Part shown: positions 1 to 64,000 of the stretch, piece by piece
Layout of the letters: every line of letters starts with the position of its first letter
Numbering within the stretch: the stretch's first letter is position 1
From: Anaeromyxobacter soli
GTDB taxonomy: Bacteria > Myxococcota > Myxococcia > Myxococcales > Anaeromyxobacteraceae
Assembly: GCF_022808855.1 (NCBI RefSeq)
Contig: NZ_JAKZLF010000005.1
Location: 87,487 to 151,486, forward strand
Reading direction: 5' to 3'
Length of the DNA: 64,000 nt
The notes under the pieces: generated by a model
What the model was told of the DNA's origin: nothing
The model's input: the letters and a program-made list of their open reading frames with translations, nothing else
Databases searched by the model: none
Program-made: the position numbers and the translations under genes

Positions 1-14
1 TGCCGGCGGGGTGT

Positions 15-51
15 GGGGCCCGCGGGCCCCGCGCGGGGGGGGGGCCCGCGC
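15..51. terminator. GC-rich palindromes downstream of the PfkB gene
   Basis: A perfect palindrome, GGGGCCC-GC-GGGCCCC (15-30), is followed by a second inverted repeat, GCGCGGG...CCCGCGC (31-51), that contains a run of ten G. They lie just past the stop of the minus-strand PfkB-family gene ending at 78. No T-run follows, so a terminator or processing hairpin is only a guess. Confidence 0.35.
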
Positions 52-77
52 GGCCGATTCCGTCTCGACGACGTCCC

Positions 78-914
78 TCAGCGCGGATCCTCGAGCGGGA
101 GCTGCCCCGTCCGCGGATCGAGCCCACCCAGCACCGCCGCGCCGTGGAGCCCCGCGCGCCGGCAGGCCTCCGCGAGCGGCACGCCCGCGGCGAGGAAGAA
201 CGTCAGCGCCGCGGCGAAGCTGTCCCCCGCCCCGTACGCGCCCCCGCCCCGCGGCGGCGAGGGCGGCGCCTCGAAGAGCTCGAACCCCTCCTCCGTCTCG
301 ATGCGGCCCCCGCGCGCGCCGTCGGTGAGCACGAGCGCCACGGGCGGCACCGCGTGGTCCGCGCGCCGGCTCGCCTCCCGCGGATCGCGGACGCTGCCGA
401 CCACCGCGTCCGCGCGCACGCCCGAGGCGGCGAGCGCGGGCCGGCGCCGGGCGGCGACGACGAGCACCCGCGCGGCGCGCGCGGCCCGGAGGGCCGCGGG
501 GTCCTGCGCCGTGAAGTAGGCGGCGTCGAAGCCCGCCAGCGCGCCCCACGGCAGCGGGTCCTCGGCGCGGGGATGCAGGGGCTCGCCCACCACCAGGATG
601 GTGCGCTCGCCGGCCGGATCGACCATCGCGATCGCGCGGGTGTGCGGCTCGGCCCGGCGGACCGCGTGGACGTGCGCGCCGCTCGCCGCGAGCTCGGCCG
701 CGACGGCGTCACCCGCGGCGTCGTCGCCGATCGCCGTGAAGAGGTGCAGCTCCGCGGGGCTCCGCACGAGCTGCCAGAACGCGACCCCGCCTCCGCCCCC
801 CGGGAACCAGCGCGGTCCGTCGAGGTGGACGATGTCGCCCGCCGCCGGGACGGCGGGGACACGGCCGATGGTGACGTGCTCGACGTGCCCGATGACGGCG
901 ATCCGGAGGCTCAC
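78..914 (-). CDS. PfkB-family carbohydrate kinase
   Basis: Ribokinase/PfkB-superfamily sugar or nucleoside kinase of 278 residues, cytoplasmic. The N-terminus (IAVIGHVEHVTIGRVP) forms the usual first strand and substrate-binding start, followed by a Gly-rich FPGGGGG segment. Near the C-terminus GAYGAGDSFAAAL is the PfkB signature with the catalytic Asp in GAGD. The protein is slightly shorter than typical ribokinases (about 300), and its mid-region is too divergent to name a sugar. The start is a GTG 48 nt after the stop of the helicase gene upstream on the same strand, so the two may be co-transcribed. A second, distant PfkB protein lies at 51157-52023. The substrate is unknown. Confidence 0.85.
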   Translation of the reverse strand: MSLRIAVIGHVEHVTIGRVPAVPAAGDIVHLDGPRWFPGGGGGVAFWQLVRSPAELHLFTAIGDDAAGDAVAAELAASGAHVHAVRRAEPHTRAIAMVDPAGERTILVVGEPLHPRAEDPLPWGALAGFDAAYFTAQDPAALRAARAARVLVVAARRRPALAASGVRADAVVGSVRDPREASRRADHAVPPVALVLTDGARGGRIETEEGFELFEAPPSPPRGGGAYGAGDSFAAALTFFLAAGVPLAEACRRAGLHGAAVLGGLDPRTGQLPLEDPR

Positions 915-962
915 GCGGGCGGTTGTAGCGCGGAGGGGGCGGCCCGCGCACCGGTCCCTTCC

Positions 963-2720
963 TCAGCGCGGCCCGCGCCGCTTCGCGCCCGGCGCGCTCC
1001 GCCGGGGCGGGGCGGCTTCCCGCGCGCGCTCGTAGCGGCGCGGGACCTCCGCGCCGTGGGGCCGCGCCGCGTGCCTCGGCTCCCCCGCGCGCGCGGGTGG
1101 GCCCAGCGGCTCGATCCGCGCGTCGGGCATGCGCGGGTCCGGCCGCCGCGCGGCGCTGAGGAACCGCTCGGCGGAGGCGGCGGCGACCTCGAAGCGCGTC
1201 TCCTCGGCCTGGATGACGATCTTGCCGATGTCGTCGCGGGTCACGCCGCCCCGCCGGCAGAGGAGCGGCAGGATCCAGCGCGGGTCCGCCTGCCGCGAGC
1301 GGCCGAGGGAGAGCCGGAACCAGCGCGCGTCCTTGGGCGGCCCGGCGCGGGGCGCGCGACGCTCACCGGCGCGGGCCGGCGCCTCGCGCGCGGCGCGGGC
1401 CGTCTCGGGCAGCTCCTCCGGCGCGGGCAGGCGCGCCCGGTCCCGCCGCACGAGCGCGACCGCCAGCTCGACGGCGGAGCGCGTCTCGACGAGCCGGCGC
1501 GCCGCGGCGAGGTCCTCCTCCGGCGCGTCGGCGGCGAGCGCGGCGACGTCCGCCCCGAGCCGCTCGGCGTCGCCCGCGCGGATCGCCTCCGCCGTCGGCA
1601 CCGCCGTCCACTCGGCGGCCACCCCCGCCTCGCGCAGCATCCGCTCGAGCCGATACCGCTCCGGCGGCGCCGCGAGCAGCACGGCCACGCCCTTGCGCCC
1701 GGCGCGGCCGGTCCGCCCGCTGCGGTGCTGGAGCGCCTCCGCGTCGCGGGGCAGGTCCGCGTGCAGCACGAGGGCGATGCCCGGCAGGTCGAGGCCGCGG
1801 GCGGCGACGTCGGTCGCGACGAGGACGCGCGCGCGGCCGTCCCGGAGCGACTTCAGGGCGCGCGTGCGCTCCGCCTGGGTGAGCTCGCCCGAGATGGCCA
1901 CCACCTCGAACCCCCGCTCGCCCAGGCCGGCCGCGGTGTGCTGGACGGCCTCGCGCGTCGCGCGGAAGACGAGCGCGCTCGGCGGGTCGGCCTCGCGCAG
2001 GACGTTCACGATCGCGTGCTCGCGCTCGCGCGCCGCGACGAGGTGCGCGCGGTAGGCGATGTCGGCGTGCGCCTCGCCCGCGGGCGTCGCGGCCACGCGC
2101 GCGGGCTCGCGCGTGTAGCGCTTCGCGAGCTCGACGATGGGGCGCGGCAGCGTGGCCGAGAAGAGCACGGTGCGCCGGTCGGGCGGCGCCGCCCCGAGCA
2201 GCTTCTCGAGCTCCTCGCGGAAGCCCATGTCGAGCATCTCGTCCGCCTCGTCGAGGACGAGGGCGCGCACGGCGGAGAGATCGAGCGCGCCGCGCTCGAG
2301 GTGGTCGACGAGCCGGCCGGGCGTCCCGACGACGACGTGCACCCCGTCGGCGAGCGCGCGCGCCTCGCGCCGCGGGTCCATGCCGCCGACGCACGACGCC
2401 ACGCGCCCGCCCGCGTCCGCGAACAGCCAGGCGAGCTCGCGCTGCACCTGGATCGCGAGCTCGCGCGTCGGCGCGACGACCAGCGCGCCCGGCGCCCCCG
2501 CCTCGCCGAACGTCCCGGCGTCCTCGAGGAGCGTCTCTGCGAGGGCGAGGCCGAAGGCGATGGTCTTGCCCGAGCCGGTGCGCGACGAGACGAGCAGATC
2601 GCGGCCGCGGTGCGCGGCGTCGAGGACGGCGGCCTGGACCGGCGTCGGCTCGGCGTAGCCGCGGCGGTCGAGGGCGGGGAGGAGCGCGGGGTGGGCCCCG
2701 ATGGAGCTGAAGGTGTTCAC
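963..2720 (-). CDS. DEAD-box RNA helicase with DbpA-type C-terminus
   Basis: ATP-dependent RNA helicase of 585 residues (GTG start) acting in ribosome assembly or RNA remodelling. All core motifs are visible: Q motif (GYAEPTPVQ), Walker A (SRTGSGKT), Ia (PTRELAIQV), Ib (GTPGRL), DEAD (LDEADEMLDMGF), SAT, V (ATDVAARGLD) and VI (HRSGRTGRAG). After the core there is a charged region, then a segment around residues 460-530 (FRLSLGRSRQADPRWILPLL, GDIGKIVIQ-like, RFEVA) that resembles the DbpA RNA-binding domain, which recognises 23S rRNA hairpin 92. The tail is basic and Pro/Arg-rich. It is divergent from the cytochrome gene at 2858. I infer a DbpA/CsdA-like role and do not assign a symbol. Confidence 0.93.
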   Translation of the reverse strand: MNTFSSIGAHPALLPALDRRGYAEPTPVQAAVLDAAHRGRDLLVSSRTGSGKTIAFGLALAETLLEDAGTFGEAGAPGALVVAPTRELAIQVQRELAWLFADAGGRVASCVGGMDPRREARALADGVHVVVGTPGRLVDHLERGALDLSAVRALVLDEADEMLDMGFREELEKLLGAAPPDRRTVLFSATLPRPIVELAKRYTREPARVAATPAGEAHADIAYRAHLVAAREREHAIVNVLREADPPSALVFRATREAVQHTAAGLGERGFEVVAISGELTQAERTRALKSLRDGRARVLVATDVAARGLDLPGIALVLHADLPRDAEALQHRSGRTGRAGRKGVAVLLAAPPERYRLERMLREAGVAAEWTAVPTAEAIRAGDAERLGADVAALAADAPEEDLAAARRLVETRSAVELAVALVRRDRARLPAPEELPETARAAREAPARAGERRAPRAGPPKDARWFRLSLGRSRQADPRWILPLLCRRGGVTRDDIGKIVIQAEETRFEVAAASAERFLSAARRPDPRMPDARIEPLGPPARAGEPRHAARPHGAEVPRRYERAREAAPPRRSAPGAKRRGPR

Positions 2721-2750
2721 GGGCTACGTTCTAACCCCGACGCGCGGCCG

Positions 2751-2793
2751 TTAGGCATTTCTTAGGAAGCGCGGAGGGATCATTTAGGAAGCG
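2751..2793. promoter_or_regulatory. Phased TTAGG repeats between divergent genes
   Basis: TTAGG occurs at 2751, 2762 and 2784, and the last two copies extend to an identical TTAGGAAGCG. The start-to-start spacings of 11 and 22 bp place all three on the same face of the helix. The site lies between the helicase start (2720, minus) and the cytochrome start (2858, plus), so it could be a regulator-binding array for either gene. No known consensus is recognised. Confidence 0.35.
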
Positions 2794-2857
2794 GGCGCCC
2801 CTGCCCCCAGGCACATTGCGCACGCACGGCGCGGCGGGCCGCCGGAGCGGAGGCGCG

Positions 2858-4024
2858 ATGCGGGGGACCGGACGGGCGAGGCTTCGCGGCGGCTCCCGGC
2901 GGCGCCTCACCGCGCTGGCGGCGGCCGCCGTCCTCGCCGGCGCCCTCCTCCTCCTCGGCGCCGCCGTGAGCGCCTCCGCCCCGGCGCTCGACCCGGCGGG
3001 GACGGAGGAGACCTCCGTCGCGAAGGCGCCCCCCCGGCTCGCCGACACCGGGCTCTACGCGGACGCCGCGACGCGCCGGATCGACCCCGCGGTGCTCCCC
3101 TATACGCCGCAGTATCCGCTGTGGTCGGACGGCGCGACGAAGCGGCGCTGGATCCGCCTGCCGCCCGGCTCCGCGATCGACGCCACCGATCCGGACGCGT
3201 GGGTCTTCCCGATCGGCACGCGGCTCTGGAAGGAGTTCAGCTTCGGCCGGCGGATCGAGACGCGCTACCTGGAGCGGGTGGCCGACGGCTCGTGGATCTT
3301 CGCGGCCTACGTCTGGACGGACGACGGCGCCGACGCGGTGCTCGCGCCCGAGCGCGGGATCCGCGGCGCGGCCGAGAGCCGCCCGGGGGTCCCTCACGAC
3401 ATCCCGTCCGTCTACGACTGCCGCGCCTGCCACGAGGGCGGCCCCACGCCGGTGCTCGGGTTCTCCGCGCTGCAGCTCTCTCCGGATCGCGACCCGCTCG
3501 CCGCGCACGCGGAGCGGCCCGGCGCGGGGGACGTGGACCTGCCCGCGCTCGTCGCGCGCGGGCTCCTCCGCGGGCTGCCCGAGGCGCTCCTCCGCCGGCC
3601 CCCGCGGATCGCGGCGCAGACGCCGGTCGCGCGCGCCGCTCTCGGCTACCTGCACGCGAACTGCGGCATCTGCCACGACGCCCGCGGGCCGCTCGCGACC
3701 CTGGGGCTCTCGCTCGCGCAGCGCGTCGGGCCAGGCGCTCGGCAGGACGCGGCCCTCGCGACCGCGGTCGGCGTGGCGAGCCGCTTCCGCCCGGCCGGCA
3801 CCCCCGAGGGCGACGTCCCGTCGCGGATCCGCCCCGGCGATCCGGACCGGAGCGTCCTCCTCGCGCGCATGGCCTCGCGCGACCCGCTGCTCCAGATGCC
3901 GCCGCTCGGGACCCACGCCGTGGACGGCGCCGCCGTCGCGCTCGTCTCCAGGTTCATCCGCGAGCTCCGGCCCGGCCCCGCCGCCCTCTCTCGCAGCACC
4001 CCACGCCAGGAGGAAGCCCGATGA
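2858..4024 (+). CDS. Secreted diheme c-type cytochrome (SO2930-like)
   Basis: Exported protein of 388 residues with two haem c motifs, CRACH and CGICH. The Arg-rich start and the hydrophobic stretch [20 protein letters not shown] form a signal peptide. The N-terminal half (LADTGLYAD..., [31 protein letters not shown]) resembles the SO2930-type diheme cytochrome family. The C-terminal half ends in an MPPLGT segment, which may supply a Met ligand. The ATG at 2858 is preferred over an upstream in-frame start because GGAGG (2849-2853) precedes it. It overlaps the next cytochrome gene by four bases (ATGA), so the two are translationally coupled. Probable periplasmic electron-transfer function; the partner is unknown. 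Confidence 0.85.
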
Positions 4025-4596
4025 AGAAGCGCATCGTCCCCGTCGCCCTCGGCGGCGCCGCCCTGCTCGCCGCGCTCGCGCTCACCCGCGTGAGCGCGGA
4101 CGCGGGGGGCGACGTGGCCCGCGGCAAGTACCTCGTCACCGCCAGCGGCTGCAACGACTGTCACACTCCGTGGAAGCCCGGGAAGAGCGGCGCCCCCGAG
4201 CCGGACATGACGCGGATGCTCTCGGGGCACCCCGAGCAGCTGACGATGCCCGCCGCCCCGGCGCTGCCGCAGGGGCCCTGGATGATCACCGGGGCCGGGT
4301 CCATGACGGCCTGGTCGGGCCCGTGGGGCGTGAGCTTCGCGGCGAACCTGACGCCGGACGCGGAGACCGGGCTCGGCAAGTGGACGGAGAAGGAGTTCGT
4401 CGACGCCATGCGCTCCGGCCGGCACATGGGCAGGGGGCGGCCGATCCTCCCGCCGATGCCCTGGCAGAACGCCGCCACCCTGACCGACGCCGACCTGCGC
4501 GCGATGTTCGCCTACCTGCGCTCCATCCCGGCCATCAAGAACCGGGTGCCGGAGCCGCGCCCGCCCGAGCTCGCCACCGCCAAGCCGGCGCGGTGA
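4021..4596 (+). CDS. Secreted monoheme cytochrome c
   Basis: Periplasmic class I-type cytochrome c of 191 residues. MKKR plus a hydrophobic core forms the signal peptide. One haem motif (CNDCH) follows the typical GKYLVTASG segment. Later, LPPMPWQNAATLTDADLRAMFAYLRSIP is the usual C-terminal Met-ligand loop and helix of cytochrome c domains that serve alcohol or aldehyde dehydrogenases or oxidases. The start overlaps the preceding diheme cytochrome stop by four bases, so both proteins are probably made in fixed ratio and may form one electron-transfer chain. Confidence 0.9.
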   Translation: MKKRIVPVALGGAALLAALALTRVSADAGGDVARGKYLVTASGCNDCHTPWKPGKSGAPEPDMTRMLSGHPEQLTMPAAPALPQGPWMITGAGSMTAWSGPWGVSFAANLTPDAETGLGKWTEKEFVDAMRSGRHMGRGRPILPPMPWQNAATLTDADLRAMFAYLRSIPAIKNRVPEPRPPELATAKPAR

Positions 4597-4632
4597 CGCC
4601 CGATGCGCTCGGCCGCCTCGCGCGCGGGCACC

Positions 4633-5997
4633 TCACCCGCACTCCTTCTCGAGGAGCGAGACCGCGCAGTCGAGCTCGAGCGCGAACCGGCCGCGCCGCA
4701 CCGGCACGAGCCGGACCTCCGGACACTTCTCCTGGAGACGCCGGCGCAGCAGGATGAGCCGGCTCTCCAGGTTGTCCTTCACGGCCGGCAGGCCGAGGGC
4801 GGGGTCGAGCCGGAGCTCGCGGTTCGTGAACTCGGTACGCCCCTCCCGCCGGTGCTGCCCGAGCAGCTTCCACAGGATCCGGCCGGGCACGTTGCGGATG
4901 AGGTACTCCCCGTCGACGAAGACGCAGTCGTCGTTGCGGTAGTAGCAGAACACGCGCCTGCGCTCGGGGGCCGGGGCGAGCCGGGGCGCAGGGAACGGCC
5001 CCGTCCCCTCTCCTGCCGGCCGCAGGCGATCCATCCCCATCGCGATCTGGTTCCCCACGATCCCGAGGAAGGCCTCGTCCCAGTCGTCGAAGCAGAGCGG
5101 ATCGCGGCTCTCGAACGCGAGCACGCCGACGAGCCGGTCCCTCACGAGCAGCGGGAGCGCGAGCTGCGCCTGGGCGTCGGGGAGGCCGGGGAGCGGGACC
5201 TCCGGCGGGAGCGTTCCGCCCCCGGCCGCCTCGAGGCGCTCGCGCACCGCGCGCCCGTAGCGCAGCTCCGCCCCGACCCCCGCGACGCGGAGCATCCGCC
5301 GCCGCTGCGCCACGCAGCCGATGATCCCGGCCCCGATCCGGGCCCTCGCGCCGAGGGCCGCCTCGCCGTAGCCGTGGCTCGCGATCGCGACGAGCTCCGC
5401 CCCGCCCGCGGGGACGAGCACCATCGCGTGCGAGAACCCGAACAGCGCGTCGAGCGCCTCGAGCGCCCCCGCGAGCAGCGCCGGGAGGTCCGGGGCGCGC
5501 GCGATCCGGTCGGAGACGACCTGCAGCCCGCGTATCTCCGTGAGCGGCCCCGCCGGCAGCGGCGGCGCGGCCTCCTCGAGGGCGGGATCGGCCGGGAGGA
5601 GGAGCCCCTCCACCCGCTCCACCGAGAGCACCTCGTAGACGTCGGCGGAGCGCAGCGCGAAGACGCCGGTCATGCCGGTGTGCGAGGCGATCACCTGGAT
5701 GCGCAGGGCCATCGTGTCGAACAGCGGCCCCTCGGTCTCCGCGTGCTCGAAGCGCAGGCGCAGCCGGTAGGCCTCGAAGGTGAGCGGGTGGTAGAGCAGC
5801 ACGGAGGCGAGCGGGTTCTCCTCGACGTTGCGCCGCGTCTTGTTGAAGAACTGGCAGGAGAGCGCGACGCGCCGGGGGTCGACGTACTGGACCTGCGACA
5901 GGTACGTGACGTTCGGCTCGCCGTCGCGGCCGCAGGTCGCGATCTGGGCCGGCACGATGCCCGGGAAGCACGGGCCGAGCTCCTCGAGGCGGATCAT
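4633..5997 (-). CDS. PPOX-fold / GAF / winged-helix protein, putative sensor-regulator
   Basis: A protein of 454 residues with an unusual architecture. Residues 1-150 (PCFPGIVPAQIATCGRDGEPNVTYLSQV, FNKTRRNVEENP) look like a pyridoxamine-5'-phosphate-oxidase fold that may bind flavin or another cofactor. Residues about 175-325 (FSHAMVLVP, GIIGCVAQRRRMLRV, LALPLLVRDRLVGVLAFES) are a GAF domain. The C-terminal ~110 residues (VDGEYLIRNVPGRILWKLL, EFTNRELR, DNLESRLILLRRRL) resemble an OmpR-type winged helix. The start is placed at 5997, where ATGA overlaps the upstream PPOX gene, so the two form a coupled pair. A redox- or ligand-responsive DNA-binding protein is inferred; no target is visible. 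Confidence 0.75.
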   Translation of the reverse strand: MIRLEELGPCFPGIVPAQIATCGRDGEPNVTYLSQVQYVDPRRVALSCQFFNKTRRNVEENPLASVLLYHPLTFEAYRLRLRFEHAETEGPLFDTMALRIQVIASHTGMTGVFALRSADVYEVLSVERVEGLLLPADPALEEAAPPLPAGPLTEIRGLQVVSDRIARAPDLPALLAGALEALDALFGFSHAMVLVPAGGAELVAIASHGYGEAALGARARIGAGIIGCVAQRRRMLRVAGVGAELRYGRAVRERLEAAGGGTLPPEVPLPGLPDAQAQLALPLLVRDRLVGVLAFESRDPLCFDDWDEAFLGIVGNQIAMGMDRLRPAGEGTGPFPAPRLAPAPERRRVFCYYRNDDCVFVDGEYLIRNVPGRILWKLLGQHRREGRTEFTNRELRLDPALGLPAVKDNLESRLILLRRRLQEKCPEVRLVPVRRGRFALELDCAVSLLEKECG

Positions 5998-6473
5998 GGC
6001 GCGCGCCCCGCGACGTCGACGAGCGGGGCGCCCGCGTCGGGCCCGGGCGTCTGCACGAACACGCCCTCCACGCGGACGCGCACCGCGTGGCACGGCCAGT
6101 GCGCGAGCCGGAGCGTGGCGCGCGCGGGGATCCCGATGACGCCCCACGCGTCGGCCAGCGCGTCGAGGTACCGCTCCACCCTCTCGCGCTCGTCCGCGCC
6201 CGCCTCGCCGACCTCGACGGCGCGGCCCTTCACCTGCACCGAGCGATGGTCCGCGGCGCGCGAGAAGCAGACCGCGATCCTGCCGTTGTCGCGGAGGTTC
6301 GCGAGCGCCTCCCTGGAGGTCGCCGCGGGCAGGAACACCGTGAGCTCGGCGCCGCCGCGCTCCACGCGCACGCCCATCGCGCGCAGGGCGTCCGGCGACA
6401 GCCGCGCGTCGCGCGTGGCGACGAGCACCGAGACCCCGGATTCGAGAAAGCCGGCGAGCTGCGCGGGGATCAC
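5994..6473 (-). CDS. Pyridoxamine-5'-phosphate-oxidase-family protein
   Basis: A small cytoplasmic PPOX-fold protein of 159 residues. It shows the split-barrel pattern of the family: VSVLVATRDARLSPDALRAMGVRV, ELTVFLPAATSREALANLRDNGRIAVCFSRAADHRSVQVKGRAVEV, then a C-terminal ARATLRLAHWPCHAVRVRVEGVFVQTPG. Such proteins bind FMN, F420 or haem; no residue here settles which. The last codon overlaps the start of the PPOX-GAF-winged-helix gene, which suggests that the two act together, perhaps as a stand-alone partner of the regulator's N-terminal domain. Confidence 0.8.
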   Translation of the reverse strand: MIPAQLAGFLESGVSVLVATRDARLSPDALRAMGVRVERGGAELTVFLPAATSREALANLRDNGRIAVCFSRAADHRSVQVKGRAVEVGEAGADERERVERYLDALADAWGVIGIPARATLRLAHWPCHAVRVRVEGVFVQTPGPDAGAPLVDVAGRAP

Positions 6474-6692
6474 CCAGACCTCCGACCTCGGATCCTAAAG
6501 GCCCACGTTCGCGCGCACCGCGCGCACCCGGCCCCGGAGACGGGTCCCGGGCGGGGTCCTGTGGCCCTTGCACTCCGAACGCGGGACGGGACGCGCCTCT
6601 CCGCGTCCCGTCTTCCTGCGGCTTCTCCCGGCCGAAGAGAGCCGCTACCGTGTCTCATCGCCCCGGTGCGACGACCGCCGGCGGAGGCGCGG

Positions 6693-8231
<1,539 letters not shown>

Positions 8232-8237
8232 CTTCCT

Positions 8238-9179
8238 TCACCGGTCCGAGACCTGCGGGGCCGCACGCGGCCGGCCCCGGCGCAGCGCGCGCGCCGCGAG
8301 CGGCAGCGCGAACCAGGTCCCGGCGAGGAGCGCGAACGTCGCCCCGGCGACCGCGACGGGAAGGCCCTGCGAGCCGGGTACGAGCCGGACGGTCACGACG
8401 CCGAGGTCGACGGCGAGGGCGACCGCGAGCGGCAGGATCGCCGCGACGACGAAGCGCGTCGCCACGCGATGGAACGCCTCCGTCTCCTCCCCGCGCTCGA
8501 CGATGCGGTGCCAGGCGGCGGGCGCGACGAGCAGGACGATGGTGAGGACCCCGAACCCCACCGCGCCGACGTGCGCCCATTGCGCCTCGCGCGGCAGCTC
8601 CCGGAACGCCCGCGTCATCATCACCGCGAGCTGGAACCCGAGCAGCGCCTGCGCGCCGGGGAGCACCATGCGCGCCTCGGTGAGCACGTGCCGGATCTTC
8701 TTCTCGACGCTCGAGTCGCTCACCTCCGTGCCCTCCTCCCGTGGCGGGCGTCTCCTGCGCGCGACGCCCGTCGCGGCGTACCAGGTCCCCACGGCGACGA
8801 GCGCCACCGCGGCGCCCGCGAGCACCGCGCCGAGCGCGCCGGCGACCGGCTGGAGCCCGATCGCCACGTCCCCGGAGAGCCCCAGCGCGAACGGCAGGAG
8901 CGCGAGCGACACCGCCCGCATCGTCAGGCGGTGGATCCCCTCGGTGTCCTCGCCGGCCTCCACGAGGCGGTGCCACGGCGAGGGCAGCACCACGAGCGCG
9001 AGCGCGAGGAGCAGCGTGACGAGCGTCGCGAGCTTCGAGGCCCTCGCCCACCCGGGCAGCTCCTCGAAGCCCGGCTCGAAGAACGCCCGGAGGTCGAACC
9101 CGATGAGCACCTGGAGCCCGAGGACCAGGATCCGCGCCTCGTCGAGCGCGTTCTGGACCTTGCTCGAGAGCTCCGCCAC
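8238..9179 (-). CDS. Tandem DUF6328-like integral membrane protein
   Basis: A protein of 313 residues built from two related halves. Each begins with an amphipathic SS.KVQNALDEAR / SSVEKKIRHVLTEAR helix, then LGLQVLIGF / PGAQALLGF, an LPSPWHRLVE / VAPAAWHRIVE motif and E(D/E)TE(G/A)(I/F)HR(L/V). Each half has four predicted membrane helices. This is the DUF6328 pattern, normally present once (about 150 residues). A GTG at 8723 opens the second half and has GGAGG upstream, so a separate second product is possible. The GTG start at 9179 has a poorly spaced ribosome site. It follows glcF by 29 bp and is probably the last gene of that operon. Function unknown. Confidence 0.75.
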   Translation of the reverse strand: MAELSSKVQNALDEARILVLGLQVLIGFDLRAFFEPGFEELPGWARASKLATLVTLLLALALVVLPSPWHRLVEAGEDTEGIHRLTMRAVSLALLPFALGLSGDVAIGLQPVAGALGAVLAGAAVALVAVGTWYAATGVARRRRPPREEGTEVSDSSVEKKIRHVLTEARMVLPGAQALLGFQLAVMMTRAFRELPREAQWAHVGAVGFGVLTIVLLVAPAAWHRIVERGEETEAFHRVATRFVVAAILPLAVALAVDLGVVTVRLVPGSQGLPVAVAGATFALLAGTWFALPLAARALRRGRPRAAPQVSDR

Positions 9180-9208
9180 CTCCGAACGCTGCGGCGCGCC
9201 GCCCGGCG

Positions 9209-10624
9209 CTACAAGGTGCGGGGAGGCGGCGAGGCGCCCGGCCGTCCGGAGTCGGCCTCCTCGGCGGCCCGGATGGCGCGGTCGAGGAGCTCGATGGGGT
9301 GGGCGGCTGGGAGCTCCGCGCCACGCTCCGCCAGCATGCGGCGGATGTGGAGCGAGCAGCCGGGGTTCGCGCTCGCGAGCAGCGTCGCGCGCGTGGAGAG
9401 CACCGCCTCCGCCTTGCGCCGGCCGATCTCGACGGCGGCCTCCGGCTCCACGAGGTTGTAGACGCCCGCGGAGCCGCAGCACTGCTCGCCGTCGGGGACC
9501 TCGACGAGCTCGAGCTCGGGGATGGTGCGGAGCAGCGCCCGGGGCGGCTCGTTCACGCGCTGCGCGTGCCCGAGGTGGCAGGGCGAGTGGTAGGCGACGC
9601 GCGCGCGGAGGGCGGCGCGGCGGGCCCGCGGCGGGAGCGCGGCGAGGAGCTCGGTCACGTCCTTCACGCGCGCCGCGAACGCGCGCGCCCGGGGCTCGAA
9701 GGGATCGCCCTCGAACAGCGCGCCCACGTCCTTGAGGTGCGAGCCGCAGCCGGCCGCGTTCACGACGACGACGTCGATCGCCTCGCGCTCGAACCGCTCG
9801 ATGAGCCGGCGAGTGAGCCGCCGCGCCTCGGCCTCGCGCCCGACGTGCAGCGAGAGCGCGCCGCAGCAGCCCTGCCGGCGCGGCGCCACGACGTCCACGC
9901 CCTCCGCGGCGAGCACGCGGACGGTGGCCGCGTTCACGCCCGGGAAGAAGACCCGCTGGACGCAGCCGGTGACGAGGCCGGCGCGCAGCCGCCGCGCGCC
10001 GCGGGCGGGCGTCCGCTCGGGCAGGCGGGCGAGGAGGTCGCGCAGCGGCACGACGGGCGCGAGGGCGTCGAGCGCGGCGAGCCGCCGCGAGAAGCGCAGG
10101 AGCCCGAGCCGGCGCGCGAGCCGCTGCAACCCGCTCGCGCGCCACGCCCACAGGAGGAGCGCCGCGCCGCGCAGCCGCCCGGGCCGCGGGAACAGCGCGA
10201 ACACGCCGGCGCGGTGCAGGCGGTCCGCCGGCGCGCGCCTGAGCTCGCGCTCCACCCGGAAGCGCGCCGCCTCGATGACGTGGTCGTAGCGCACGCCCGA
10301 GGGGCACGCGGTCATGCAGGCCATGCAGCCCAGGCAGCGGTCGAAGTGCTCGGCGACGACGGGCGACATCGCGACGCGGCCATCCTCGAGCGCCTGGAAG
10401 AGGTCGATGCGCCCGCGCGGCGAGTCCATCTCCTCCTGCCAGCTCTGCCACGTGGGGCAGACCGGCAGGCAGAAGCCGCAGTGGACGCAGTCGTCCGCCG
10501 GGTTCCGCGCCCGCTCCGGCGCGCCGCCGCTGCGGCTCGTGCCGCGGTCCTCGGCGGGCACGCCGCGCGCGTCGCGGGCGGCCGTCCGCTGGGTGGCGAT
10601 GCGGGCGTCGTCGGCCGTCGGCAT
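9209..10624 (-). CDS. glcF: Glycolate/lactate oxidase iron-sulfur subunit GlcF
   Basis: A protein of 471 residues that takes electrons from the flavoprotein subunits and passes them on, probably to the quinone pool at the membrane. Two ferredoxin-type clusters are seen, CVHCGFCLPVCP and CLGCMACMTACP, each binding a 4Fe-4S centre. Two CCG-domain motifs follow, GCCGALS and QCCGSAG. The N-terminal ~45 residues before the first cluster are a low-complexity extension. The ATG at 10624 touches the glcE stop (TGATG), so translation is coupled. LldE/LutA-type lactate oxidation proteins share the CCG domains, but the two clusters plus glcD and glcE neighbours support GlcF. Confidence 0.92.
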   Translation of the reverse strand: MPTADDARIATQRTAARDARGVPAEDRGTSRSGGAPERARNPADDCVHCGFCLPVCPTWQSWQEEMDSPRGRIDLFQALEDGRVAMSPVVAEHFDRCLGCMACMTACPSGVRYDHVIEAARFRVERELRRAPADRLHRAGVFALFPRPGRLRGAALLLWAWRASGLQRLARRLGLLRFSRRLAALDALAPVVPLRDLLARLPERTPARGARRLRAGLVTGCVQRVFFPGVNAATVRVLAAEGVDVVAPRRQGCCGALSLHVGREAEARRLTRRLIERFEREAIDVVVVNAAGCGSHLKDVGALFEGDPFEPRARAFAARVKDVTELLAALPPRARRAALRARVAYHSPCHLGHAQRVNEPPRALLRTIPELELVEVPDGEQCCGSAGVYNLVEPEAAVEIGRRKAEAVLSTRATLLASANPGCSLHIRRMLAERGAELPAAHPIELLDRAIRAAEEADSGRPGASPPPRTL

Positions 10625-11838
10625 CAGATCCCCCCCGCGAGCCGCCCGGGCGCGAGCCGCCCGTCCGGATCGAGCTCACGCTTCAGCCTGCGCATCACCT
10701 CGACCGCGGGCGGCGGATCGCCCCACGGGTCCGCGACGGCGCGCAGCGCGGCCGGCGCCGCGGCGAGCACGAGCGAGCCGTTCCCGGGCCGGAGCGCCAC
10801 GCGGGCCGCGGCCACCGCGCTCCCGGTCGCCTCGGCGCGCGAGAGCGCTCCCGCGACGAACGCGATCCCGAGCGCGGGGTGGAGCACGAGGGCCCCCGCG
10901 GTGAGCGTCGCCGCGAGGGGCTCGAGCGTCCGCACCGCGCCCTCGAGCGACGCGGGCGGGAAGGCGGCCTTCGCCCGCACGTCCCCGGCGAGGCGGAGCG
11001 CGTCGTGCCGCGCCCAGAGCGCCGCCTCGTCGGCGCCCGCGAGCGCCTCGCACCGGGGGTCGAGCGCGAGGAGCCGCTCGGCCTGCTCGCGCACGCCCGG
11101 ACCGAACCCCTCGAAGCGGATGGCGAGCCGGAACCGGTCGCCCTCCTGGAGCGCCGCCATCGCCACCGGATCGAGGCGCGCGTCGAGCGCGGCGCGCGCG
11201 AGGGCGCGGACCTCCGCGGGCGTGAGGCCCGGGACGGCCACCGTGGCCGACGCCTCGGGCAGCGGGTGGAGCCGGAAGACCACCTCCGCGACGAGGGCGA
11301 GCGAGCCGAGCGAGCCGCAGAGGAGCCGCGGGAGATCGAACCCCGCCACGTTCTTCACGACCTTGCCGCCGCCGCGCGCGACGACGCCGTCCGCCCGGAC
11401 GAGGGTCACGCCGACCACGAGATCGCGCACCGTGCCGAAGCGCGTCCGGCGGGGGCCGAAGGCGTTCGCCGCCACGACGCCCCCCACCGTCGCACGCTCC
11501 GGGTGCGGGGGATCGAGCGCGAGGCGCTGCCCGTGCGGCGCGAGGTGGCGCTGGAGCGCGGCGATCGTCAGCCCCGCCTCGACGGCGACGATCTGGTCGG
11601 CGGGGGCGTGCTCCTTCACGCGGTCGAGCCGGCGTGTGTGGAGCACGGCGTCGAGCCGCGCGGGCGGCGCCCCGAGCTCGAGGTCCGTGCCGCCCCCGAT
11701 GAACGTCACCGCGGCGCGGTCGCGGGCGAGCGCACGCATCGCGTCGGCCGCCTCGTCGAGGGAGCCGGGCTCGAGCGCCACCCGCGGGGTGAGGCCCAGG
11801 ACGGCGTCTCCGTCCGCCGCCGCGCGCACCGCGCTCAC
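10624..11838 (-). CDS. glcE: Glycolate/lactate oxidase FAD-binding subunit GlcE
   Basis: A protein of 404 residues with a PCMH-type FAD-binding domain in its first half: FIGGGTDLELG, ATVGGVVAANAFGPRRTRFGTVRDLVVGVTLVRADG and GGKVVKNVAGFDLPRLLCGSLGSL are the classic GlcE motifs. The second half is the shortened oxidase C-terminal domain ending in RRLKRELDPDGRLAPGR. It works with GlcD and GlcF in 2-hydroxyacid oxidation to the 2-oxoacid (glycolate to glyoxylate, or D-lactate to pyruvate). The GTG start overlaps the glcD stop by GTGA. Length and motif order fit E. coli GlcE (about 350) with a modest extension. Confidence 0.92.
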   Translation of the reverse strand: MSAVRAAADGDAVLGLTPRVALEPGSLDEAADAMRALARDRAAVTFIGGGTDLELGAPPARLDAVLHTRRLDRVKEHAPADQIVAVEAGLTIAALQRHLAPHGQRLALDPPHPERATVGGVVAANAFGPRRTRFGTVRDLVVGVTLVRADGVVARGGGKVVKNVAGFDLPRLLCGSLGSLALVAEVVFRLHPLPEASATVAVPGLTPAEVRALARAALDARLDPVAMAALQEGDRFRLAIRFEGFGPGVREQAERLLALDPRCEALAGADEAALWARHDALRLAGDVRAKAAFPPASLEGAVRTLEPLAATLTAGALVLHPALGIAFVAGALSRAEATGSAVAAARVALRPGNGSLVLAAAPAALRAVADPWGDPPPAVEVMRRLKRELDPDGRLAPGRLAGGI

Positions 11839-13331
11839 CAGCGCTCCGCGAGCCCGGCCACCTCGGCGGGGTGAGGGCGGTAGGGGCCGGGCTTCTCGCC
11901 GCAGAGGCGCGGCGTCGGGAAGACCTTGCCCGGGTTCATGAGCGCGGCGCCGTCGAAGGCGCAGCGGACGCGCTGCATCGTGTCGAGATCGTCCGGCCCG
12001 AACTGCTCCGCCATGTACGCGGCCTTCTCCGCGCCGACGCCGTGCTCGCCGGTGATCGACCCGCCGTAGCGGATGCACAGGCGCAGGATCTCGCCGCCGA
12101 GCCGGGCCGCGCGCTCCTCCTCGCCCGGCACGCGCGCGTCGTAGAGCACGAGCGGGTGGAGGTTCCCGTCCCCGGCGTGGAAGACGTTCGCCACCCGCAG
12201 CCCCGCCTCCTCGGCGAGGCGCCCGATGTCGCGCAGCACCCGCGCGATCTCCGAGCGCGGGATGACTCCGTCCTCGACGAGGTAGCTCGGGCTGATCCGG
12301 CCCACGGCCGCGAACGCCGACTTTCGCCCCTTCCACATGAGCTGCCGCTCCGCCTCGTCGCGCGGCACGCGGATCTCGAGCGCGCCCGCCGCGCGCGCGA
12401 TCTCGATGGCGCGCGCCGAGACGTGCTCGACCTCGGCGCGGGGGCCGTCCGCGTCCATGAGCAGCGCCGCGCCCACGTCCGGCCAGTCGAGGCCCGTCGC
12501 GGCCTTGGCCGCCACGATCGCGAGCCGGTCCATCATCTCGATCGCCGCGGGCAGGATGCCCGCCGCGATGATGCCGGAGACCGCGGCGCCCGCCTCGTCG
12601 GTGGAGGGGAAGGTCGCGAAGAAGGTCCGCGTGGTCTCGGGCTTGCGCAGGAGCCGGACGGTGACCTCCGTGACCACGCCGAGCATCCCCTCGCTCCCGA
12701 CCAGCGCGGCGAGCAGGTCGTAGCCGGGCGCGTCGGGCGCCGGACCGCCCAGGTCGACGACGGCGCCGTCGGAGAGGACGACGCGGGCGGCGAGCACGTG
12801 GTTCGTCGTGAAGCCGTACTTGAGGCAGTGCGCGCCGCCGGAGTTCTCGGCGACGTTGCCGCCGATCGAGCAGACGCTCTGCGACGAGGGATCGGGCGCG
12901 TAGTAGAAGCCGGCGCCGGCCACCGCGCGCGTGACGTCGAGGTTGATGACGCCGGGCTCGACCCGCGCCCAGCCGTTCTCGAGGTCCAGCTCCAGGATCC
13001 GCCGCATGCGCGAGAGCGAGAGGACCGCGCAGCCCGGCACCGGGCGCGCGCCGCCGGAGAGGCCGGTCCCCGCGCCCCGCGGCACGAGCGGCACGCTCGC
13101 GTCGCGCGCCACGCGGACGACGGCTGCGACCTCCTCGGTCGAGCCGGGGAGGACGACGAGGTCCGGGCGGACGCGGCCGTGGGTCAGGCCGTCGCACTCG
13201 TAGACGAGCAGCTCCGCGGGATCGACGACCACGTTCCGGGGCCCGACGATCGCCGCGAGCTTCCGGGCGACGGCCCGCGCGCCGGCGCCTCCCCGCTGGG
13301 CCGCCTCCCCTGCTGCGCTCCGAGCGGTCAC
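11835..13331 (-). CDS. glcD: Glycolate/D-lactate oxidase subunit GlcD
   Basis: FAD-linked oxidase of 498 residues. The FAD-binding region contains PLVPRGAGTGLSGGA, SSQSVCSIGGNVAENSGGAHCLKYGFTTNHV and VGSEGMLGVVTEV. The C-terminal oxidase domain has VFHAGDGNLHPLVLYD and GGSITGEHGVGAEK, the metal- and substrate-binding motifs of the GlcD/D-2-hydroxyacid dehydrogenase family. The GTG start overlaps the dctM stop (GTGA), so the enzyme is coupled to the TRAP transporter genes. Glycolate versus D-lactate cannot be separated by eye; the three-subunit layout favours glycolate, whereas the transporter type favours lactate or 2-oxoacids. Confidence 0.93.
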   Translation of the reverse strand: MTARSAAGEAAQRGGAGARAVARKLAAIVGPRNVVVDPAELLVYECDGLTHGRVRPDLVVLPGSTEEVAAVVRVARDASVPLVPRGAGTGLSGGARPVPGCAVLSLSRMRRILELDLENGWARVEPGVINLDVTRAVAGAGFYYAPDPSSQSVCSIGGNVAENSGGAHCLKYGFTTNHVLAARVVLSDGAVVDLGGPAPDAPGYDLLAALVGSEGMLGVVTEVTVRLLRKPETTRTFFATFPSTDEAGAAVSGIIAAGILPAAIEMMDRLAIVAAKAATGLDWPDVGAALLMDADGPRAEVEHVSARAIEIARAAGALEIRVPRDEAERQLMWKGRKSAFAAVGRISPSYLVEDGVIPRSEIARVLRDIGRLAEEAGLRVANVFHAGDGNLHPLVLYDARVPGEEERAARLGGEILRLCIRYGGSITGEHGVGAEKAAYMAEQFGPDDLDTMQRVRCAFDGAALMNPGKVFPTPRLCGEKPGPYRPHPAEVAGLAERW

Positions 13332-15286
13332 CGGTAGAGCACCTCCGGGAGCCAGAGGCCGATCGCGGGGAAGAGGTAGAGCAGCAGGACCGCGAGGACC
13401 TGGATCGCCATGAACGGCATCATGCCCGCGAAGATCTGGTTCAGGGTCACGTGCTTGGGCGCGACCCCCTTCAGGTAGAAGGCGGCCATCGCGACGGGCG
13501 GCGACAGGAACGCGGTCTGGAGGTTCAGCGCCACGAGCAGGCCGAAGAACAGCGGGTCGATCTCGAAGTGGCCGAGGAGCGGGATGAAGATCGGCATGAA
13601 GATGACGATGATCTCCGTCCATTCCAGGGGCCAACCCAGGAGGAAGATGATGACCTGGGCGAGCAGCATGAACTGCACGGGCGAGAGGTTCAGCCCGAGC
13701 ACCCAGTGCTCGATGATCTGCTGCCCGCCGAGGAGCGCGAAGGCCGCCGAGAAGATCGACGAGCCGACGAACAGCCAGCAGACCATGGCGGTCGTCTTCG
13801 CGGTCAGGAACACCGACTCCTTGATCACGCTCCAGCGGAACTGGCGATAGGCGGCGGTGAGGAGCATGGCGCCGGCGGCGCCGAGGGCCGCCGCCTCGGT
13901 CGGCGTCGCCCACCCGAAGATGATCGACCCGAGCACGGCGAGGATGAGCGCCGTGAGCGGGAAGAACGAGGTGAGCAGCATCTTCAGGATCTCGAGCCGC
14001 TCGAACGTGAAGATGGCGTAGTGCAGCACGAGCACCACGAGGGCCGCCGCGAGCGCGATCCAGAACGCGAGGGGCACCGGCTTGCGCCCTGGGCCCTCCG
14101 CCACGCGGGCGCCCTCCGCGCGCTCCGCGGCCGCCTCGAGCGCCGACCCCGGCGCCTCCGCGCCCGGAGGCTCGGCGAGCGTCCCGGGGACGGGCTCCGC
14201 CAGCGGCGGCTCCACCACGCCCGGCGCCGCGGCCGCCTCGGCCTCGCCCGGCGGCTCCGCCACGCCCTCGTACACGAACGCGTCGGCGCCGCCGCCGGTC
14301 TCGGCGATCTCGCGCAGCCCGCCGGTGTCGATGACGATCTCCCGCGTGGCCTGGTGGACGACGAGGAACCCGAGCGCGGCGAGCAGCGCGGGCAGCGCGG
14401 AGACGGCGAGCTGGCCGGCGACCCAGCGCCGCCTCGGGCCGCCGGGCGCGGGGCGCAGGAGCGCGGCGACGAGGCCGGGCAGCGCGCGCCGGTGCTCGCC
14501 CCCCGCGATCGCGCGCGCGCTCGCCGTGAGCGGCACGCTCCGCTCGGACTCGGGCGGCATGGGCGCGAGGGAAGGCTTGAGCTTCGCCATCACGACGACG
14601 TACGCGATGTAGAGCCCGGCGAGCATGAGGCCGGGGAAGAACGCGCCGGCGTAGAGCTGCACCACCGACACCCCCGCCGTGGCTCCATAGAGGATGAGCA
14701 TCACCGACGGCGGGATGAGGATGCCGAGGCAGCCGCCGGCCGTGATCGCCCCCGCGGAGAGCTTGATGTCGTAGCCGGAGCGGAGCATCGCGGGGAACGC
14801 GAGCAGGCCCATGAGCGTGACCACCGCGCCGACGATCCCGGTGGCGGTGGCGAAGAGCGCGCAGGTGGCGAGCGTCGCGACGGCGAGCGAGCCGGGGATG
14901 AACGACATCGCGAGGTGCAGGCTCTTGAAGAGCTTCTCGATGAGGTTCGCCCGCTCGACCATGTAGCCCATGAAGACGAAGAGCGGCACCGCGATGAGGA
15001 CGTCGTTCGTCATCGTCGCGTAGGTGCGCTGGACCATGAGGTCGAGCGTCTGCTGGACCGCGAGGTCGGGGTTCGTCCAGCGGTAGGCGAGCCACGCGAA
15101 GAGGACGCCCATCCCCATGAGCGTGAAGGCGGTGGGGAAGCCCAGCATGATGGCGACCACCACGAGCGAGAGCATGAGCAGCCCGAGGTGGCCCTGCGTC
15201 CACTGCGACGGCGGCGGCATCACCACGACCGTCGCGAGGACGAGGAGCCCCATGAGCGTGAGGCCGAAGACGAGCTCCTTCCTCAC
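13328..15286 (-). CDS. dctM: TRAP transporter large permease (enlarged DctM)
   Basis: A 652-residue member of the TRAP large-subunit family, the ion-coupled translocating component. The N-terminal half (GFPTAFTLMG, VPLFVFMGYMVERANL, ATGIVGAVVTLMGLLAFPAML, GGCLGILIPPSVMLILYG) and C-terminal half (VLGSIIFGWATPTEAAALGA, QVIIFLLGWPLEWTEIIVIFMPIFIPLL, FLSPPVAMAAFYLKG) are standard for the mannitol/chloroaromatic/lactate-type branch. Usual DctM proteins have about 430 residues. Here about 195 extra residues (240-435) contain two more hydrophobic helices (about 287-310 and 404-425) around an Ala/Glu/Pro-rich loop. The start is a GTG overlapping the dctQ stop. Confidence 0.92.
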   Translation of the reverse strand: MRKELVFGLTLMGLLVLATVVVMPPPSQWTQGHLGLLMLSLVVVAIMLGFPTAFTLMGMGVLFAWLAYRWTNPDLAVQQTLDLMVQRTYATMTNDVLIAVPLFVFMGYMVERANLIEKLFKSLHLAMSFIPGSLAVATLATCALFATATGIVGAVVTLMGLLAFPAMLRSGYDIKLSAGAITAGGCLGILIPPSVMLILYGATAGVSVVQLYAGAFFPGLMLAGLYIAYVVVMAKLKPSLAPMPPESERSVPLTASARAIAGGEHRRALPGLVAALLRPAPGGPRRRWVAGQLAVSALPALLAALGFLVVHQATREIVIDTGGLREIAETGGGADAFVYEGVAEPPGEAEAAAAPGVVEPPLAEPVPGTLAEPPGAEAPGSALEAAAERAEGARVAEGPGRKPVPLAFWIALAAALVVLVLHYAIFTFERLEILKMLLTSFFPLTALILAVLGSIIFGWATPTEAAALGAAGAMLLTAAYRQFRWSVIKESVFLTAKTTAMVCWLFVGSSIFSAAFALLGGQQIIEHWVLGLNLSPVQFMLLAQVIIFLLGWPLEWTEIIVIFMPIFIPLLGHFEIDPLFFGLLVALNLQTAFLSPPVAMAAFYLKGVAPKHVTLNQIFAGMMPFMAIQVLAVLLLYLFPAIGLWLPEVLYR

Positions 15287-15915
15287 GGGCGCACCTCCTC
15301 GTGCTCCTTGCGGGCCACCACCTCGTCGAGCGCGGCGAGGTCCTCGTCCTTCACGTGGACCATCTCCTTCAGCTTCTCGACGTCCACCTCCTCTACGTCC
15401 TCCTGGCGCTGCGGCCACGCCCCGTCCCGGAGCGCGACGACGCAGCGGGCGATCTCGACGAGGCCCTGAAGCAGGAGGAGCGCCCCCGCGACCGGGATGA
15501 AGGCCTTGAACGGATAGAGGGGCGGGCCGTCGACCGTGATGGTCGAGTGCTCGCGGATGAGCCAGGACTCCCGCGCGTAGTCCCAGCCCGCCCACACCAT
15601 CGCGACCGCGCCCGGCAGGAAGAACGCGAGGTAGAGGACGAGGTCGATGGTCGCCTGCAGGCGCACGGGGAAGAAGCCGTAGAGCACGTCGCCCCGCACG
15701 TGGCCCCGCTTCGCCAGGGTGTACGCGCCCGCCATCATGAAGAGGACGCCGTACCCCATGATCTGCGCGTCGAACGCCCAGGCGTGCGGAGCGTCGAGGA
15801 GCTTCCGCGAGAGCACCTCCCAGGTGATGAGCCCCGTGAGCGCGACGATGAGCCAGGCGAAGAGCTGGCCGACCCGGGTGGAGAGCTTGTCGACCGTGAG
15901 GAGGAGCCGCTGCAT
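15283..15915 (-). CDS. dctQ: TRAP transporter small permease DctQ
   Basis: A 210-residue membrane protein with four predicted helices. The DctQ pattern is clear: an amphipathic start, WEVLSRKLLDAPHAWAFD, then GAYTLAKRGHVRGDVLYGFFP. The C-terminal ~45 residues (RQEDVEEVDVEKLKEM...) are a charged cytoplasmic extension longer than usual. It partners DctM and is required for transport. It begins nine bases after the dctP stop and ends inside the dctM start (GTGA). Confidence 0.92.
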   Translation of the reverse strand: MQRLLLTVDKLSTRVGQLFAWLIVALTGLITWEVLSRKLLDAPHAWAFDAQIMGYGVLFMMAGAYTLAKRGHVRGDVLYGFFPVRLQATIDLVLYLAFFLPGAVAMVWAGWDYARESWLIREHSTITVDGPPLYPFKAFIPVAGALLLLQGLVEIARCVVALRDGAWPQRQEDVEEVDVEKLKEMVHVKDEDLAALDEVVARKEHEEVRP

Positions 15916-15924
15916 GAGGGCGCC

Positions 15925-17085
15925 CTAGCCCTTCTTCGCGGCCTGCTTGCCGAAGAAGTGGTTGTAGGCCATGCGGAAGTCGACGTTGGTGTCGGCCTGC
16001 CAGCGGGCGGCGCGCTGCGCGAACTTGCGCTGCGACTCGAGCACCTTCTTGAACATCGGGTTCTCGGCGGCGCGCTTGTCCATCACCTCGTTCCAGATCT
16101 CGAGCTGCCGCTTCAGGACCGCGTCGGGCGTCTTGTAGAACTTCACGGCCTGCTTCTGCTGCATCTCCAGGTAGTCCGCGGAGTAGCGGTCGATCGCCTT
16201 CCACGACATGTCCGCCGAGGCGGCCTGGACGGCGTAGGAGACGATGTTGCGGAGGTCCTGCGGGAGCGCCTTGTACTTGGCGCCGTTGAACAGGACCTCG
16301 AACTGCTCCGAGCACTGATGGAAGCTCTGGAGCATGCAGATCTTGGAGACGTCGGGGAACCCGAGCGCCCGGTCCGACGAGGCGTTGTTGAACTCGGCCG
16401 CGTCGAGCAGGCCACGGTCCATCGCGGGCACGATCTCGGCGCCGGGCAGCGCGTTCACCGCCGCGCCCAGCCCGGTGAAGATGTCGATGGAGAGGCCGAC
16501 CGTCCGGAACTTCAGCCCCTTCATGTCGTCGACCTTGGCGACCGGCTTCTTGAACCAGCCGAGCGGCTGCGTGGGCATCGGCCCGTACAGCATGGAGACG
16601 ACGTCGAGGTTCAGGGACTTGTAGACCTCCTCCATGAGGTCCTTGCCGCCGCCGTAGTAGTGCCAGGCGAGCAGCATGTTCGGATCCATCCCGAACGCCG
16701 GGCCCGAGCCCCACAGCGCGAGGGCGGTGTTCTTCCCGTACCAGTAGGCGACGACGCCGTGGCCGCCGTCGAGCGTGCCCTTCCCGACGGCGTCGAGCAG
16801 GTCGAACGCCTTCACCACGGCGCCCGCGGGCAGCACCTCGATCTTGAGGCGGCCTCCCGACATCTCGTTCACCTTCTTCGCGAAGTCGAGGGCGTACTCG
16901 TGGAAGATGTCCTTCGTCGGCCACGTGCTCTGGAACCGCAGCGTGGTCGGAGCCTGCGCGACGTGGATGGTCGGGCCGGCCGCGACCGCCGCTCCGGCCG
17001 CGCCGAGCGCCGCCCTCCGGAGGAAGTCACGCCGCGTACGCTGCACCTTCGCCTCGGGCGCCGAGCCCTTCGCGTTCTTCTTCAT
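15925..17085 (-). CDS. dctP: TRAP transporter substrate-binding protein DctP (2-oxoacid/lactate type)
   Basis: A periplasmic binding protein of 386 residues and the first gene of the operon. It carries a twin-arginine signal (RTRRDFLRRAALGAAGAAVAAG), so it is probably exported folded by Tat. The mature part begins TLRFQSTWPTKDIFHEYALDFAKKVNEMSGGRLKIEVLPAGAVV. FRTVGLSIDIFTGLGAAVNALPGAEIVPAMDRGLLDAAEFNNASSD is interrupted here only for description; it resembles the TakP/TTHA0766 branch, whose members bind 2-oxoacids or calcium lactate. The ATG at 17085 has AGGAG seven bases upstream. With glcDEF behind it, the natural substrate is probably lactate, glycolate or a related hydroxyacid (inference). 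Confidence 0.9.
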   Translation of the reverse strand: MKKNAKGSAPEAKVQRTRRDFLRRAALGAAGAAVAAGPTIHVAQAPTTLRFQSTWPTKDIFHEYALDFAKKVNEMSGGRLKIEVLPAGAVVKAFDLLDAVGKGTLDGGHGVVAYWYGKNTALALWGSGPAFGMDPNMLLAWHYYGGGKDLMEEVYKSLNLDVVSMLYGPMPTQPLGWFKKPVAKVDDMKGLKFRTVGLSIDIFTGLGAAVNALPGAEIVPAMDRGLLDAAEFNNASSDRALGFPDVSKICMLQSFHQCSEQFEVLFNGAKYKALPQDLRNIVSYAVQAASADMSWKAIDRYSADYLEMQQKQAVKFYKTPDAVLKRQLEIWNEVMDKRAAENPMFKKVLESQRKFAQRAARWQADTNVDFRMAYNHFFGKQAAKKG

Positions 17086-17456
17086 GCCTGCGCTCCTTCT
17101 GCCGTGAGCCGGGGTAGGTGGGCTGCTGCAGAGGACTTCGTTGGAAGCGCGTCGAGCGGGCGGCAAGGCATCGGCGGGGCGTGCTGAACGGATTCCGTGC
17201 CGCGGCGCGGCCGGCTCCGGATGTGACGGCGAGCGCACATCCACGGCTTGCCGACGACACGGTGCGTCAGGTCATCGACACCACCGGGCGCCCCGACCTA
17301 GGCCCGAGCGGAAGAACCTCGGCGCGTCCATCGTTGAGCGGGAGTGCGGGCGTTCGCGGGTTCCGGAGGCCCTCAGCCGGAGCGCGCGGCGCGCGGCGTT
17401 TTGCCGCGCAAACGGTGGGGCCGACGCCCTGGCGTCCGCCCCCGCGAAGGAGTGGC
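17086..17456. promoter_or_regulatory. Divergent spacer between dctP and the giant lipoprotein gene
   Basis: A 371-bp spacer with no credible gene; it must hold the promoter of the dctPQM-glcDEF operon and that of the lipoprotein gene. The clearest structure is a perfect hairpin GCGCGGC-GTTTT-GCCGCGC at 17391-17409, 48 bases before the lipoprotein start. It could be an operator or attenuator. I could not identify convincing -35/-10 boxes. Confidence 0.4.
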
Positions 17457-20400
17457 GTGATAGCTTCCGGCCGCATGCTCCGCACCCGCTTCCACGCCCG
17501 GGCGATCGCAGCCGCGCTGCTCTTCTCGGCGGCGTGCGGCACCACCGAGGTCGCCTCACCTCCCTCCCCCACCACGCCCGGAACGCCGACGAGCGAGGGC
17601 ACCGGCGGCTCGGTGGGCACGGTCGGGGGCAGCGTGACCGCGCGGGGCGGCGGCCTCGTCGTGGCGGTCCCGGCGGGCGCGATCGGGTCCCCGCTCGACA
17701 TCACCATCACCGAGATCACGAACCACGCGCCGCACGGCACGGGGACGGCCTACCGGCTCGGCCCCGAGGGCACGAAGTTCTCCGCCCCCGTGGCGCTCAT
17801 CTTCAAGGTCGATCCCGACGTCTCGGTGTTCGACCTCGGCATCGCGACGCAGGACGCGTCGGGCTACTGGGTCAAGGTCCCCGGCGTCCGCCGCGACCCG
17901 GTCGCGCACACCCTCGTCGCCACCACCACGCACTTCAGCGACTGGGCGGTCGTCCCCGCCCCCTCGACGCGCGATCTCTCCGGCGTCTACAACATCACGT
18001 CCACCCGCGACGGCGTCACCGCCCACGGCATCTCGCAGCTCCACTTCGAGGACGGCAGCGCGAGCGCGAGCTACTACCTGCAGACCGGCCGGATCACCGC
18101 CGACTCGCCCATCACCATCCCGGGCGCCACCTGCAGCCCGACGACCGCGACGCAGGACGTCGGGCCGAACATCACGGAGATCCTCTCGAGCCCCGCGAGC
18201 TTCCGCTGGGGCGCGAGCGCCGTCTGGGACACCGCGTGCACGACGGGCACCGGCAGCCAGGTGCCGGGCTTCTCGTACGTCGTCTTCGACAGCTTCGGGA
18301 TCAACTATCTCCAGTGCGGGCGGTCGTACCTCGAGACGCCCCTCATCCAGACCGACGAGGTGCGCGGGCGGTACCGCATCGACTGCGGCAGCCAGGGCAC
18401 CATCGACGCCGACTGGCACTTCCAGCGCTGCTACGCCGGGGAGACCTGCCAGACCGCGAACCCCTGCAAGACCGCCGCGATCAGCTGCGACGCGGGCCTC
18501 CCCCAGTGCATCGAGAACGGCAACGTCACGAACGGCACGGTCTGCGACGTCAATCCGACCGCGCCTTACGAGGTCTGCGGCGACGGCGTCTGCAACGTCT
18601 GCCGGCTCGACTCGGCCTGCACGCCGACCAACCCGTGCCACGTGGGCCGGATCACCTGTGACACGGGTTTCGAGGTCTGCACGGACACCCTGGCGCTCGT
18701 CGCGAACGGCACGACGTGCGACGTGAATCCGTCCGCCCCGGAGGTCTGCTACCAGGGCTCCTGCGTCGCCTGCACCGCGGGCGTGGTCTGCGCGACGAAC
18801 CCGAACAAGTGCGTCGCCGGCACGACCTCCTGCGCCACCGGCCAGGAGGTCTGCGTCGACACGACGACCGCGATCGCCAACGGGACGACCTGCGGGACGA
18901 ACCAGGTCTGCTTCAACTCCACGTGCGTGGCCTGCACGGCCGGCACGGCCTGCGCGACGAACCCCAACAAGTGCGTCGCCGGCACGACCTCCTGCGCCAC
19001 CGGCCAGGAGGTCTGCGTCGACACGGCGACCGCGATCGCCAACGGGACGACCTGCGGGACGAACCAGGTCTGCTACAACTCCGCGTGCGTCGCCTGCACG
19101 GCCGGCACGGCCTGCGCGACGAACCCCAACAAGTGCGTCGCCGGCACGACCTCCTGCGCCACGGGCCAGGAGGTCTGCGTCGACACCACCACGACCATCG
19201 CGAACGGCACGACCTGCGGCACGGATCAGGTCTGCTTCAGCGGCACGTGCACCGCCTGCGCGGCGGGCGGCGCCTGCACGACGAACCCGAACCCCTGCGT
19301 CACCGGCGCGTTCTCCTGCGCCACCGGGCAGCAGACCTGCGAGAACACGGCGACGAGCATCGCCGCGGGCACGACCTGCGGCACGAACCAGGTGTGCAAC
19401 GGCAGCGGCACCTGCATCGCCTGCACGGCGAGCCTGGCCTGCTCGACCAACGCGAACCCCTGCGTCGCTGGCACGACCTCGTGCTCGACGGGCGCGCAGA
19501 CCTGCGAGAACACCGCCACGAACCTGGCGAACGGCACCGCCTGCGGCACGAACCAGGTCTGTAACGGGGGGACGTGCACCGCCTGCACCGCGGGCACCGC
19601 CTGCTCGGATAACCCGAACAAGTGCGTCGCGGGCGTGACCGACTGCTCGACCGGAACCCGCGCCTGCATCGACACGACGACGATCATCGCGAACGGCACG
19701 ACCTGCGACGTGAACCCGAGCGTCCCGGAGGTCTGCTTCAACGGGACGTGCAGCGCCTGCACCGCGGGCCTCGCCTGCACGGCGAACCCGGGCGCGGCGT
19801 GCCTCACGGGCGTGACGTCCTGCTCGACCGGCACCGAAACCTGCGTCGACTCGACGCCCAAGACGAACGGGACGATCTGCGGCACGGATCTCGTCTGCAA
19901 CGGGGGCACCTGCGTCGCCTGCGCCGCCGGCGGCGCGTGCTCGACGAACCCGGACGTGGCCTGCCACGACGGCGTCTTCTCGTGCAGCACGGGCACGCAG
20001 GCCTGCGTCGACGGCGCGGCCAAGGCGAACGGCACGACCTGCGGCACGAACCTGGTCTGCAACGGCGGGGCGTGCTCCGCCTGCACCGCCGGCACCGCCT
20101 GCGTCGGGAACCCGGATCCCGCCTGCCACGACGGCGTCACCTCCTGCGCCACCGGCGCCTCGGCGTGCGTCGACGGAGCGGCGAAGGCGAACGGCACCTC
20201 CTGCGGCACGAACCTCGTGTGCAGCGCCGGCGTGTGCTCGGCCTGCACGGCAAGCCTCGCCTGCACCACCAACCCGGACCCGGCCTGCCACGACGGCGTC
20301 ACCTCGTGCGCCACCGGCACCCAGACCTGCATCGACGGCGCCGCGAAGACGAACGGCACCACGTGCGGCTCGAACCTGGTCTGCAACGGCGGGGCGTGCA

Positions 20401-23400
20401 GCGCCTGCACGGCCAACGCCGCCTGCAACTACAACCCGAGCTCCGCGTGCCTCACGGGCATCACCTCCTGCTCGACGGGGAGCGAGACCTGCCTCGACTC
20501 GACGGCCAAGCCCAACGGGACGAGCTGCGGCACGAACCAGGTGTGCAACGGCGGCGTGTGCGCCTCCTGCACGGCGGGCCTCTCCTGCAGCACGAACCCG
20601 ACGCCGTGCATCCTCGGCGTGACCTCCTGCGCGACGGGCGTGCAGACGTGCGACGACACCGCTCCGGCCCAGCCCGCCCCGAACGGCACCACCTGCGACG
20701 TGAACACGAGCGTGCCCGAGGTCTGCCTGAACGGAACGTGCAACGCCTGCACGGCCGGCAGCGCCTGCTCGACGAACTCGAACCCCTGCGTCACCGGCGT
20801 CACCTCGTGTGCGACGGGCCAGCAGACCTGTGAGAACACCACCACGCCGATCGCGAACGGCACGACCTGCGGGACGAACCAGGTCTGCAACGCCGGCGCC
20901 TGCACCGCCTGCACCGCCGGCACCGCCTGCACCTCGAACCCCGGCGCCGCGTGCCTCACGGGCGTCACCTCCTGCTCGACGGGGACCTCGACCTGCGTCG
21001 ACTCGACGCCGAAGACGGACGGCACGAGCTGCGGGACGAACATGGTCTGCTCGGGCGGCGTGTGCGGCACCTGCACCGCGGGCCTCGACTGCACGACGAA
21101 CCCGAGCCCGTGCCTCGGTGGGACGACCTCCTGCTCGACCGGCACGCAGGCCTGCCTGGACGATCCGACGAAGCCGAAGGCGAACGGCCTCGTCTGCGGC
21201 GCGAACCAGGTCTGCAGCGGCGGCGTGTGCTCCGCGTGCACCGCGGGGCTCTCCTGCTCCGGGAACCCGAACGCCTGCCTCGCCGGCACGACCTCCTGCT
21301 CCACCGGGACGTCCACCTGCGTGGACTCGACGACGGTCCTCGCGAACGGGACGAGCTGCGGCACGAACCTCTTCTGCAGCGCGGGCGTCTGCTCGCCCTG
21401 CACCGCGGGCGTCGCCTGCACGACGAACCCGGACCCGTGCCTCACCGGCACGACCTCGTGCTCCACGGGGACGTCCACCTGCGTGAACACGGCCACCGCC
21501 GAGCCGAACGGCACGCTCTGCGGCACGAACCTCGTCTGCAACGGCGGCGCCTGCACCGCGTGCACGGCGAACCAAACCTGCGCGACGAACCCCAACAGGT
21601 GCCGGGCCGGCACGACCTCCTGCACCACCGGCACCGAGGCCTGCGTCGACAGCGCGACCGTCCTCGCGAACGGGACGACCTGCGGCGTGAACGAGGTGTG
21701 CAACGGCGGCGTCTGCTCGACCTGCACGGCGAACCTGCCCTGCGGCACGAACCCGAACCCGTGCGTCGACGGCACGACCTCCTGCTCGACCGGCACCCAG
21801 AGCTGCGTGGACACCGCGACGCCGAAGTCGAACGGGACGACCTGCGGCACGAACCTCGTCTGCAACGGCGGCGTGTGCAGCTCGTGCGTCGCCGGCACCG
21901 ACTGCACGCCCGCGGGCGCCTGCGTCGTGTCGCAGACCTCCTGCTCGACCGGCACCCAGACCTGCGTCGCGACCCCCACGCAGCTCGCGAACGGCACGAC
22001 CTGCGGCACGAACCAGGTCTGCAGCGGCGGCACCTGCACCGCGTGCACCGCCGGGGCGGCCTGCTCGACCAACACGAACTCGTGCGTCGCGGGCACGACG
22101 TCGTGCTCGACCGGCAGCCAGACCTGCGAGAACAGCACGACGAACCTCGCGAACGGCACGAGCTGCGGCACGAACCAGGTCTGCAACGCGGGCGCCTGCG
22201 TGGCCTGCGCCGCTGGCGGCGCGTGCTCCACGAACCCGAACCCCTGCGTCGACGGCACCGAGTCCTGCGCGACGGGGGCCCTGACCTGCGCCGACACGAG
22301 CACCGTGAAGGCGAACGGCACCTCCTGCGGCACCGACAAGGTGTGCAGCGCAGGGAGCTGCGTGGCGTGCGTCGCGGGCGCCGCGTGCACCACCAACTCG
22401 AACGTCTGCGTCGCCGGCGTCACCTCGTGCGCGACGGGCAGCCAGACCTGCGAGAACGGCACGGTCGCGACGAACGAGGGCGCCGCCTGCGGGACGGATC
22501 TCGTCTGCAAGGCGGGAGCGTGCCTCCGCGTCGTCACCGGCACGCGGCTCGTGACGCGCTGGACCACCGGCGCCGGCTGCTCGGTCGCCTCCCCGTGCCA
22601 GACCACGACGGTCGCGCCCGACGTGGTCTCGCTCACCGCGCAGGTCGAGGCCATCGGGCCGGACGGCACCCGCTACCCCGGCTCGTTCTCGCCGTCGGGC
22701 TCGTTCTCCATCTCGGGCGTGCCCCCCGGCGCCTACACCCTCGCGTTCACGGACGGCGCCGGCGTCACGCACTTCTACGAGACGTCGGCCACCTCCTTCG
22801 ACCTCGGCTACGACGTGCTCGGCCGCGAGGCCACCGCCGCGAGCGCCCCGACCCCCGTGACCCTCACCGTGTCCGGTCTCTCCGGCTGGATCGACAGCGA
22901 CGAGGTGCAGCTCGCCGCGCCCGACGTCGACGTCTGGGACGCGCCGATCTCCGGCACGGAGCTCGTCGCCGGCGAGGTCGGCGGGAGCGTCGTGGAGGAC
23001 TGGTCTTCGAGCTCGATCGGGCGAGCCCTGAACCTCGTCGGCGCGACGGACGCCGTGTGGGTGCACCAGCTCGCGACGTCCACGGTGACGAGCGGGATCC
23101 GCGCGTTCGCCTACCAGGCCATGACCCGCTACGGCGCGACGACCTTCGGCGCCGACCTGACGAACGGCGTCGCCGCGAGCCTCACCGCGCCGCTCGGCAC
23201 GACCACGCAGACGGGGACGCTCACGATCGACTGGCGCACGAGCCAGTTCGAGGCGCTGCTCGCGTCCATGGGCCCGGGCGCCCAGCCTGCCGCGAACCCG
23301 CACGCGCTCCTGGTCCGCACGCACCCCTACGCCCTCGCGAGCCCCGCCCCGGTCGCCGCCGGCGGCGTGCTCGAGCTGTTCCGCCTCGTCCAGCCCGCCG

Positions 23401-23972
23401 CCACCGCCGACGTGGATCTCACGGCGCTCACGCCGCCCATCGTCTACGGCCGGTACCTGGACCCGGCGCTCTGGTCGGAGTCGCGGGTGGCCTCGTTCAC
23501 GGCGCGCGTGAGCTACACCGCCCCCGGCGCGGCCACCTCGCTCGACGCGCTCGCGACGGTGTCCCGGCGCGAGCCCATGCTGCCCGCGCCTCCCTCGCCC
23601 ATCGTCCCCGCGGTCGGCCCCGTCCAGGCGCCGCTCGTGAACGGGCTCGACGCGCTCGGCACCCTCGGCGCCGTCGGCGCGACGCCGACGATCGGGTGGT
23701 CCGCCCCGCTGGTGGGCACGCCCTCGAGCTACGGCGTCACGCTCCGTGAGCTCTACGCGAGCGGTACTGCGAGCGCCACGCGCGTCGTCGCGACGTGGGC
23801 CGTCGCCGGTCGCTCGATCACGCTCCCGGCCGGCCTCCTCGTCGCGAACCGGACGTACTACGTCGAGATCACCGCCTTCGCGCGCACCGCCGAGCAGTTC
23901 GACACCGCGCCCAACCGCTCCTCCAACGTGGGGAGCGACGCGACGACGCTGACCTCGACGTTCTCGCCGTAA
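17457..23972 (+). CDS. Giant Cys-rich-repeat surface lipoprotein
   Basis: About 2,171 residues. A short basic n-region, AIAAALLFSAAC and a lipobox Cys at residue 27 mark a lipoprotein. A Thr/Ser/Pro linker is followed by a ZU5-like domain (GGSVTARGGGLVVAVPAGAIGSPLDI..., APVALIFKVDPDV, YWVKVPG). A middle domain (about 180-320) precedes 25 tandem units of about 54 residues (18429-22529), most with eight Cys. The C-terminal ~480 residues hold a prealbumin-like segment (GSFSISGVPPGAYTLAFTD), a beta-rich region and a fibronectin-like end. The GTG at 17457 has GAAGGAG five bases upstream; the ATG at 17475 is the alternative. Probably a cell-surface structural or adhesive protein. Confidence 0.85.
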   Translation: MIASGRMLRTRFHARAIAAALLFSAACGTTEVASPPSPTTPGTPTSEGTGGSVGTVGGSVTARGGGLVVAVPAGAIGSPLDITITEITNHAPHGTGTAYRLGPEGTKFSAPVALIFKVDPDVSVFDLGIATQDASGYWVKVPGVRRDPVAHTLVATTTHFSDWAVVPAPSTRDLSGVYNITSTRDGVTAHGISQLHFEDGSASASYYLQTGRITADSPITIPGATCSPTTATQDVGPNITEILSSPASFRWGASAVWDTACTTGTGSQVPGFSYVVFDSFGINYLQCGRSYLETPLIQTDEVRGRYRIDCGSQGTIDADWHFQRCYAGETCQTANPCKTAAISCDAGLPQCIENGNVTNGTVCDVNPTAPYEVCGDGVCNVCRLDSACTPTNPCHVGRITCDTGFEVCTDTLALVANGTTCDVNPSAPEVCYQGSCVACTAGVVCATNPNKCVAGTTSCATGQEVCVDTTTAIANGTTCGTNQVCFNSTCVACTAGTACATNPNKCVAGTTSCATGQEVCVDTATAIANGTTCGTNQVCYNSACVACTAGTACATNPNKCVAGTTSCATGQEVCVDTTTTIANGTTCGTDQVCFSGTCTACAAGGACTTNPNPCVTGAFSCATGQQTCENTATSIAAGTTCGTNQVCNGSGTCIACTASLACSTNANPCVAGTTSCSTGAQTCENTATNLANGTACGTNQVCNGGTCTACTAGTACSDNPNKCVAGVTDCSTGTRACIDTTTIIANGTTCDVNPSVPEVCFNGTCSACTAGLACTANPGAACLTGVTSCSTGTETCVDSTPKTNGTICGTDLVCNGGTCVACAAGGACSTNPDVACHDGVFSCSTGTQACVDGAAKANGTTCGTNLVCNGGACSACTAGTACVGNPDPACHDGVTSCATGASACVDGAAKANGTSCGTNLVCSAGVCSACTASLACTTNPDPACHDGVTSCATGTQTCIDGAAKTNGTTCGSNLVCNGGACSACTANAACNYNPSSACLTGITSCSTGSETCLDSTAKPNGTSCGTNQVCNGGVCASCTAGLSCSTNPTPCILGVTSCATGVQTCDDTAPAQPAPNGTTCDVNTSVPEVCLNGTCNACTAGSACSTNSNPCVTGVTSCATGQQTCENTTTPIANGTTCGTNQVCNAGACTACTAGTACTSNPGAACLTGVTSCSTGTSTCVDSTPKTDGTSCGTNMVCSGGVCGTCTAGLDCTTNPSPCLGGTTSCSTGTQACLDDPTKPKANGLVCGANQVCSGGVCSACTAGLSCSGNPNACLAGTTSCSTGTSTCVDSTTVLANGTSCGTNLFCSAGVCSPCTAGVACTTNPDPCLTGTTSCSTGTSTCVNTATAEPNGTLCGTNLVCNGGACTACTANQTCATNPNRCRAGTTSCTTGTEACVDSATVLANGTTCGVNEVCNGGVCSTCTANLPCGTNPNPCVDGTTSCSTGTQSCVDTATPKSNGTTCGTNLVCNGGVCSSCVAGTDCTPAGACVVSQTSCSTGTQTCVATPTQLANGTTCGTNQVCSGGTCTACTAGAACSTNTNSCVAGTTSCSTGSQTCENSTTNLANGTSCGTNQVCNAGACVACAAGGACSTNPNPCVDGTESCATGALTCADTSTVKANGTSCGTDKVCSAGSCVACVAGAACTTNSNVCVAGVTSCATGSQTCENGTVATNEGAACGTDLVCKAGACLRVVTGTRLVTRWTTGAGCSVASPCQTTTVAPDVVSLTAQVEAIGPDGTRYPGSFSPSGSFSISGVPPGAYTLAFTDGAGVTHFYETSATSFDLGYDVLGREATAASAPTPVTLTVSGLSGWIDSDEVQLAAPDVDVWDAPISGTELVAGEVGGSVVEDWSSSSIGRALNLVGATDAVWVHQLATSTVTSGIRAFAYQAMTRYGATTFGADLTNGVAASLTAPLGTTTQTGTLTIDWRTSQFEALLASMGPGAQPAANPHALLVRTHPYALASPAPVAAGGVLELFRLVQPAATADVDLTALTPPIVYGRYLDPALWSESRVASFTARVSYTAPGAATSLDALATVSRREPMLPAPPSPIVPAVGPVQAPLVNGLDALGTLGAVGATPTIGWSAPLVGTPSSYGVTLRELYASGTASATRVVATWAVAGRSITLPAGLLVANRTYYVEITAFARTAEQFDTAPNRSSNVGSDATTLTSTFSP
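18429..22529 (+). repeat. 25 tandem ~162-bp units encoding an 8-Cys repeat
   Basis: The coding DNA consists of 25 consecutive units of about 159-180 bp. Each encodes the pattern CTAG.AC..NP..C..G.TSC.TG...C.....ANGT.CGTNQVC....C.A, with eight Cys in most units. The first two units are divergent. Units 1-3 (18771-19256) are nearly identical at DNA level and point to recent duplication. Sub-types are visible: PACHDGV (units 8-10), AACLTGV (7, 11 and 14), and a longer CDVN..VPEVC form (the second divergent unit, 6 and 12). Unit length stays a multiple of three, so copy number can change without breaking the frame. Confidence 0.92.
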
Positions 23973-24070
23973 ACGGCCGATCAAGCTTCGCGAACAGGCG
24001 AGCGAACGGGTGAGCATCACCGGCGGAAGTGGGGCGTAGGGGTTCGGAGGCCGGGAGCACGCGAGCGGCG

Positions 24071-24114
24071 AGCGTCGCTCTCGCCGCGCGGGCATGCGAA
24101 CCGGACCTCCGGTT
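24071..24114. terminator. Hairpins between convergent lipoprotein and HNH genes
   Basis: Two inverted repeats lie in the 174-bp spacer: GGCGAG...CTCGCC within 24066-24087, and AACCGGA-CC-TCCGGTT (24099-24114) followed by TGATGTT. Placement between convergent genes (stops at 23972 and 24147) suggests bidirectional termination. There is no strong T-run. Confidence 0.45.
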
Positions 24115-24146
24115 TGATGTTCGGCTAACTCCGGGCCGCCGTAGCG

Positions 24147-25361
24147 TCACGACGCCCACATCCCCAGCTGCATGACGGGACGCAGAGGCGCCACGTCGGT
24201 GCGCGAGAGCGATGTCGGCCCGTCGCCCGCATCGCGGCGAAAGCGGTCCATGTGTTCGCGCCCAAAGGTTTTCTCAGCGTGAAGCAGGTTGTGAGCTCGG
24301 CAGGCGAGCCGGAGGTTGTCGATCGTCGACAGTCCCCCGAGGGCGGCGGGTTGGATGTGGTCGAGCTCGAGCCTCCAGCGGCTGTTGCAGCGACAGCCGT
24401 CCGGGCCGACCCACGCGCAGCGCCCGCCATCGCGCGTCCACACCGCGCGGCGCACTATCGCCGGGATCGTGGTCCTCGCAGCCGGCGGCTTCGCCGCGGT
24501 CTTCTTCGTCGCGGCGGCATTCGTCGTCCCGGCCTGCTTCGCTTCCTTCGTCTTCCGCTCCGGCGCGACAGCGCCTTTGCGCTTGCCGTGCTTTTCGATC
24601 GCGCAGCGGATCGCCTCGTGGAGCACCGCCGCGAGGTCGCCGTCCGGGACCTTGTGCGACAGAAGCGACCGGAGCGTCTCGAGGTCCTCCTTGCAGGCGC
24701 GGTCGAGGGTGACCCGGAGCGACCAGTGGCTCTCCGAGACGGCGAGCGTCTCGGCCTTGCGCTTCGGCTGTGCGACGGGGGGCGGTGGCGCCGGCAGCGC
24801 GCCGGCCGCGGGTCCCGGTTCGAGGGTCGGCTTCGCGGTGCCGGGCTCGGTCGCCGTCTCGGCCTGCCCTGCATCGGAAGCCGGGAGCTGCAGCGCTGCG
24901 CTTCCCGCGGCGGGCGCGCGCTCGGCCAGCTTGCGGAGGCCAGCGCGCGGAGCGGTTCGCGCCTGGATGGAGACGACGAGCTGCTCGACCTCGGCGCGCG
25001 TCCGGAAGGCGGCGCGAGCGAGGAGGTCGTCCACGTTCTCCTCGGTGAGCACCTGGCCGAGAAGCGCCACCGTGGATAGGCACAAGCGCCCATCGCGCAG
25101 CGGAGCCTCGAGGCTCGGGAAGCGGCGCAAGACCCGCATGGCCTGGATGCGCCGGCCGGCGGCGCCTTCCCGCAGGTGGAGCGCCTCCAGGCAATAGGCC
25201 CAGAGGGACGCATGGCCGACCTCGACGAAGGCGCGGCGCCGATCAAACTCGTCGAGGTGCAGGAGAAAGTCGACCTGGACGTTCCGTTCCTCTCCGGCGA
25301 GCTCGCGCAGGCGCAGGGCGAGGACGTTCGATTCGAGAGCAGCGGGGGCGAGCGCGGACAT
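24147..25361 (-). CDS. HNH endonuclease-domain protein (DUF222-like layout)
   Basis: A protein of 404 residues. The C-terminal ~90 residues hold an HNH nuclease: WTRDGGRCAWVGPDGCRCNS (zinc-ribbon Cys), then LELDHIQPAALGG and NLRLACRAHNLLHAEKTFG, with His, Asn and His in the expected positions. The helical N-terminal part (NVQVDFLLHLDEFDRRRAFVEVGHASLWAYCLEALHLREGAAGRRI) is the long-HNH type found in many copies in myxobacteria. A low-complexity Pro/Ala/Lys linker separates the two. The ATG has GGAGGT seven bases upstream. Many relatives are solitary genes of unknown role. A mobile or selfish origin is possible, and the repeat-rich spacer beside it fits that idea. Confidence 0.85.
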   Translation of the reverse strand: MSALAPAALESNVLALRLRELAGEERNVQVDFLLHLDEFDRRRAFVEVGHASLWAYCLEALHLREGAAGRRIQAMRVLRRFPSLEAPLRDGRLCLSTVALLGQVLTEENVDDLLARAAFRTRAEVEQLVVSIQARTAPRAGLRKLAERAPAAGSAALQLPASDAGQAETATEPGTAKPTLEPGPAAGALPAPPPPVAQPKRKAETLAVSESHWSLRVTLDRACKEDLETLRSLLSHKVPDGDLAAVLHEAIRCAIEKHGKRKGAVAPERKTKEAKQAGTTNAAATKKTAAKPPAARTTIPAIVRRAVWTRDGGRCAWVGPDGCRCNSRWRLELDHIQPAALGGLSTIDNLRLACRAHNLLHAEKTFGREHMDRFRRDAGDGPTSLSRTDVAPLRPVMQLGMWAS

Positions 25362-25878
25362 GGGGTGACCTCCAGTACACCCTTCGTAACACGCGATTTC
25401 CGGAGCTCCCGAGACGCTCCAGGCTCGCGCCTGCGCGGCGTTCTCCGCTGCACCCTCGTCGGAGCCTCAAACCGATCGGCGCGCGCTTCCCGCGCGAGGT
25501 ACGTGCGCGAGAGCGACCCTCCCGCGCCTACTCATATGCCGAGCGCGATCGAGGCGAGAAGGCGTCAATGGGAATGTTTCACCCACCGCAACTGGGACGC
25601 CGCCCTGAGCGCGAGCGACGCTGCGAAGTTCCGGTGGACTATCGCTGGCGATAGTTGTGACTCTACGTGAACTGCGCGGCGACTCACGCGACGCCCCGGT
25701 CCGTGCGCCGGCGCGATCTCCGGAACATGGCCGAAACGCGTGAGTCGCGGCACCGAAGGGGGATCGCGAATCACGGACTGTCGTTTACGCGCGATGCGAC
25801 CGCCGGCCGCGTGCCCCTCCGGGCCGGCGTCCGCACGGGGGCTCGCACGGACGTCCGCCCCGCTCCCACCTTGGCTCC
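25362..25878. other. Gene-free, repeat-rich spacer
   Basis: 517 bp without a credible gene. It holds a perfect palindrome ACTATCGC-TG-GCGATAGT (25638-25655), which is part of a 32-bp element found again at 35889-35920. It also holds a 12-bp inverted repeat GCGACTCACGCG/CGCGTGAGTCGC (25679-25690 and 25737-25748), and GCGAATCACG followed by CTGTCGTT (25766-25785), matching the arm of the hairpin at 41642-41703. The spacer looks like accumulated palindromic-repeat debris. The promoter of the PrsW-like gene must lie at its right end. Confidence 0.55.
25638..25671. repeat. Palindrome-headed dispersed element, copy A
   Basis: Starts with the perfect palindrome ACTATCGC-TG-GCGATAGT and continues to CTACGTGAAC. 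Positions 25641-25672 match 35889-35920 at 24 of 32 positions, with the blocks CGCTGGCGAT and GTGAAC identical. Both copies are intergenic. Nature unknown. Confidence 0.45.
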
Positions 25879-26562
25879 ATGCCGTGGGAGCTCCTCCTCG
25901 CCGTCGCGTGCCTCTCGTCGGGACTCGCCTGGGCCTCGCTGGCGGCGCGCCGGGCGGGGGAGATCCGGGGTCTGGCCCTTCACTCCCTGTTCGGGGGCGC
26001 CGCGGCGTTCGGCTTCGCCGTGATCGCCTACGACCTCCTGGACGGGGCGGGCGTGCGGCTCGAGTGGGAGCGGCTGTCCCACGCCGGGCTCGCCTCCGCC
26101 GCGCCCCTCGCGGGCGCCATCGGCCTCGTGGAGGAGGGCGCGAAGCTCGCGGGGCTGCTGCTCGTCGTGGAGCGCGGCTGGCGAACGCGGAGCGTGATGG
26201 GCGCCGCGGTCGGCGTCTCGGCCGGGTTCGCGGCGCTCGAGGCGCTCACCACGCTCCAGGGCTGGGACTCGCCGGTCGCGCTCGCGAGGGTGGCGCTCGG
26301 CCCGGCCGCGCACGCGCTGCTCGCGCTCCCCCTCGCCCTCGGCGTCGCTGCGTTCGCGCGCGACGCGCGCCGCGCCTGGGGCTCCCTCGCGGGCGGGCTC
26401 GCCCTGTCCGCGGCGCTGCACGCGGCGGGAGACCTCAGCCTCGCGTCCGACGCGGGGAAGCTCGGCTACGGCGCGGCGCTCCTCGCGGCGCCGCTGTGGC
26501 TCTACCTCCGCGCGCGCCTCCCTCCGCGCGCCGCCCAGGCGCCGGTGCCGGTCGCGCGCTGA
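25879..26562 (+). CDS. PrsW-like intramembrane metalloprotease
   Basis: An integral membrane protein of 227 residues with about seven hydrophobic helices. The PrsW/CPBP-like catalytic motifs are visible: GLVEEGAKLAGLLLV (EE..K), GVSAGFAALEAL (glutamate in helix) and two His-containing helices, GPAAHALLALPLALG and ALHAAGDLS. Family members cleave membrane proteins such as anti-sigma factors. The protein is shorter than PrsW of Bacillus but has all core motifs. No anti-sigma factor is adjacent, so the substrate is unknown. Confidence 0.75.
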   Translation: MPWELLLAVACLSSGLAWASLAARRAGEIRGLALHSLFGGAAAFGFAVIAYDLLDGAGVRLEWERLSHAGLASAAPLAGAIGLVEEGAKLAGLLLVVERGWRTRSVMGAAVGVSAGFAALEALTTLQGWDSPVALARVALGPAAHALLALPLALGVAAFARDARRAWGSLAGGLALSAALHAAGDLSLASDAGKLGYGAALLAAPLWLYLRARLPPRAAQAPVPVAR

Positions 26563-26582
26563 ACGACGAAGCGGGGCTGCGC

Positions 26583-27707
26583 TCACTGCCCGGCGGCCAC
26601 GTAGGCCGCGACCTCTCGCCAGACGTGCTCGAACTGCGGCCGGTCGAACCCGCTGCCGCTCGTGAGCCAGTCGAAGTGCGGCGGCACGCGCGTCGGGTGG
26701 TGGAAGTGGCCGATGACGTCGAGGTGATCGGCCCAGGCCGCGTGGATGACGTCGCCCCGGACCTGGCTCAGGGTCGGGACCATCCCGTCGTTCGCGCGCG
26801 CGTCGGTGCGCCACCCGTACGCGCGGCGCAGGACGGCGGCCTGGGCGCGGGTGAGCCGCGGCTGGTGGGCGGCGGGCGTGCGGGATGCGACGCGGTAGAG
26901 CGCCACGTACACCGCGTGCGTCGTCTGGGCGTAGGGATCGAGGCCCGCGCCGAGGGCGGAGCGGATCCCCGGCGGCCGCGCCCGGGTCACCACGCAGCCG
27001 TAGCGCACCCCCGGCCGGTCGTGCGTCGCCGCGTTGAACACGTCCATCGCGCCGGGGGTGATCTGGCCCACCAGATCCTGGTCCTTGCCGAGGCTCGCGA
27101 AGAACGACTCGATCTCCTCGCGGCGATCGCGCGAGAAGTCCGCGAGGAGATCCTTCAGGAGCTGGTCGACGAGGCTGCCCGGCGCCGCGTCGCGACGCCG
27201 GAGGATCCGGGCGACGCGCAGCCCGAGGCCGATGGGGAGCCGGCCCGCCCGGATCACGTAGATGGTCAGGACGGAGAGGAGCCGCAGCAGCTGCTGGCCG
27301 AGGAGGCTGTTGAAGAGGTGCGCGACCGGCGTGCCGTGGTGCGGGGCCGAGACGGTCACGACGGTGCGGACCGCGCGCGCGCAGCGCTCGACGTCGACGG
27401 CCGACGGGAGCGACACGTCGGGCGTGACGACGAGGCGCGCGTCGAGGCCGCCGCTCGAGTGGCCGATCACGCTGACGCTGCCGCCCTTCTCGTCGAGGAG
27501 CTCGTCGATGGACTCGACGAGCCGGGCCGCCCGGACCCGCAGGGAGGCGGTGGGGATCGTCCTCACCACCCGGACCTCGCCGCGGACCCCGAGGGCGGGC
27601 CCGATCTCGGACAGGTACTCGCGGACGTGGCCGAAGTAGGCGAAGTCGCCGAGGCTCGCGAACCCGAAGAAGCCCGGGACCAGCATGAGGTGATGCGGCC
27701 CGTTCAC
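26583..27707 (-). CDS. Alpha/beta-hydrolase lipase/esterase
   Basis: A protein of 374 residues with the triad of family I-type lipases: VIGHSSGGLDARL (nucleophile Ser), NDGMVPTLSQ (Asp) and ADHLDVIGHF (His). LMLVPGFFGFASLGDFAYF is the oxyanion-hole start, and VSAPHHGTPVAHLF is typical of triacylglycerol lipases. No signal peptide is evident, so it may be cytoplasmic or use another export route. The GTG start lacks a good ribosome site. It converges with the PrsW-like gene (20-bp gap). The natural lipid is unknown. Confidence 0.88.
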   Translation of the reverse strand: MNGPHHLMLVPGFFGFASLGDFAYFGHVREYLSEIGPALGVRGEVRVVRTIPTASLRVRAARLVESIDELLDEKGGSVSVIGHSSGGLDARLVVTPDVSLPSAVDVERCARAVRTVVTVSAPHHGTPVAHLFNSLLGQQLLRLLSVLTIYVIRAGRLPIGLGLRVARILRRRDAAPGSLVDQLLKDLLADFSRDRREEIESFFASLGKDQDLVGQITPGAMDVFNAATHDRPGVRYGCVVTRARPPGIRSALGAGLDPYAQTTHAVYVALYRVASRTPAAHQPRLTRAQAAVLRRAYGWRTDARANDGMVPTLSQVRGDVIHAAWADHLDVIGHFHHPTRVPPHFDWLTSGSGFDRPQFEHVWREVAAYVAAGQ

Positions 27708-27920
27708 CGGGGAAATCTAGCCCCCGCGCGGCCGCCTCCGGACTCCCAGGCGTGGTGCGGCGCGAGCGCACGGGACGAAGCCCCGATCGAGCCGGGCCCG
27801 TCACGCACAGACACACCGGACCCACGCGAGCGGCTCCAGCTGCACGCGCTCCGCTCCAGGAGGCCTCGAGCTCGTCTCGCGCGACCGACTTCACGTGACT
27901 CGGCGCGCGGCTCGACGAGC

Positions 27921-27946
27921 CTCTCGCGGGCGGAGGTCCGCGAGAG
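27921..27946 (-). terminator. Hairpin after the GNAT gene
   Basis: CTCTCGCGG-N8-CCGCGAGAG, a perfect nine-pair stem, ends at the base next to the GNAT stop codon (27947-27949 on minus). No T-run. Probable transcript end or 3' stabiliser. Confidence 0.5.
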
Positions 27947-28258
27947 TCAGACGAGCACGTCGCGCAGCGAGGCGTCGCGATCGAAGACGGCGCGCGCGTA
28001 CGGGCAGATCGGCACGAAGCGCGTCCCGCTCGCGCGCGCCCAGCTCACGGCCGCGTCCACGAGCTTCCGGGCCACCCCCTGCCCCCGCAGCGCGTCGTTC
28101 ACCTCGGTGTGCTCGATCACGGCGCGATCTCCGCCCTCGCGCGCGTACGAGAGCTCCGCCATGCGCCGCCCGCCCTGCTCGACGTAGAACGCGCCGCGGC
28201 CGCCCTGCTCCTCGTGCCGCACGTCGAGCCCGCCCGCCTCGAGGTTCTCCTCGCTCAT
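27947..28258 (-). CDS. Small GNAT-family N-acetyltransferase (YjdJ type)
   Basis: A 103-residue single-domain protein of the short COG2388-like GNAT group. YVEQGGRRMAELSYAREGG and IEHTEVNDALRGQGVARKLVDAAVSWARASGTRFVPICPYA show the family pattern: the RGQGVA acetyl-CoA loop and the VPICPYA strand with its conserved Cys. The substrate is unknown; relatives may act on small molecules or protein termini. The ATG at 28258 is chosen because the family starts there; no strong ribosome site is visible. Confidence 0.85.
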   Translation of the reverse strand: MSEENLEAGGLDVRHEEQGGRGAFYVEQGGRRMAELSYAREGGDRAVIEHTEVNDALRGQGVARKLVDAAVSWARASGTRFVPICPYARAVFDRDASLRDVLV

Positions 28259-28579
28259 GCAGGTGGAGCGTAAGGAGCGATCCGGACGGATGCACGCCGG
28301 GAAACGGGGACACGGGCGAGCGGCCCGCGGGCACGAGCTCCCCCGCCCACGAGGCCCCGCGGCGCGCCGCTCTCCGTGGCGGGATCTCACGCCGCCGACG
28401 TGACCAATCACCGCGGCAGGACCGCCTCGACCCGCGAGCCGCGATGCCACGCGCGATGCCTGGAGCCGCCACGTCTCATGACCAGCGCACGCCCCAGATT
28501 CGCGGGACGGCACGGAATGTGACGGGGACCCACCCCCCGGGTATCATCCGCCCTACACCTGGAGCGGAGGTGTTCCGAC
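28259..28579. other. Spacer upstream of the hybrid histidine kinase
   Basis: 321 bp without a gene, between divergent GNAT and kinase genes. A weak promoter-like TGTGAC-N18-TATCAT lies about 35-60 bases before the kinase start (TATCAT at about 28540). Otherwise nothing structured was seen. Confidence 0.3.
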
Positions 28580-30451
28580 GTGCGCAGCGATGGGGGCACC
28601 GCAGCGGACGGACTCGTGGACGCGCTCTTCGAGCAGGCCGGGGTCGGCCTGTGCCTCGTGAGCGCCGCGGGCAAGGTGGTCCGCACCAACCCGGAGTGGC
28701 TCCGCGTCACCGGCCACCTCGCCGACGAGGCGATCGGGCGCGAGGTGGCGGAGCTCCTCCCCTGGGACCGCGCGCTCACGCGGGCGCTGTGCGAGCCGCT
28801 CGCCGCGGGCGAGCGGAGGGAGCTGCCGCGCCGCCCGCGCATCGTGAACGGCCGCGAGGCGTGGTGGGAGGGGCGCGTCACCGCGGTCCCGCTCGAGGGC
28901 GGTACCGGCCGGCTCCTCGCGCTGCGCGACGTCACCGCCGAGGCGGCGCCGGGACCCGGCCGCGACGGCGCCCGCTACCGACGCCTCTTCGACGAGCTGC
29001 GCGAGCACGTCCTCATCTACACGGTGGTGCGGGACGGGGCGGGCCGCGTCCTCGACTGGGTGCTCTCGGACGCGAACCGCGAGGCGCTCCGGCTCCTCGG
29101 CGCGCCGCTCCAGGAGGTCACCGGCCGGCGCGCGAGCGAGCTCTTCGGCGCGGACGTCATCGCGGACGTCCTCGAGGCCTCGCGGGAGGTCATGACGAGC
29201 GGCCGCGGCAGCTCGTTCGAGCGCCGCTTCGCGTGGGACGGGCGCCACTACCTCACCTCGCTCTTCCCGCTCGACCACTGGCACCTCGTCCAGGCCGGCG
29301 TCGACACCACGGAGCGCGTCGCCGCGGAGGAGGCGCTCCGCGCGGAGGACCGGCGCAAGAGCGAGTTCATCGCGATGCTCTCCCACGAGCTGCGCAACCC
29401 GCTCGCGCCGGTGCGCACCGCGCTCGCCGTCCTCGATCGCGCCGTGCCGGGAGGCCCGGAGGCCACCCGCGCGCGCGAGGTCATCCGCCGGCAGAGCGAT
29501 CACCTCTCGAGGCTCGTGGACGATCTCCTCGACGTGACGCGCGTCGCGCACGGGAAGATCCAGCTCCGGCGCGAGCGCGTCGACCTCGCGGCGCTCGCGC
29601 GCCAGACCGCGGCCGATCACGCGGACCTGCTCGCCGCGCACGGCGTCGCGCTCCGGATCGACGGCGGCCACGCGCCGCTCCACGTGGACGGCGATCCGAC
29701 CCGCCTCGCCCAGGCGATCGGGAACCTGCTCGCGAACGCGGAGAAGTTCACTCACGGCGGCGGCAGCGTGACGGTGGCGCTGCGGCGCGAGGCCGACCGG
29801 GCGCTCCTCTCGATCTCCGACGACGGCGAGGGCATCGACCCGGCGCTCCTGCCGCGCCTGTTCGTCCCGTTCGTGCAGGCGGACGGCGGGCTCGACCGCG
29901 CGCGCGGCGGGCTCGGGCTCGGGCTCTACCTCGTGCGATCACTCGTCGAGCTCCACGGCGGATCGGTCGAGGTCACGAGCGCCGGCGCGGGGCGCGGGGC
30001 GCAGTTCACCCTGGCGCTGCCGCTGGCGGCCGAGGACGCCCCCAGGGCGGAGCCTCGGCGCGACCCGCTCGCGCTCGGCCGGCCACGGCGCGTGCTCGTC
30101 ATCGAGGACAACGCCGACGCGGCCGAGATGCTGCGCGACCTGCTCTCGGGCGCGGCCCACGAGGTCGCGGTCGCGCCGGATGGGCGGGCCGGCATCGCGC
30201 TGGCGCGCGCGACCCGGCCGGATCTCGTCCTGTGCGACATCGGCCTGCCGCTCGTGGACGGCTACGAGGTGGCCCGCGCGCTGCGCGGGGATCCGGAGCT
30301 CGCCACGACGCTCCTCGTCGCCCTCTCCGGCTACGCGCTGCCGGACGACGTCGAGAAGGCGGCGCGGGCCGGGTTCGACCGCCACCTCGCGAAGCCCGTC
30401 TCGCTCGAGGATCTCGGCGCAGTCCTCGCCGCCTCCGCGCGCGGCGCCTGA
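28580..30451 (+). CDS. Soluble hybrid sensor histidine kinase (PAS-PAS-HisKA-HATPase-REC)
   Basis: A protein of 623 residues with no membrane segment, so it senses inside the cell. Two PAS domains (about 12-122 and 133-248) are followed by HisKA with SHELRNPLAP (His269), an ATPase domain (NLLANAEKF, DDGEGID, GGLGLGLYLV) and a C-terminal receiver (VLVIEDNADAAEML, LVLCDIGLPLVDGYE with Asp553, conserved LAKPVS). The attached receiver suggests a phosphorelay to an unlinked protein. It starts at a GTG with GGAGG about ten bases upstream. No output gene is adjacent. Confidence 0.93.
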   Translation: MRSDGGTAADGLVDALFEQAGVGLCLVSAAGKVVRTNPEWLRVTGHLADEAIGREVAELLPWDRALTRALCEPLAAGERRELPRRPRIVNGREAWWEGRVTAVPLEGGTGRLLALRDVTAEAAPGPGRDGARYRRLFDELREHVLIYTVVRDGAGRVLDWVLSDANREALRLLGAPLQEVTGRRASELFGADVIADVLEASREVMTSGRGSSFERRFAWDGRHYLTSLFPLDHWHLVQAGVDTTERVAAEEALRAEDRRKSEFIAMLSHELRNPLAPVRTALAVLDRAVPGGPEATRAREVIRRQSDHLSRLVDDLLDVTRVAHGKIQLRRERVDLAALARQTAADHADLLAAHGVALRIDGGHAPLHVDGDPTRLAQAIGNLLANAEKFTHGGGSVTVALRREADRALLSISDDGEGIDPALLPRLFVPFVQADGGLDRARGGLGLGLYLVRSLVELHGGSVEVTSAGAGRGAQFTLALPLAAEDAPRAEPRRDPLALGRPRRVLVIEDNADAAEMLRDLLSGAAHEVAVAPDGRAGIALARATRPDLVLCDIGLPLVDGYEVARALRGDPELATTLLVALSGYALPDDVEKAARAGFDRHLAKPVSLEDLGAVLAASARGA

Positions 30452-30583
30452 GGAGCCCCGCCCGACGGCGCGGCGGGCTCCTCCCGCCCGGCCGCCCGGC
30501 CGCTCCAGGCGGGTCGCGCGCGAGGAGAGGCGTCCCACCCGGAAATCGGTTAAACCGGGGGCCCGAACCGTTCGAGGGTCCCC

Positions 30584-31780
30584 ATGAACGTCGCCTTCAC
30601 CGAGCACCTCCGCGCCCAGCTCCGCCAGCTCGAGGCCGACGGCCTCCTCAAGCGCGAGCGGGTCATCACCACGCCGCAGGGCGCCTGGGTCGAGGCGGAC
30701 GGCCGGCGCGTCGTGAACCTCTGCGCCAACAACTACCTCGGCCTCGCCGGCCGGCCCGAGCTCGTGAAGGCCGCCCAGGAGGCGCTGCCGCGCCACGGCT
30801 TCGGCCTCTCCTCGGTCCGCTTCATCTGCGGCACGCAGGACGTGCACAAGGAGCTCGAGGGGCGCATCGCCCGGTTCCTCGGCTTCGAGGACGCCATCCT
30901 GTTCTCGTCGTGCTTCGACGCGAACGGCGGCGTGTTCGAGGCGCTGCTCGGCGAGGAGGACGCGGTCGTCTCCGACGCGCTCAACCACGCCTCCATCATC
31001 GACGGCATCCGCCTGTGCAAGGCCCGCCGCTACCGCTACGCGAACGGCGACATGGCGGATCTCGAGGCGAAGCTCGCCGAGGCCGAGGCCGGGGGCGCGC
31101 GCTTCAAGCTCGTCGTGACCGACGGCGTGTTCTCGATGGACGGGTACCTCGCGAAGCTGCCGGCGATCTGCGAGGCCGCCGAGCGGCACGGCGCGCTCGT
31201 CATGGTCGACGACAGCCACGCGGTGGGGTTCATCGGCGAGAAGGGCCGCGGCACGCCCGAGCACTTCGGCGTGATGGGCCGGGTGGACCTCGTCACCGGC
31301 ACGCTCGGCAAGGCGCTCGGCGGCGCGTCGGGCGGCTACGTGGCGGGCACGCGCGAGGTGGTGGAGTGGCTCCGCCAGAAGGCGCGGCCGTACCTCTTCT
31401 CGAACACGCTCGCGCCGGTGATCGCGGCGGTGAGCCTCGAGGTGCTCGACCTCGTGGAGCGGAGCGACGACCTCCGCCGCCGGCTCCGCGAGAACGCCGC
31501 GTACTTCCGCGCCGAGCTGACGAGGCTCGGCTTCGAGCTCCTCCCGGGCGAGCACCCGATCATCCCGGTGATGCTGCACGAGGCGCCGCTGGCGCAGGAG
31601 TTCGCGCGCCGCCTCCTCGACGAGGGGGTCTACGCGATCGGCTTCTTCTTCCCGGTCGTCCCGAAGGGCCAGGCGCGCATCCGCACGCAGATGAGCGCCG
31701 CGCACTCGCGGGACGACCTCGACTTCGCCGTCCGCGCGTTCGCGAAGGTCGGTCGCGCGCTCGGCGTCATCCGCGGCTGA
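30584..31780 (+). CDS. kbl: 2-amino-3-ketobutyrate CoA ligase (glycine C-acetyltransferase)
   Basis: A PLP enzyme of 398 residues, the same length as E. coli Kbl. It splits 2-amino-3-oxobutyrate with CoA into glycine and acetyl-CoA. The alpha-oxoamine synthase motifs are present: [48 protein letters not shown] and the PLP lysine in [15 protein letters not shown]. tdh follows after 19 bp, forming the standard threonine degradation operon. A short inverted repeat, CGGTT-A-AACCG (30547-30557), lies upstream and could be an operator. Confidence 0.97.
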
Positions 31781-31799
31781 GGGCAAGGGGTAGACATCG

Positions 31800-32831
31800 A
31801 TGAAGGCGCTGGTGAAGTCGAAGCGGGCCGAGGGCATCTGGATGGTGCAGGACGCGCCCGTGCCGGAGGTGGGCGTCCACGACGTGCGCATCCGCGTCCG
31901 CAAGAGCGCGATCTGCGGGACCGACGTCCACATCTACAACTGGGACGAGTGGAGCCAGCGCACGGTCCCGGTGCCGATGATCGTCGGACACGAGTACGTG
32001 GGCGTGGTGGACGCGGTGGGCGCCGAGATCGAGGCGTTCAAGCCGGGCGACCGCGTCTCCGGCGAGGGGCACGTCACCTGCGGGTTCTGCCGGAACTGCC
32101 GCGCCGGCCGGCGCCACCTCTGCCGGCACACCGTCGGCGTCGGCGTGAACCGGCCCGGCTCGTTCGCCGAGTACGTGGTGATCCCGGCGAGCAACGTCTA
32201 CCGGATCCCCGACGACATCCCGGACGAGGTGGCCGCGATCTTCGATCCCTACGGCAACGCCACCCACACCGCGCTCTCGTTCGACCTCGTGGGCGAGGAC
32301 GTGCTCGTCACGGGCGCCGGCCCCATCGGCGTGATGGCGGTCGCGATCGCGCGCCACGTTGGCGCCCGCCACGTCGTCGTCACCGACGTGAACGACTACC
32401 GGCTCGACCTCGCGCGGAAGATGGGCGCGACGCGGGCGGTGAACGTCGCGCGCGAGGACCTGCGCGGCGTGATGAAGGACCTCGGGATGAAGGAGGGGTT
32501 CGACGTCGGGCTCGAGATGAGCGGCAACGGGCGCGCGTTCCGGCAGATGCTCGAGGTGATGAACCACGGCGCCCGGCTCGCGCTCCTCGGGATCATGCCC
32601 GGGGAGGAGGCCATCGACTGGAGCCAGGTCGTCTTCAAGGGGCTCGTGCTGAAGGGCATCTACGGCCGGGAGATGTTCGAGACCTGGTACAAGATGGTCG
32701 CGATGCTGCAGAGCGGGCTCGACATCTCGCCCGTCGTCACGCACCGCTTCCCCATCGACGAGTTCCAGCGCGGCTTCGACGTGATGCGGAGCGGGCAGTC
32801 CGGCAAGGTCGTGCTCGACTGGGCCGGGTGA
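31800..32831 (+). CDS. tdh: L-threonine 3-dehydrogenase
   Basis: A zinc-dependent medium-chain dehydrogenase of 343 residues oxidising L-threonine to 2-amino-3-oxobutyrate with NAD+. [16 protein letters not shown] and [12 protein letters not shown] hold the catalytic zinc ligands. The structural-zinc Cys set is [15 protein letters not shown]. The NAD fold is [27 protein letters not shown]. Its product feeds Kbl, whose gene lies 19 bp upstream. Together they provide glycine and acetyl-CoA. Confidence 0.97.
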
Positions 32832-32839
32832 GGGCGCGA

Positions 32840-32870
32840 CCGGCTCCGGGGCTTCACTCCTCGGAGCCGG
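32840..32870. terminator. Hairpin between convergent tdh and tautomerase genes
   Basis: CCGGCTCCG-N13-CGGAGCCGG, a perfect nine-pair stem nine bases after the tdh stop, in a 67-bp convergent gap. Likely a shared transcript end, though no T-run follows. Confidence 0.55.
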
Positions 32871-32898
32871 CGACGACCGCCTCGAAGGGCAGCGGGCG

Positions 32899-33297
32899 CT
32901 AGCCCGCCAGGGGATCCTCGCCCTCCGTCCACGACGGCAGCACGCGGTCCTCGAGCTGGAAGTTCTCGCCGTCGTGCTCGGTGTACACGACGTAGACGCT
33001 GCGCTTCGGCACGCGCCAGATCCGCTCGAGCTCGTCCATGATCGCGAGGGCGAGCCGCCGCTTCTGGTCGGCGGTCCGCCCGCGCCGGATGTCCGCGTCG
33101 AGGAAGGCGATGCCCCTCTCCGGCTGCTCCGCGCGCCCGAACACGAGGTCGTCCCGGCCGTAGGAGCGGAGGGTGAGGCCGATGTGATCGGTGCCGGTGT
33201 CCATGATCCTCGCGAAGTGGCCGACGACGGCCTCCGCGAAGCGCCGCTTCTCCTCGGCGGTGGGGGCGAAGTTCAGGTCGAAGGAGAGGTGGGGCAT
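32899..33297 (-). CDS. Tautomerase-superfamily protein
   Basis: A 132-residue protein starting Met-Pro-His-Leu, so removal of Met would expose the catalytic N-terminal Pro of the 4-oxalocrotonate tautomerase/CHMI/MIF superfamily. It spans two beta-alpha-beta units (HLSFDLNFAPTAEEKRRFAEAVVGHFARI and GIAFLDADIRRGRTADQKRRLALAIMDELERIW), like the 125-130-residue CHMI or CaaD-type members. No aromatic-degradation genes are adjacent, so the substrate is unknown. Confidence 0.82.
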   Translation of the reverse strand: MPHLSFDLNFAPTAEEKRRFAEAVVGHFARIMDTGTDHIGLTLRSYGRDDLVFGRAEQPERGIAFLDADIRRGRTADQKRRLALAIMDELERIWRVPKRSVYVVYTEHDGENFQLEDRVLPSWTEGEDPLAG

Positions 33298-33418
33298 CGG
33301 CGCGCTCCGGGTCGAGGGGGACCGCGACCGTTGAGTAACGGGGAGCGGGCGCGGGGCGACGGCCCGGGTGGGAGCGGGGGAGGTCGGGGTCGACGTTCGG
33401 ATCGCCCCGGTATCCGAG

Positions 33419-34609
33419 CTAGGTGAACGCGTCGATCCCCGTCGCCGCCCTCCCCAGCGCCAGCGTGTGCACGTCGTGGGTCCCCTCGTACGTGTAGACC
33501 GACTCCAGGTTGGCCATGTGCCGCATGGGCGGGTGGTCGTCGACGATGCCGGCGGCGCCCAGGATCTCCCGGCAGGTCCGCGCCGCGTCGCGCGCCATCC
33601 GCACGTTCGCGCGCTTCGCCATCGAGATCTGCGCCGCGGTCGCGCCGCCCTGACCCTCGAGCTCGCCGAGCCGGAGCGCGAGGAGCTGGCCCTTCACGAT
33701 CCCCTCCCACACGTCCACGAGCTTCTCCTGCACGAGCTGGAACGACGCGATCGGCCGCCCGAACTGGATCCGCTCGCGCGCATAGGCGCGCGCCGACTCG
33801 AAGCAGGCGATCGCCGCGCCCACCGCGCCCCAGGCGATCCCGTAGCGCGCCTTCGACAGGCACGAGAGCGGGGCCCGGAGCCCGAGCCCCTCGGTCCCCG
33901 GGAGCACGCTCTCGGCGGGGACGCGCACGCCGTCGAGGTGCAGCTCCGAGGTGATCGACGCGCGGAGCGAGAGCTTGCCCTCGACGTTTCTGGCGGTGAA
34001 CCCGGGCGTGCCCGTCTCCACGAGGAAGCCGCGGATGGCGCGGGCGTCGTCGCCGTCCACCTTGGCCCAGACGAGCGCGACGTCGGCGAGGCTCCCGTTC
34101 GTGATCCACGCCTTCGCGCCGTCGAGGACGTAGGCGTCGCCGTCGCGCACGGCGCGCGTCCGGAGCCCGCCCGGATCGGAGCCGAAGTCCGGCTCGGTCA
34201 GCCCGAAGCAGCCGACGATCTCGCCCCGGGCCATGGCCGGGAGGAACCGGGCGCGCTGCGCCTCGGAGCCGTACGCGTGGATGGGGTACATGCAGAGCGC
34301 CCCCTGCACCGAGGCGAAGCTGCGGAGCGCCGAGTCGCCGCGCTCGAGCTCCTGCATCGCCGCGCCGTAGGCGATCGCCGAGGCGCCCGCGCAGCCGTAG
34401 CCCTGGAGCGTCATCCCGAAGATCCCGAGCGCGCCCATCTCGGGGACGAGCTCGAGGGGGAAGGTCCCGGCGCGGAAGTGGCGCTGCACGACCGGCAGGA
34501 ACCGCTCGTCCACGAACCGGCTCACCGCGCGGCGAACGAGCCGCTCCTCGTCCGACAGCCGGTCCTCTACCTGGAACAGATCGGCGGGGGCTGGTGTTTG
34601 GATCTTCAT
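33419..34609 (-). CDS. gcdH: Acyl-CoA dehydrogenase, glutaryl-CoA dehydrogenase type
   Basis: A flavoprotein of 396 residues that oxidises and decarboxylates glutaryl-CoA to crotonyl-CoA in lysine/tryptophan and aromatic catabolism. GLTEPDFGSDPGGLRTRA and KAWITNGSLADVALVWAK are ACAD FAD/substrate motifs, ARYGIAWGAVGAAIACFE and RIQFGRPIASFQLVQEKL follow, and YTYEGTHDVHTLALGRAATG carries the catalytic Glu in the typical GCDH context. The ATG at 34609 is preferred over a TTG twelve codons earlier. It is divergent from the histidine kinase at 34720. The assignment within the ACAD family rests on motifs only. Confidence 0.85.
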   Translation of the reverse strand: MKIQTPAPADLFQVEDRLSDEERLVRRAVSRFVDERFLPVVQRHFRAGTFPLELVPEMGALGIFGMTLQGYGCAGASAIAYGAAMQELERGDSALRSFASVQGALCMYPIHAYGSEAQRARFLPAMARGEIVGCFGLTEPDFGSDPGGLRTRAVRDGDAYVLDGAKAWITNGSLADVALVWAKVDGDDARAIRGFLVETGTPGFTARNVEGKLSLRASITSELHLDGVRVPAESVLPGTEGLGLRAPLSCLSKARYGIAWGAVGAAIACFESARAYARERIQFGRPIASFQLVQEKLVDVWEGIVKGQLLALRLGELEGQGGATAAQISMAKRANVRMARDAARTCREILGAAGIVDDHPPMRHMANLESVYTYEGTHDVHTLALGRAATGIDAFT

Positions 34610-34719
34610 CCCGGCAGCTTGTCGGGGCGCCACCGCGCCGGTCAAGCGCGGTGTCCCGAACCTCGGGGACCTCCGGAGGCAGACGGCCGGGGCCGGGCCC
34701 GGATATCCTGTTCGTTCTC

Positions 34720-35877
34720 ATGTGCGGACCCGACACCGCCGCGCCCCCGCCTGGCGCCGTGCCCACCCCCCTCCCCGACGCGCGCCGCGCGGCGCCGGAG
34801 CAGGTCCGCCGCGAGATCGAGGCCGCGCGCCGGAGCCCCGTGGTGACGGCCGTGCTCGAGGCCGCCGACGGGGCGATCTTGGTGCTCAACGCCCAGCGCC
34901 AGATCGTCGCGGCGAACCCCCGCGCGCACCTCGCGGGCGGGACCGGAGAGCTCTCGGGCCTGCGGATGGGCGAGGCGCTCGGGTGCGTGAACGCGCACGC
35001 CTCCGGGGACTGCGGCGCGTCGCCCGCGTGCCGGCAGTGCGGGGCGCTCGCCGCCATCCTGTGCTCCCAGCGCGAGGCGCGCTCGCTCGAGGCGGAGTGC
35101 CTGCTGCGCAGCGAGCTCCCCGGCCGCGCCGCCCTCGAGTTCAACGTCCGCGCGACGCCGCTCCCGGTGGACGGCCACGCCTTCACGGCGGTGTCCCTGC
35201 GCGACGTCTCCGCGGAGAAGCGGCGCGACGCCCTCGAGCAGCTCTTCCTGCACGACGTCCTCAACACCGTCGCCGGGCTCCGCGGCTGGGCCGCGCGGCT
35301 GCGGCGCGGCACCGTCCAGCCGGCGGCCGCCTTCGAGCGGATGGACCAGCTCACCGCCCAGCTCGAGCGCGAGATCCGCGACCACCGCGCCCTCCTGCTC
35401 GCCGAGCGCGGCCTGCTCACCCTCGAGCCCAGGCCGGTGCGCGCCGCGGACCTGCTCGCCGAGCTCGACGCGGTGTTCTCGTTCCACGCCGCGGCGCGCG
35501 AGCGGCGGCTCGCGATCGGGGCCACGCCCGGCGACCTCGTCGTGGAGACCGACGCCGCGCTCCTCCTCCGCGTGCTCGTGAACATGGTCGTGAACGGGCT
35601 CGAGGCGAGCCCGCCCGGCGGCGAGGTCGGGGTCTCGTGCAGCGCCGCGGGCGGCGAGGCGACGCTGGAGGTCCACAACGCGGGCGTCATCCCGCCCGAG
35701 GTGCGGGGGCGGATCTTCCAGCGCTCGTTCAGCACCAAGGCCGCGCGCGGCCGCGGCCTCGGGACCTACGGCATGAAGCTCCTCGGCGAGCAGGTCCTCG
35801 GCGGCGCGGTGTCGTTCCGCTCCGACCCGGAGCGCGGGACGGTGTTCGAGATCCGGCTGCCGCTCCGGCGGCGGTGA
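34720..35877 (+). CDS. Sensor histidine kinase with Cys-cluster PAS domain
   Basis: A soluble kinase of 385 residues. A PAS domain (about 35-165) contains the Cys-rich insert GCVNAHASGDCGASPACRQC, four Cys that could bind a metal or Fe-S cluster or sense redox. The phospho-acceptor box is the less common FLHDVLNTVAGLRGWA (HD rather than HE). The ATPase domain shows NMVVNGLEASP, an N-box, and RGRGLGTYGMKLLGEQVLGG. There is no receiver or membrane helix. The ATG at 34720 has no Shine-Dalgarno, but TATCCT (34704-34709) lies ten bases upstream, so the mRNA may have almost no leader. Confidence 0.88.
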   Translation: MCGPDTAAPPPGAVPTPLPDARRAAPEQVRREIEAARRSPVVTAVLEAADGAILVLNAQRQIVAANPRAHLAGGTGELSGLRMGEALGCVNAHASGDCGASPACRQCGALAAILCSQREARSLEAECLLRSELPGRAALEFNVRATPLPVDGHAFTAVSLRDVSAEKRRDALEQLFLHDVLNTVAGLRGWAARLRRGTVQPAAAFERMDQLTAQLEREIRDHRALLLAERGLLTLEPRPVRAADLLAELDAVFSFHAAARERRLAIGATPGDLVVETDAALLLRVLVNMVVNGLEASPPGGEVGVSCSAAGGEATLEVHNAGVIPPEVRGRIFQRSFSTKAARGRGLGTYGMKLLGEQVLGGAVSFRSDPERGTVFEIRLPLRRR

Positions 35878-35888
35878 GCGAGCGAACC

Positions 35889-35920
35889 ACCGCTGGCGAT
35901 GGCTGCCACCCTGGGTGAAC
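35889..35920. repeat. Dispersed 32-bp element, copy B
   Basis: Matches 25641-25672 at 24 of 32 positions, with identical CGCTGGCGAT and GTGAAC blocks. It lies in the gap between the kinase stop and the convergent secreted-protein gene. The palindrome at its head is imperfect here. Confidence 0.4.
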
Positions 35921-35944
35921 GCGGTCGGCCTCCCGGAAGACGCG

Positions 35945-36487
35945 CTACCTCGCCCCCGAGCGCCTCCCCTCCCCGCGCGCGTCGGCCGTGCCGCGCAGCG
36001 GAACCTCCGGCGCCCACGCGTCCGGCACGGCGATCTCGCTGCCCATCACCTCCATCCGCTGCCCGCCCACGCGCAGGCTCACCGCGCCGGCGAGGCTCCA
36101 GGCGAGCGCGAGCGTGAGCGCGTCTCCCTGCGCCCGCCCGGTGCCCGAGCCGAGCGTCGCGTCCACGCGCCCGCGCACGTCCTCCTCGTCGAGGTCGAGC
36201 GCGCAGCGCTGGCCCGGGGTGAAGGTGAGCTCGCCCTGCGCGCCCGCGCGGGCGGAGAGCTCGCAGGTCTTCCCGCGCGCGGAGAGCCGCACCCGGACCC
36301 GCCCCGCCGAGGCCGGGGCGACGACCGCCCGCGCGTCCTCGCGCACCTCGCGATCCAGCACGCCGCCGGCGTGCACGCGCACCGTGGCCGCGACGCGGTA
36401 GTCGCCCGCGGGCGGCGCGGCCGCCGCGACGGCGGGGAGGACCGCGCAGAGGGCGGCGACGAAGATCTCGAGGGACGTGCTCCGCAT
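35945..36487 (-). CDS. Secreted protein of unknown function
   Basis: A 180-residue protein with a clear signal peptide (MRSTSLEIFVAALCAVLPAVAAAAP). The mature part is beta-rich (GDYRVAATVRVHAGG, GRVRVRLSARGKTCELSARAG, LALAWSLAGAVSLRVGGQRMEVMGSEIAVPDAW). Two Cys (KTCEL and QRCAL) could form a disulfide. No family is recognised. The ATG at 36487 is chosen over the GTG at 36493 because GAGG is correctly spaced for it. It is divergent from the TPR gene. Confidence 0.65.
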   Translation of the reverse strand: MRSTSLEIFVAALCAVLPAVAAAAPPAGDYRVAATVRVHAGGVLDREVREDARAVVAPASAGRVRVRLSARGKTCELSARAGAQGELTFTPGQRCALDLDEEDVRGRVDATLGSGTGRAQGDALTLALAWSLAGAVSLRVGGQRMEVMGSEIAVPDAWAPEVPLRGTADARGEGRRSGAR

Positions 36488-36578
36488 GTTCACCTCACCG
36501 TGTACCCTGGCCTCGCCCGCCGCCTCGCCTTCCCGCCGGGCGGGAGCGAACGACGTGAGTACCTGCCGGGTCGCTCCT

Positions 36579-36612
36579 GTGCGAGAATCGCACGTCCGGA
36601 CCCGCCGGTCCG
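36579..36612 (+). promoter_or_regulatory. Two hairpins upstream of the TPR gene
   Basis: GTGCGA-GAA-TCGCAC (36579-36593) and CGGACC-CGCC-GGTCCG (36597-36612) lie just before the AGGAGG ribosome site. The core GCGAGAATCGC recurs before the next gene (37282-37292). It can be read as a hairpin or as a GAGAAT-type -10 box. Confidence 0.4.
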
Positions 36613-36630
36613 CAAAGAGGAGGAAGTCCG

Positions 36631-37236
36631 TTGAACAAGAACACCGTCATCGCGCTGCTCGTCGGCGTGCTCGCCGGCCTCATCATCGGCTACTCGGTCG
36701 GCTCGAGCATGGGGGGCGGCACCCCGCACGCACCGGTCGTCGCCGCGCCCGCCGGCGCGCCCGCGGGCGGGATGCCCGGCGCAATGGGAGGCGTGCCTGG
36801 CGCCCCGGGAGGCGTGAACGTCCAGCAGCGGATCGCCATGCTCCAGCAGGCCGTCGCGCAGGATCCCAGGAACGTCCAGGCCTGGACCCAGCTCGGGAAC
36901 GACTACTTCGACACGAACCAGCCGCAGAAGGCGGTCGAGGCCTACGGCCACGCGCTCGAGGTGCAGCCGGGGAACGCGGACATCCTGACGGACCAGGGCG
37001 TCATGTACCGGGCCCTCGGCCAGTTCGACAAGGCGGTCGAGAACTTCAAGAAGGCGAACGAGGCGAACCCGCGCCACCTGCAGAGCCTCTTCAACCTGGG
37101 CATCGTCTACGCGTACGACCTCAAGCAGCCGAAGAAGGCGGTGGAGGCGTGGGAGAAGGTCGTCGCCACCGACCCGAGCAGCGGCCAGGCGATCCAGGCC
37201 CGCACCCAGCTCGAGCAGCTGAAGAACGCGAAGTAG
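36631..37236 (+). CDS. Membrane-anchored TPR protein
   Basis: A 201-residue protein. One N-terminal membrane anchor (VIALLVGVLAGLIIGYSVGSSM) is followed by a Gly/Ala/Pro linker and three to four TPR units starting around residue 70 (PRNVQAWTQLGNDYFDTNQPQKAVEAYGHALEVQPGN, ADILTDQGVMYRALGQFDKAVENFKKANEANP, LQSLFNLGIVYAYDLKQPKKAVEAWEKVVATDP). It resembles the TPR part of NrfG/CcmH-type factors, but no cytochrome assembly gene is nearby. It starts at TTG with a strong AGGAGG seven bases upstream. Probably a scaffold in the periplasm or at the membrane. Confidence 0.85.
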   Translation: MNKNTVIALLVGVLAGLIIGYSVGSSMGGGTPHAPVVAAPAGAPAGGMPGAMGGVPGAPGGVNVQQRIAMLQQAVAQDPRNVQAWTQLGNDYFDTNQPQKAVEAYGHALEVQPGNADILTDQGVMYRALGQFDKAVENFKKANEANPRHLQSLFNLGIVYAYDLKQPKKAVEAWEKVVATDPSSGQAIQARTQLEQLKNAK

Positions 37237-37280
37237 CGTCCCGCGCGGGCGCGCCGCGCGCTGGCGAGCCGGGCGGGCAT

Positions 37281-37295
37281 CCGCGAGAATCGCGG
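37281..37295 (+). promoter_or_regulatory. GAGAATC motif one base before a start codon
   Basis: CCGCGA-GAA-TCGCGG is a palindrome with a GAA centre. It contains GAGAAT (37285-37290), six bases before the ATG at 37297. With no Shine-Dalgarno present it may be a -10 box giving a leaderless mRNA. The same core occurs at 36580-36592. Confidence 0.35.
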
Positions 37296-37296
37296 C

Positions 37297-40200
37297 ATGC
37301 CCGTCACTGCCCTGCTCGCCTCGGCCCTGGCCGCGGCGCCCGCGCTCCTCTCCCTCCAGGACCCCGGCTTCGAGGCGGGCGCGCCCGGCGCGCCGCCCCC
37401 GGCCTGGACCGTCCGCGCGACCGAGGGGGCGCGGGTGGCGGTCACCGACGCGGCGCGCGCCACGGGCGCCCGCGCGCTCGCGATCACCGCGCCGGCGTCG
37501 GGCGCGGAGGTCACGGTCGCCTCCGCGCCCGTGCGGCTCGAGGTCGGCAAGCTCTACCGCCTGTCGGCGTGGGTGCGGACGCGCGGCGTCCGCGCCGATC
37601 CCCTCGCCCGCTACCCCACCGCGCTCGGCGCGTGCGTGGCGATGGCGAGCACCCCGTTCACGAACTGCTCGCCGCAGGCGCCCTCGAGCGGCGAGGGGCG
37701 GCTCTCGCTCCTGTTCTTCGCGCTGGCGCCCGAGGATCGCGTCGCGCTGCACCTCGGCCGCAACGGGCGCGCCACCGGCGAGGCGGTGTTCGACGACGTG
37801 CGGCTCGAGCCGGTGGACGACGTCACCGAGTACGTCCCGCTCGAGACCGTGCGCTGGGAGGGCGAGGGGTTCCGCTACGACGACGGCGGCTGGATCTTCG
37901 TGCACGTCGAGGGCGAGCCGTACGCCCGCGGCGCGCAGTACGGAGCGCTCGTCGCGGACGAGCTCGCGCGCTTCCTCGCGAAGGTCGCCGTCCAGCACGA
38001 CAAGGCCGACCCGGAGCGCGGCTGGAACGACCTGCGCCGGCTCACCGACGCGCTCATGCTCCGCAAGTTCGACGCGGAGTACCTCGAGGAGATGAAGGGC
38101 ATCGCCGACGGCGCGGCGAAGGCGGGGGCGCGCTGGAAGGGCCGCCCGCTCGACCTCCTCGACGTGGCCGCGCTCAACTCGGCGGTGGACCTCGCGCAGC
38201 TCGACGACGCGCTCCAGGTCTCGCGCACGCCGCTCAGCGGCCGGAGCTTCGTCAAGGCGGAGGACGAGACCGCCCAGGCGGAGGGAGACCGCTGCTCGTC
38301 GTTCGTCGCCACCCGCTCGGCCACGCGCAGCGGCCGCTTCGTCATGGGGCAGCTGTTCATGTGGAACGGCTACACCGGCGTGCACTGGGACGTGGTGCTC
38401 GACGTCGTGCCGGCGAAGGGCCACCGGCTCGTCATGCAGACCTTCCCGGGCGGCATCCACTCCGGGTCCGACTGGTACCTGAACGGCGCGGGGATGGTGA
38501 TCGGCGAGACGACCGTGGGGCAGACGCCCTTCGAGCCGGCCGGGACCCCGCAGTCGAACCGGATCCGCAAGGCGGCGCAGTACGGCTCCTCGATCGACGA
38601 GGTCGCGGCGCTGCTGCGCGCCGGGAACAACGGGCTCTACTCGAACGACTGGACGATCGCCGACGCCAAGACGGACGAGGGCGCGTGCCTGCTCCTCGGC
38701 ACGAAGGCGAGCCGCCTGTGGCGCACCGGCGCGCGCGGCCGCCGCGGCGACACGCCGGGCGGGCTCCGCGACTTCGTGTGGGCGAACAACAACGCGCGGG
38801 ATCCCGCCGTGCGGCGGGAGCTCACCCTCGGTCCGGGCGACGCGCCGGTGGACGTGAACTTCCCCGCCTGGAACCGCGACATCGCCTTCCAGCAGTTCTA
38901 CCGGGAGCACGGCCGGGGCGGGATCGACCTCGAGGCGGGCGTGAGGCTCTGGGCGTCCTCGCCGCTCAACCGCCCCCACGCCTGCGACGGCAAGCTCACC
39001 ACCGCGGAGATGGCGGAGAAGCTCGTGTTCCTGGCCCATTACGGGAAGACGACCCTGCGCGAGAAGTGGGTGGGCGGGAGGTGGATCCCGGCCGACCTCC
39101 CCGACGCCATCCCGCACCTCACGCTCGGCTACACGACCTTCAGCCCCATCGTCGTGGCGGACGGCCTCGCCCGCGCCCGCGCGGCGCGGGAGGCCCGCCC
39201 GGCGTCCGGCGCGGCGGCCGCGCCCGGCGCGAAGCCGAAGCCGGACCTCGCCGGGATCGCCCCGGCGCTCGCCTACGATCCGAAGCTCCTCTGGAAGGAC
39301 ACGGTGTTCCCCGCGACGGACGCGGACGCCTGGTTCACGAGCGGCTCGGCCGCGTACCACGCGCTCCTGGCGAAGCTCCCCGAGGAGCCCGCCAAGGCGC
39401 TCGAGGCCCTCCGCGCCGGCCTCGATGACCTGTCCGCGCGCCTCGCCTGGCTCACGCTGCGCGAGGGCGCCGCCGCGCCGGCGCGGCTGTCGCCCGCCTA
39501 CGATCGCTACGGCCCGTACCAGATCCCCCGCATCCGCGGGACCTTCGCGCTGCACCAGCTTCGGCTGCGCCTCGGGAACGCGGCGTTCGCGAAGGGCATG
39601 CGCGCGGTGCACGAGCGGTACGCGGGGAAGCCGATGCGCACCGAGGACTTCCTGCGGACGTTCTCCGCGGCGGCGGGCCAGGACGTCGCGCCGTTCGTGA
39701 GGCCGTGGCTCGAGCGCGCCGATCTCCCGGACCCCGTGCTCTCCGCGGTCGCCACGCGCGCGGGCGACCGCTTCCGGCTCGCCGTGGAGATCGCGCAGAA
39801 GACGAACCCCTGGCCGTTCGTCTCCACGCTCGCGATCCGGGGCGAGAAGACGATCCGCTACGAGCGGATCGAGGTCCCCGCCGCCGCGACGCGGACGTTC
39901 ACGTTCGAGCTCTCGGAGCGCCCGCAGCGAGTGGCGCTCGGCGGCGACGCCGCCGTGGGGCGCGACGACGCGTTCGTGCTGCCGAACCTCCTCGACGACT
40001 TCCCGGGCGCGCTGTTCGTGTGGGGCTCCTCCCGCCAGGTCGAGGCCGGCCACTCGCTCGCGCTCGTCTGGCGCGACACCGTGGCGGACGCGTTCACCGA
40101 GGTCCTCCCCCCGCTGGCGGCGGACGCGGAGGTGTCCGACGCCGACCTCGCCGAGCACGACCTCGTGGTCCTCGGCGGCGCGGCCGACAACGCGCTCGTC

Positions 40201-40524
40201 GCGCGGCTCGCGCGCGAGGGCAAGCTGCCGTTCGAGGCCGGGCGCGGCTTCTTCCGGTGGGACGGGACGCTGCACGGGCGCGCCGACGAGGGGCTCGCGA
40301 TCGCCCTGCGGAACCCGTGGAACCCGAGCCGCGGGCTCTACCTGTACCTCGCGAACTCGCGCCTCCAGCTCTGGCAGATGACCCACGCGTGGCAGCGCGG
40401 GCTGCCCGGCTGGACGTCGTGGCGCGGCCCCGAGGTGGTCGAGCGCGGTCACCTCGGCACCGAGCGGCTCGAGGTCGCCGTGAAGCTTCAGGACCCGGCC
40501 GCAGCGTCGGCCGCGGCGCGCTGA
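37297..40524 (+). CDS. Phospholipase B-like Ntn hydrolase fused to M1-peptidase-like tail
   Basis: A 1,075-residue exported protein (short signal, ALLASALAAAPALL). Residues about 20-172 form a carbohydrate-binding/jelly-roll-like domain (LQDPGFEAGAPG, LYRLSAWVRTRG, AVFDDVRLEPV). Residues about 200-560 resemble eukaryotic phospholipase B-like proteins: YARGAQYGALVADEL, DRCSSF with the candidate nucleophile Cys333, FPGGIHSGSDWYLNGAGMVI, and NNGLYSNDWTIADAKT. About 690-830 looks like the C-terminal helical part of M1-type peptidases (FALHQLRLRLGNAAFAKGMR) without any HExxH zinc site. The last ~200 residues resemble a beta-rich cap domain. An amide- or ester-hydrolysing role is inferred. Confidence 0.75.
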   Translation: MPVTALLASALAAAPALLSLQDPGFEAGAPGAPPPAWTVRATEGARVAVTDAARATGARALAITAPASGAEVTVASAPVRLEVGKLYRLSAWVRTRGVRADPLARYPTALGACVAMASTPFTNCSPQAPSSGEGRLSLLFFALAPEDRVALHLGRNGRATGEAVFDDVRLEPVDDVTEYVPLETVRWEGEGFRYDDGGWIFVHVEGEPYARGAQYGALVADELARFLAKVAVQHDKADPERGWNDLRRLTDALMLRKFDAEYLEEMKGIADGAAKAGARWKGRPLDLLDVAALNSAVDLAQLDDALQVSRTPLSGRSFVKAEDETAQAEGDRCSSFVATRSATRSGRFVMGQLFMWNGYTGVHWDVVLDVVPAKGHRLVMQTFPGGIHSGSDWYLNGAGMVIGETTVGQTPFEPAGTPQSNRIRKAAQYGSSIDEVAALLRAGNNGLYSNDWTIADAKTDEGACLLLGTKASRLWRTGARGRRGDTPGGLRDFVWANNNARDPAVRRELTLGPGDAPVDVNFPAWNRDIAFQQFYREHGRGGIDLEAGVRLWASSPLNRPHACDGKLTTAEMAEKLVFLAHYGKTTLREKWVGGRWIPADLPDAIPHLTLGYTTFSPIVVADGLARARAAREARPASGAAAAPGAKPKPDLAGIAPALAYDPKLLWKDTVFPATDADAWFTSGSAAYHALLAKLPEEPAKALEALRAGLDDLSARLAWLTLREGAAAPARLSPAYDRYGPYQIPRIRGTFALHQLRLRLGNAAFAKGMRAVHERYAGKPMRTEDFLRTFSAAAGQDVAPFVRPWLERADLPDPVLSAVATRAGDRFRLAVEIAQKTNPWPFVSTLAIRGEKTIRYERIEVPAAATRTFTFELSERPQRVALGGDAAVGRDDAFVLPNLLDDFPGALFVWGSSRQVEAGHSLALVWRDTVADAFTEVLPPLAADAEVSDADLAEHDLVVLGGAADNALVARLAREGKLPFEAGRGFFRWDGTLHGRADEGLAIALRNPWNPSRGLYLYLANSRLQLWQMTHAWQRGLPGWTSWRGPEVVERGHLGTERLEVAVKLQDPAAASAAAR

Positions 40525-40575
40525 CGCGCGCGCCACCCGGGGCGGGGGGAGCGCGCCCGCATCACGCGAGGTGCG

Positions 40576-40613
40576 GCGTCCCCACCGGACGCGAGCGTCC
40601 CTCGCCGGGACGC
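40576..40613. terminator. Two tandem near-identical hairpins
   Basis: GCGTCC-N5-GGACGC (40576-40592) and GCGTCCC-N5-GGGACGC (40595-40613) stand back to back between the phospholipase B-like stop and the ChaN-like start. They may end the first transcript or form an upstream element of the second. Confidence 0.4.
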
Positions 40614-40622
40614 GCTATCTCT

Positions 40623-41645
40623 GTGCGGGTGAGCCCGAACCGACTCGTCGCCGCGTCCGCCCTCGCAATCCTCTCCGCGGCCTGCGCCGCGAACCAGAAG
40701 CTCTTGCAGGAGCCGATCTCGAAGGAGCGCGCGTGGATGTCCGAGCGCCACCGCGAGCACCCGCTCGTGGGGAAGATCTGGGACGCGCGGGCGGGGCGGC
40801 TCGTCGACGAGGCCACGCTCACGAGCGCGGTCGACGGCGCCGAGGTCGTCATGCTCGGCGAGATGCACGACAACCCCGACCACCACGTGCTGCAGGCGCG
40901 GCTGGTGCGCGCGATAGGCGCCGCCGGGAAGCGGCCGGCTCTCGCCTTCGAGATGATGGAGGAGGACGACCAGCCTGCCATCGACGCCGCGATCGCCCGC
41001 GCCCCGCGCGATCCCGACGCGATCGCCCGGGCCGTCGACTGGAAGCACAGCGGCTGGTACGACTTCGCGATCTACCGGCCCATCTTCGCCGCCGGGCTCG
41101 AGGCGGGCATGCCGATCGTCGGCGCGAACCTGCCCGTCCCCCTCGCGAAGGCGATCGCGATGAAGGGCCAGGAGGCGCTCACCCCGGAGCTCCGCGCCGC
41201 GCTCCAGAAGGCGGAGCCGCTCCCCCCCGAGGTCGTCGCCTCGCTGCGCGCCGAGATGAAGGCCGCGCACTGCGACGCGCCGATGCCGGACGCGATCCTC
41301 GACCGGCTCGCGCTCGCGCAGCGCGCCCGCGACGCGGAGATGGCGCATCGCCTCGCCGCGGTGAGCCAGGCGGCCGGCGGCGCGATCCTCGTGACCGGAA
41401 ACGGCCACGCCCGCACCGACCGCGGCGTCCCGGCCTCGCTCGAGCGCGAGCTCCCCGGCCGGCGCGTCGTCTCGGTGGGACTGTTCGAGGTCTCGCAGGG
41501 AAAGCTCGACCCGGCGCTCTACGCCTCGGAGTTCGGGGTGGGGACGCTCCCGTTCGACTTCGTCGTGTTCACGCCGGCCGCCGAGCGCGAGGACCCGTGT
41601 CTCGCGCTGCGCGGGCACGACTTCACGAAGCACAAAGCGCCCTGA
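40623..41645 (+). CDS. ChaN-family haem-binding-type lipoprotein
   Basis: A protein of about 340 residues. VAASALAILSAAC is a lipoprotein signal with lipobox Cys. The ChaN/TraB-like (Tiki superfamily) motifs are clear: VMLGEMHDNPDHHVLQARLV near the start, LAFEMMEEDDQPAID, KHSGWYDFAIYRPIFAAGL and ILVTGNGHARTDRGVP at the end. The Glu, His and GNGH residues match the putative catalytic or haem-binding positions. Family members are linked to iron/haem uptake. Start choice is uncertain: GTG at 40623 or 40629, with no clear ribosome site. Its TGA stop lies inside the left end of the MITE-like element. Confidence 0.85.
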   Translation: MRVSPNRLVAASALAILSAACAANQKLLQEPISKERAWMSERHREHPLVGKIWDARAGRLVDEATLTSAVDGAEVVMLGEMHDNPDHHVLQARLVRAIGAAGKRPALAFEMMEEDDQPAIDAAIARAPRDPDAIARAVDWKHSGWYDFAIYRPIFAAGLEAGMPIVGANLPVPLAKAIAMKGQEALTPELRAALQKAEPLPPEVVASLRAEMKAAHCDAPMPDAILDRLALAQRARDAEMAHRLAAVSQAAGGAILVTGNGHARTDRGVPASLERELPGRRVVSVGLFEVSQGKLDPALYASEFGVGTLPFDFVVFTPAAEREDPCLALRGHDFTKHKAP

Positions 41646-41890
41646 ACGACAGTTTCGTGATTCGCCGATCACCTTCGGTGATGCGAATCACGCTGTCGTT
41701 CAGGCATTTTCGAACGGGGGCTGCGCCGGCTTCGCCCCCGCCCCGCCGACGGCGGGCCGCCGTCGTCGGGGACCCCACCCCTGCTCGCCGGGTCCCGTGC
41801 GCCGCCGCGAGCGGCGTCGCCGCTTCCGCGGCGTCGCCCCGGCGGGCTCGCTTTGCTCGCCTGATCGCTAATCACGCTCGGCCGTTCAGG
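41641..41890. mobile_element. MITE-like element with terminal inverted repeats
   Basis: About 250 bp flanked by related inverted ends. The left end reads CCTGAACG...CGTGATTCGC (41641-41665). The right end, read on the minus strand, is CCTGAACG...CGTGATTAGC (41890-41867). The left end itself folds into a 62-nt hairpin (41642-41703): CTGAACGACAG/CTGTCGTTCAG, GTGATTCG/CGAATCAC and ATCACC-TTC-GGTGAT. The interior holds further stems (GGGGGC/GCCCCC 41716-41739, CGACGGCGG/CCGCCGTCG 41747-41765, GGGACCC/GGGTCCC 41769-41796) and no gene. A partial arm copy lies at 25766-25785. A non-autonomous or REP-type element is inferred. Confidence 0.45.
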
Positions 41891-41971
41891 GCAAAGAAGG
41901 GCGCCGCCGGCCCGGAGCCCGGCGACGCCCCACCCCCCGTGGCGATGCGGGGGGCGCTGCCAGCTTCGAGG

Positions 41972-42178
41972 CTAGTTCGTGGCCGTGGCCTTCTGCGGGG
42001 CCGCCTTGGCGGTCTTCGCCGCCGCCTTCTTGTCGGCCTTCGCGACCGCCGCCTTGCTCTTCGTCGAGGCCGTCGTCGAGGACGACGCCGTCGTCATCTG
42101 CTTGTCGCCGCAGGGGAAGGCGGGCGTCGCGAGGCCCAGGATCGCGAGCGCGGCGGCGGCGCGGAGAACGAGCTTCAT
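41972..42178 (-). CDS. Small secreted Ala/Lys-rich protein
   Basis: A 68-residue protein. MKLVLRAAAALAILGLATPAFP is a signal peptide. The mature ~46 residues begin CGDKQMTTAS and then become a Thr/Ser- and Lys/Ala-rich tail (TKSKAAVAKADKKAAAKTAKAAPQKA), like histone-H1-type basic sequences. AAGGAGAG lies seven bases before the ATG at 42178. The single Cys near the cleavage site could also be a lipid-anchor site. Function unknown; the basic tail could bind nucleic acid, polysaccharide or lipid. Confidence 0.7.
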   Translation of the reverse strand: MKLVLRAAAALAILGLATPAFPCGDKQMTTASSSTTASTKSKAAVAKADKKAAAKTAKAAPQKATATN

Positions 42179-42441
42179 GGATCTCTCCTTCGTTCGGGCT
42201 CCCGGAGCGGAGCCGCGACGACTCATGGCGAGCGCGGCGTCTCGCCGCAACCCCTCACGGCCGGAGCGGACGTTTGCACCCCGAGCGCGCCGGTGGGGTG
42301 CCCCGAGCTGGGTAGACGAGCCCTTGGCGGGGGCCTCTCGGCCGGCGCCCCTCCGAGCTCGCGACCCGCCTCGGCCTGGTCACCCCACCGATGGCGCGCG
42401 ACCGTGACGGGCGGATGACGGACGAGGCGTACACCGCGTGA

Positions 42442-44013
42442 ATGCGTGCGCTCCTCGTGCAGGGTTCCACGCCGCCCACGTACTGGGGCTACGGGCACAG
42501 CCTCCCGTTCATCCGCAAGGACGCGGCGCTTCCTCCGCTCGGCCTCGCGACGCTCGCGGCGCACCTGCCCGCGAGCTGGGAGCTCCGGCTCCACGACGAG
42601 CACCTCGAGGCGCTGCCGGACGAGCTCCTCCGCTGGGCGGACGCCGTGCTGGTCTCGGGCATGCTCGTGCAGGCGCCGTCGATGCGCGCCGTCCTCGCGC
42701 GGGCGCGCGCGCTCGGGAAGGTCACGGTCGCGGGCGGGCCGGCCCCCACCATCGCGCCGGAGCGGTTCCCGGAGGCGGCCCACGTGTTCCAGGGCGAGGC
42801 CGAGGGCCGGCTCGAGCGGCTCGTCGCGGCGGTCGAGCGCCCCGGCGCGCACGACCGCGTCCTCTCGCCGTCCGGCGAGGGCCGGCCCGACCTCGCCCTC
42901 GCGCGCGTCCCCCGCTTCGACCTCCTCGCCCTGGACCGCTACGCGAGCCACGCGATCCAGGTGTCGCGCGGCTGCCCGTTCAGCTGCGAGTTCTGCGACA
43001 TCATCGAGGTCTTCGGGCGCGTGCCGCGGGTGAAGTCGGCCGCGCAGGTGCTCGCCGAGCTGGAGGCGCTCCACCGGCTCGGCGCGCGCGGGCCGCTGTT
43101 CCTCGTGGACGACAACTTCATCGGCAACCGCCGCGCCGCGGCGCGACTCCTCCCCGAGCTCGCGCGCTGGCAGGCGGAGCACGGCCGGCCGTTCGACCTC
43201 TACACCGAGGCGAGCCTCGACCTCGCGACGCTGCCGGAGCTGCTCGCCGCGATGGTCGACGCCGGGTTCTCGGCGGTCTTCGTGGGGATCGAGACGCCCG
43301 ATCGCGCCGCCCTGCAGGAGGCCGGCAAGCGCCAGAACCTGCGCGTGGATCCGGCGGAGGCGGTGCGGCGCCTCACGGCCGCGGGGCTCGAGGTCTTCGC
43401 CGGGTTCATCGTCGGCTTCGACGCCGACGACGCGGGCACGTTCGCGCGCCAGCGCGCGTTCATCCAGGCGCTCCCGATCCCGCGCGCGATGGTAGGGACG
43501 CTCACCGCGCTGCCCGGCACGGCCCTCTGGAGGCGGCTCGCGCGCGAGGGCCGGCTTCGCGCCGAGTCCACCGGGGACCAGTTCGGCGAGACCAACTTCG
43601 AGCCCGCCATGGGCGATCTGGAGCTCCTCGAGGGCTACCGCCGGCTGCTCGCGGAGCTCTACGACGAGGACGCCTACTTCCGTCGCTGCGCGCTGCACCT
43701 CGCGCTCGCGCCGATGCGCCCGAGCCCGCTCAGGCCGGGGTCCCTCGCCACGCTCGCGCGGACCCTGTGGCGCCTCGGCCTGCGCGGCTCGCGCCGCCGC
43801 CACTTCTGGCGCCTCGTCGGCCAGGCCCTGCGGCTCGGACCCGCAGCGCTCCCGCGCGCGGTGACGCTCGCCGTGCTCGGCGAGCACCTCGTCCGCTACA
43901 CGCACGAGGAGGTCCTGCCGCGCCTCGATCGGCAGCTCGCGGCGCTCCGCGCCGCCGGAAAGGTCCCCGGCGCCGGGTCGGCGCGCGCGGCGGCGGCGCC
44001 GACCGCCTCCTGA
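42442..44013 (+). CDS. B12-binding radical SAM protein with DUF4070
   Basis: A 523-residue enzyme. The N-terminal B12-type domain (PPTYWGYGHSLPFIRKDAALPPLGLATLAAHL, later TVAGGPAPT) is followed by a radical SAM core with the cluster motif GCPFSCEFCD. IIEVFGRVPRVKSAAQVLAELEAL and FVGIETPDRAALQEAGKRQN come next, with a DUF4070-like C-terminal region. The layout is that of HpnP (hopanoid C2-methylase) and related methylases, but no hopanoid genes are present here, so the substrate is left open. It follows a ~260-bp spacer after the small secreted protein. Confidence 0.85.
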   Translation: MRALLVQGSTPPTYWGYGHSLPFIRKDAALPPLGLATLAAHLPASWELRLHDEHLEALPDELLRWADAVLVSGMLVQAPSMRAVLARARALGKVTVAGGPAPTIAPERFPEAAHVFQGEAEGRLERLVAAVERPGAHDRVLSPSGEGRPDLALARVPRFDLLALDRYASHAIQVSRGCPFSCEFCDIIEVFGRVPRVKSAAQVLAELEALHRLGARGPLFLVDDNFIGNRRAAARLLPELARWQAEHGRPFDLYTEASLDLATLPELLAAMVDAGFSAVFVGIETPDRAALQEAGKRQNLRVDPAEAVRRLTAAGLEVFAGFIVGFDADDAGTFARQRAFIQALPIPRAMVGTLTALPGTALWRRLAREGRLRAESTGDQFGETNFEPAMGDLELLEGYRRLLAELYDEDAYFRRCALHLALAPMRPSPLRPGSLATLARTLWRLGLRGSRRRHFWRLVGQALRLGPAALPRAVTLAVLGEHLVRYTHEEVLPRLDRQLAALRAAGKVPGAGSARAAAAPTAS

Positions 44014-44057
44014 CGGCGGCCGGGCGCGCCGCGCGCGCGCAGGAGGGTGCCCGGCGA

Positions 44058-44519
44058 CTACTTCTTGTACGCCCCCGCGACGAGCACCACCCCGTCCACG
44101 AGCTCGAAGTACGCCACCTTCTGCTCGACCTTGTTCGTGACGGGGTTGTTGAACTTGTACTGCTGCCAGCCTTTGCCGTGCTTTCGGGCGAGGAGGATCC
44201 GCTCCCGGACGAACAACCTCCCGTCGGGATCCTTGTCGCCCATGTTGTTCTTGCCGACACGCTCGGGCTTCGTCGGGTGCGCGAGGCAGTTGCCGGCGAG
44301 GTCGTACGCGAAGACGTACAGGTCCCGGTAGATGAACGGACCGTGCGCGTCGTTGAACGTCGCGATCGCCTTCTCCTTGCCCTCCTTCTTCATGAACAGC
44401 GCCGCCCGGTGCACGAGCAGCTCGGCGTCCTTGGTGGTGGCGTACGGCTCGGCGGCGGCGGCCTGCCCGAGCGCGCCCAGGACGGCGGCGGCGAGGGCTG
44501 CGGCGAGGAGCTTTTTCAT
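44058..44519 (-). CDS. Periplasmic stand-alone Cache-domain protein
   Basis: A 153-residue exported protein (signal MKKLLAAALAAAVLGALGQAAAAEP). The mature region is one single-Cache domain: KDAELLVHRAALFMKKEGKEKAIATFND, FIYRDLYVFAYDLAGNCLAHP, DPDGRLFVRERILLARKHGKGWQQYKFNNPVTNKVEQKVAYFE and DGVVLVAGAYK. Such domains normally sit inside chemoreceptors and bind small ligands. GGAGGA precedes the ATG. It lies 52 bp downstream of a methyl-accepting chemotaxis protein on the same strand, suggesting that it supplies ligand binding to that receptor. Confidence 0.88.
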   Translation of the reverse strand: MKKLLAAALAAAVLGALGQAAAAEPYATTKDAELLVHRAALFMKKEGKEKAIATFNDAHGPFIYRDLYVFAYDLAGNCLAHPTKPERVGKNNMGDKDPDGRLFVRERILLARKHGKGWQQYKFNNPVTNKVEQKVAYFELVDGVVLVAGAYKK

Positions 44520-44571
44520 GGGTGTTCCTCCGGTGGGGCAGTGCGCGGGTCGGGGGGAAGGCCGGCGCCGG

Positions 44572-46182
44572 TCAGCGGGCGCCGGCGGCGTGCAGGCGAG
44601 GGAGGTCTTCGCGGGGGAGCGCGGGCGGGTGCTCCAGCGCGTCCGCGACGCCACCCTCCCCGCCGACCGTGAAGAAGGCGGCGCGCTCCCGGAGCGCGTC
44701 GGCGTGGGTGGAGAGCTCCTCGGCGGTCGCGGACAGCTCCTCCGCGGCGGAGGCGTTCCGCTGCGTGACCTGATCGACGACGGTCATCGCCCTCGAGAGC
44801 TGCCCGACCCCGGCCGACTGCTCCTGCGAGGCCGCCGAGACCTCGCGCACCCGCTCGGCGGTGGTCGCGATGGTCGTCACGAGCTCCGCGAGGAGCCCGC
44901 CGCTGCGCTCGGCCACGCCGACGGAGCGGGCGGCGAGCTCGCCGATCTCCTTGGCGGCCGCCTGGCTGCGCTCGGCCAGCTTGCGGACCTCGGTCGCCAC
45001 GACCCCGAAGCCCCGCCCCTGCTCGCCCGCCCGCGCCGCCTCGATGGCGGCGTTCAGGGCGAGGAGGTTCGTCTGGTAGGCGATCTCCTCGACGATCGAG
45101 ACCCGCTCGGCGATGGCGCGCATCGCGCCCACCGTCTCGGTGACCGCCGCGCCGCTGCGCTCGGCGTTCCTCGCGCCCTCGCTCGCCATCCGCTCCACGT
45201 CCCGGCTGCTCGCCGCGTTGGAGCCGATGGACGCGTTCATCTCCTCGAGCAGCGCCGAGGTCTCCTCCACGCTGGAGGCCTGCTCGCCGGTGCCCTGCGA
45301 GAGCTGCTGCGAGGTGGCGGAGACCTGGCCCGCGACCGCCGCGAGCGCGGCGGCGCCGGAGCGCACGTCGCCGATGACCTGCGAGAGCTGCCCGCCCATG
45401 CGGCGCATCGCGGCCTGCAGGTCGCCGAGCTCGTCCTGGCTCGTCACCTCCACCGCGTCGCGCAGGTCGCCGGCCGCGATCCGCTCCGCGGCCTCCACGA
45501 CCGAGCGGAGGCCGCGCCGGATGGCGCGGACGAGGAAGGCCCCGGCGGAGGCGAGCGCCGCCGTCGCGAGGAGGAACACGACGGCGATGTCGCGCCGGGC
45601 GCCGGCCTCGGCGTCGCGGGCGCGCGCCGCGCTCGCGTCGGCGGCGGTGCGGGTCGCCACGGCGCTCGCGTCCACCACCTCGAGGAGCCGCTGCGCGTCC
45701 ACGCGGAGGCGCTCGAACGCGTCCGTCACGTCGTGCTGGGCCCCCGCCTCCTCCGCGAACTGGCCCGCCGCGCCTGCGTCCCGCCTCGCCCGCGCGGCGG
45801 AGTCGAGCTGCGCGAGGTCCTGCTTCCACCGATCGAGCGCGGGCGCGATCTGGCTCGCCCCCGCGTCCCGTCCCCCGCGCTCGAAGGCGCGCTCGGCGTC
45901 CACCGCCTCGCGAAGCTGGCCGGCGATGAGCGCGAGCGCCGCCTCGTGCACCTCCGGCTCGAGGGTGCCGTTCTCCACCGCCGACGCCGCGCCGGTGGCG
46001 CGCCCCACCGCCGTGGCGAGTCGCGACACCGCGACGAGCTGGGGCACCTTCGCGCCTGCGTAGTCGCCGACCACGCCGGCCATCGAGGCCGTCGCGACGA
46101 GACCGGCGCCGCCGACCAGCGCGACGAAGATCACCGCCACGACGAGGAGTCCCAGCACCTTCCCGCTGAGCCGCAGCTTCAT
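44572..46182 (-). CDS. Methyl-accepting chemotaxis protein
   Basis: A chemoreceptor of 536 residues. The first membrane helix ([22 protein letters not shown]) and the second (around residues 197-220) flank a four-helix-bundle periplasmic domain. A HAMP segment ([23 protein letters not shown]) and a long coiled-coil signalling domain follow, with the hairpin tip [47 protein letters not shown] 46182 is chosen over GTG 46191 on ribosome-site spacing. The Cache protein gene follows. No CheR-binding pentapeptide is seen at the C-terminus. Confidence 0.93.
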
Positions 46183-46404
46183 CACGTTCACCTACCCTTG
46201 CAGGACGTACCCTCAGTCACCGGGATGCAGGACGGGGGCCGCCTGCGGCGCAGGCGCGCACTTCGGAGGCGCGGGGCCCAACCTGCCGCTTTTCCTGGCG
46301 CCCTGCCCGGCTCGAGCGGCGCGGGCGAGGTCGGGGCTCGGTGCGGGCAGCGCGACCCGGGTCGAGCGCACCCGCGAGGCGCGACCCGGGCGCGCCGATC
46401 CCTT

Positions 46405-47919
46405 ATGTTCCCTCGGCGACCTGCCGTGACGCTCGCCGACCTCATCGACCTCGAGGCCCAGCTCGCCCGCGATCGGGACGCGCCCGCGGGCGCGCTCGAG
46501 CGGCGCGACCGCGAGGCGATGCGTGGAGCGTCCCTCGCCGGTGACCGGGGGGACGTGCTCGCCCGCTGGCTCGCCCAGCTCCGCGAGCGCGAGCCGAGCC
46601 TCCTCTTCCCCGGCCGCACGGTGTCCCGCGCCCTGGCCGGCGTCCGGCTGGCGCTCGCGGCGATCGGGCTCGCGCTCGGCTGGGGCGCCGCGACGGCGCT
46701 CCTCGGCTACACCGGCGAGCACCCGGTGAACGTCTGGGACGTGCTGCTCGTCCTCGTCGGCGCGCAGGTGCTCCTGCTCCTGTTCCTCCTCGCCGCGTTC
46801 CTCTTCCCGCTCGCGACGCTGGGCGCGCCGCTCGTGGGCGTCTTCCGCGAGGCGATCGGCGCCCTCTACCCGCGCCTCGCCGGACGCGCGGCGGGGCAGG
46901 CGCGCGCGGAGGAGTGGCGCGCGCTCTGGCACCGGCTGCGCAGCCGGCGCTCGCTGTACCACTCCGTGGAGCCGTGGCTCCTGCTCGGCGCGACGCAGAC
47001 CTTCGGCGTCGCCTTCAACGTCGGGGCGCTCCTCGGGTGCCTGCGCCTCGTGGTGTTCTCCGACATCGCCTTCGCGTGGAGCACGACGCTCGTGGACCTC
47101 GACGCGCCGCGCTTCCACGCCCTCGTCTCGGCGCTGGCGCGGCCCTGGGCGTCGCTCTGGCCGGACGCCGCGCCGTCGCTCGCGCTGGTGGAGGCGACGC
47201 GCTACTCGCGGCTCGAGGGCGCCTACCTCCACGCCGGGGCAGGCCGTGCCGCGGACCCGGCGCTCGTCGGGGAGTGGTGGCGCTTCCTCCTCGCGGCCGT
47301 CGCGACCTACGGCCTCCTCCCGCGCGCCGTCGCGCTCGCGGTCGCGCGCCTGCGCGCCGCGAGGCTGCTCGCCCGCCTTCCGCTCGACGACGCGGAGATC
47401 GCGCGCGTCCTCGCCCGGCTCGCCGAGCCGCACGTCGAGACCGGGGCCGTCCTCCCCGAGGCCGCGCCGCCTGCGGTGATCCCGGCGACGGTCCCGGGCG
47501 TCGCGCCGCCCGCGGGCACGCGCTGCGCGGTGGTGCTCTGGCGCGACGTCCCGGCGCACCCCGCCCTCGAGGCGGCCATCGCCCGCCAGGTCCGGCGCGA
47601 GATCGCGAGCGTCCACGCCGCCGGCGGGCGCGACGGGCGCGACGAGCTCGGCGCGAGGTGGCTCGCCGCGGTGGACGGGGCGGAGCCGGTGGTGGTGGTC
47701 GCCGAGGGATTCGAGGCGCCGGATCGGGCGGCCTTGAGGCTCGTGCGCGAGCTGCGCGGCGCCCTGGGCCCGCGGCGGCACCTGCTCGTGCTCGTGGCGG
47801 AGGTGAGGGAGGACCGCGTCGGTCCGGCCACGGAGGCGAGCGTGCGCACCTGGCGAGACGGGCTCGCCCGGCTCGAGGACCCGTACCTCGCGGTCGAGCC
47901 TCTCCAGGGGGCGCCGTGA
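46405..47919 (+). CDS. DUF2868 membrane protein
   Basis: A 504-residue protein matching the DUF2868 family. It has a soluble start (VTLADLIDLEAQLARDRDAP), two to three hydrophobic helices at about 80-140 (LALAAIGLALGWGAATALLGY, WDVLLVLVGAQVLLLLFLLAAFLFP), WLLLGATQTFGVAFNVGALLGCLRLVVFSDIAFAWSTTL, a further helix near 300, and a soluble C-terminal region. It overlaps the next gene, a DUF3482 GTPase, by GTGA. The two families occur together in other proteobacteria. The biochemical role is unknown; a membrane-associated, GTPase-regulated process is inferred. Confidence 0.85.
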   Translation: MFPRRPAVTLADLIDLEAQLARDRDAPAGALERRDREAMRGASLAGDRGDVLARWLAQLREREPSLLFPGRTVSRALAGVRLALAAIGLALGWGAATALLGYTGEHPVNVWDVLLVLVGAQVLLLLFLLAAFLFPLATLGAPLVGVFREAIGALYPRLAGRAAGQARAEEWRALWHRLRSRRSLYHSVEPWLLLGATQTFGVAFNVGALLGCLRLVVFSDIAFAWSTTLVDLDAPRFHALVSALARPWASLWPDAAPSLALVEATRYSRLEGAYLHAGAGRAADPALVGEWWRFLLAAVATYGLLPRAVALAVARLRAARLLARLPLDDAEIARVLARLAEPHVETGAVLPEAAPPAVIPATVPGVAPPAGTRCAVVLWRDVPAHPALEAAIARQVRREIASVHAAGGRDGRDELGARWLAAVDGAEPVVVVAEGFEAPDRAALRLVRELRGALGPRRHLLVLVAEVREDRVGPATEASVRTWRDGLARLEDPYLAVEPLQGAP

Positions 47920-49424
47920 CCCCGGAGGTCCCGCGCTTCGCGGTCGTCGGCCGCGTGAACAAGGGCAAGTCGAGCATCGTCGCGACGCTCGCCGAGGACG
48001 ACTCGGTGCGCATCGACCCGCGCCCGGGGACCACCACCGAGGTGCGCGAGTTCCCCGTCCGCGTGGACGGGCGGACCCTGTTCGTGCTCGTCGACACGCC
48101 CGGGTTCGAGGACGCTCCGCGCGCCCTCGCCTGGCTGCGCGCTCGCGAGGTGAGCGCGGCGGAGCGGCCCGCGCGCGTCGCCGAGCTCGTGCGTGCCTTC
48201 GAGGGCACCTCCGAGCTCGTCGAGGAGTGCCGCCTGCTCGCGCCGATCCTGGCGGGCGCGAGCGTGCTCTACGTCGTCGACGGCACGCACCCGTATCGGC
48301 CGAACTACGACGCCGAGATGGAGATCCTCCGCTGGACGGGCCGGCCCGGGATGGCGCTCGTCAACCGCATCGGCGCAGAGGACCACGCGGCCGAGTGGCA
48401 CCGCGCGCTCGACCAGCACTTCAAGATCGTGCGCGACTTCGACGCGTTCTCGGTCTCGTTCGAGGAGCGGGTGAACCTCCTGCAGGTCTTCCGGGAGCTG
48501 CGGCCCGACTGGCGCGCGGCGGTGGACGAGGCGGTCGCCGCGCTCGTCGCCCAGCGTGGCCGGCGCCGGGCGGAGGCGGCCGCCCTCGTCTCCGGCCTCC
48601 TCGTGGACGCGCTCACGCACACCGAGGAGCTCGCGGTCGAGGACGAGGCCGCGATCGAGGAGCAGCGCGACCGCCTCGAGCGGAGCTTCCACGACGCGCT
48701 CCGCGCCCGCGAGGAGGAGGCGCGCCGCCGCGTCGAGGCGCTGTACGGCCACCGCGAGGCGCGGTTCGAGGAGGGCCCCGGCCTCGAGCGGCCCGTGTAC
48801 CGCCAGGATCTCTTCGCCGAGGAGGCCTGGAAGCTGCTCGGGCTCTCTCCCGCGCAGCTCGTCGCCGCCGGCGCGCTGGCCGGCGCGGCCATCGGCGGCG
48901 CGGTGGACGCGGCGGTCGGGGGCGCGAGCATCTTCGCGGGCACCGTCCTCGGCGGCGCGCTCGGCGGCGGCGGCGCGCTGTACGGCGTGGGGAGGCGCTA
49001 CGCGCGCGTCCGCTCGATCGGCGCGCCCGGCATCCCCGGCCTCCTCCTCGACGTCCAGCGCTACTGGTCCGGCGCGCGCCGCTTCCGCATCGGTCCGCAC
49101 GCGCAGCCGAACTTCCCGTGGGTCCTCCTCGATCGCGCGCTCCTCCACTACGACAGCGTGGTCCGCCGCACGCACGCGCGGCGCGGGCCCATCGCGGTCG
49201 AGACGGCCGGCGCGGGGGGTGGCCGAGCCGGCCTCGTCGCGGAGTTCGCGCGCGGCGAGCGGCGCGGCCTCGAGTCGCTCTTCCGCCGGCTCCGGCGCGA
49301 CCCCTACGACCCGCCGCGCTGGGTGCGGGACGAGCTCGAGCGCGCGATCGGCCGGATCCTCCGCCGGGTCGATCCCATCCCGGGCGAGGAGCCCTCAGCG
49401 GAAGCTCTCCCTCACGGTCCGTGA
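47916..49424 (+). CDS. DUF3482-containing GTPase
   Basis: A 502-residue Era/YfjP-like GTPase. The N-terminal G domain has G1 FAVVGRVNKGKSSIVATL, G2 RPGTTTEV, G3 VDTPGFED and a G4-like ALVNRIG in place of the usual NKxD. The rest is the DUF3482 region: a long charged helix (about 205-285), then a Gly/Ala-rich hydrophobic hairpin (VAAGALAGAAIGGAVDAAVGGASIFAGTVLGGALGG) that could insert in membrane, and a basic C-terminal part. The GTG start overlaps the DUF2868 stop. The pair probably works as a unit at the membrane. Confidence 0.88.
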   Translation: MTPEVPRFAVVGRVNKGKSSIVATLAEDDSVRIDPRPGTTTEVREFPVRVDGRTLFVLVDTPGFEDAPRALAWLRAREVSAAERPARVAELVRAFEGTSELVEECRLLAPILAGASVLYVVDGTHPYRPNYDAEMEILRWTGRPGMALVNRIGAEDHAAEWHRALDQHFKIVRDFDAFSVSFEERVNLLQVFRELRPDWRAAVDEAVAALVAQRGRRRAEAAALVSGLLVDALTHTEELAVEDEAAIEEQRDRLERSFHDALRAREEEARRRVEALYGHREARFEEGPGLERPVYRQDLFAEEAWKLLGLSPAQLVAAGALAGAAIGGAVDAAVGGASIFAGTVLGGALGGGGALYGVGRRYARVRSIGAPGIPGLLLDVQRYWSGARRFRIGPHAQPNFPWVLLDRALLHYDSVVRRTHARRGPIAVETAGAGGGRAGLVAEFARGERRGLESLFRRLRRDPYDPPRWVRDELERAIGRILRRVDPIPGEEPSAEALPHGP

Positions 49425-49513
49425 GCGGCCGAGGTCCGCCCGCGCGTCGACGCGCCGGCGGCCATGCGGGGCAGTGAGGGTCTCAGGGTCGGGTCCTGCT
49501 CGAGGCGCCTCGC

Positions 49514-49876
49514 CTACGCGCTCCCCACCAGCGCCGCGAGCTCGCCCTGCACGTCGCTGCCGACGTTCAGCTCCACGAGGCGGCGGAGGTGGGCGATGCT
49601 CTCGAGGTCGATCGCGTACCAGCGCACGCCGACGCGCCTCCCCTCGCGATGCGCGATGGCACCGTCCATCCGGATCACCACCTCACCGCCTTCCAGCCGG
49701 AGCGCCAGCGCGCACGGGTCGCCGCGCTCGACGTCGAGCCCCTCGCCCACCTCGACGAGCGCGCCTTTGAGGCCGATGTCGAGGAGTCGCGCGGGCGCGG
49801 TGCCGCGCTCCACGTGCAGCTCCACGCCCGCGTGGAAGGGGATGCGCGAGAACCGCCGCCGGTCGGGTGCGTCCAT
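49514..49876 (-). CDS. PilZ-domain protein
   Basis: A single-domain protein of 120 residues. RRRFSRIPFHAGVELH carries the Arg-rich c-di-GMP-binding motif (RxxxR), and LLDIGLKGALVEV is the D/N-x-S/G-x-x-G motif with Gly in place of the usual Ser. The remainder (VIRMDGAIAHREGRRVGVRWYAID) completes the barrel. Probable cyclic-di-GMP effector for motility or surface traits; the partner is unknown. The ATG at 49876 with GGAGGG just upstream is preferred to a GTG four codons earlier. Confidence 0.85.
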   Translation of the reverse strand: MDAPDRRRFSRIPFHAGVELHVERGTAPARLLDIGLKGALVEVGEGLDVERGDPCALALRLEGGEVVIRMDGAIAHREGRRVGVRWYAIDLESIAHLRRLVELNVGSDVQGELAALVGSA

Positions 49877-49936
49877 CAGGCCCTCCACGGCCGCCGGAGC
49901 GGCCCGCCACTCGATCGACGAACGTCGCCCGATGGA

Positions 49937-50230
49937 TCAGCGAGGCGCAACGGGCGGCTCGGGGCGTGCGCGAGCGCGCACCTCCACGTGCGCGCCCGCC
50001 ACCATCACCGGCCGCAGCCGCGCGCCCGCGAGCGCCTCGAAGATCGCCCGCGAGACGACGCCGGGATCCTGCAGCAGATCGGCGACCACGGAGGCGGGGA
50101 AGACCTCGCACGTCCCGGCGTCCTCGGGGCGGCGATGGGGCTGGAAGCCGGAGCGCCGGAGCAGGTCGAAGGCCGCGCGGTACGGCGCAGGATCCGCTCC
50201 CGAGAGCGCGAAACGAATGACGGTCCACAT
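49937..50230 (-). CDS. Small hypothetical protein
   Basis: A 97-residue cytoplasmic protein (MWTVIRFALSGADPAPYRAAFDLLRRSGFQPHRRPEDAGTCEVFPASVVADLLQDPGVVSRAIFEAL...). The pattern strand-helix-strand with PYRAAFDLLRRSGF suggests a small ferredoxin-like alpha/beta fold. No family is recognised. Translation may begin at ATG 50230 (AAGGG just before) or at an upstream TTG adjoining GGAGG. It lies 60 bp upstream of the PilZ gene on the same strand, so the two may be co-transcribed. Confidence 0.55.
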   Translation of the reverse strand: MWTVIRFALSGADPAPYRAAFDLLRRSGFQPHRRPEDAGTCEVFPASVVADLLQDPGVVSRAIFEALAGARLRPVMVAGAHVEVRARARPEPPVAPR

Positions 50231-50371
50231 GACCCTTGCGGCCAACCTCCGTCACGGCAGACGAGCCACCAAGTGCCCCAAGGGGAGCCGCCTCCGGGTG
50301 CGGCGAGGTGGGCGCACCCTGCCCGCCTGGGTTGCAGGCGCCGGCGGTGGCGTGGTCTGTTCCGTGCTCGT

Positions 50372-51025
50372 TTGCGAACGCTCGAAGAGCTCGTCGAATT
50401 CGTCCGGGAGCGCACTGCGCCCGCGCCCGTGCCCCTCGCCCCCGAGATCATGATTCACCAGGCGAGCGAGCTGACGCCGCTGTGGCATGCGACGGCGGCC
50501 GAGCTGGCGGGCTGGGACGACTCGCCGTTCTGGGCGTTCCCGTGGGCGGGGGGCCAGGCGCTCGCGCGCCACGTGCTCGACCACCCCGACCTCGTTCGCG
50601 GACGCTCGGTGGCGGACTTCGCGACGGGCAGCGGTCTCGTCGCCATCGCGGCCCTGCGCGCCGGCGCGGCGCGGGTCCTCGCGCTCGACCTCGACCCGTT
50701 CTGCGAGGCGGCCGTGCGGGTGAACGCTGCGCTGAACGGGGTCGCGCCGGAGTTCCGCGCGGGCGATGCGATCGAGGCGCCGCTCCCCGGCGTCGAGGTG
50801 GTGCTCGCGGGCGACGTCTTCTACGAGCGGTCGCTCGCCGCCAGGAGCCTCGCGTGGTTCCGCCGGCTCGCCGCGCGCGGCGTGAGCGTCCTCGCCGGCG
50901 ACGCGGGCCGCACCTACGCTCCGCGCGAGGGCTTCGCCGTCCGGGCGTCCTACGACGTCCCGACGACGGTGGAGATCGAGGACGGCCCGCTCCGGCACGC
51001 GCGCGTGCTCGAGATCCTGCCCTGA
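50372..51025 (+). CDS. Class I SAM methyltransferase (ETF-beta/nicotinamide methylase-like)
   Basis: A protein of about 217 residues of the COG3897/ETFB-lysine-methyltransferase type. PVPLAPEIMIHQASELTPLWHATAAEL and PFWAFPWAGGQALARHVLDHPDLVRGRSVADFATGSGLVAIAALRAGAARVLALDLDPF include the SAM motif I (DFATGSG) and acidic motif II. VVLAGDVFYE is the post-II catalytic motif of this group. Bacterial relatives methylate electron-transfer flavoprotein beta. The start is uncertain; a TTG at 50372 gives the family's usual N-terminus, with no clear ribosome site. Confidence 0.8.
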   Translation: MRTLEELVEFVRERTAPAPVPLAPEIMIHQASELTPLWHATAAELAGWDDSPFWAFPWAGGQALARHVLDHPDLVRGRSVADFATGSGLVAIAALRAGAARVLALDLDPFCEAAVRVNAALNGVAPEFRAGDAIEAPLPGVEVVLAGDVFYERSLAARSLAWFRRLAARGVSVLAGDAGRTYAPREGFAVRASYDVPTTVEIEDGPLRHARVLEILP

Positions 51026-51156
51026 CCCGCGTCCGCTCGCCGGTACGGCGGCCCGGGCCGACGATCGACGGCGCGTGACCTGGCACGCGGCGGACGGGTC
51101 GCGCGGCTCCGCTCGCGTGGCCGCGACCGCCGGGACGGGTGGTACGCTCCGTCGCG

Positions 51157-52023
51157 ATGCTCGACCTGCCCACCTCCGCGGCGCGGCCGGCCGCCGTCGT
51201 CTGCGGCCACGTGACGCTCGACCGTGTCGCCGGGCGGCTCGTCCCGGGGGGATCGGCGTGGTACGCGGCGCACACGTTCCGCGCGCTCGGCGCCCGGGCG
51301 CGCGTGCTCACGGCCGCCGGCGCCGACTATCCGGAGCGCGCGCTCGCCGGGGTGGAGTCCATCATCGCGCCCGCGGCGCGCACGACCCTCTTCGTCAACA
51401 TGCACGCGCCGGGCGGCGCCCGCCGGCAGCGGGTCGAGGCCTCCGCCCCGCCGCTCGATCCGGCCACCCTCCCCGTGGCCTGGCGCGGCGCGGACGTGCT
51501 CCACCTCGCGCCCGTCCTCGGCGAGGTGGCGCCGCGTGCGTTCGCCGACGTCGCCGGCGCACGGGTGGTGGGGCTGGGCGTCCAGGGGCTCGTGCGCGCC
51601 GTGGCGGCGGACGGCACCGTCGTGCAGCCGCGCTGGTCCTTCGCGCCCGCCGAGCTCGCCGGCGTGACCGCCGCGTTCGTCGGAGAGGACGACCTCGCCG
51701 GCCAGGACGACCTCCTCGCGCGCCTCGCCGCGGCGGTGCCGATCGTCGTCTTCACGCGGGGCGCCGCCGGCTGCACGGTGACGACGCGCGACCGCACGTT
51801 CGTCGTGGGGGTGTTCCCCACGCGAGAGGTCGATCCGACCGGGGCCGGCGACGTGTTCGCGGCCGCCTTCCTGCTCGCGCTCGCCCGCGGTGACGACCCG
51901 GTCGAGGCCGCGCGCCTCGGCGCGGCCGCGGCGTCGATCGTGGTCGAGGGAGTGGGAGGGGAAACGCTGCCGCGGATCGGCGAGGCGGCGGAGCGCGCGA
52001 GGAGGGTGCCGGTGGGGACGTGA
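51157..52023 (+). CDS. PfkB/ribokinase-family protein
   Basis: A 288-residue kinase of the PfkB superfamily. AAVVCGHVTLDRVAGRLVPGGSAWYAAHTFRALGARARVLTAAG gives the N-terminal GG substrate motif. VIVFTRGAAGCTV is the strand before the lid, and REVDPTGAGDVFAAAFLLAL is the catalytic PfkB signature with Asp. It is more canonical than the protein at 78-914, though still without a clear sugar specificity. The ATG at 51157 has no Shine-Dalgarno; TACGCT (51143-51148) lies eight bases upstream and could be a -10 for a leaderless transcript. It converges on trmJ. Confidence 0.87.
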   Translation: MLDLPTSAARPAAVVCGHVTLDRVAGRLVPGGSAWYAAHTFRALGARARVLTAAGADYPERALAGVESIIAPAARTTLFVNMHAPGGARRQRVEASAPPLDPATLPVAWRGADVLHLAPVLGEVAPRAFADVAGARVVGLGVQGLVRAVAADGTVVQPRWSFAPAELAGVTAAFVGEDDLAGQDDLLARLAAAVPIVVFTRGAAGCTVTTRDRTFVVGVFPTREVDPTGAGDVFAAAFLLALARGDDPVEAARLGAAAASIVVEGVGGETLPRIGEAAERARRVPVGT

Positions 52024-52038
52024 GACCGAGACCCCGAC

Positions 52039-52770
52039 CTACCCCTCTCCCCTCCCCAGCGTCCGCAGCGCCGCCGACCAAAGCCTCGCCTCCCGCTGCG
52101 TGAGCCGCGCGCGCCGCAGGGGAGCGACGAGGTCGCGCACCGCGTGCCGCTCCGGTCCCGCGAGGAATCCGCCCGCCCGCAGCGCCGCGCGCAGCGCCGC
52201 CTCGAGGCTCCCGAGCTCCGCGTCCGTCGCGCCCGCGGGCGGGGACGTGGGAGCCCGCGCGTGCGCCTCGAGCGCCGCCCGCCTGAGCTCGTAGGCATAG
52301 AGGAGCACCGCCTGGGCGAGGTTCACCGAGGGTTGCGCCTCGTCCGTCGGGATGGAGGACAGGTCGTGGCAACGGAGGACCTCGTCGTTCGTGAGACCGC
52401 TGCGCTCGTCGCCGAAGACGATCGCCGTCCGCCCCGCCGGGGCGCGCTCGAGCGCCTCGCGCGCGACCGCCGCGGGGGCGAGGCGCCGCTTGCCGCGCAC
52501 CCTCCGGGAGCTGGTGCCGACGACCCACGCGCAGTCGGCGACCGCCTCGTCGAGCGTCCGGACGAGCCGAGGCCTGTCGAGGAGGTCCTCCGCGTGCACC
52601 GCCACCCTGCGGGCCGTCGCGAAGTCGTGCGTCCCGAGCTCCGCGATGGCCCAGTCGGCGAGCCCGAAGTTCTTCATCGCGCGCGCGACGGCGCCGAGGT
52701 TCTCGGGGTTCCGCGGCCGGAGCAGGACGATCCGCACCGGCGCGGGGACGACGGGCATCGCTTCGGGCAT
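52039..52770 (-). CDS. trmJ: tRNA/rRNA methyltransferase, TrmJ family
   Basis: A SPOUT-fold methyltransferase of 243 residues. The N-terminal RIVLLRPRNPENLGAVARAMKNFGL is motif 1. The knot motifs are TAIVFGDERSGLTNDEVLRCHDLSSIPTDEAQPSVNLAQAVLLYAYELRR. The helical C-terminal extension is typical of TrmJ, which makes 2'-O-methyl C/U at position 32 of tRNAs. The match is at family level; TrmH-type relatives are possible. The ATG at 52770 is in frame; a closer second Met follows four codons later. Confidence 0.88.
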   Translation of the reverse strand: MPEAMPVVPAPVRIVLLRPRNPENLGAVARAMKNFGLADWAIAELGTHDFATARRVAVHAEDLLDRPRLVRTLDEAVADCAWVVGTSSRRVRGKRRLAPAAVAREALERAPAGRTAIVFGDERSGLTNDEVLRCHDLSSIPTDEAQPSVNLAQAVLLYAYELRRAALEAHARAPTSPPAGATDAELGSLEAALRAALRAGGFLAGPERHAVRDLVAPLRRARLTQREARLWSAALRTLGRGEG

Positions 52771-52917
52771 GGGGCATCGTACGACGGCTCCTCGCCCGCT
52801 CGCTCGCCCGGCGGAGCCGGCGGGTCCGCGGCGGGTTGCCCGCCTCGACCGGAGCGCCCCGACGGTCCCCCTCGCGCCGCGCGACCGCGTGAGGTTCGAT
52901 GCACGAGGAGGTAGACG

Positions 52918-53343
52918 ATGCGCGTGCGCGAGGTGATGACCCGGAACGCCGCGACCATCGGCGTGGACGAGACGCTGGTCGCGGCCGCCCGGAAGATGAA
53001 GGAGCTCGGCGTCGGCGCCCTCCCCGTGCTCGAGGACGGCACGCTCTCGGGGATCGTGACCGATCGGGACATCGCCGTGCGGGCGACCGCGGCGGGCGCA
53101 GACCCGAGACGCACCCGCGTCCGGGAGGCCATGACGCCCCAGGTCGTCGCCTGCACCGAGGAGGACGAGCTCGCCGAGGCGGCGCACGCGATGGAGGCGT
53201 GCGCGGTGCGGCGGCTCATCGTGCTCGACGGCGCCGGGCACCTCTCCGGCATGCTCTCCGTCGAGGACATCGCGAACGCGAGCACCGCGCTCGCCGCGGA
53301 GGTGCTCCGCCACGCGCGCGACCCGATGCTCGGCGCCCTCTGA
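52918..53343 (+). CDS. Two-CBS-domain protein
   Basis: A 141-residue protein consisting of a Bateman pair of CBS domains. MRVREVMTRNAATIGVDETLVAAARKMKELGVGALPVLEDGTLSGIVTDRDIAVRA is the first; VREAMTPQVVACTEEDELAEAAHAMEACAVRRLIVLDGAGHLSGMLSVEDIA is the second. Such free-standing pairs bind adenosyl nucleotides and regulate unlinked partners. AGGAGG lies about seven bases before the ATG. It is divergent from trmJ. Confidence 0.92.
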   Translation: MRVREVMTRNAATIGVDETLVAAARKMKELGVGALPVLEDGTLSGIVTDRDIAVRATAAGADPRRTRVREAMTPQVVACTEEDELAEAAHAMEACAVRRLIVLDGAGHLSGMLSVEDIANASTALAAEVLRHARDPMLGAL

Positions 53344-53382
53344 CCGCGCGCTCCACCTCCGCCGACGTGCTAAGTAGCTCGC

Positions 53383-54024
53383 GTGCTGCGCGGCGGCTTC
53401 CATCTCCCCATCGCCTTCGACGTCGCCGCCTCGTTCCTGTTCGCGGTGACGGGGGCGATCTCCGCGGTCCGCAAGCGCTACGATCTCGTCGGCATCCTCG
53501 TGCTCTCGATCGCGACGGGGCTCGGCGGAGCGCTCCTCCGCGACGGGCTGTTCCTCCAGCAGGGGCCACCCGCCGTGCTCACCGACGGGCGCTACCTGCT
53601 CGGCGTGCTCGGCGGCGGCCTCGCCGGCGCGTTCTTCGGGCGGCACTTCCAGCGCGCCCGGCTCGCGATCGTGGTCATCGACGCGCTCGGGCTCGGCGTG
53701 TACGGGGTGGTGGGCGCGCAGAAATCGCTCGCCGCGGGCCTCCCGCTCGTCTCCGTGGCGCTCGTCGGCTGCGTGAACGCGGTGGGCGGCGGGATGCTGC
53801 GCGACGTCCTCGTCCGCGAGGAGCCGCTCATCTTCAAGCCCGGCGAGGCCTACGCCCTCGCCGCCCTCACCGGCGTGCTGTGCTTCATCGCCCTCGCGGC
53901 CGGCCTCCGCCTGCCGGAGGAGACGGCGGCGTTCGCGGGGATAAGTCTCGCGTTCATGGTACGTCTGCTCTCCATCCGGCTCGGCTGGCGCACCGGTGCG
54001 TTCGAGCCCGACCACGGCCCCTGA
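53383..54024 (+). CDS. TRIC/UPF0126-family membrane channel
   Basis: A 213-residue membrane protein with about seven helices arranged as two repeats of the UPF0126 unit. The repeat signatures are FDVAASFLFAVTGAISAVRKRYDLVGILVLSIATGLGGALLRDGLF and IDALGLGVYGVVGAQKSL...CVNAVGGGMLRDVLVREEPLIF. The GGA/GGG-containing kinked helices are those of prokaryotic TRIC cation channels; some relatives are annotated as glycine transporters. The GTG start has no good ribosome site. Downstream comes the tetraheme cytochrome. Confidence 0.87.
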   Translation: MLRGGFHLPIAFDVAASFLFAVTGAISAVRKRYDLVGILVLSIATGLGGALLRDGLFLQQGPPAVLTDGRYLLGVLGGGLAGAFFGRHFQRARLAIVVIDALGLGVYGVVGAQKSLAAGLPLVSVALVGCVNAVGGGMLRDVLVREEPLIFKPGEAYALAALTGVLCFIALAAGLRLPEETAAFAGISLAFMVRLLSIRLGWRTGAFEPDHGP

Positions 54025-54074
54025 TCCGAGCGCTCGCCCGGTTGCTCTCCATCAAGGCAGCCAGGCGACCCGTT

Positions 54075-54129
54075 TGCGTACAGTCCGCGCGCTTTCGCAC
54101 CCATCGAGGGTGTCAACCCGCGGTACGCA
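54075..54129 (+). promoter_or_regulatory. Structured 5' leader of the tetraheme cytochrome gene
   Basis: Nested pairing is visible: TGCGTA (54075-54080) with TACGCA (54124-54129), CCGCG (54085-54089) with CGCGG (54119-54123), and CACCC-ATCGA-GGGTG (54098-54112). The structure ends one base before the CAGGAG ribosome site and 13 bases before the ATG. It does not match the GEMM c-di-GMP riboswitch that precedes many cytochrome genes in related bacteria. Cis-regulatory RNA is a hypothesis. Confidence 0.4.
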
Positions 54130-54142
54130 TCAGGAGCTTCAC

Positions 54143-54730
54143 ATGAACGGCGTTCGAATCCTCGTCCTCTCCCTCGCGGCCGCGCTGCCCATCTCCGCGT
54201 TCGCCTTCGGCGGGCACGACGGCGTCGGCTGCAACGGCTGCCACGGCATCCACACGGCGAAGGGCGATGTCATCTTCGCCGTGGCGCCGAACAAGGTGGC
54301 GCAGAACCCCCGCACGAAGGCTGCATACACCGGATCGACGGCGCTCTGCCTCGGCTGCCACGAGGAGACCTCGAAGGGCGGCCAGGGTTACGCCCCGGTG
54401 TCCGGCCACATGAGCCACCCCTACGGCCTCACCTCGGTGAACCCGAAGGTCGCGAACGTCCCCGGCGACCTCCTCCGCGACGGCCGGTTCGAGTGCGTCG
54501 GCTGCCACGACCCGCACCCGTCGAACGCCAACTACAAGTACCTCCGCGTCGACACGGCGAAGGGCCAGAGCATGGACGCGTTCTGCGCCGTCTGCCACTC
54601 GGCCAAGGCCGACGGGAAGGTCGTGGCGAAGAAGGCGGTCGTCTTCACCTCGATGGATCAGCGCGCCGGCGGCGCTGCGCCCGCGGCGGCCGCGCCCGCG
54701 AAGCCCGCGGCCGCGCCCGCGAAGAAGTAG
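54143..54730 (+). CDS. Periplasmic tetraheme c-type cytochrome
   Basis: A 195-residue exported protein (signal MNGVRILVLSLAAALPISAFA). Four haem motifs are visible: CNGCH, CLGCH, CVGCH and CAVCH. Pairing as CxxCH...CxxCH with extra His residues (HMSHPYG, HDPHPSN) is like the doubled-CxxCH/cytochrome c3-type proteins of metal-reducing bacteria. The C-terminal ~30 residues are an Ala/Pro/Lys tail. AGGAG lies seven bases before the ATG. A role in periplasmic electron transfer, for instance to external acceptors, is inferred. Confidence 0.9.
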   Translation: MNGVRILVLSLAAALPISAFAFGGHDGVGCNGCHGIHTAKGDVIFAVAPNKVAQNPRTKAAYTGSTALCLGCHEETSKGGQGYAPVSGHMSHPYGLTSVNPKVANVPGDLLRDGRFECVGCHDPHPSNANYKYLRVDTAKGQSMDAFCAVCHSAKADGKVVAKKAVVFTSMDQRAGGAAPAAAAPAKPAAAPAKK

Positions 54731-54754
54731 CATCCGCTCTTTCGTGAGCCGTTC

Positions 54755-54787
54755 GAGGCCCTCCGGCGCGACGCGCCGGGGGGCCTC
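54755..54787. terminator. Strong hairpin after the tetraheme cytochrome gene
   Basis: GAGGCCC (54755-54761) pairs with GGGCCTC (54781-54787), with CCGGCGC/GCGCCGG stacked inside it. It lies in the gap between two converging genes (54730 and 54812) and is the most convincing terminator-like hairpin in the window. The T content after it is modest. Confidence 0.65.
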
Positions 54788-54811
54788 GTCGTCTGCGGGG
54801 GGCGGTCGCCG

Positions 54812-56890
54812 TCAGGGGTACTGCGCGTGCTGCGCGCCCTCGGGCCTGGGCCGCCAGATCTCGAGCATGCCGCTCGCCGAGTGGGCGATGGGCTCGTAGC
54901 GCGACCGCAGGTCGAGCGCCATCCGCGCGCCGCACGGGCTCGCGAGCGCGTCGGGGGTGACGCCGTACACGAGGACGTAGTCCACCTGCGCCGCCACGGC
55001 CGCGCGCAGGTCGATGCACGGGGGCGTCCCTTCCATCTTCGCGAGCGAGCCGGCGAGCATGAGGAACGGGTTGTGATCGTCGGGGAACCGCAGCGGACAG
55101 TGATCGGTGAACGCCTGGCTGTTCTTGAGGTCCACCCCGCCGTTGCGCGCCACCACCCAGCCGGTCGCGTGCAGGAGCGGCTTCACGCGGTAGCCGAGGT
55201 TGCGGCCGTTCTCGTCGACGGGGCCGTAGGGCGAGATGGCGACCGGCAGGAGCACGCGGTCCGGGCCGAGGCCGGCCGCCGCCGCGACGTACTCCTCGAC
55301 GTAGGCGGAGATCTGGCGCTGCTTCTCGTAGCGGAGGCCCGTCGCCACTACCGCGATCCCCGCGAGCGCCAGGGCGAGGCGCCGCACGGCGATGGCGGGC
55401 GCCGCGCCGGTGGCGATCCAGGCGGCCACGCAGAGGAAGGTGAACAGCGCGAACCGGTCGGACACGTGCGCGCCCGCCGCCACGACCTCCGGGACCGCGA
55501 AGTACGCGATCGCGAACGCCACCGCGGCGAGGAGCCAGCCGTCGTGCGGCCGGAACGCGCGCGTCGAGGTGGCGCGCACGAGGGCGAGGTGCACCACGCC
55601 GATGAACAGGACGAGCGACACCAGGCACGCGAGGAGGATCTCGCGCCGGTCGATCGAGACGAGCGCGTACGCGGTCGCGAGCTTGGCCGCGAGCTCGTAG
55701 ATCGGGAGGCGCGAGGACGCGCGATCCGAGTGCGCGACGAGCCAGGCGCCGAGGAGGGCCGCCCCGGGCAGCGCCGCGAGCGCGACGGCGCCGGCGCGCA
55801 CCGCGTAGCCGCGCACGACGAGCCGGCGGCGCGCCGCGTGCCCGCGGGAGCGGCGGACCGCGAGGGCGAGGCGCCAGGCCAGGAGGACCCCGATGGCGAG
55901 GCCAGCGCCCGCGAACGCGACCGAGTGGGCGAGGAAGAGCAGCACCGAGAGGAGCGCGAGCACGAGCCAGCGCGAGGGCCCGAGCCGGCCCCGGCTACGC
56001 AGCCAGAAGCCCACCGTGAGGAGCGCCAGCGCGAGCCCGTAGCAGAAGTTCCAGAAGCCCATCTGGAAGGGGAACGCGTGCACGAACGGGAACGCGGCGA
56101 GCGCGGCCCACCACCCGTCGCGACCCGGCGGGAGCAGGGCCCGGAAGCCCAGCGGGAAGAGCACCGTGTAGCCGGTCAGCACGAGCTTCTCGCCCGTGAG
56201 CGGGCCGACGACCTGCAGGAGCCCGGCGAGGAGCGCCTGCGTGAGCCAGTTCGGCTGCGCGCCCCAGTTCGCGAGGTACCAGTGCTGCAGGAGCGGCGAG
56301 TGACGGTAGCGCATGAGCGAGAGGACGTTCTCGACGTGCAGCGGTCCGTCCTGGGTCGGGAAGTAGTGAACGAGCCAGATCGGCAGGATGTGCAGGACGA
56401 GGATCCCGGCGAAGATCGTGGGGGCGATCCAGGCCCCCGGTCGCCGCAGCGACAGCGCCGGACGCGGCGCGCCCGCCCCGGGCGGCCCCCACGCGAAGCG
56501 GAGGCTCCCGAGGTAGTTCGCCGCGAAGGCGAGGGCGATGCCCGCGCTCTGGGCGAGGTACCGCAGGCCCCCGAGCTCCGCCCGGCCGAGGGTCCGCATG
56601 AGCGCCAGCGCGGCGAGCCCGAAGACCACGAGCTGCACCACGCCGCCCGCCAGGCTCACCGCGTGGTAGCGCACGAGGCGGCTCACCACCCCCGCGCCGA
56701 GCTCGCGGCGATCGCGGAACGTGAACGCGTCGTTCAGCAGGAAGTTCGTGACGATGCTCGTCTCGATGGCGAGGGCGGAGGCGACGACCTCCTGGATCCC
56801 GAGCACGCCGGCGAAGAGGTGCAGCGCGGCGAGGTTCACCCCGACCCCGGACAGCCCCACCAGGGCGAACCGCGCGAGACGACCCTTCAT
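54812..56890 (-). CDS. GtrA-domain / GT-C-like membrane protein fusion
   Basis: A 692-residue integral membrane protein. Residues 1-140 (RLARFALVGLSGVGVNLAALHLFAG, ETSIVTNFLLNDAFTFRDRR, SAGIALAFAANYLGSLRFAW) form a GtrA domain with four helices, which elsewhere carries polyprenyl-linked sugars across the membrane. Residues about 150-540 add around eleven more helices with GT-C-type features (HYFPTQDGPLHVENVLSLMRY has an acidic loop after helix 1). The final ~150 residues are a soluble outer domain (DHCPLRFPDDHNPFLML). This joins a flippase-type and a putative glycosyltransferase-type part in one chain. The acceptor is unknown. Confidence 0.78.
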   Translation of the reverse strand: MKGRLARFALVGLSGVGVNLAALHLFAGVLGIQEVVASALAIETSIVTNFLLNDAFTFRDRRELGAGVVSRLVRYHAVSLAGGVVQLVVFGLAALALMRTLGRAELGGLRYLAQSAGIALAFAANYLGSLRFAWGPPGAGAPRPALSLRRPGAWIAPTIFAGILVLHILPIWLVHYFPTQDGPLHVENVLSLMRYRHSPLLQHWYLANWGAQPNWLTQALLAGLLQVVGPLTGEKLVLTGYTVLFPLGFRALLPPGRDGWWAALAAFPFVHAFPFQMGFWNFCYGLALALLTVGFWLRSRGRLGPSRWLVLALLSVLLFLAHSVAFAGAGLAIGVLLAWRLALAVRRSRGHAARRRLVVRGYAVRAGAVALAALPGAALLGAWLVAHSDRASSRLPIYELAAKLATAYALVSIDRREILLACLVSLVLFIGVVHLALVRATSTRAFRPHDGWLLAAVAFAIAYFAVPEVVAAGAHVSDRFALFTFLCVAAWIATGAAPAIAVRRLALALAGIAVVATGLRYEKQRQISAYVEEYVAAAAGLGPDRVLLPVAISPYGPVDENGRNLGYRVKPLLHATGWVVARNGGVDLKNSQAFTDHCPLRFPDDHNPFLMLAGSLAKMEGTPPCIDLRAAVAAQVDYVLVYGVTPDALASPCGARMALDLRSRYEPIAHSASGMLEIWRPRPEGAQHAQYP

Positions 56891-57042
56891 CGGGGATTCC
56901 CCTCCCGGTGCTCACGCTGGGAGCGACGCTCCCGAAGGGCATGCCCGTAACGGGGCGTCAAGCCCAATGAGGGTTTCTCGGCAGCAGCGCGAGCGTTCGC
57001 GCGGCGCGCACGCGCCAACGTCGGCGACCGCCGTGCGCTCGC

Positions 57043-57393
57043 TCAGGCGCGATCGGGATCGCAGAGCGACAGCACGAGCGCGAGCACGTCGTCGACGTCG
57101 AAGGGCGTGGGCCCCCTACGGTGGGGCCCGTCGCCGGCCATCGTGATGACCGGGACGTCGGCGTAGCGCGGATCGGCGCGGATCGCCCGCATGAACGCGT
57201 CGTCCCCGCGGCGTGGCGGGTGAAGACCGAGGAGCACCACCGCCGGCGCTTCGCCGCAGGCGAGCCTGGCGAGCCCGTCCTCGCCGTCGCTCGCGACGAC
57301 GACCTCCGCCCCGCGCCCGGTGAGCGCCGTGGAGAGCGACGCGCGCACCGCCGCGTCTTGCTCGATGAGGAGGACTCGCCTGCTCGAGGGCAT
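57043..57393 (-). CDS. Degenerate response-regulator receiver domain
   Basis: A 116-residue stand-alone CheY-like fold (VLLIEQDAAVRASLSTALTGRGAEVVVASDGEDGLARL). Key residues are lost: the phospho-acceptor Asp is replaced in VVLLGLHPP (usual LLDxxMP) and the conserved Lys near the end is replaced in TPFDVDD (usual KPF). Phosphorylation by a histidine kinase is therefore unlikely. It may be a pseudo-receiver used for protein contacts or a decaying gene. It stands alone, with no kinase next to it. Confidence 0.75.
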   Translation of the reverse strand: MPSSRRVLLIEQDAAVRASLSTALTGRGAEVVVASDGEDGLARLACGEAPAVVLLGLHPPRRGDDAFMRAIRADPRYADVPVITMAGDGPHRRGPTPFDVDDVLALVLSLCDPDRA

Positions 57394-57566
57394 CGACTCG
57401 CGAGCCTACCCCGCGCGCGCGCGGGCCGGTCGCGCGACCGAGGTACGGCGCAGGCGTGCCGGTGAGGCGATGTCGGGCGACACGCCACCGCGCGCGGAGT
57501 GCGCCGGCCCGGGCGGGTCCCGCGCCGAACCGGCGGGGCCGGAGCGCGGGCCCCGTTGAAGCTGAC

Positions 57567-57899
57567 TCAGTTCAGATAGCCGCCGCGCGGCCGCTCGCCG
57601 GAGAGGCCGAGCAGCTCGAGGCCCTGGCGCGTGAGCAGGTACCGGACCGTCCCGGCGCCGCGCTCGGTGTCGAGCTTCGCCTCGAACGCGGGGCCCGTGA
57701 TCGCGCCGAGCTGCATCGTCCGCTTCAGGTTGACGACCCGGCCGTTCGCGAGATCGCCCGCGACCTGCCCCACGGAGTCGTCGCGCCGGTACAGCTCCAC
57801 CGCCGCGTCGTGCAGCGCCGCGGCGAGCGAATCGGAGAGCGGGATGGACGAGAAGAGGACGGAGATGAGGGTCCAGGACGCGGCGGCATCAGCGGGCAT
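57567..57899 (-). CDS. Small hypothetical protein
   Basis: A 110-residue protein, probably cytoplasmic (SDSLAAALHDAAVELYRRDDSVGQVAGDLANGRVVNLKRTMQLGAITGPAFEAKLDTERGAGTVRYLLTRQGLELLGL). The C-terminal part looks like a small winged-helix or mixed alpha/beta fold (TVRYLLTRQGLELLGL is typical of a strand-turn-helix wing). No family is recognised. It is divergent from rsmE with 92 bp between. Codon use fits its neighbours, so I think it is real. Confidence 0.5.
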   Translation of the reverse strand: MPADAAASWTLISVLFSSIPLSDSLAAALHDAAVELYRRDDSVGQVAGDLANGRVVNLKRTMQLGAITGPAFEAKLDTERGAGTVRYLLTRQGLELLGLSGERPRGGYLN

Positions 57900-57991
57900 C
57901 GAGAGGATTGTACCCGGTCGTCCGGCCCGGCGCCCGGCCGGGGCTCCGCGCGCGGTGCGCCGGAGCCGGCGCGGTGTAGTCTGGCGCTCCC

Positions 57992-58723
57992 GTGAACCTC
58001 CTCCTCCTCGAGCCCTCCGAGCTTGCGGCGGACGGCGTCGCCCGCCTGTCCGGCCGCCGCGCGCTGCACGTCCGCGAGGTCCTGCGCGCCGTCGCGGGCG
58101 ATCGGATCCAGGCGGGCGTCGTCGGCGGTCGCATGGGAGAGGCGGAGGTGCTCCACGCCTCCGGCACCGAGGTGGTGATCGCGCCGCGCCTCGACCGCGC
58201 CCCGCCGCCGCCCGCGAAGGTGACGCTCCTCGCGGCGGTGCCGCGCCCGAAGATCCTCCGCCGCGTCCTGCAGGCGGTCGCCTCCATGGGCGTGAAGCGG
58301 CTCGTGCTCCTCGGCAGCTACCGCGTCGAGAAGAGCTACTTCGGCTCGCCGGTCCTCGCGCCCGAGGCGATCCGCGCGGAGCTCGTCCTCGGCCTCGAGC
58401 AGGGGAAGGACACGATCCTCCCCGAGGTGTCGCTCCGGCGCTTCTTCAAGCCGTTCGTGGAGGACGAGCTCGACGCGACGTTCCCCGAGCGGTCGCGGCT
58501 CCTCGCGCATCCGGCCGGGAGCGCGCCGCTCGAGACGCTCACGCCGCTCTCCGAGCGGGCCTGCGTCGCCATCGGTCCGGAGGGCGGCTGGACGCCCTAC
58601 GAGGCCGAGGCGCTCCGCGCGCGCGGCTTCGAGCCGTTCTCGCTCGGGCCTCGCGTGCTGCGCGTCGACGCGGCGGTGCCCTACGCGGTGGGACAGGTGG
58701 AGCTCTGGCTGCGGGGCGGATGA
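57992..58723 (+). CDS. rsmE: 16S rRNA (uracil-1498-N3)-methyltransferase RsmE
   Basis: A SPOUT enzyme of 243 residues that methylates U1498 of 16S rRNA. ALHVREVLRAVAGDRIQAG is the N-terminal PUA-like part. KVTLLAAVPRPKILRRVLQAVASMGVKRLVLLGSYRVEKSYF and CVAIGPEGGWTPYEAEALRARGFEPFSLGPRVLRVDAA contain the family's SAM-knot motif IGPEGG and the RVLR signature. The GTG start lacks a Shine-Dalgarno; TAGTCT nine bases upstream may be a -10 box. Confidence 0.95.
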   Translation: MNLLLLEPSELAADGVARLSGRRALHVREVLRAVAGDRIQAGVVGGRMGEAEVLHASGTEVVIAPRLDRAPPPPAKVTLLAAVPRPKILRRVLQAVASMGVKRLVLLGSYRVEKSYFGSPVLAPEAIRAELVLGLEQGKDTILPEVSLRRFFKPFVEDELDATFPERSRLLAHPAGSAPLETLTPLSERACVAIGPEGGWTPYEAEALRARGFEPFSLGPRVLRVDAAVPYAVGQVELWLRGG

Positions 58724-58926
58724 TCCACCCCGCGGTCGGACCCGAGCGCGAGAGCCCGCTCCACCGTCCGCGCGCGTGCGCCCCTCCCCCGGCCGGACGA
58801 TCGGGCCCGCAGAGCCCCCATGACCCCTGGGCCGCGAATCTCCCGCTGGTGTATCTGTATCCGATTCGCGCTCTCGAAGAGGCGCGCCGCTCGCCGCCGC
58901 GCGCCCGCAACCACGAGGTCCCCGAC

Positions 58927-60105
58927 ATGAACGTCCCCGAGCTGTCGCCGCCCGCCCGCCTCCTCCTCGGCCCCGGGCCGAGCCCCGTCCACCCGCGCGT
59001 GCTGCGCGCCATGTCGACGCCGCTGCTCGGTCACCTCGACCCGAAGTTCCTGGAGATCATGAACGAGGTCCAGGGCCAGCTCCGCGCCGCGTTCCGGACC
59101 CAGAACCCGTTCACGATCGCCCTGTCGGGCACCGGGTCCGCCGGCATGGAGGCTGCGCTCGTGAACGTCGTCGAGCCCGGCGACACGGTCGTCGTCGTCG
59201 CGGCTGGCGTCTTCGGCAACCGCATGGCCGACATCGTCGGCCGCTGCGGCGCGAAGCTCGTGAAGATCGAGATCCCGTGGGGCCAGACCTGCGACCTCGG
59301 ACGGGTCGAGGAGGCGCTGAAGAAGGAGCAGGTGAAGGCCGTCGGCATCGTCCACGCCGAGACCTCGACCGGCGCGCACCAGCCGCTCGAGGGGCTCGGC
59401 AAGCTCTGCCACGCCCACGGCGCGCTCCTCGTCGCGGACACCGTCACCTCGCTGGGCGGCGTGCCGGTGGAGGTGGACGCGTGGGAGATCGACGCGTGCT
59501 ACTCCGGCACCCAGAAGTGCCTCTCCTGCCCGCCCGGGCTCGCGCCGCTCACCCTCTCGCCGCGCGCGCTCGACGCGCTCCGCGCGCGCAAGACCAAGGT
59601 GCAGAGCTGGTACCTCGACGCGTCGATGATCGCGGACTACTGGGCGGAGGGGAAGCGCGCCTACCACCACACCGCGCCCATCAGCATGGTCTACGCGCTC
59701 CGCGAGGCGCTCCGGATCGTCCACGAGGAGGGGCTCGAGGCGCGCTTCGCGCGCCACCGCCGCCACTCGGCCGCGCTGATGGCGGGCCTCGCCGCGCTGG
59801 GGTGCTCGCCGCAGGCACAGGAGGGGCGCCGGCTCCCGACGCTGAACTGCGTGCAGGTCCCCGCCGGGATCGAGGAGGCAGCGGTCCGCAAGTCCCTCCT
59901 CGCCGACCACGGCATCGAGATCGGCGGCGGCCTCGGCCCGCTCGCGGGCAAGGTGTGGCGCATCGGCCTCATGGGCGAGGGCTCGCGGCAGGAGAGCGTC
60001 CTCGTGGTCCTCGCCGCGATCGAGCAGGCCCTCGCGAAGCAGGGCAAGGGTCCGAAGCCGGGCACCGCGACGTCCGCCGCGCTCGAGGTCTACGCGCGCG
60101 GGTAG
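58927..60105 (+). CDS. Alanine-glyoxylate aminotransferase
   Basis: A class V PLP aminotransferase of 392 residues, close to mammalian AGXT in length and motifs: LLLGPGPSPVHPRVLRAM, NPFTIALSGTGSAGMEAALVNVVEPGD, HAETSTGAHQPL, LLVADTVTSLGGVPVEVD, and the PLP lysine in YSGTQKCLSCPPGLAPL. LDASMIADYW...YHHTAPISMVYALREALRIVHEEGLE and GGGLGPLAGKVWRIGLMG complete the match. The reaction is glyoxylate plus alanine to glycine plus pyruvate; serine is a possible amino donor. It fits the glycolate and glyoxylate genes elsewhere in the window. Confidence 0.93.
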   Translation: MNVPELSPPARLLLGPGPSPVHPRVLRAMSTPLLGHLDPKFLEIMNEVQGQLRAAFRTQNPFTIALSGTGSAGMEAALVNVVEPGDTVVVVAAGVFGNRMADIVGRCGAKLVKIEIPWGQTCDLGRVEEALKKEQVKAVGIVHAETSTGAHQPLEGLGKLCHAHGALLVADTVTSLGGVPVEVDAWEIDACYSGTQKCLSCPPGLAPLTLSPRALDALRARKTKVQSWYLDASMIADYWAEGKRAYHHTAPISMVYALREALRIVHEEGLEARFARHRRHSAALMAGLAALGCSPQAQEGRRLPTLNCVQVPAGIEEAAVRKSLLADHGIEIGGGLGPLAGKVWRIGLMGEGSRQESVLVVLAAIEQALAKQGKGPKPGTATSAALEVYARG

Positions 60106-60599
60106 CTCGGCCCATTCGCGACGAACGATCGCCCCCGCCCGGCTGGCTCGGGTCGGGGGCGTACGCTTCCGGGCATCGGGGTCGCGATCGAACGCCGCCG
60201 TCCCCCGCTCTCCCCGCCCGTCGTCCCCCTTCCCGCCGACCCTGAAGCGACCGCCCGCCCGTTCCCCTAGTTCCCATGGCACCAGGCGGGCGCTCGCAGT
60301 GAACCTGGCAGAGCGAGGACACCGGCAAGCCCCCGTCACAGGCCCGAGCGATCGGCCGCGCGGGCACGCGAGGGGTGAGCTCCTCCGATTCTCCTTGCGC
60401 CGCAGCGATCATTTCGTCTTCGCGCGTCGCGCTCCGAAGCGCTCGCGCGGGCAAGGGCACGCTCGGTTTTTGCCCCCTCCCGCGCCGCCCGTACGTCTCT
60501 CCACCGAGCCCCTCCAGGCTCGCCCCGCCGGGTTGGCTTCCAGGGCTCGCTTGCCCTCCATAGGTTCGGCGACGGGTGGGGAACGGAGGCATCGAGTCC
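60106..60599. other. Gene-free spacer after the aminotransferase gene
   Basis: 494 bp without a credible gene. It contains a hairpin at 60130-60161 and a short AGGG...CCCT stem near 60541-60557, and some T-rich spots around 60410-60475. I looked for a tRNA, SRP RNA and 6S-type RNA pattern and saw none. Confidence 0.4.
60130..60161 (+). terminator. Hairpin after the aminotransferase gene
   Basis: CGCCCCCG-CCCG, a seven-base loop region, then CGGG-T-CGGGGGCG: a twelve-pair stem with one bulge, 25 bases after the AGXT stop. No T-run, so it may stop or stabilise the transcript. Confidence 0.5.
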
Positions 60600-62036
60600 A
60601 TGCACGTCGGTGACGACAACGTCGGCCTCGTGGCGGAGTTCAAGCGGCGGAAGGGTCCGGCCTGGCGCCGAGCGCTCGACCTCGCCCTCGAGGCGTCGCG
60701 GCGGCGCGCCGCAGCCCGCGCCGCGGCGAAGATGCCGAAGCCGCTGCCCGACGTGAAGGTCTCGCGGTCGCGGCTCGACGTCGCGGTCGAGGCGCGCCTC
60801 GCGGTCCGCTCGGGTGTCCGGCTCGAGGACTTCCTCCGCAACCGCCTCGCGAAGTACGCCTCGCGGCTCCCCGTCACGCTCGAGGACCTGCCGGTCGTCG
60901 TCGACGTGGAGGGCGGCGAGCCGGTGGTGCGCGCCCGCGTCCACGCGGCACCCGCCATCCCGGCCACCTACGGCGCGTCGTACGCCGCGTCGTACGCCGC
61001 GCAGCCCCGCACGGACGACCAGACCCGCTGGATGAAGGCCCTCGTCGAGCGCGAGGGCCCGTTCGCGGCGCAGGAGATCCGCGAGGCGCTGGCCGCGCTC
61101 GCCGCGCTCGACGCGCGCGCCGAGGCCGCGCGCTCCCGCGCCGACACGCTCGCGCGCGCCCTCGCCGACGATCTCGCCGCGGGCAAGGTGCCCGCCCCCG
61201 CCACCGTGGACGCGACCCCCGAGCAGCTCGGACGGCCGCCCGTCCCGTCTCCAGCGCCCGCCGCGATCCTGCGGGGCTTCGTGCTGGCGCTGGTGGTCGC
61301 CGAGGCCTTCTTCTTCTCCGGCCCGATCCTGTCCGCGCAAGGCGTCGACCCGGCGAGCATCGTCGAGGCGTTGAACGCGTCGCCCGTCCCGGTGGGCATG
61401 GCGCTCGTCTTCGCGCTCGGCGCCGCCGCCGCCGTGTTCGCGTTCGCGGCCGTCTCGCTCGACCGCGCCGCCCAGCTCGATCGCCCGGACGGCGCGAGCC
61501 GGCGGGGCCTCGGCGGCACCGCGGCGCTCCTCGCGGCGCTCCTCGCCGGAGGCGTCGCCGCCGCCGCGACCGCGCCCAACCGGCTCGCCCATGTGGCGCT
61601 CCTCGCCATCGTCCCCTTCGCGGGCGCCCTCCTCGTCCGGGTCGCGGCGCGCCTCCAGGCCACCCGCGACGCCGCCCTCGACGCGGCCCTCGCCTGGGAT
61701 CGCGCCCTCGCCCGCGACGTCTCCGAGCGCGCGCGCCGGGTCGAGATCGTCGAGCAGGCCCGCGCCGACCTGGAGCGGATCGAGTCCGACCGCGCCGACG
61801 CCCGCCGCCGCATCCGCGCCCTCGAGCAGAGCGCGGTGAATGCCGAGCGGGCCTCCAGCGAGCGCAGCCGGCTCGAGGCGCGGCGCCTCGAGCGGCTCGC
61901 CGAGTCGCTCGCGGGCGCGCTCGAGCTCGACCGCTACGCCTTCCTGCGGCTCGCCACCGGCGCGACGCACGACGCGCTCGTCCGTCCGGTGCGCCGGCTC
62001 GAGCGCTCGTCCGAGCGGTTCGGCGTGGCGGGCTAG
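60600..62036 (+). CDS. Membrane and coiled-coil protein of unknown function
   Basis: A 478-residue protein. The N-terminal region is soluble and basic (KRRKGPAWRRALDLALEASRRRAAARAAAKM) followed by VTLEDLPVVVDVEGGEPVVRARV. An Ala/Tyr repeat (ATYGASYAASYAA) and a helical segment come next. Then come four hydrophobic helices (about 225-345), and the C-terminal ~130 residues are a long charged coiled coil (RVEIVEQARADLERIESDRADARRRIRALEQS). No family is recognised. The ATG at 60600 with GGAGG ten bases upstream is preferred to a GTG eight codons earlier. The layout suggests a scaffold or mechanosensor-like protein, but this is a guess. Confidence 0.65.
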   Translation: MHVGDDNVGLVAEFKRRKGPAWRRALDLALEASRRRAAARAAAKMPKPLPDVKVSRSRLDVAVEARLAVRSGVRLEDFLRNRLAKYASRLPVTLEDLPVVVDVEGGEPVVRARVHAAPAIPATYGASYAASYAAQPRTDDQTRWMKALVEREGPFAAQEIREALAALAALDARAEAARSRADTLARALADDLAAGKVPAPATVDATPEQLGRPPVPSPAPAAILRGFVLALVVAEAFFFSGPILSAQGVDPASIVEALNASPVPVGMALVFALGAAAAVFAFAAVSLDRAAQLDRPDGASRRGLGGTAALLAALLAGGVAAAATAPNRLAHVALLAIVPFAGALLVRVAARLQATRDAALDAALAWDRALARDVSERARRVEIVEQARADLERIESDRADARRRIRALEQSAVNAERASSERSRLEARRLERLAESLAGALELDRYAFLRLATGATHDALVRPVRRLERSSERFGVAG

Positions 62037-62121
62037 CGGGCCCTCGCGGCCTGCTGGCCGCCCCAGCCTGGCTCGGGCCGTCCGGGCGGCCCGAGCGTCT
62101 CGCGCGCTCCGGTATTGAGCT

Positions 62122-62150
62122 TGATCGAAATCAGGACAACCTTTCGATCA
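62122..62150. promoter_or_regulatory. Inverted repeat before the malate synthase gene
   Basis: TGATCGAAA-N11-TTTCGATCA, perfect nine-base arms, ending at the first base of the AGGAGGAG ribosome site (start codon 62166). It is AT-richer than its surroundings. A repressor operator, or an RNA hairpin that hides the ribosome site, is plausible for a glyoxylate-bypass gene. Confidence 0.5.
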
Positions 62151-62165
62151 GGAGGAGCCTCCCGG

Positions 62166-64000
62166 ATGCCCACCCCCGAGACCCCGCCGCTCGATCTTCC
62201 GCCCGGCATGGAGATCCGCGGCGCCCTGCCGCGACGCGCCCAGGAGGTGCTCACGCGCGAGGCGCTCGCGCTCGTCGCGGACCTCGTGCGCCGCTTTCGC
62301 CCGCGCGTGGAGCAGCTGCTCGAGCGGCGCCGCGAGCTGCAGCGCCGCTACGACGCCGGCGAGCGGCCGAGCTTCCTCTCCGCCACCGAGGACGTCCGCG
62401 CGGGCGACTGGACCGTCGCGCCGCTCCCGGCCGATCTGCAGGACCGTCGGGTCGAGATCACCGGCCCGCTGGACCGCAAGACGATCATCGACGCGCTCGG
62501 CTCCGGCGCGAACGTCTTCGTGGCGGACTTCGAGGACTCGAGCTCCCCCACCTGGCGCAACGTCGTCGAGGGCCAGGTGAACCTCCGGGACGCGGTCGAG
62601 GGCACGATCGAGCACGACGCCCCCGAGACCGCCGAGCGCCACCGGCTCGGGGACCGGACCGCCGTCCTCATGGTGCGCCCGCGGGGCTGGCACCTGCTCG
62701 AGAAGCACGTGCGCGTGGACGGGAGGCCCGTCAGCGCCGCGCTGTGGGACTTCGGCATCTACCTCTCGAGCGCCGCGCGGCGGCTCCTCGCGAAGGGCTC
62801 CGGCCCGTACTTCTACTGCCCGAAGCTCGAGAGCCACCTCGAGGCGCGCCTGTGGAACGAGGTGTTCACCCTCGGCGAGGAGCGGCTCGGCCTCCCGAGG
62901 GGCTCGATCAAGGCCACCTGCCTCATCGAGACCCTCCCCGCCGCGTTCGAGATGGACGAGATCCTGTGGGAGCTGCGCGAGCGCTCCGCGGGCCTCAACT
63001 GCGGGCGCTGGGACTACATCTTCTCGACCATCAAGCGCTTCCGCGCGGACGCGAAGCACGTCATGCCGGACCGCGCGCACATCACCATGGACAAGGGGTT
63101 CTTGCGCGCGTACGTGCAGCTCCTCATCCAGACGTGCCACCGGCGCAACGTCCACGCCATCGGCGGCATGGCCGCGCAGATCCCGATCGAGGACGATCCG
63201 GCGGCGAACGAGGCCGCGCTCGCCGAGGTGCGCGCCGACAAGCTCCGCGAGGTGACCGACGGCCACGACGGCACCTGGGTGGCGCACCCCGGCCTCGTGC
63301 CCATCGCCAGGGCGATCTTCGACCAGCACATGAAGACGCCGAACCAGCTCCACCGCAAGCGCGAGGACGTGCGCGTGACGGCGCGCGACCTGCTCGAGGT
63401 GCCGGACGGCCCGCGTACCGAGGCGGGCCTCCGCCACGACATCCGCGTCTCGGTCCAGTACCTCGAGGCCTGGCTCCGCGGGACCGGCTGCGTCCCGATC
63501 TACGGCCTCATGGAGGACGCCGCGACGGTGGAGATCTCCCGCTCGCTCGCGTGGCAGTGGATCCACCACGGCGCGACGCTCGACGACGGCGCGCCGCTCA
63601 CGGTCGAGCGGTTCCGCACCGTGCTCGCCGACGAGATGGATCGGATCCGCCTCGAGGTCGGGGACGCCGCGTTCCAGGGCGGCCGCTTCGAGGAGGCGCG
63701 CGCGCTCTTCGAGCGCATCAGCACGCAGGGGGACTTCGTCGAGTTCATCACCCTCCCCTCCTACGAGCTGCTCGAGGCCGAGGGCGAGGAGAAGGCGCGC
63801 ATGCTCGCCGGCGGCACGGAGGGCCTCGCCGACTCGCCCGCGCCGCACCACCCCGACCCGCGCCGCTGGGAGGGCATCGTCCGCCGCTACACGCGGGAGG
63901 ACGTCGAGAAGCTCCGCGGCTCCGTGCGCATCGAGTACACGCTCGCGCGGCTCGGCGCGAACCGGCTGTGGGACCTCCTCCACGGCGAGCCGTACGTGAA
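62166..64000 (+). CDS. aceB: Malate synthase A fused to isocitrate lyase (3' end outside window)
   Basis: The open frame reads from ATG 62166 to the window end with no stop (611 residues seen). Residues 1 to about 540 are a full-length malate synthase [67 protein letters not shown] and [14 protein letters not shown] with catalytic-base Asp451, ending at [12 protein letters not shown] linker of about 25 residues follows. From residue 563 on, [39 protein letters not shown] and DLLHGE match the N-terminus of isocitrate lyase. One chain would make glyoxylate from isocitrate and condense it with acetyl-CoA. AGGAGGAG lies upstream. Confidence 0.9.

Follow-up and report, generated by a model that had tools for sequence, protein, structure and literature searches.

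Tandem cysteine-rich repeats on the myxobacterial surface are known from TraA of Myxococcus, which combines a PA14 domain, Cys-rich repeats and MYXO-CTERM, and whose repeats were proposed by the authors to form a rigid stalk (PMC3325183, PMC6372800); traAB is reported absent from Anaeromyxobacter in PMC6372800. A second group of related systems comprises the autoproteolytic ZU5 domains (PIDD, the FIIND of CARD8/NLRP1, Nup98, and the ZU5 domains of bacterial polymorphic toxins), among which HF/S is the PIDD site and HFS the Nup98 autoproteolysis site (PMC3210808). That ZU5 domains process themselves where bacterial surface filaments have their base, and in surface proteins more widely, has already been proposed in a paper that also names a CxH motif (PMC3482391). 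The predicted giant lipoprotein of Anaeromyxobacter soli described here resembles TraA in its tandem Cys-rich repeats and predicted place on the myxobacterial surface, but differs in its base, a lipid-anchored ZU5 head; neither the TIGR04201 repeats nor MYXO-CTERM (TIGR03901), model numbers taken from the TraA papers, were found, and no NCBIfam family matched it at E<=1. It shares the predicted ZU5 fold and H-F-S at the cleavage position with the autoproteolytic domains; its architecture is not that of a toxin, and no toxin domain was matched. At the level of titles and abstract openings, no description of the protein or its eight-Cys repeat was found.

The window analysed is the whole stretch of 64,000 nucleotides, in which the protein is encoded by one uninterrupted open reading frame. 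A reading that we hold to be somewhat better than even is a predicted outer-membrane lipoprotein with a ZU5 and barrel base, a disulfide stalk of 25 units and a C-terminal beta-sandwich/FN3 tip. The base would consist of the ZU5 domain, held by its lipid anchor, together with a small beta-barrel; the 25 eight-Cys mini-domains, with about four disulfides each, would make a long disulfide-locked stalk, and the stalk would display the C-terminal region away from the cell. The features are the following:

17475..23972, + strand: coding sequence of the giant lipoprotein, 2165 aa, 207 Cys, mature about 210 kDa
17475..17537, + strand: signal peptide and lipobox-like site with the predicted lipidated Cys21, by inspection
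17592..17960, + strand: ZU5 domain (residues about 40-162), from VIA, Foldseek and Pfam ZU5
17931..17939, + strand: H153-F154-S155, predicted autoproteolysis site between F154 and S155, from motif comparison and likeness to PIDD/Nup98
17961..18428, + strand: second head domain, a predicted small beta-barrel, from VIA on the model and Cys columns in the head alignment
18429..22529, + strand: array of 25 eight-Cys units, 4101 bp, from repeat analysis and the predicted model
18771..19094, + strand: units 3 and 4, 94% identical in DNA with dS 0.105, the one pair that is clearly recent
22530..23969, + strand: C-terminal region ending in an FN3 fold, of a family present in 98 of 195 Myxococcota genomes
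23610-23969, + strand: predicted FN3 fold, residues 2046-2165 (VIA Z 9.3, rmsd 2.0, 90 aligned)

The initial annotation had placed the start at 17457, where an in-frame GTG does stand, and the ATG at 17475 is the likelier start (MLRTRFHARAIAAALLFSAAC); the stop codon occupies 23970-23972. Its account of a giant frame with 25 eight-Cys repeats over about 4.1 kb and around 200 cysteines agrees with what was found, 200 of the 207 Cys lying in the array and the others being Cys21, four in the head and two after the array. Comparison with the A. terrae orthologue indicates purifying selection (dN/dS about 0.17-0.59 by segment). An antisense gene at 17556-24095 was rejected, since composition explains it: at least 2100 open antisense codons were retained in 16 of 200 synonymous permutations (observed 2138). 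By inspection, the N-terminus consists of a charged start, a hydrophobic core and F-S-A-A-C, with Ser at -3, where Leu is usual in a lipobox; the A. terrae orthologue has MLRTRFLARAIAAALLISAAC at the matching site, and LAAC stands there in A. oryzae, among other relatives. The lipoprotein assignment made earlier would fit this signal peptide and lipobox-like Cys, and export to the outer membrane is predicted.

Confident all-beta models, built from shallow alignments of 33 and 28 rows, support the ZU5, barrel and FN3 folds. The ZU5-like start that had been suspected is borne out by a beta-sandwich that matches ankyrin-B ZU5 (4d8o; VIA Z 13.6, rmsd 2.7, 121 aligned), followed by 3f59_A (Z 13.1), and by Foldseek (E 1.2e-7). 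Pfam PF00791 scores 16.3 bits on this head, below its curated cut-off of 21 (E 0.012), and all 11 aligned heads have a Pfam ZU5 match at E<=1 (best 3.2e-6). Scores for the second head domain are middling, both to a designed beta-barrel (VIA Z 8.5, rmsd 3.8, 120 aligned) and to OmpA/TbpB barrels (Z about 6); its four Cys are present in every one of the 11 aligned heads. At the other end, the predicted structure likewise agrees with the fibronectin-like terminus of the earlier description, and Pfam fn3 is found in one of the 28 rows of alignment A5 at E<=0.01, a row other than that of the giant lipoprotein itself.

Chance is no issue for the array, whose units are 159-180 bp long (mostly 162) and share a mean identity of 66%; the count comes from a draft assembly of 80 contigs, in which an exact duplicate unit may have collapsed. 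Where units 1-5 and 22-25 were modelled, blocks of 10 residues average a pLDDT of about 77-92. The spacing around NGT.CG...VC..G.C resembles ADAMTS Cys-rich domain 2 (PF17771), from which the array differs in being bacterial, in its 25 tandem copies and in scoring below the Pfam cut-off. This weak likeness, which reaches E<=0.1 in 18 of the 25 units (best 8.3e-5) and extends to a PDB match to ADAMTS-4 (E 0.041), would fit an array in which each unit binds a polymer or protein, an ability of some Cys-rich modules in animal matrix proteins, instead of serving as a stalk. We regard that as unlikely, given 19.5 bits for the whole protein and 25.9 for the last four units plus C-terminus against a cut-off of 27.3, and only 12 aromatic residues in the 25 units. 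In alignment A5, 10 of 28 rows match PF17771 at E<=0.01, the best (2.6e-11) being a row without a name; among the structural matches listed by VIA the units have no ADAMTS or EGF-type counterpart, which carries little weight because ZU5, barrel and FN3 rows take up these lists. The stalk is the function that we infer.

Disulfides are predicted for the array. Apart from Cys21 the protein has 206 Cys, an even number, and all eight Cys are complete in 257 of 278 distinct units. C4 is absent from two of the 278, both of which also lack C1, a hint at a C1-C4 bond from too few cases; several other missing Cys among these 278 are alignment shifts or cut ends. The genome has two VKOR genes, VKOR being a family of disulfide-forming enzymes. 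Among relatives, where few counts are usable, the A. oryzae protein and its paralogue each have 68 Cys, an even number, and in the relative L097 the count after the lipobox is odd (9). The high Cys content and the 24 CxxC junctions between units could also suit an array of 200 Cys that binds metal or shuttles electrons in extracellular redox metabolism, but the units hold only four His and one Met, the even number and the maintained sets of eight speak for pairing, and the same head bears Cys-free stalks in four genomes of the genus. The search for haem or metal sites (CxxCH, His/Met counts) found none in the giant lipoprotein, which by its lack of CxxCH does not rank as a multihaem cytochrome. 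Metal or redox use of the Cys is therefore disfavoured and, in our estimate, very improbable; between the disulfide bonding and metal binding offered by the initial annotation the former is preferred, and the CxxCH check gave no support for a link to extracellular redox proteins.

The A. terrae SG22 orthologue (L017/L074), the one close orthologue compared, occupies the same locus by flanking synteny and is 84% identical in protein sequence; it too has 207 Cys, and its 25 units are in register with the array. It differs in sub-type at units 3-5, 10 and 14, and its locus is without the adjoining TRAP transporter genes and the downstream HNH element. When all 50 units (25 + 25) are placed in one tree, 20 of 21 sister pairs join orthologues from the same position. 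A near-identical set reported at units 1-3 does exist, but consists of units 3, 4 and 5 (DNA identity 94% for 3/4, 88% for 4/5 and 86% for 3/5), preceded by two divergent units. Only for the 3/4 pair does dS (0.105; the between-species median is 0.28) clearly point to an origin after A. terrae diverged, and unit 4 looks to have been overwritten recently by unit 3 with the number unchanged. Several rounds of duplication and mixed sub-types are supported, and the array would go back to one eight-Cys unit, still the end of the shorter head proteins, that was duplicated several times over. Continuing expansion is not supported: a constant repeat number, which the initial annotation had itself named as refuting, is seen between the two species, and recent growth is rejected for this pair. 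The young 3/4 pair and the widely different unit numbers of more distant relatives would be expected of an actively variable tandem repeat, a contingency locus changing among strains, which is improbable given 25 units in register in both genomes across a median dS of 0.28. The best explanation is that the array stood at 25 before the split and was then held there with local copying of units. Near-identical units tempt one to see expansion, and an array can keep its unit count even as one unit is copied over another.

On the same head, relatives have 1 to 25 units, the array having grown separately in several lineages. There were 20 full-length head matches, and of 19 tails examined nine have at least two Cys-rich units, five have one, one has part of a unit and four have none. 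The number of repeat-bearing genomes is a lower bound, up to 34 candidates per genome having been scored. The four tails without a unit, from four genomes of the same genus, place Ig/Calx-beta/cadherin-like repeats on the same head, and in G005 such a protein sits, inverted, in the same slot (window-equivalent 17211 to 25814). Because the same head bears 1-25 units or these swapped repeats, the most fitting reading of the array is a stalk that can be exchanged and that disulfides would lock in this protein. Archangium-like MAGs have arrays of 19-22 units without a ZU5 head, so the role of the array need not be tied to a ZU5 base.

The ZU5 domain of the giant lipoprotein has HF/S towards its end. 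F154 is model residue 133 and falls on UNC5b 677, provided that the final eight aligned residues contain no gap, a position equated with the scissile Phe of CARD8 (PMC3210808). H-[FL]-[ST] is present in 64 of 81 myxobacterial ZU5 domains compared, which came from a fetched subset of matches aligned to about model position 110 or further (92 distinct domains, 11 dropped for a gap at the motif). Ser or Thr stands two residues after His in all 64 H-bearing domains, whereas the 17 without His divide into 12 with S/T and five without (Fisher p 2.4e-4, ignoring relatedness). The loss of H or S in some domains (G039, for example, has GFG) implies that cleavage is not universal, and none of the 81 has a Cys two residues before the His, as the CxH motif would have. 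From this sequence pattern, the ZU5 domain probably cuts itself between HF and S, after which the stalk chain would sit non-covalently on the anchored stub; residues 22-154 contain no Cys. Such a cut may leave the stalk without a covalent link to its base. That HFS is a structural beta-turn only, in an uncleaved single-chain protein, is a real possibility somewhat short of even: D-W after HFS is also kept in many heads, UNC5b has Leu at the scissile-Phe equivalent, so that the turn is possible without HFS (PMC3210808), and 10 of the 11 rows of the HMM behind the ZU5 search already have HFS. Against it, S/T is invariant after His and less regular without it, and the tripeptide is identical to the catalytic one of PIDD and Nup98.

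With self-cleavage, a tentative but nearly even proposal is a Myxococcota family of self-cleaving surface lipoproteins, in which a predicted 13 kDa ZU5 stub, its sole Cys lipidated, would grip, through non-covalent packing of strands and nothing else, a 197-kDa disulfide-locked chain with 206 Cys. Jointly, and just as tentatively, the stalk would be detachable and possibly force-sensitive, with eight-Cys, Calx-beta-like and cadherin-like modules exchanged from species to species on the same self-cleaving base. Graded relatives with one head type (1, 4, 5, 8 and 25 units, plus other stalks) allow stalk length to be compared with function. If true, the protein would be a bacterial counterpart of the ZU5/GAIN-cleaved animal receptors, would test ZU5 self-cleavage in bacteria, so far proposed from sequence (PMC3482391), and would show how very long fibres locked by disulfides are assembled and released in a bacterium.

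The predicted giant lipoprotein gene of the window is a single open reading frame on the + strand, whose best start (ATG 17475) gives a protein of 2165 residues with 207 Cys, organized as follows.

N-terminus: signal peptide with a lipobox-like Cys21
Residues about 40-318: head (ZU5 domain and small beta-barrel)
Residues 319-1685 (nt 18429-22529, + strand): 25 tandem eight-Cys units
Residues 1686-2165: C-terminal region

This agrees with the anatomy in the initial annotation. Ten columns are invariant across all 25 units, namely the eight Cys and two Gly. A profile search of the window genome at E<=0.001 returned 25 repeat matches, every one within this gene, and no second copy of the repeat; the head and C-terminal profiles likewise gave one match each. 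The protein is real, conserved and exported-looking, and combines parts of known kinds in an unusual way. An antisense ORF of 2179 aa over the gene (window 17556-24095, - strand) is explained by composition, at least 2100 open antisense codons being reached in 16 of 200 synonymous permutations.

The array had also been described as still expanding, which comparison with A. terrae SG22 contradicts. The orthologue there occupies the corresponding locus, since window 10109-13366, 17252-23968 and 25794-35585 have collinear counterparts that are 84-93% identical by block outside the array. It shares 84% identity with the window protein, and also has 25 units and 207 Cys. For 20 of the 25 window units the best DNA match is the A. 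terrae unit at the same position; units 3, 4, 5 and 10 have theirs elsewhere in the window array, and that of unit 14 is A. terrae unit 4. In a tree of all 50 units, same-position pairs form 20 of the 21 cherries, the remaining cherry being window units 3 and 4. Median dS for same-position pairs is 0.28, and among window units dS is 0.105 (3/4), 0.26 (4/5) and 0.41 (3/5). Therefore, the number of 25 is older than the split from A. terrae and the recent event is the replacement of one unit by another, with both assemblies being drafts (80 contigs for the window genome, about 140 for A. terrae), so that exact duplicate units could be collapsed. All segments are under purifying selection relative to A. 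terrae (dN below dS), e.g., the C-terminus (dN 0.058, dS 0.337) and units 16-25 (dN 0.074, dS 0.271), most weakly units 1-2 (dN 0.220, dS 0.375).

At E<=1e-6, the repeat occurs in at least 30 of 195 Myxococcota genomes, 28 of the 30 belonging to the same order as the window genome. Full-length head hits numbered 20, and the tails were followed for 19 (leaving out a second copy in genome G041): five have a single unit at the end (loci L011, L095, L096, L098, L099), L097 has a part-unit there, nine have at least two Cys-rich units and four have none. The head bears 25 units in the window gene and A. terrae, 8 in A. oryzae and in its neighbouring paralogue, 5 in A. oryzisoli and 4 in G039; the head proteins of G033, G042 and G047 are multi-unit, and either truncated at the end of the locus or variant in form. 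In A. oryzae the second head gene, whose 8 Cys units are of a variant kind, is close to the first and oppositely oriented (L018, complement of 14136-15554; L012 1288-3723). With A. terrae left out, the closest unit comes from the same protein for 23 of the 25 window units, as would be expected for separate growth of the arrays, and A. oryzae units pair with A. oryzisoli units and vice versa. The single-unit head proteins and the apparently separate growth of arrays point to a single unit as the likely starting state. Archangium-like MAGs contain arrays of 19-22 units without a recognisable head, so the array forms an independent module.

The head also occurs on other stalks within the genus, followed by cadherin-like repeats in G001, G002 and G006 and, in G005, by Calx-beta-like repeats over more than 2800 residues, all of them free of Cys; these repeat names are our own reading, except for one Cadherin_5 match among 11 heads. 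The G005 protein lies between matches to window 17211 and 25814, on the other strand than the window gene, and the head genes of G001, G002 and G006 lie at other loci (that of G001 about 210 kb from dctP). The features concerned are as follows.

L084 743-10693, - strand: G005 ZU5-head protein with Calx-beta-like repeats, over 3300 aa, inverted in the equivalent slot
Window 24147-25361, - strand: HNH endonuclease gene, part of a repeated block of 1.7 kb (window 24009-25724)
Window 13451-17082, - strand: TRAP transporter dctPQM, also in G005

The C-terminal region is present without the array in A. oryzae (L013), and its family is found in 98 of 195 genomes, often in ORFs that encode about 520 aa. 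Head, stalk and C-terminal region are therefore modules that move independently of one another, and the case for the array as a probable spacer or stalk is built mainly on this. Among eight other copies of the HNH block in the window genome, four match exactly 24009-25724 and four nearly so, at 84-90% DNA identity; HNH protein matches at E<=1e-20, fragments included, number 18 in the window genome against 37 in G005. At the A. terrae site the block is missing (window 23968|25794 corresponds to 10209|10251), which gives it the look of a mobile element, with no transposase visible. The A. terrae orthologue has no dctPQM next to it but a 185-bp stretch matching window 13465-13646, which suggests that the transporter was lost there.

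In the model of the head with units 1-5 (mean pLDDT 88.6), the first fold is that of ankyrin ZU5 domains (Foldseek E 1.2e-7; VIA Z 13.6, rmsd 2.7, 121 aligned), followed by a small beta-barrel with a middling Z of 8.5. For units 22-25 plus the C-terminus, the model (mean pLDDT 82.5, weaker in a stretch following the array) ends in an FN3 domain (Z 9.3, rmsd 2.0, 90 aligned). Each unit is modelled as a series of short beta-hairpins. In sequence the units resemble ADAMTS Cys-rich domain 2, but below the Pfam cut-off. The array Cys may form disulfides or bind metal, and judged from sequence disulfides are the better reading. The complete set of eight Cys is kept in 257 of 278 distinct units, and the 25 window units contain only 4 His and 1 Met; no CxxCH was found in the window protein, which has 206 Cys apart from Cys21 and none in residues 22-154. 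VKOR genes number two in the window genome and one or two in each of the eight other genomes of the genus. An odd Cys count occurs in one relative (L097). At two different loci (L014 and L054), one unit each lacks the first and fourth Cys and retains the remaining six, which hints at a disulfide between the first and the fourth.

According to PMC3210808, the PIDD ZU5 self-cleaves at HF/S and Nup98 at HFS, and CARD8 and NLRP1 cleave at SF/S, where Ser is indispensable and the first residue matters little. The motif is H153-F154-S155 in the window head, a point that the initial annotation does not mention, and the predicted model places it in the turn joining the last two ZU5 strands. Provided that the alignment has no gap in its last eight residues, F154 corresponds to UNC5b 677, which the same paper equates with the scissile Phe of CARD8. 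H-[FL]-[ST] occurs in 64 (47 HFS, 12 HLS, 5 HFT) of 81 distinct myxobacterial ZU5 domains in which the motif position is aligned, a set with selection effects and relatedness among its members; 12 have S/T without H, a state in which, as CARD8 shows, cleavage is still possible, and five have neither, including the G039 head (GFG). By conservation, S, F and H take places 10 to 12 among the ZU5 columns. ZU5 processing in bacterial surface proteins was proposed earlier by Zhang et al. (PMC3482391), so the idea itself is not new; the CxH motif given there is absent from the domains studied here, with Cys at that position in 0 of 81. Our literature search found no description of the exact HFS site in this ZU5-head lipoprotein family or of a giant disulfide stalk on such a site. 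The most interesting feature of the window protein would be this predicted self-cleavage site at its base.
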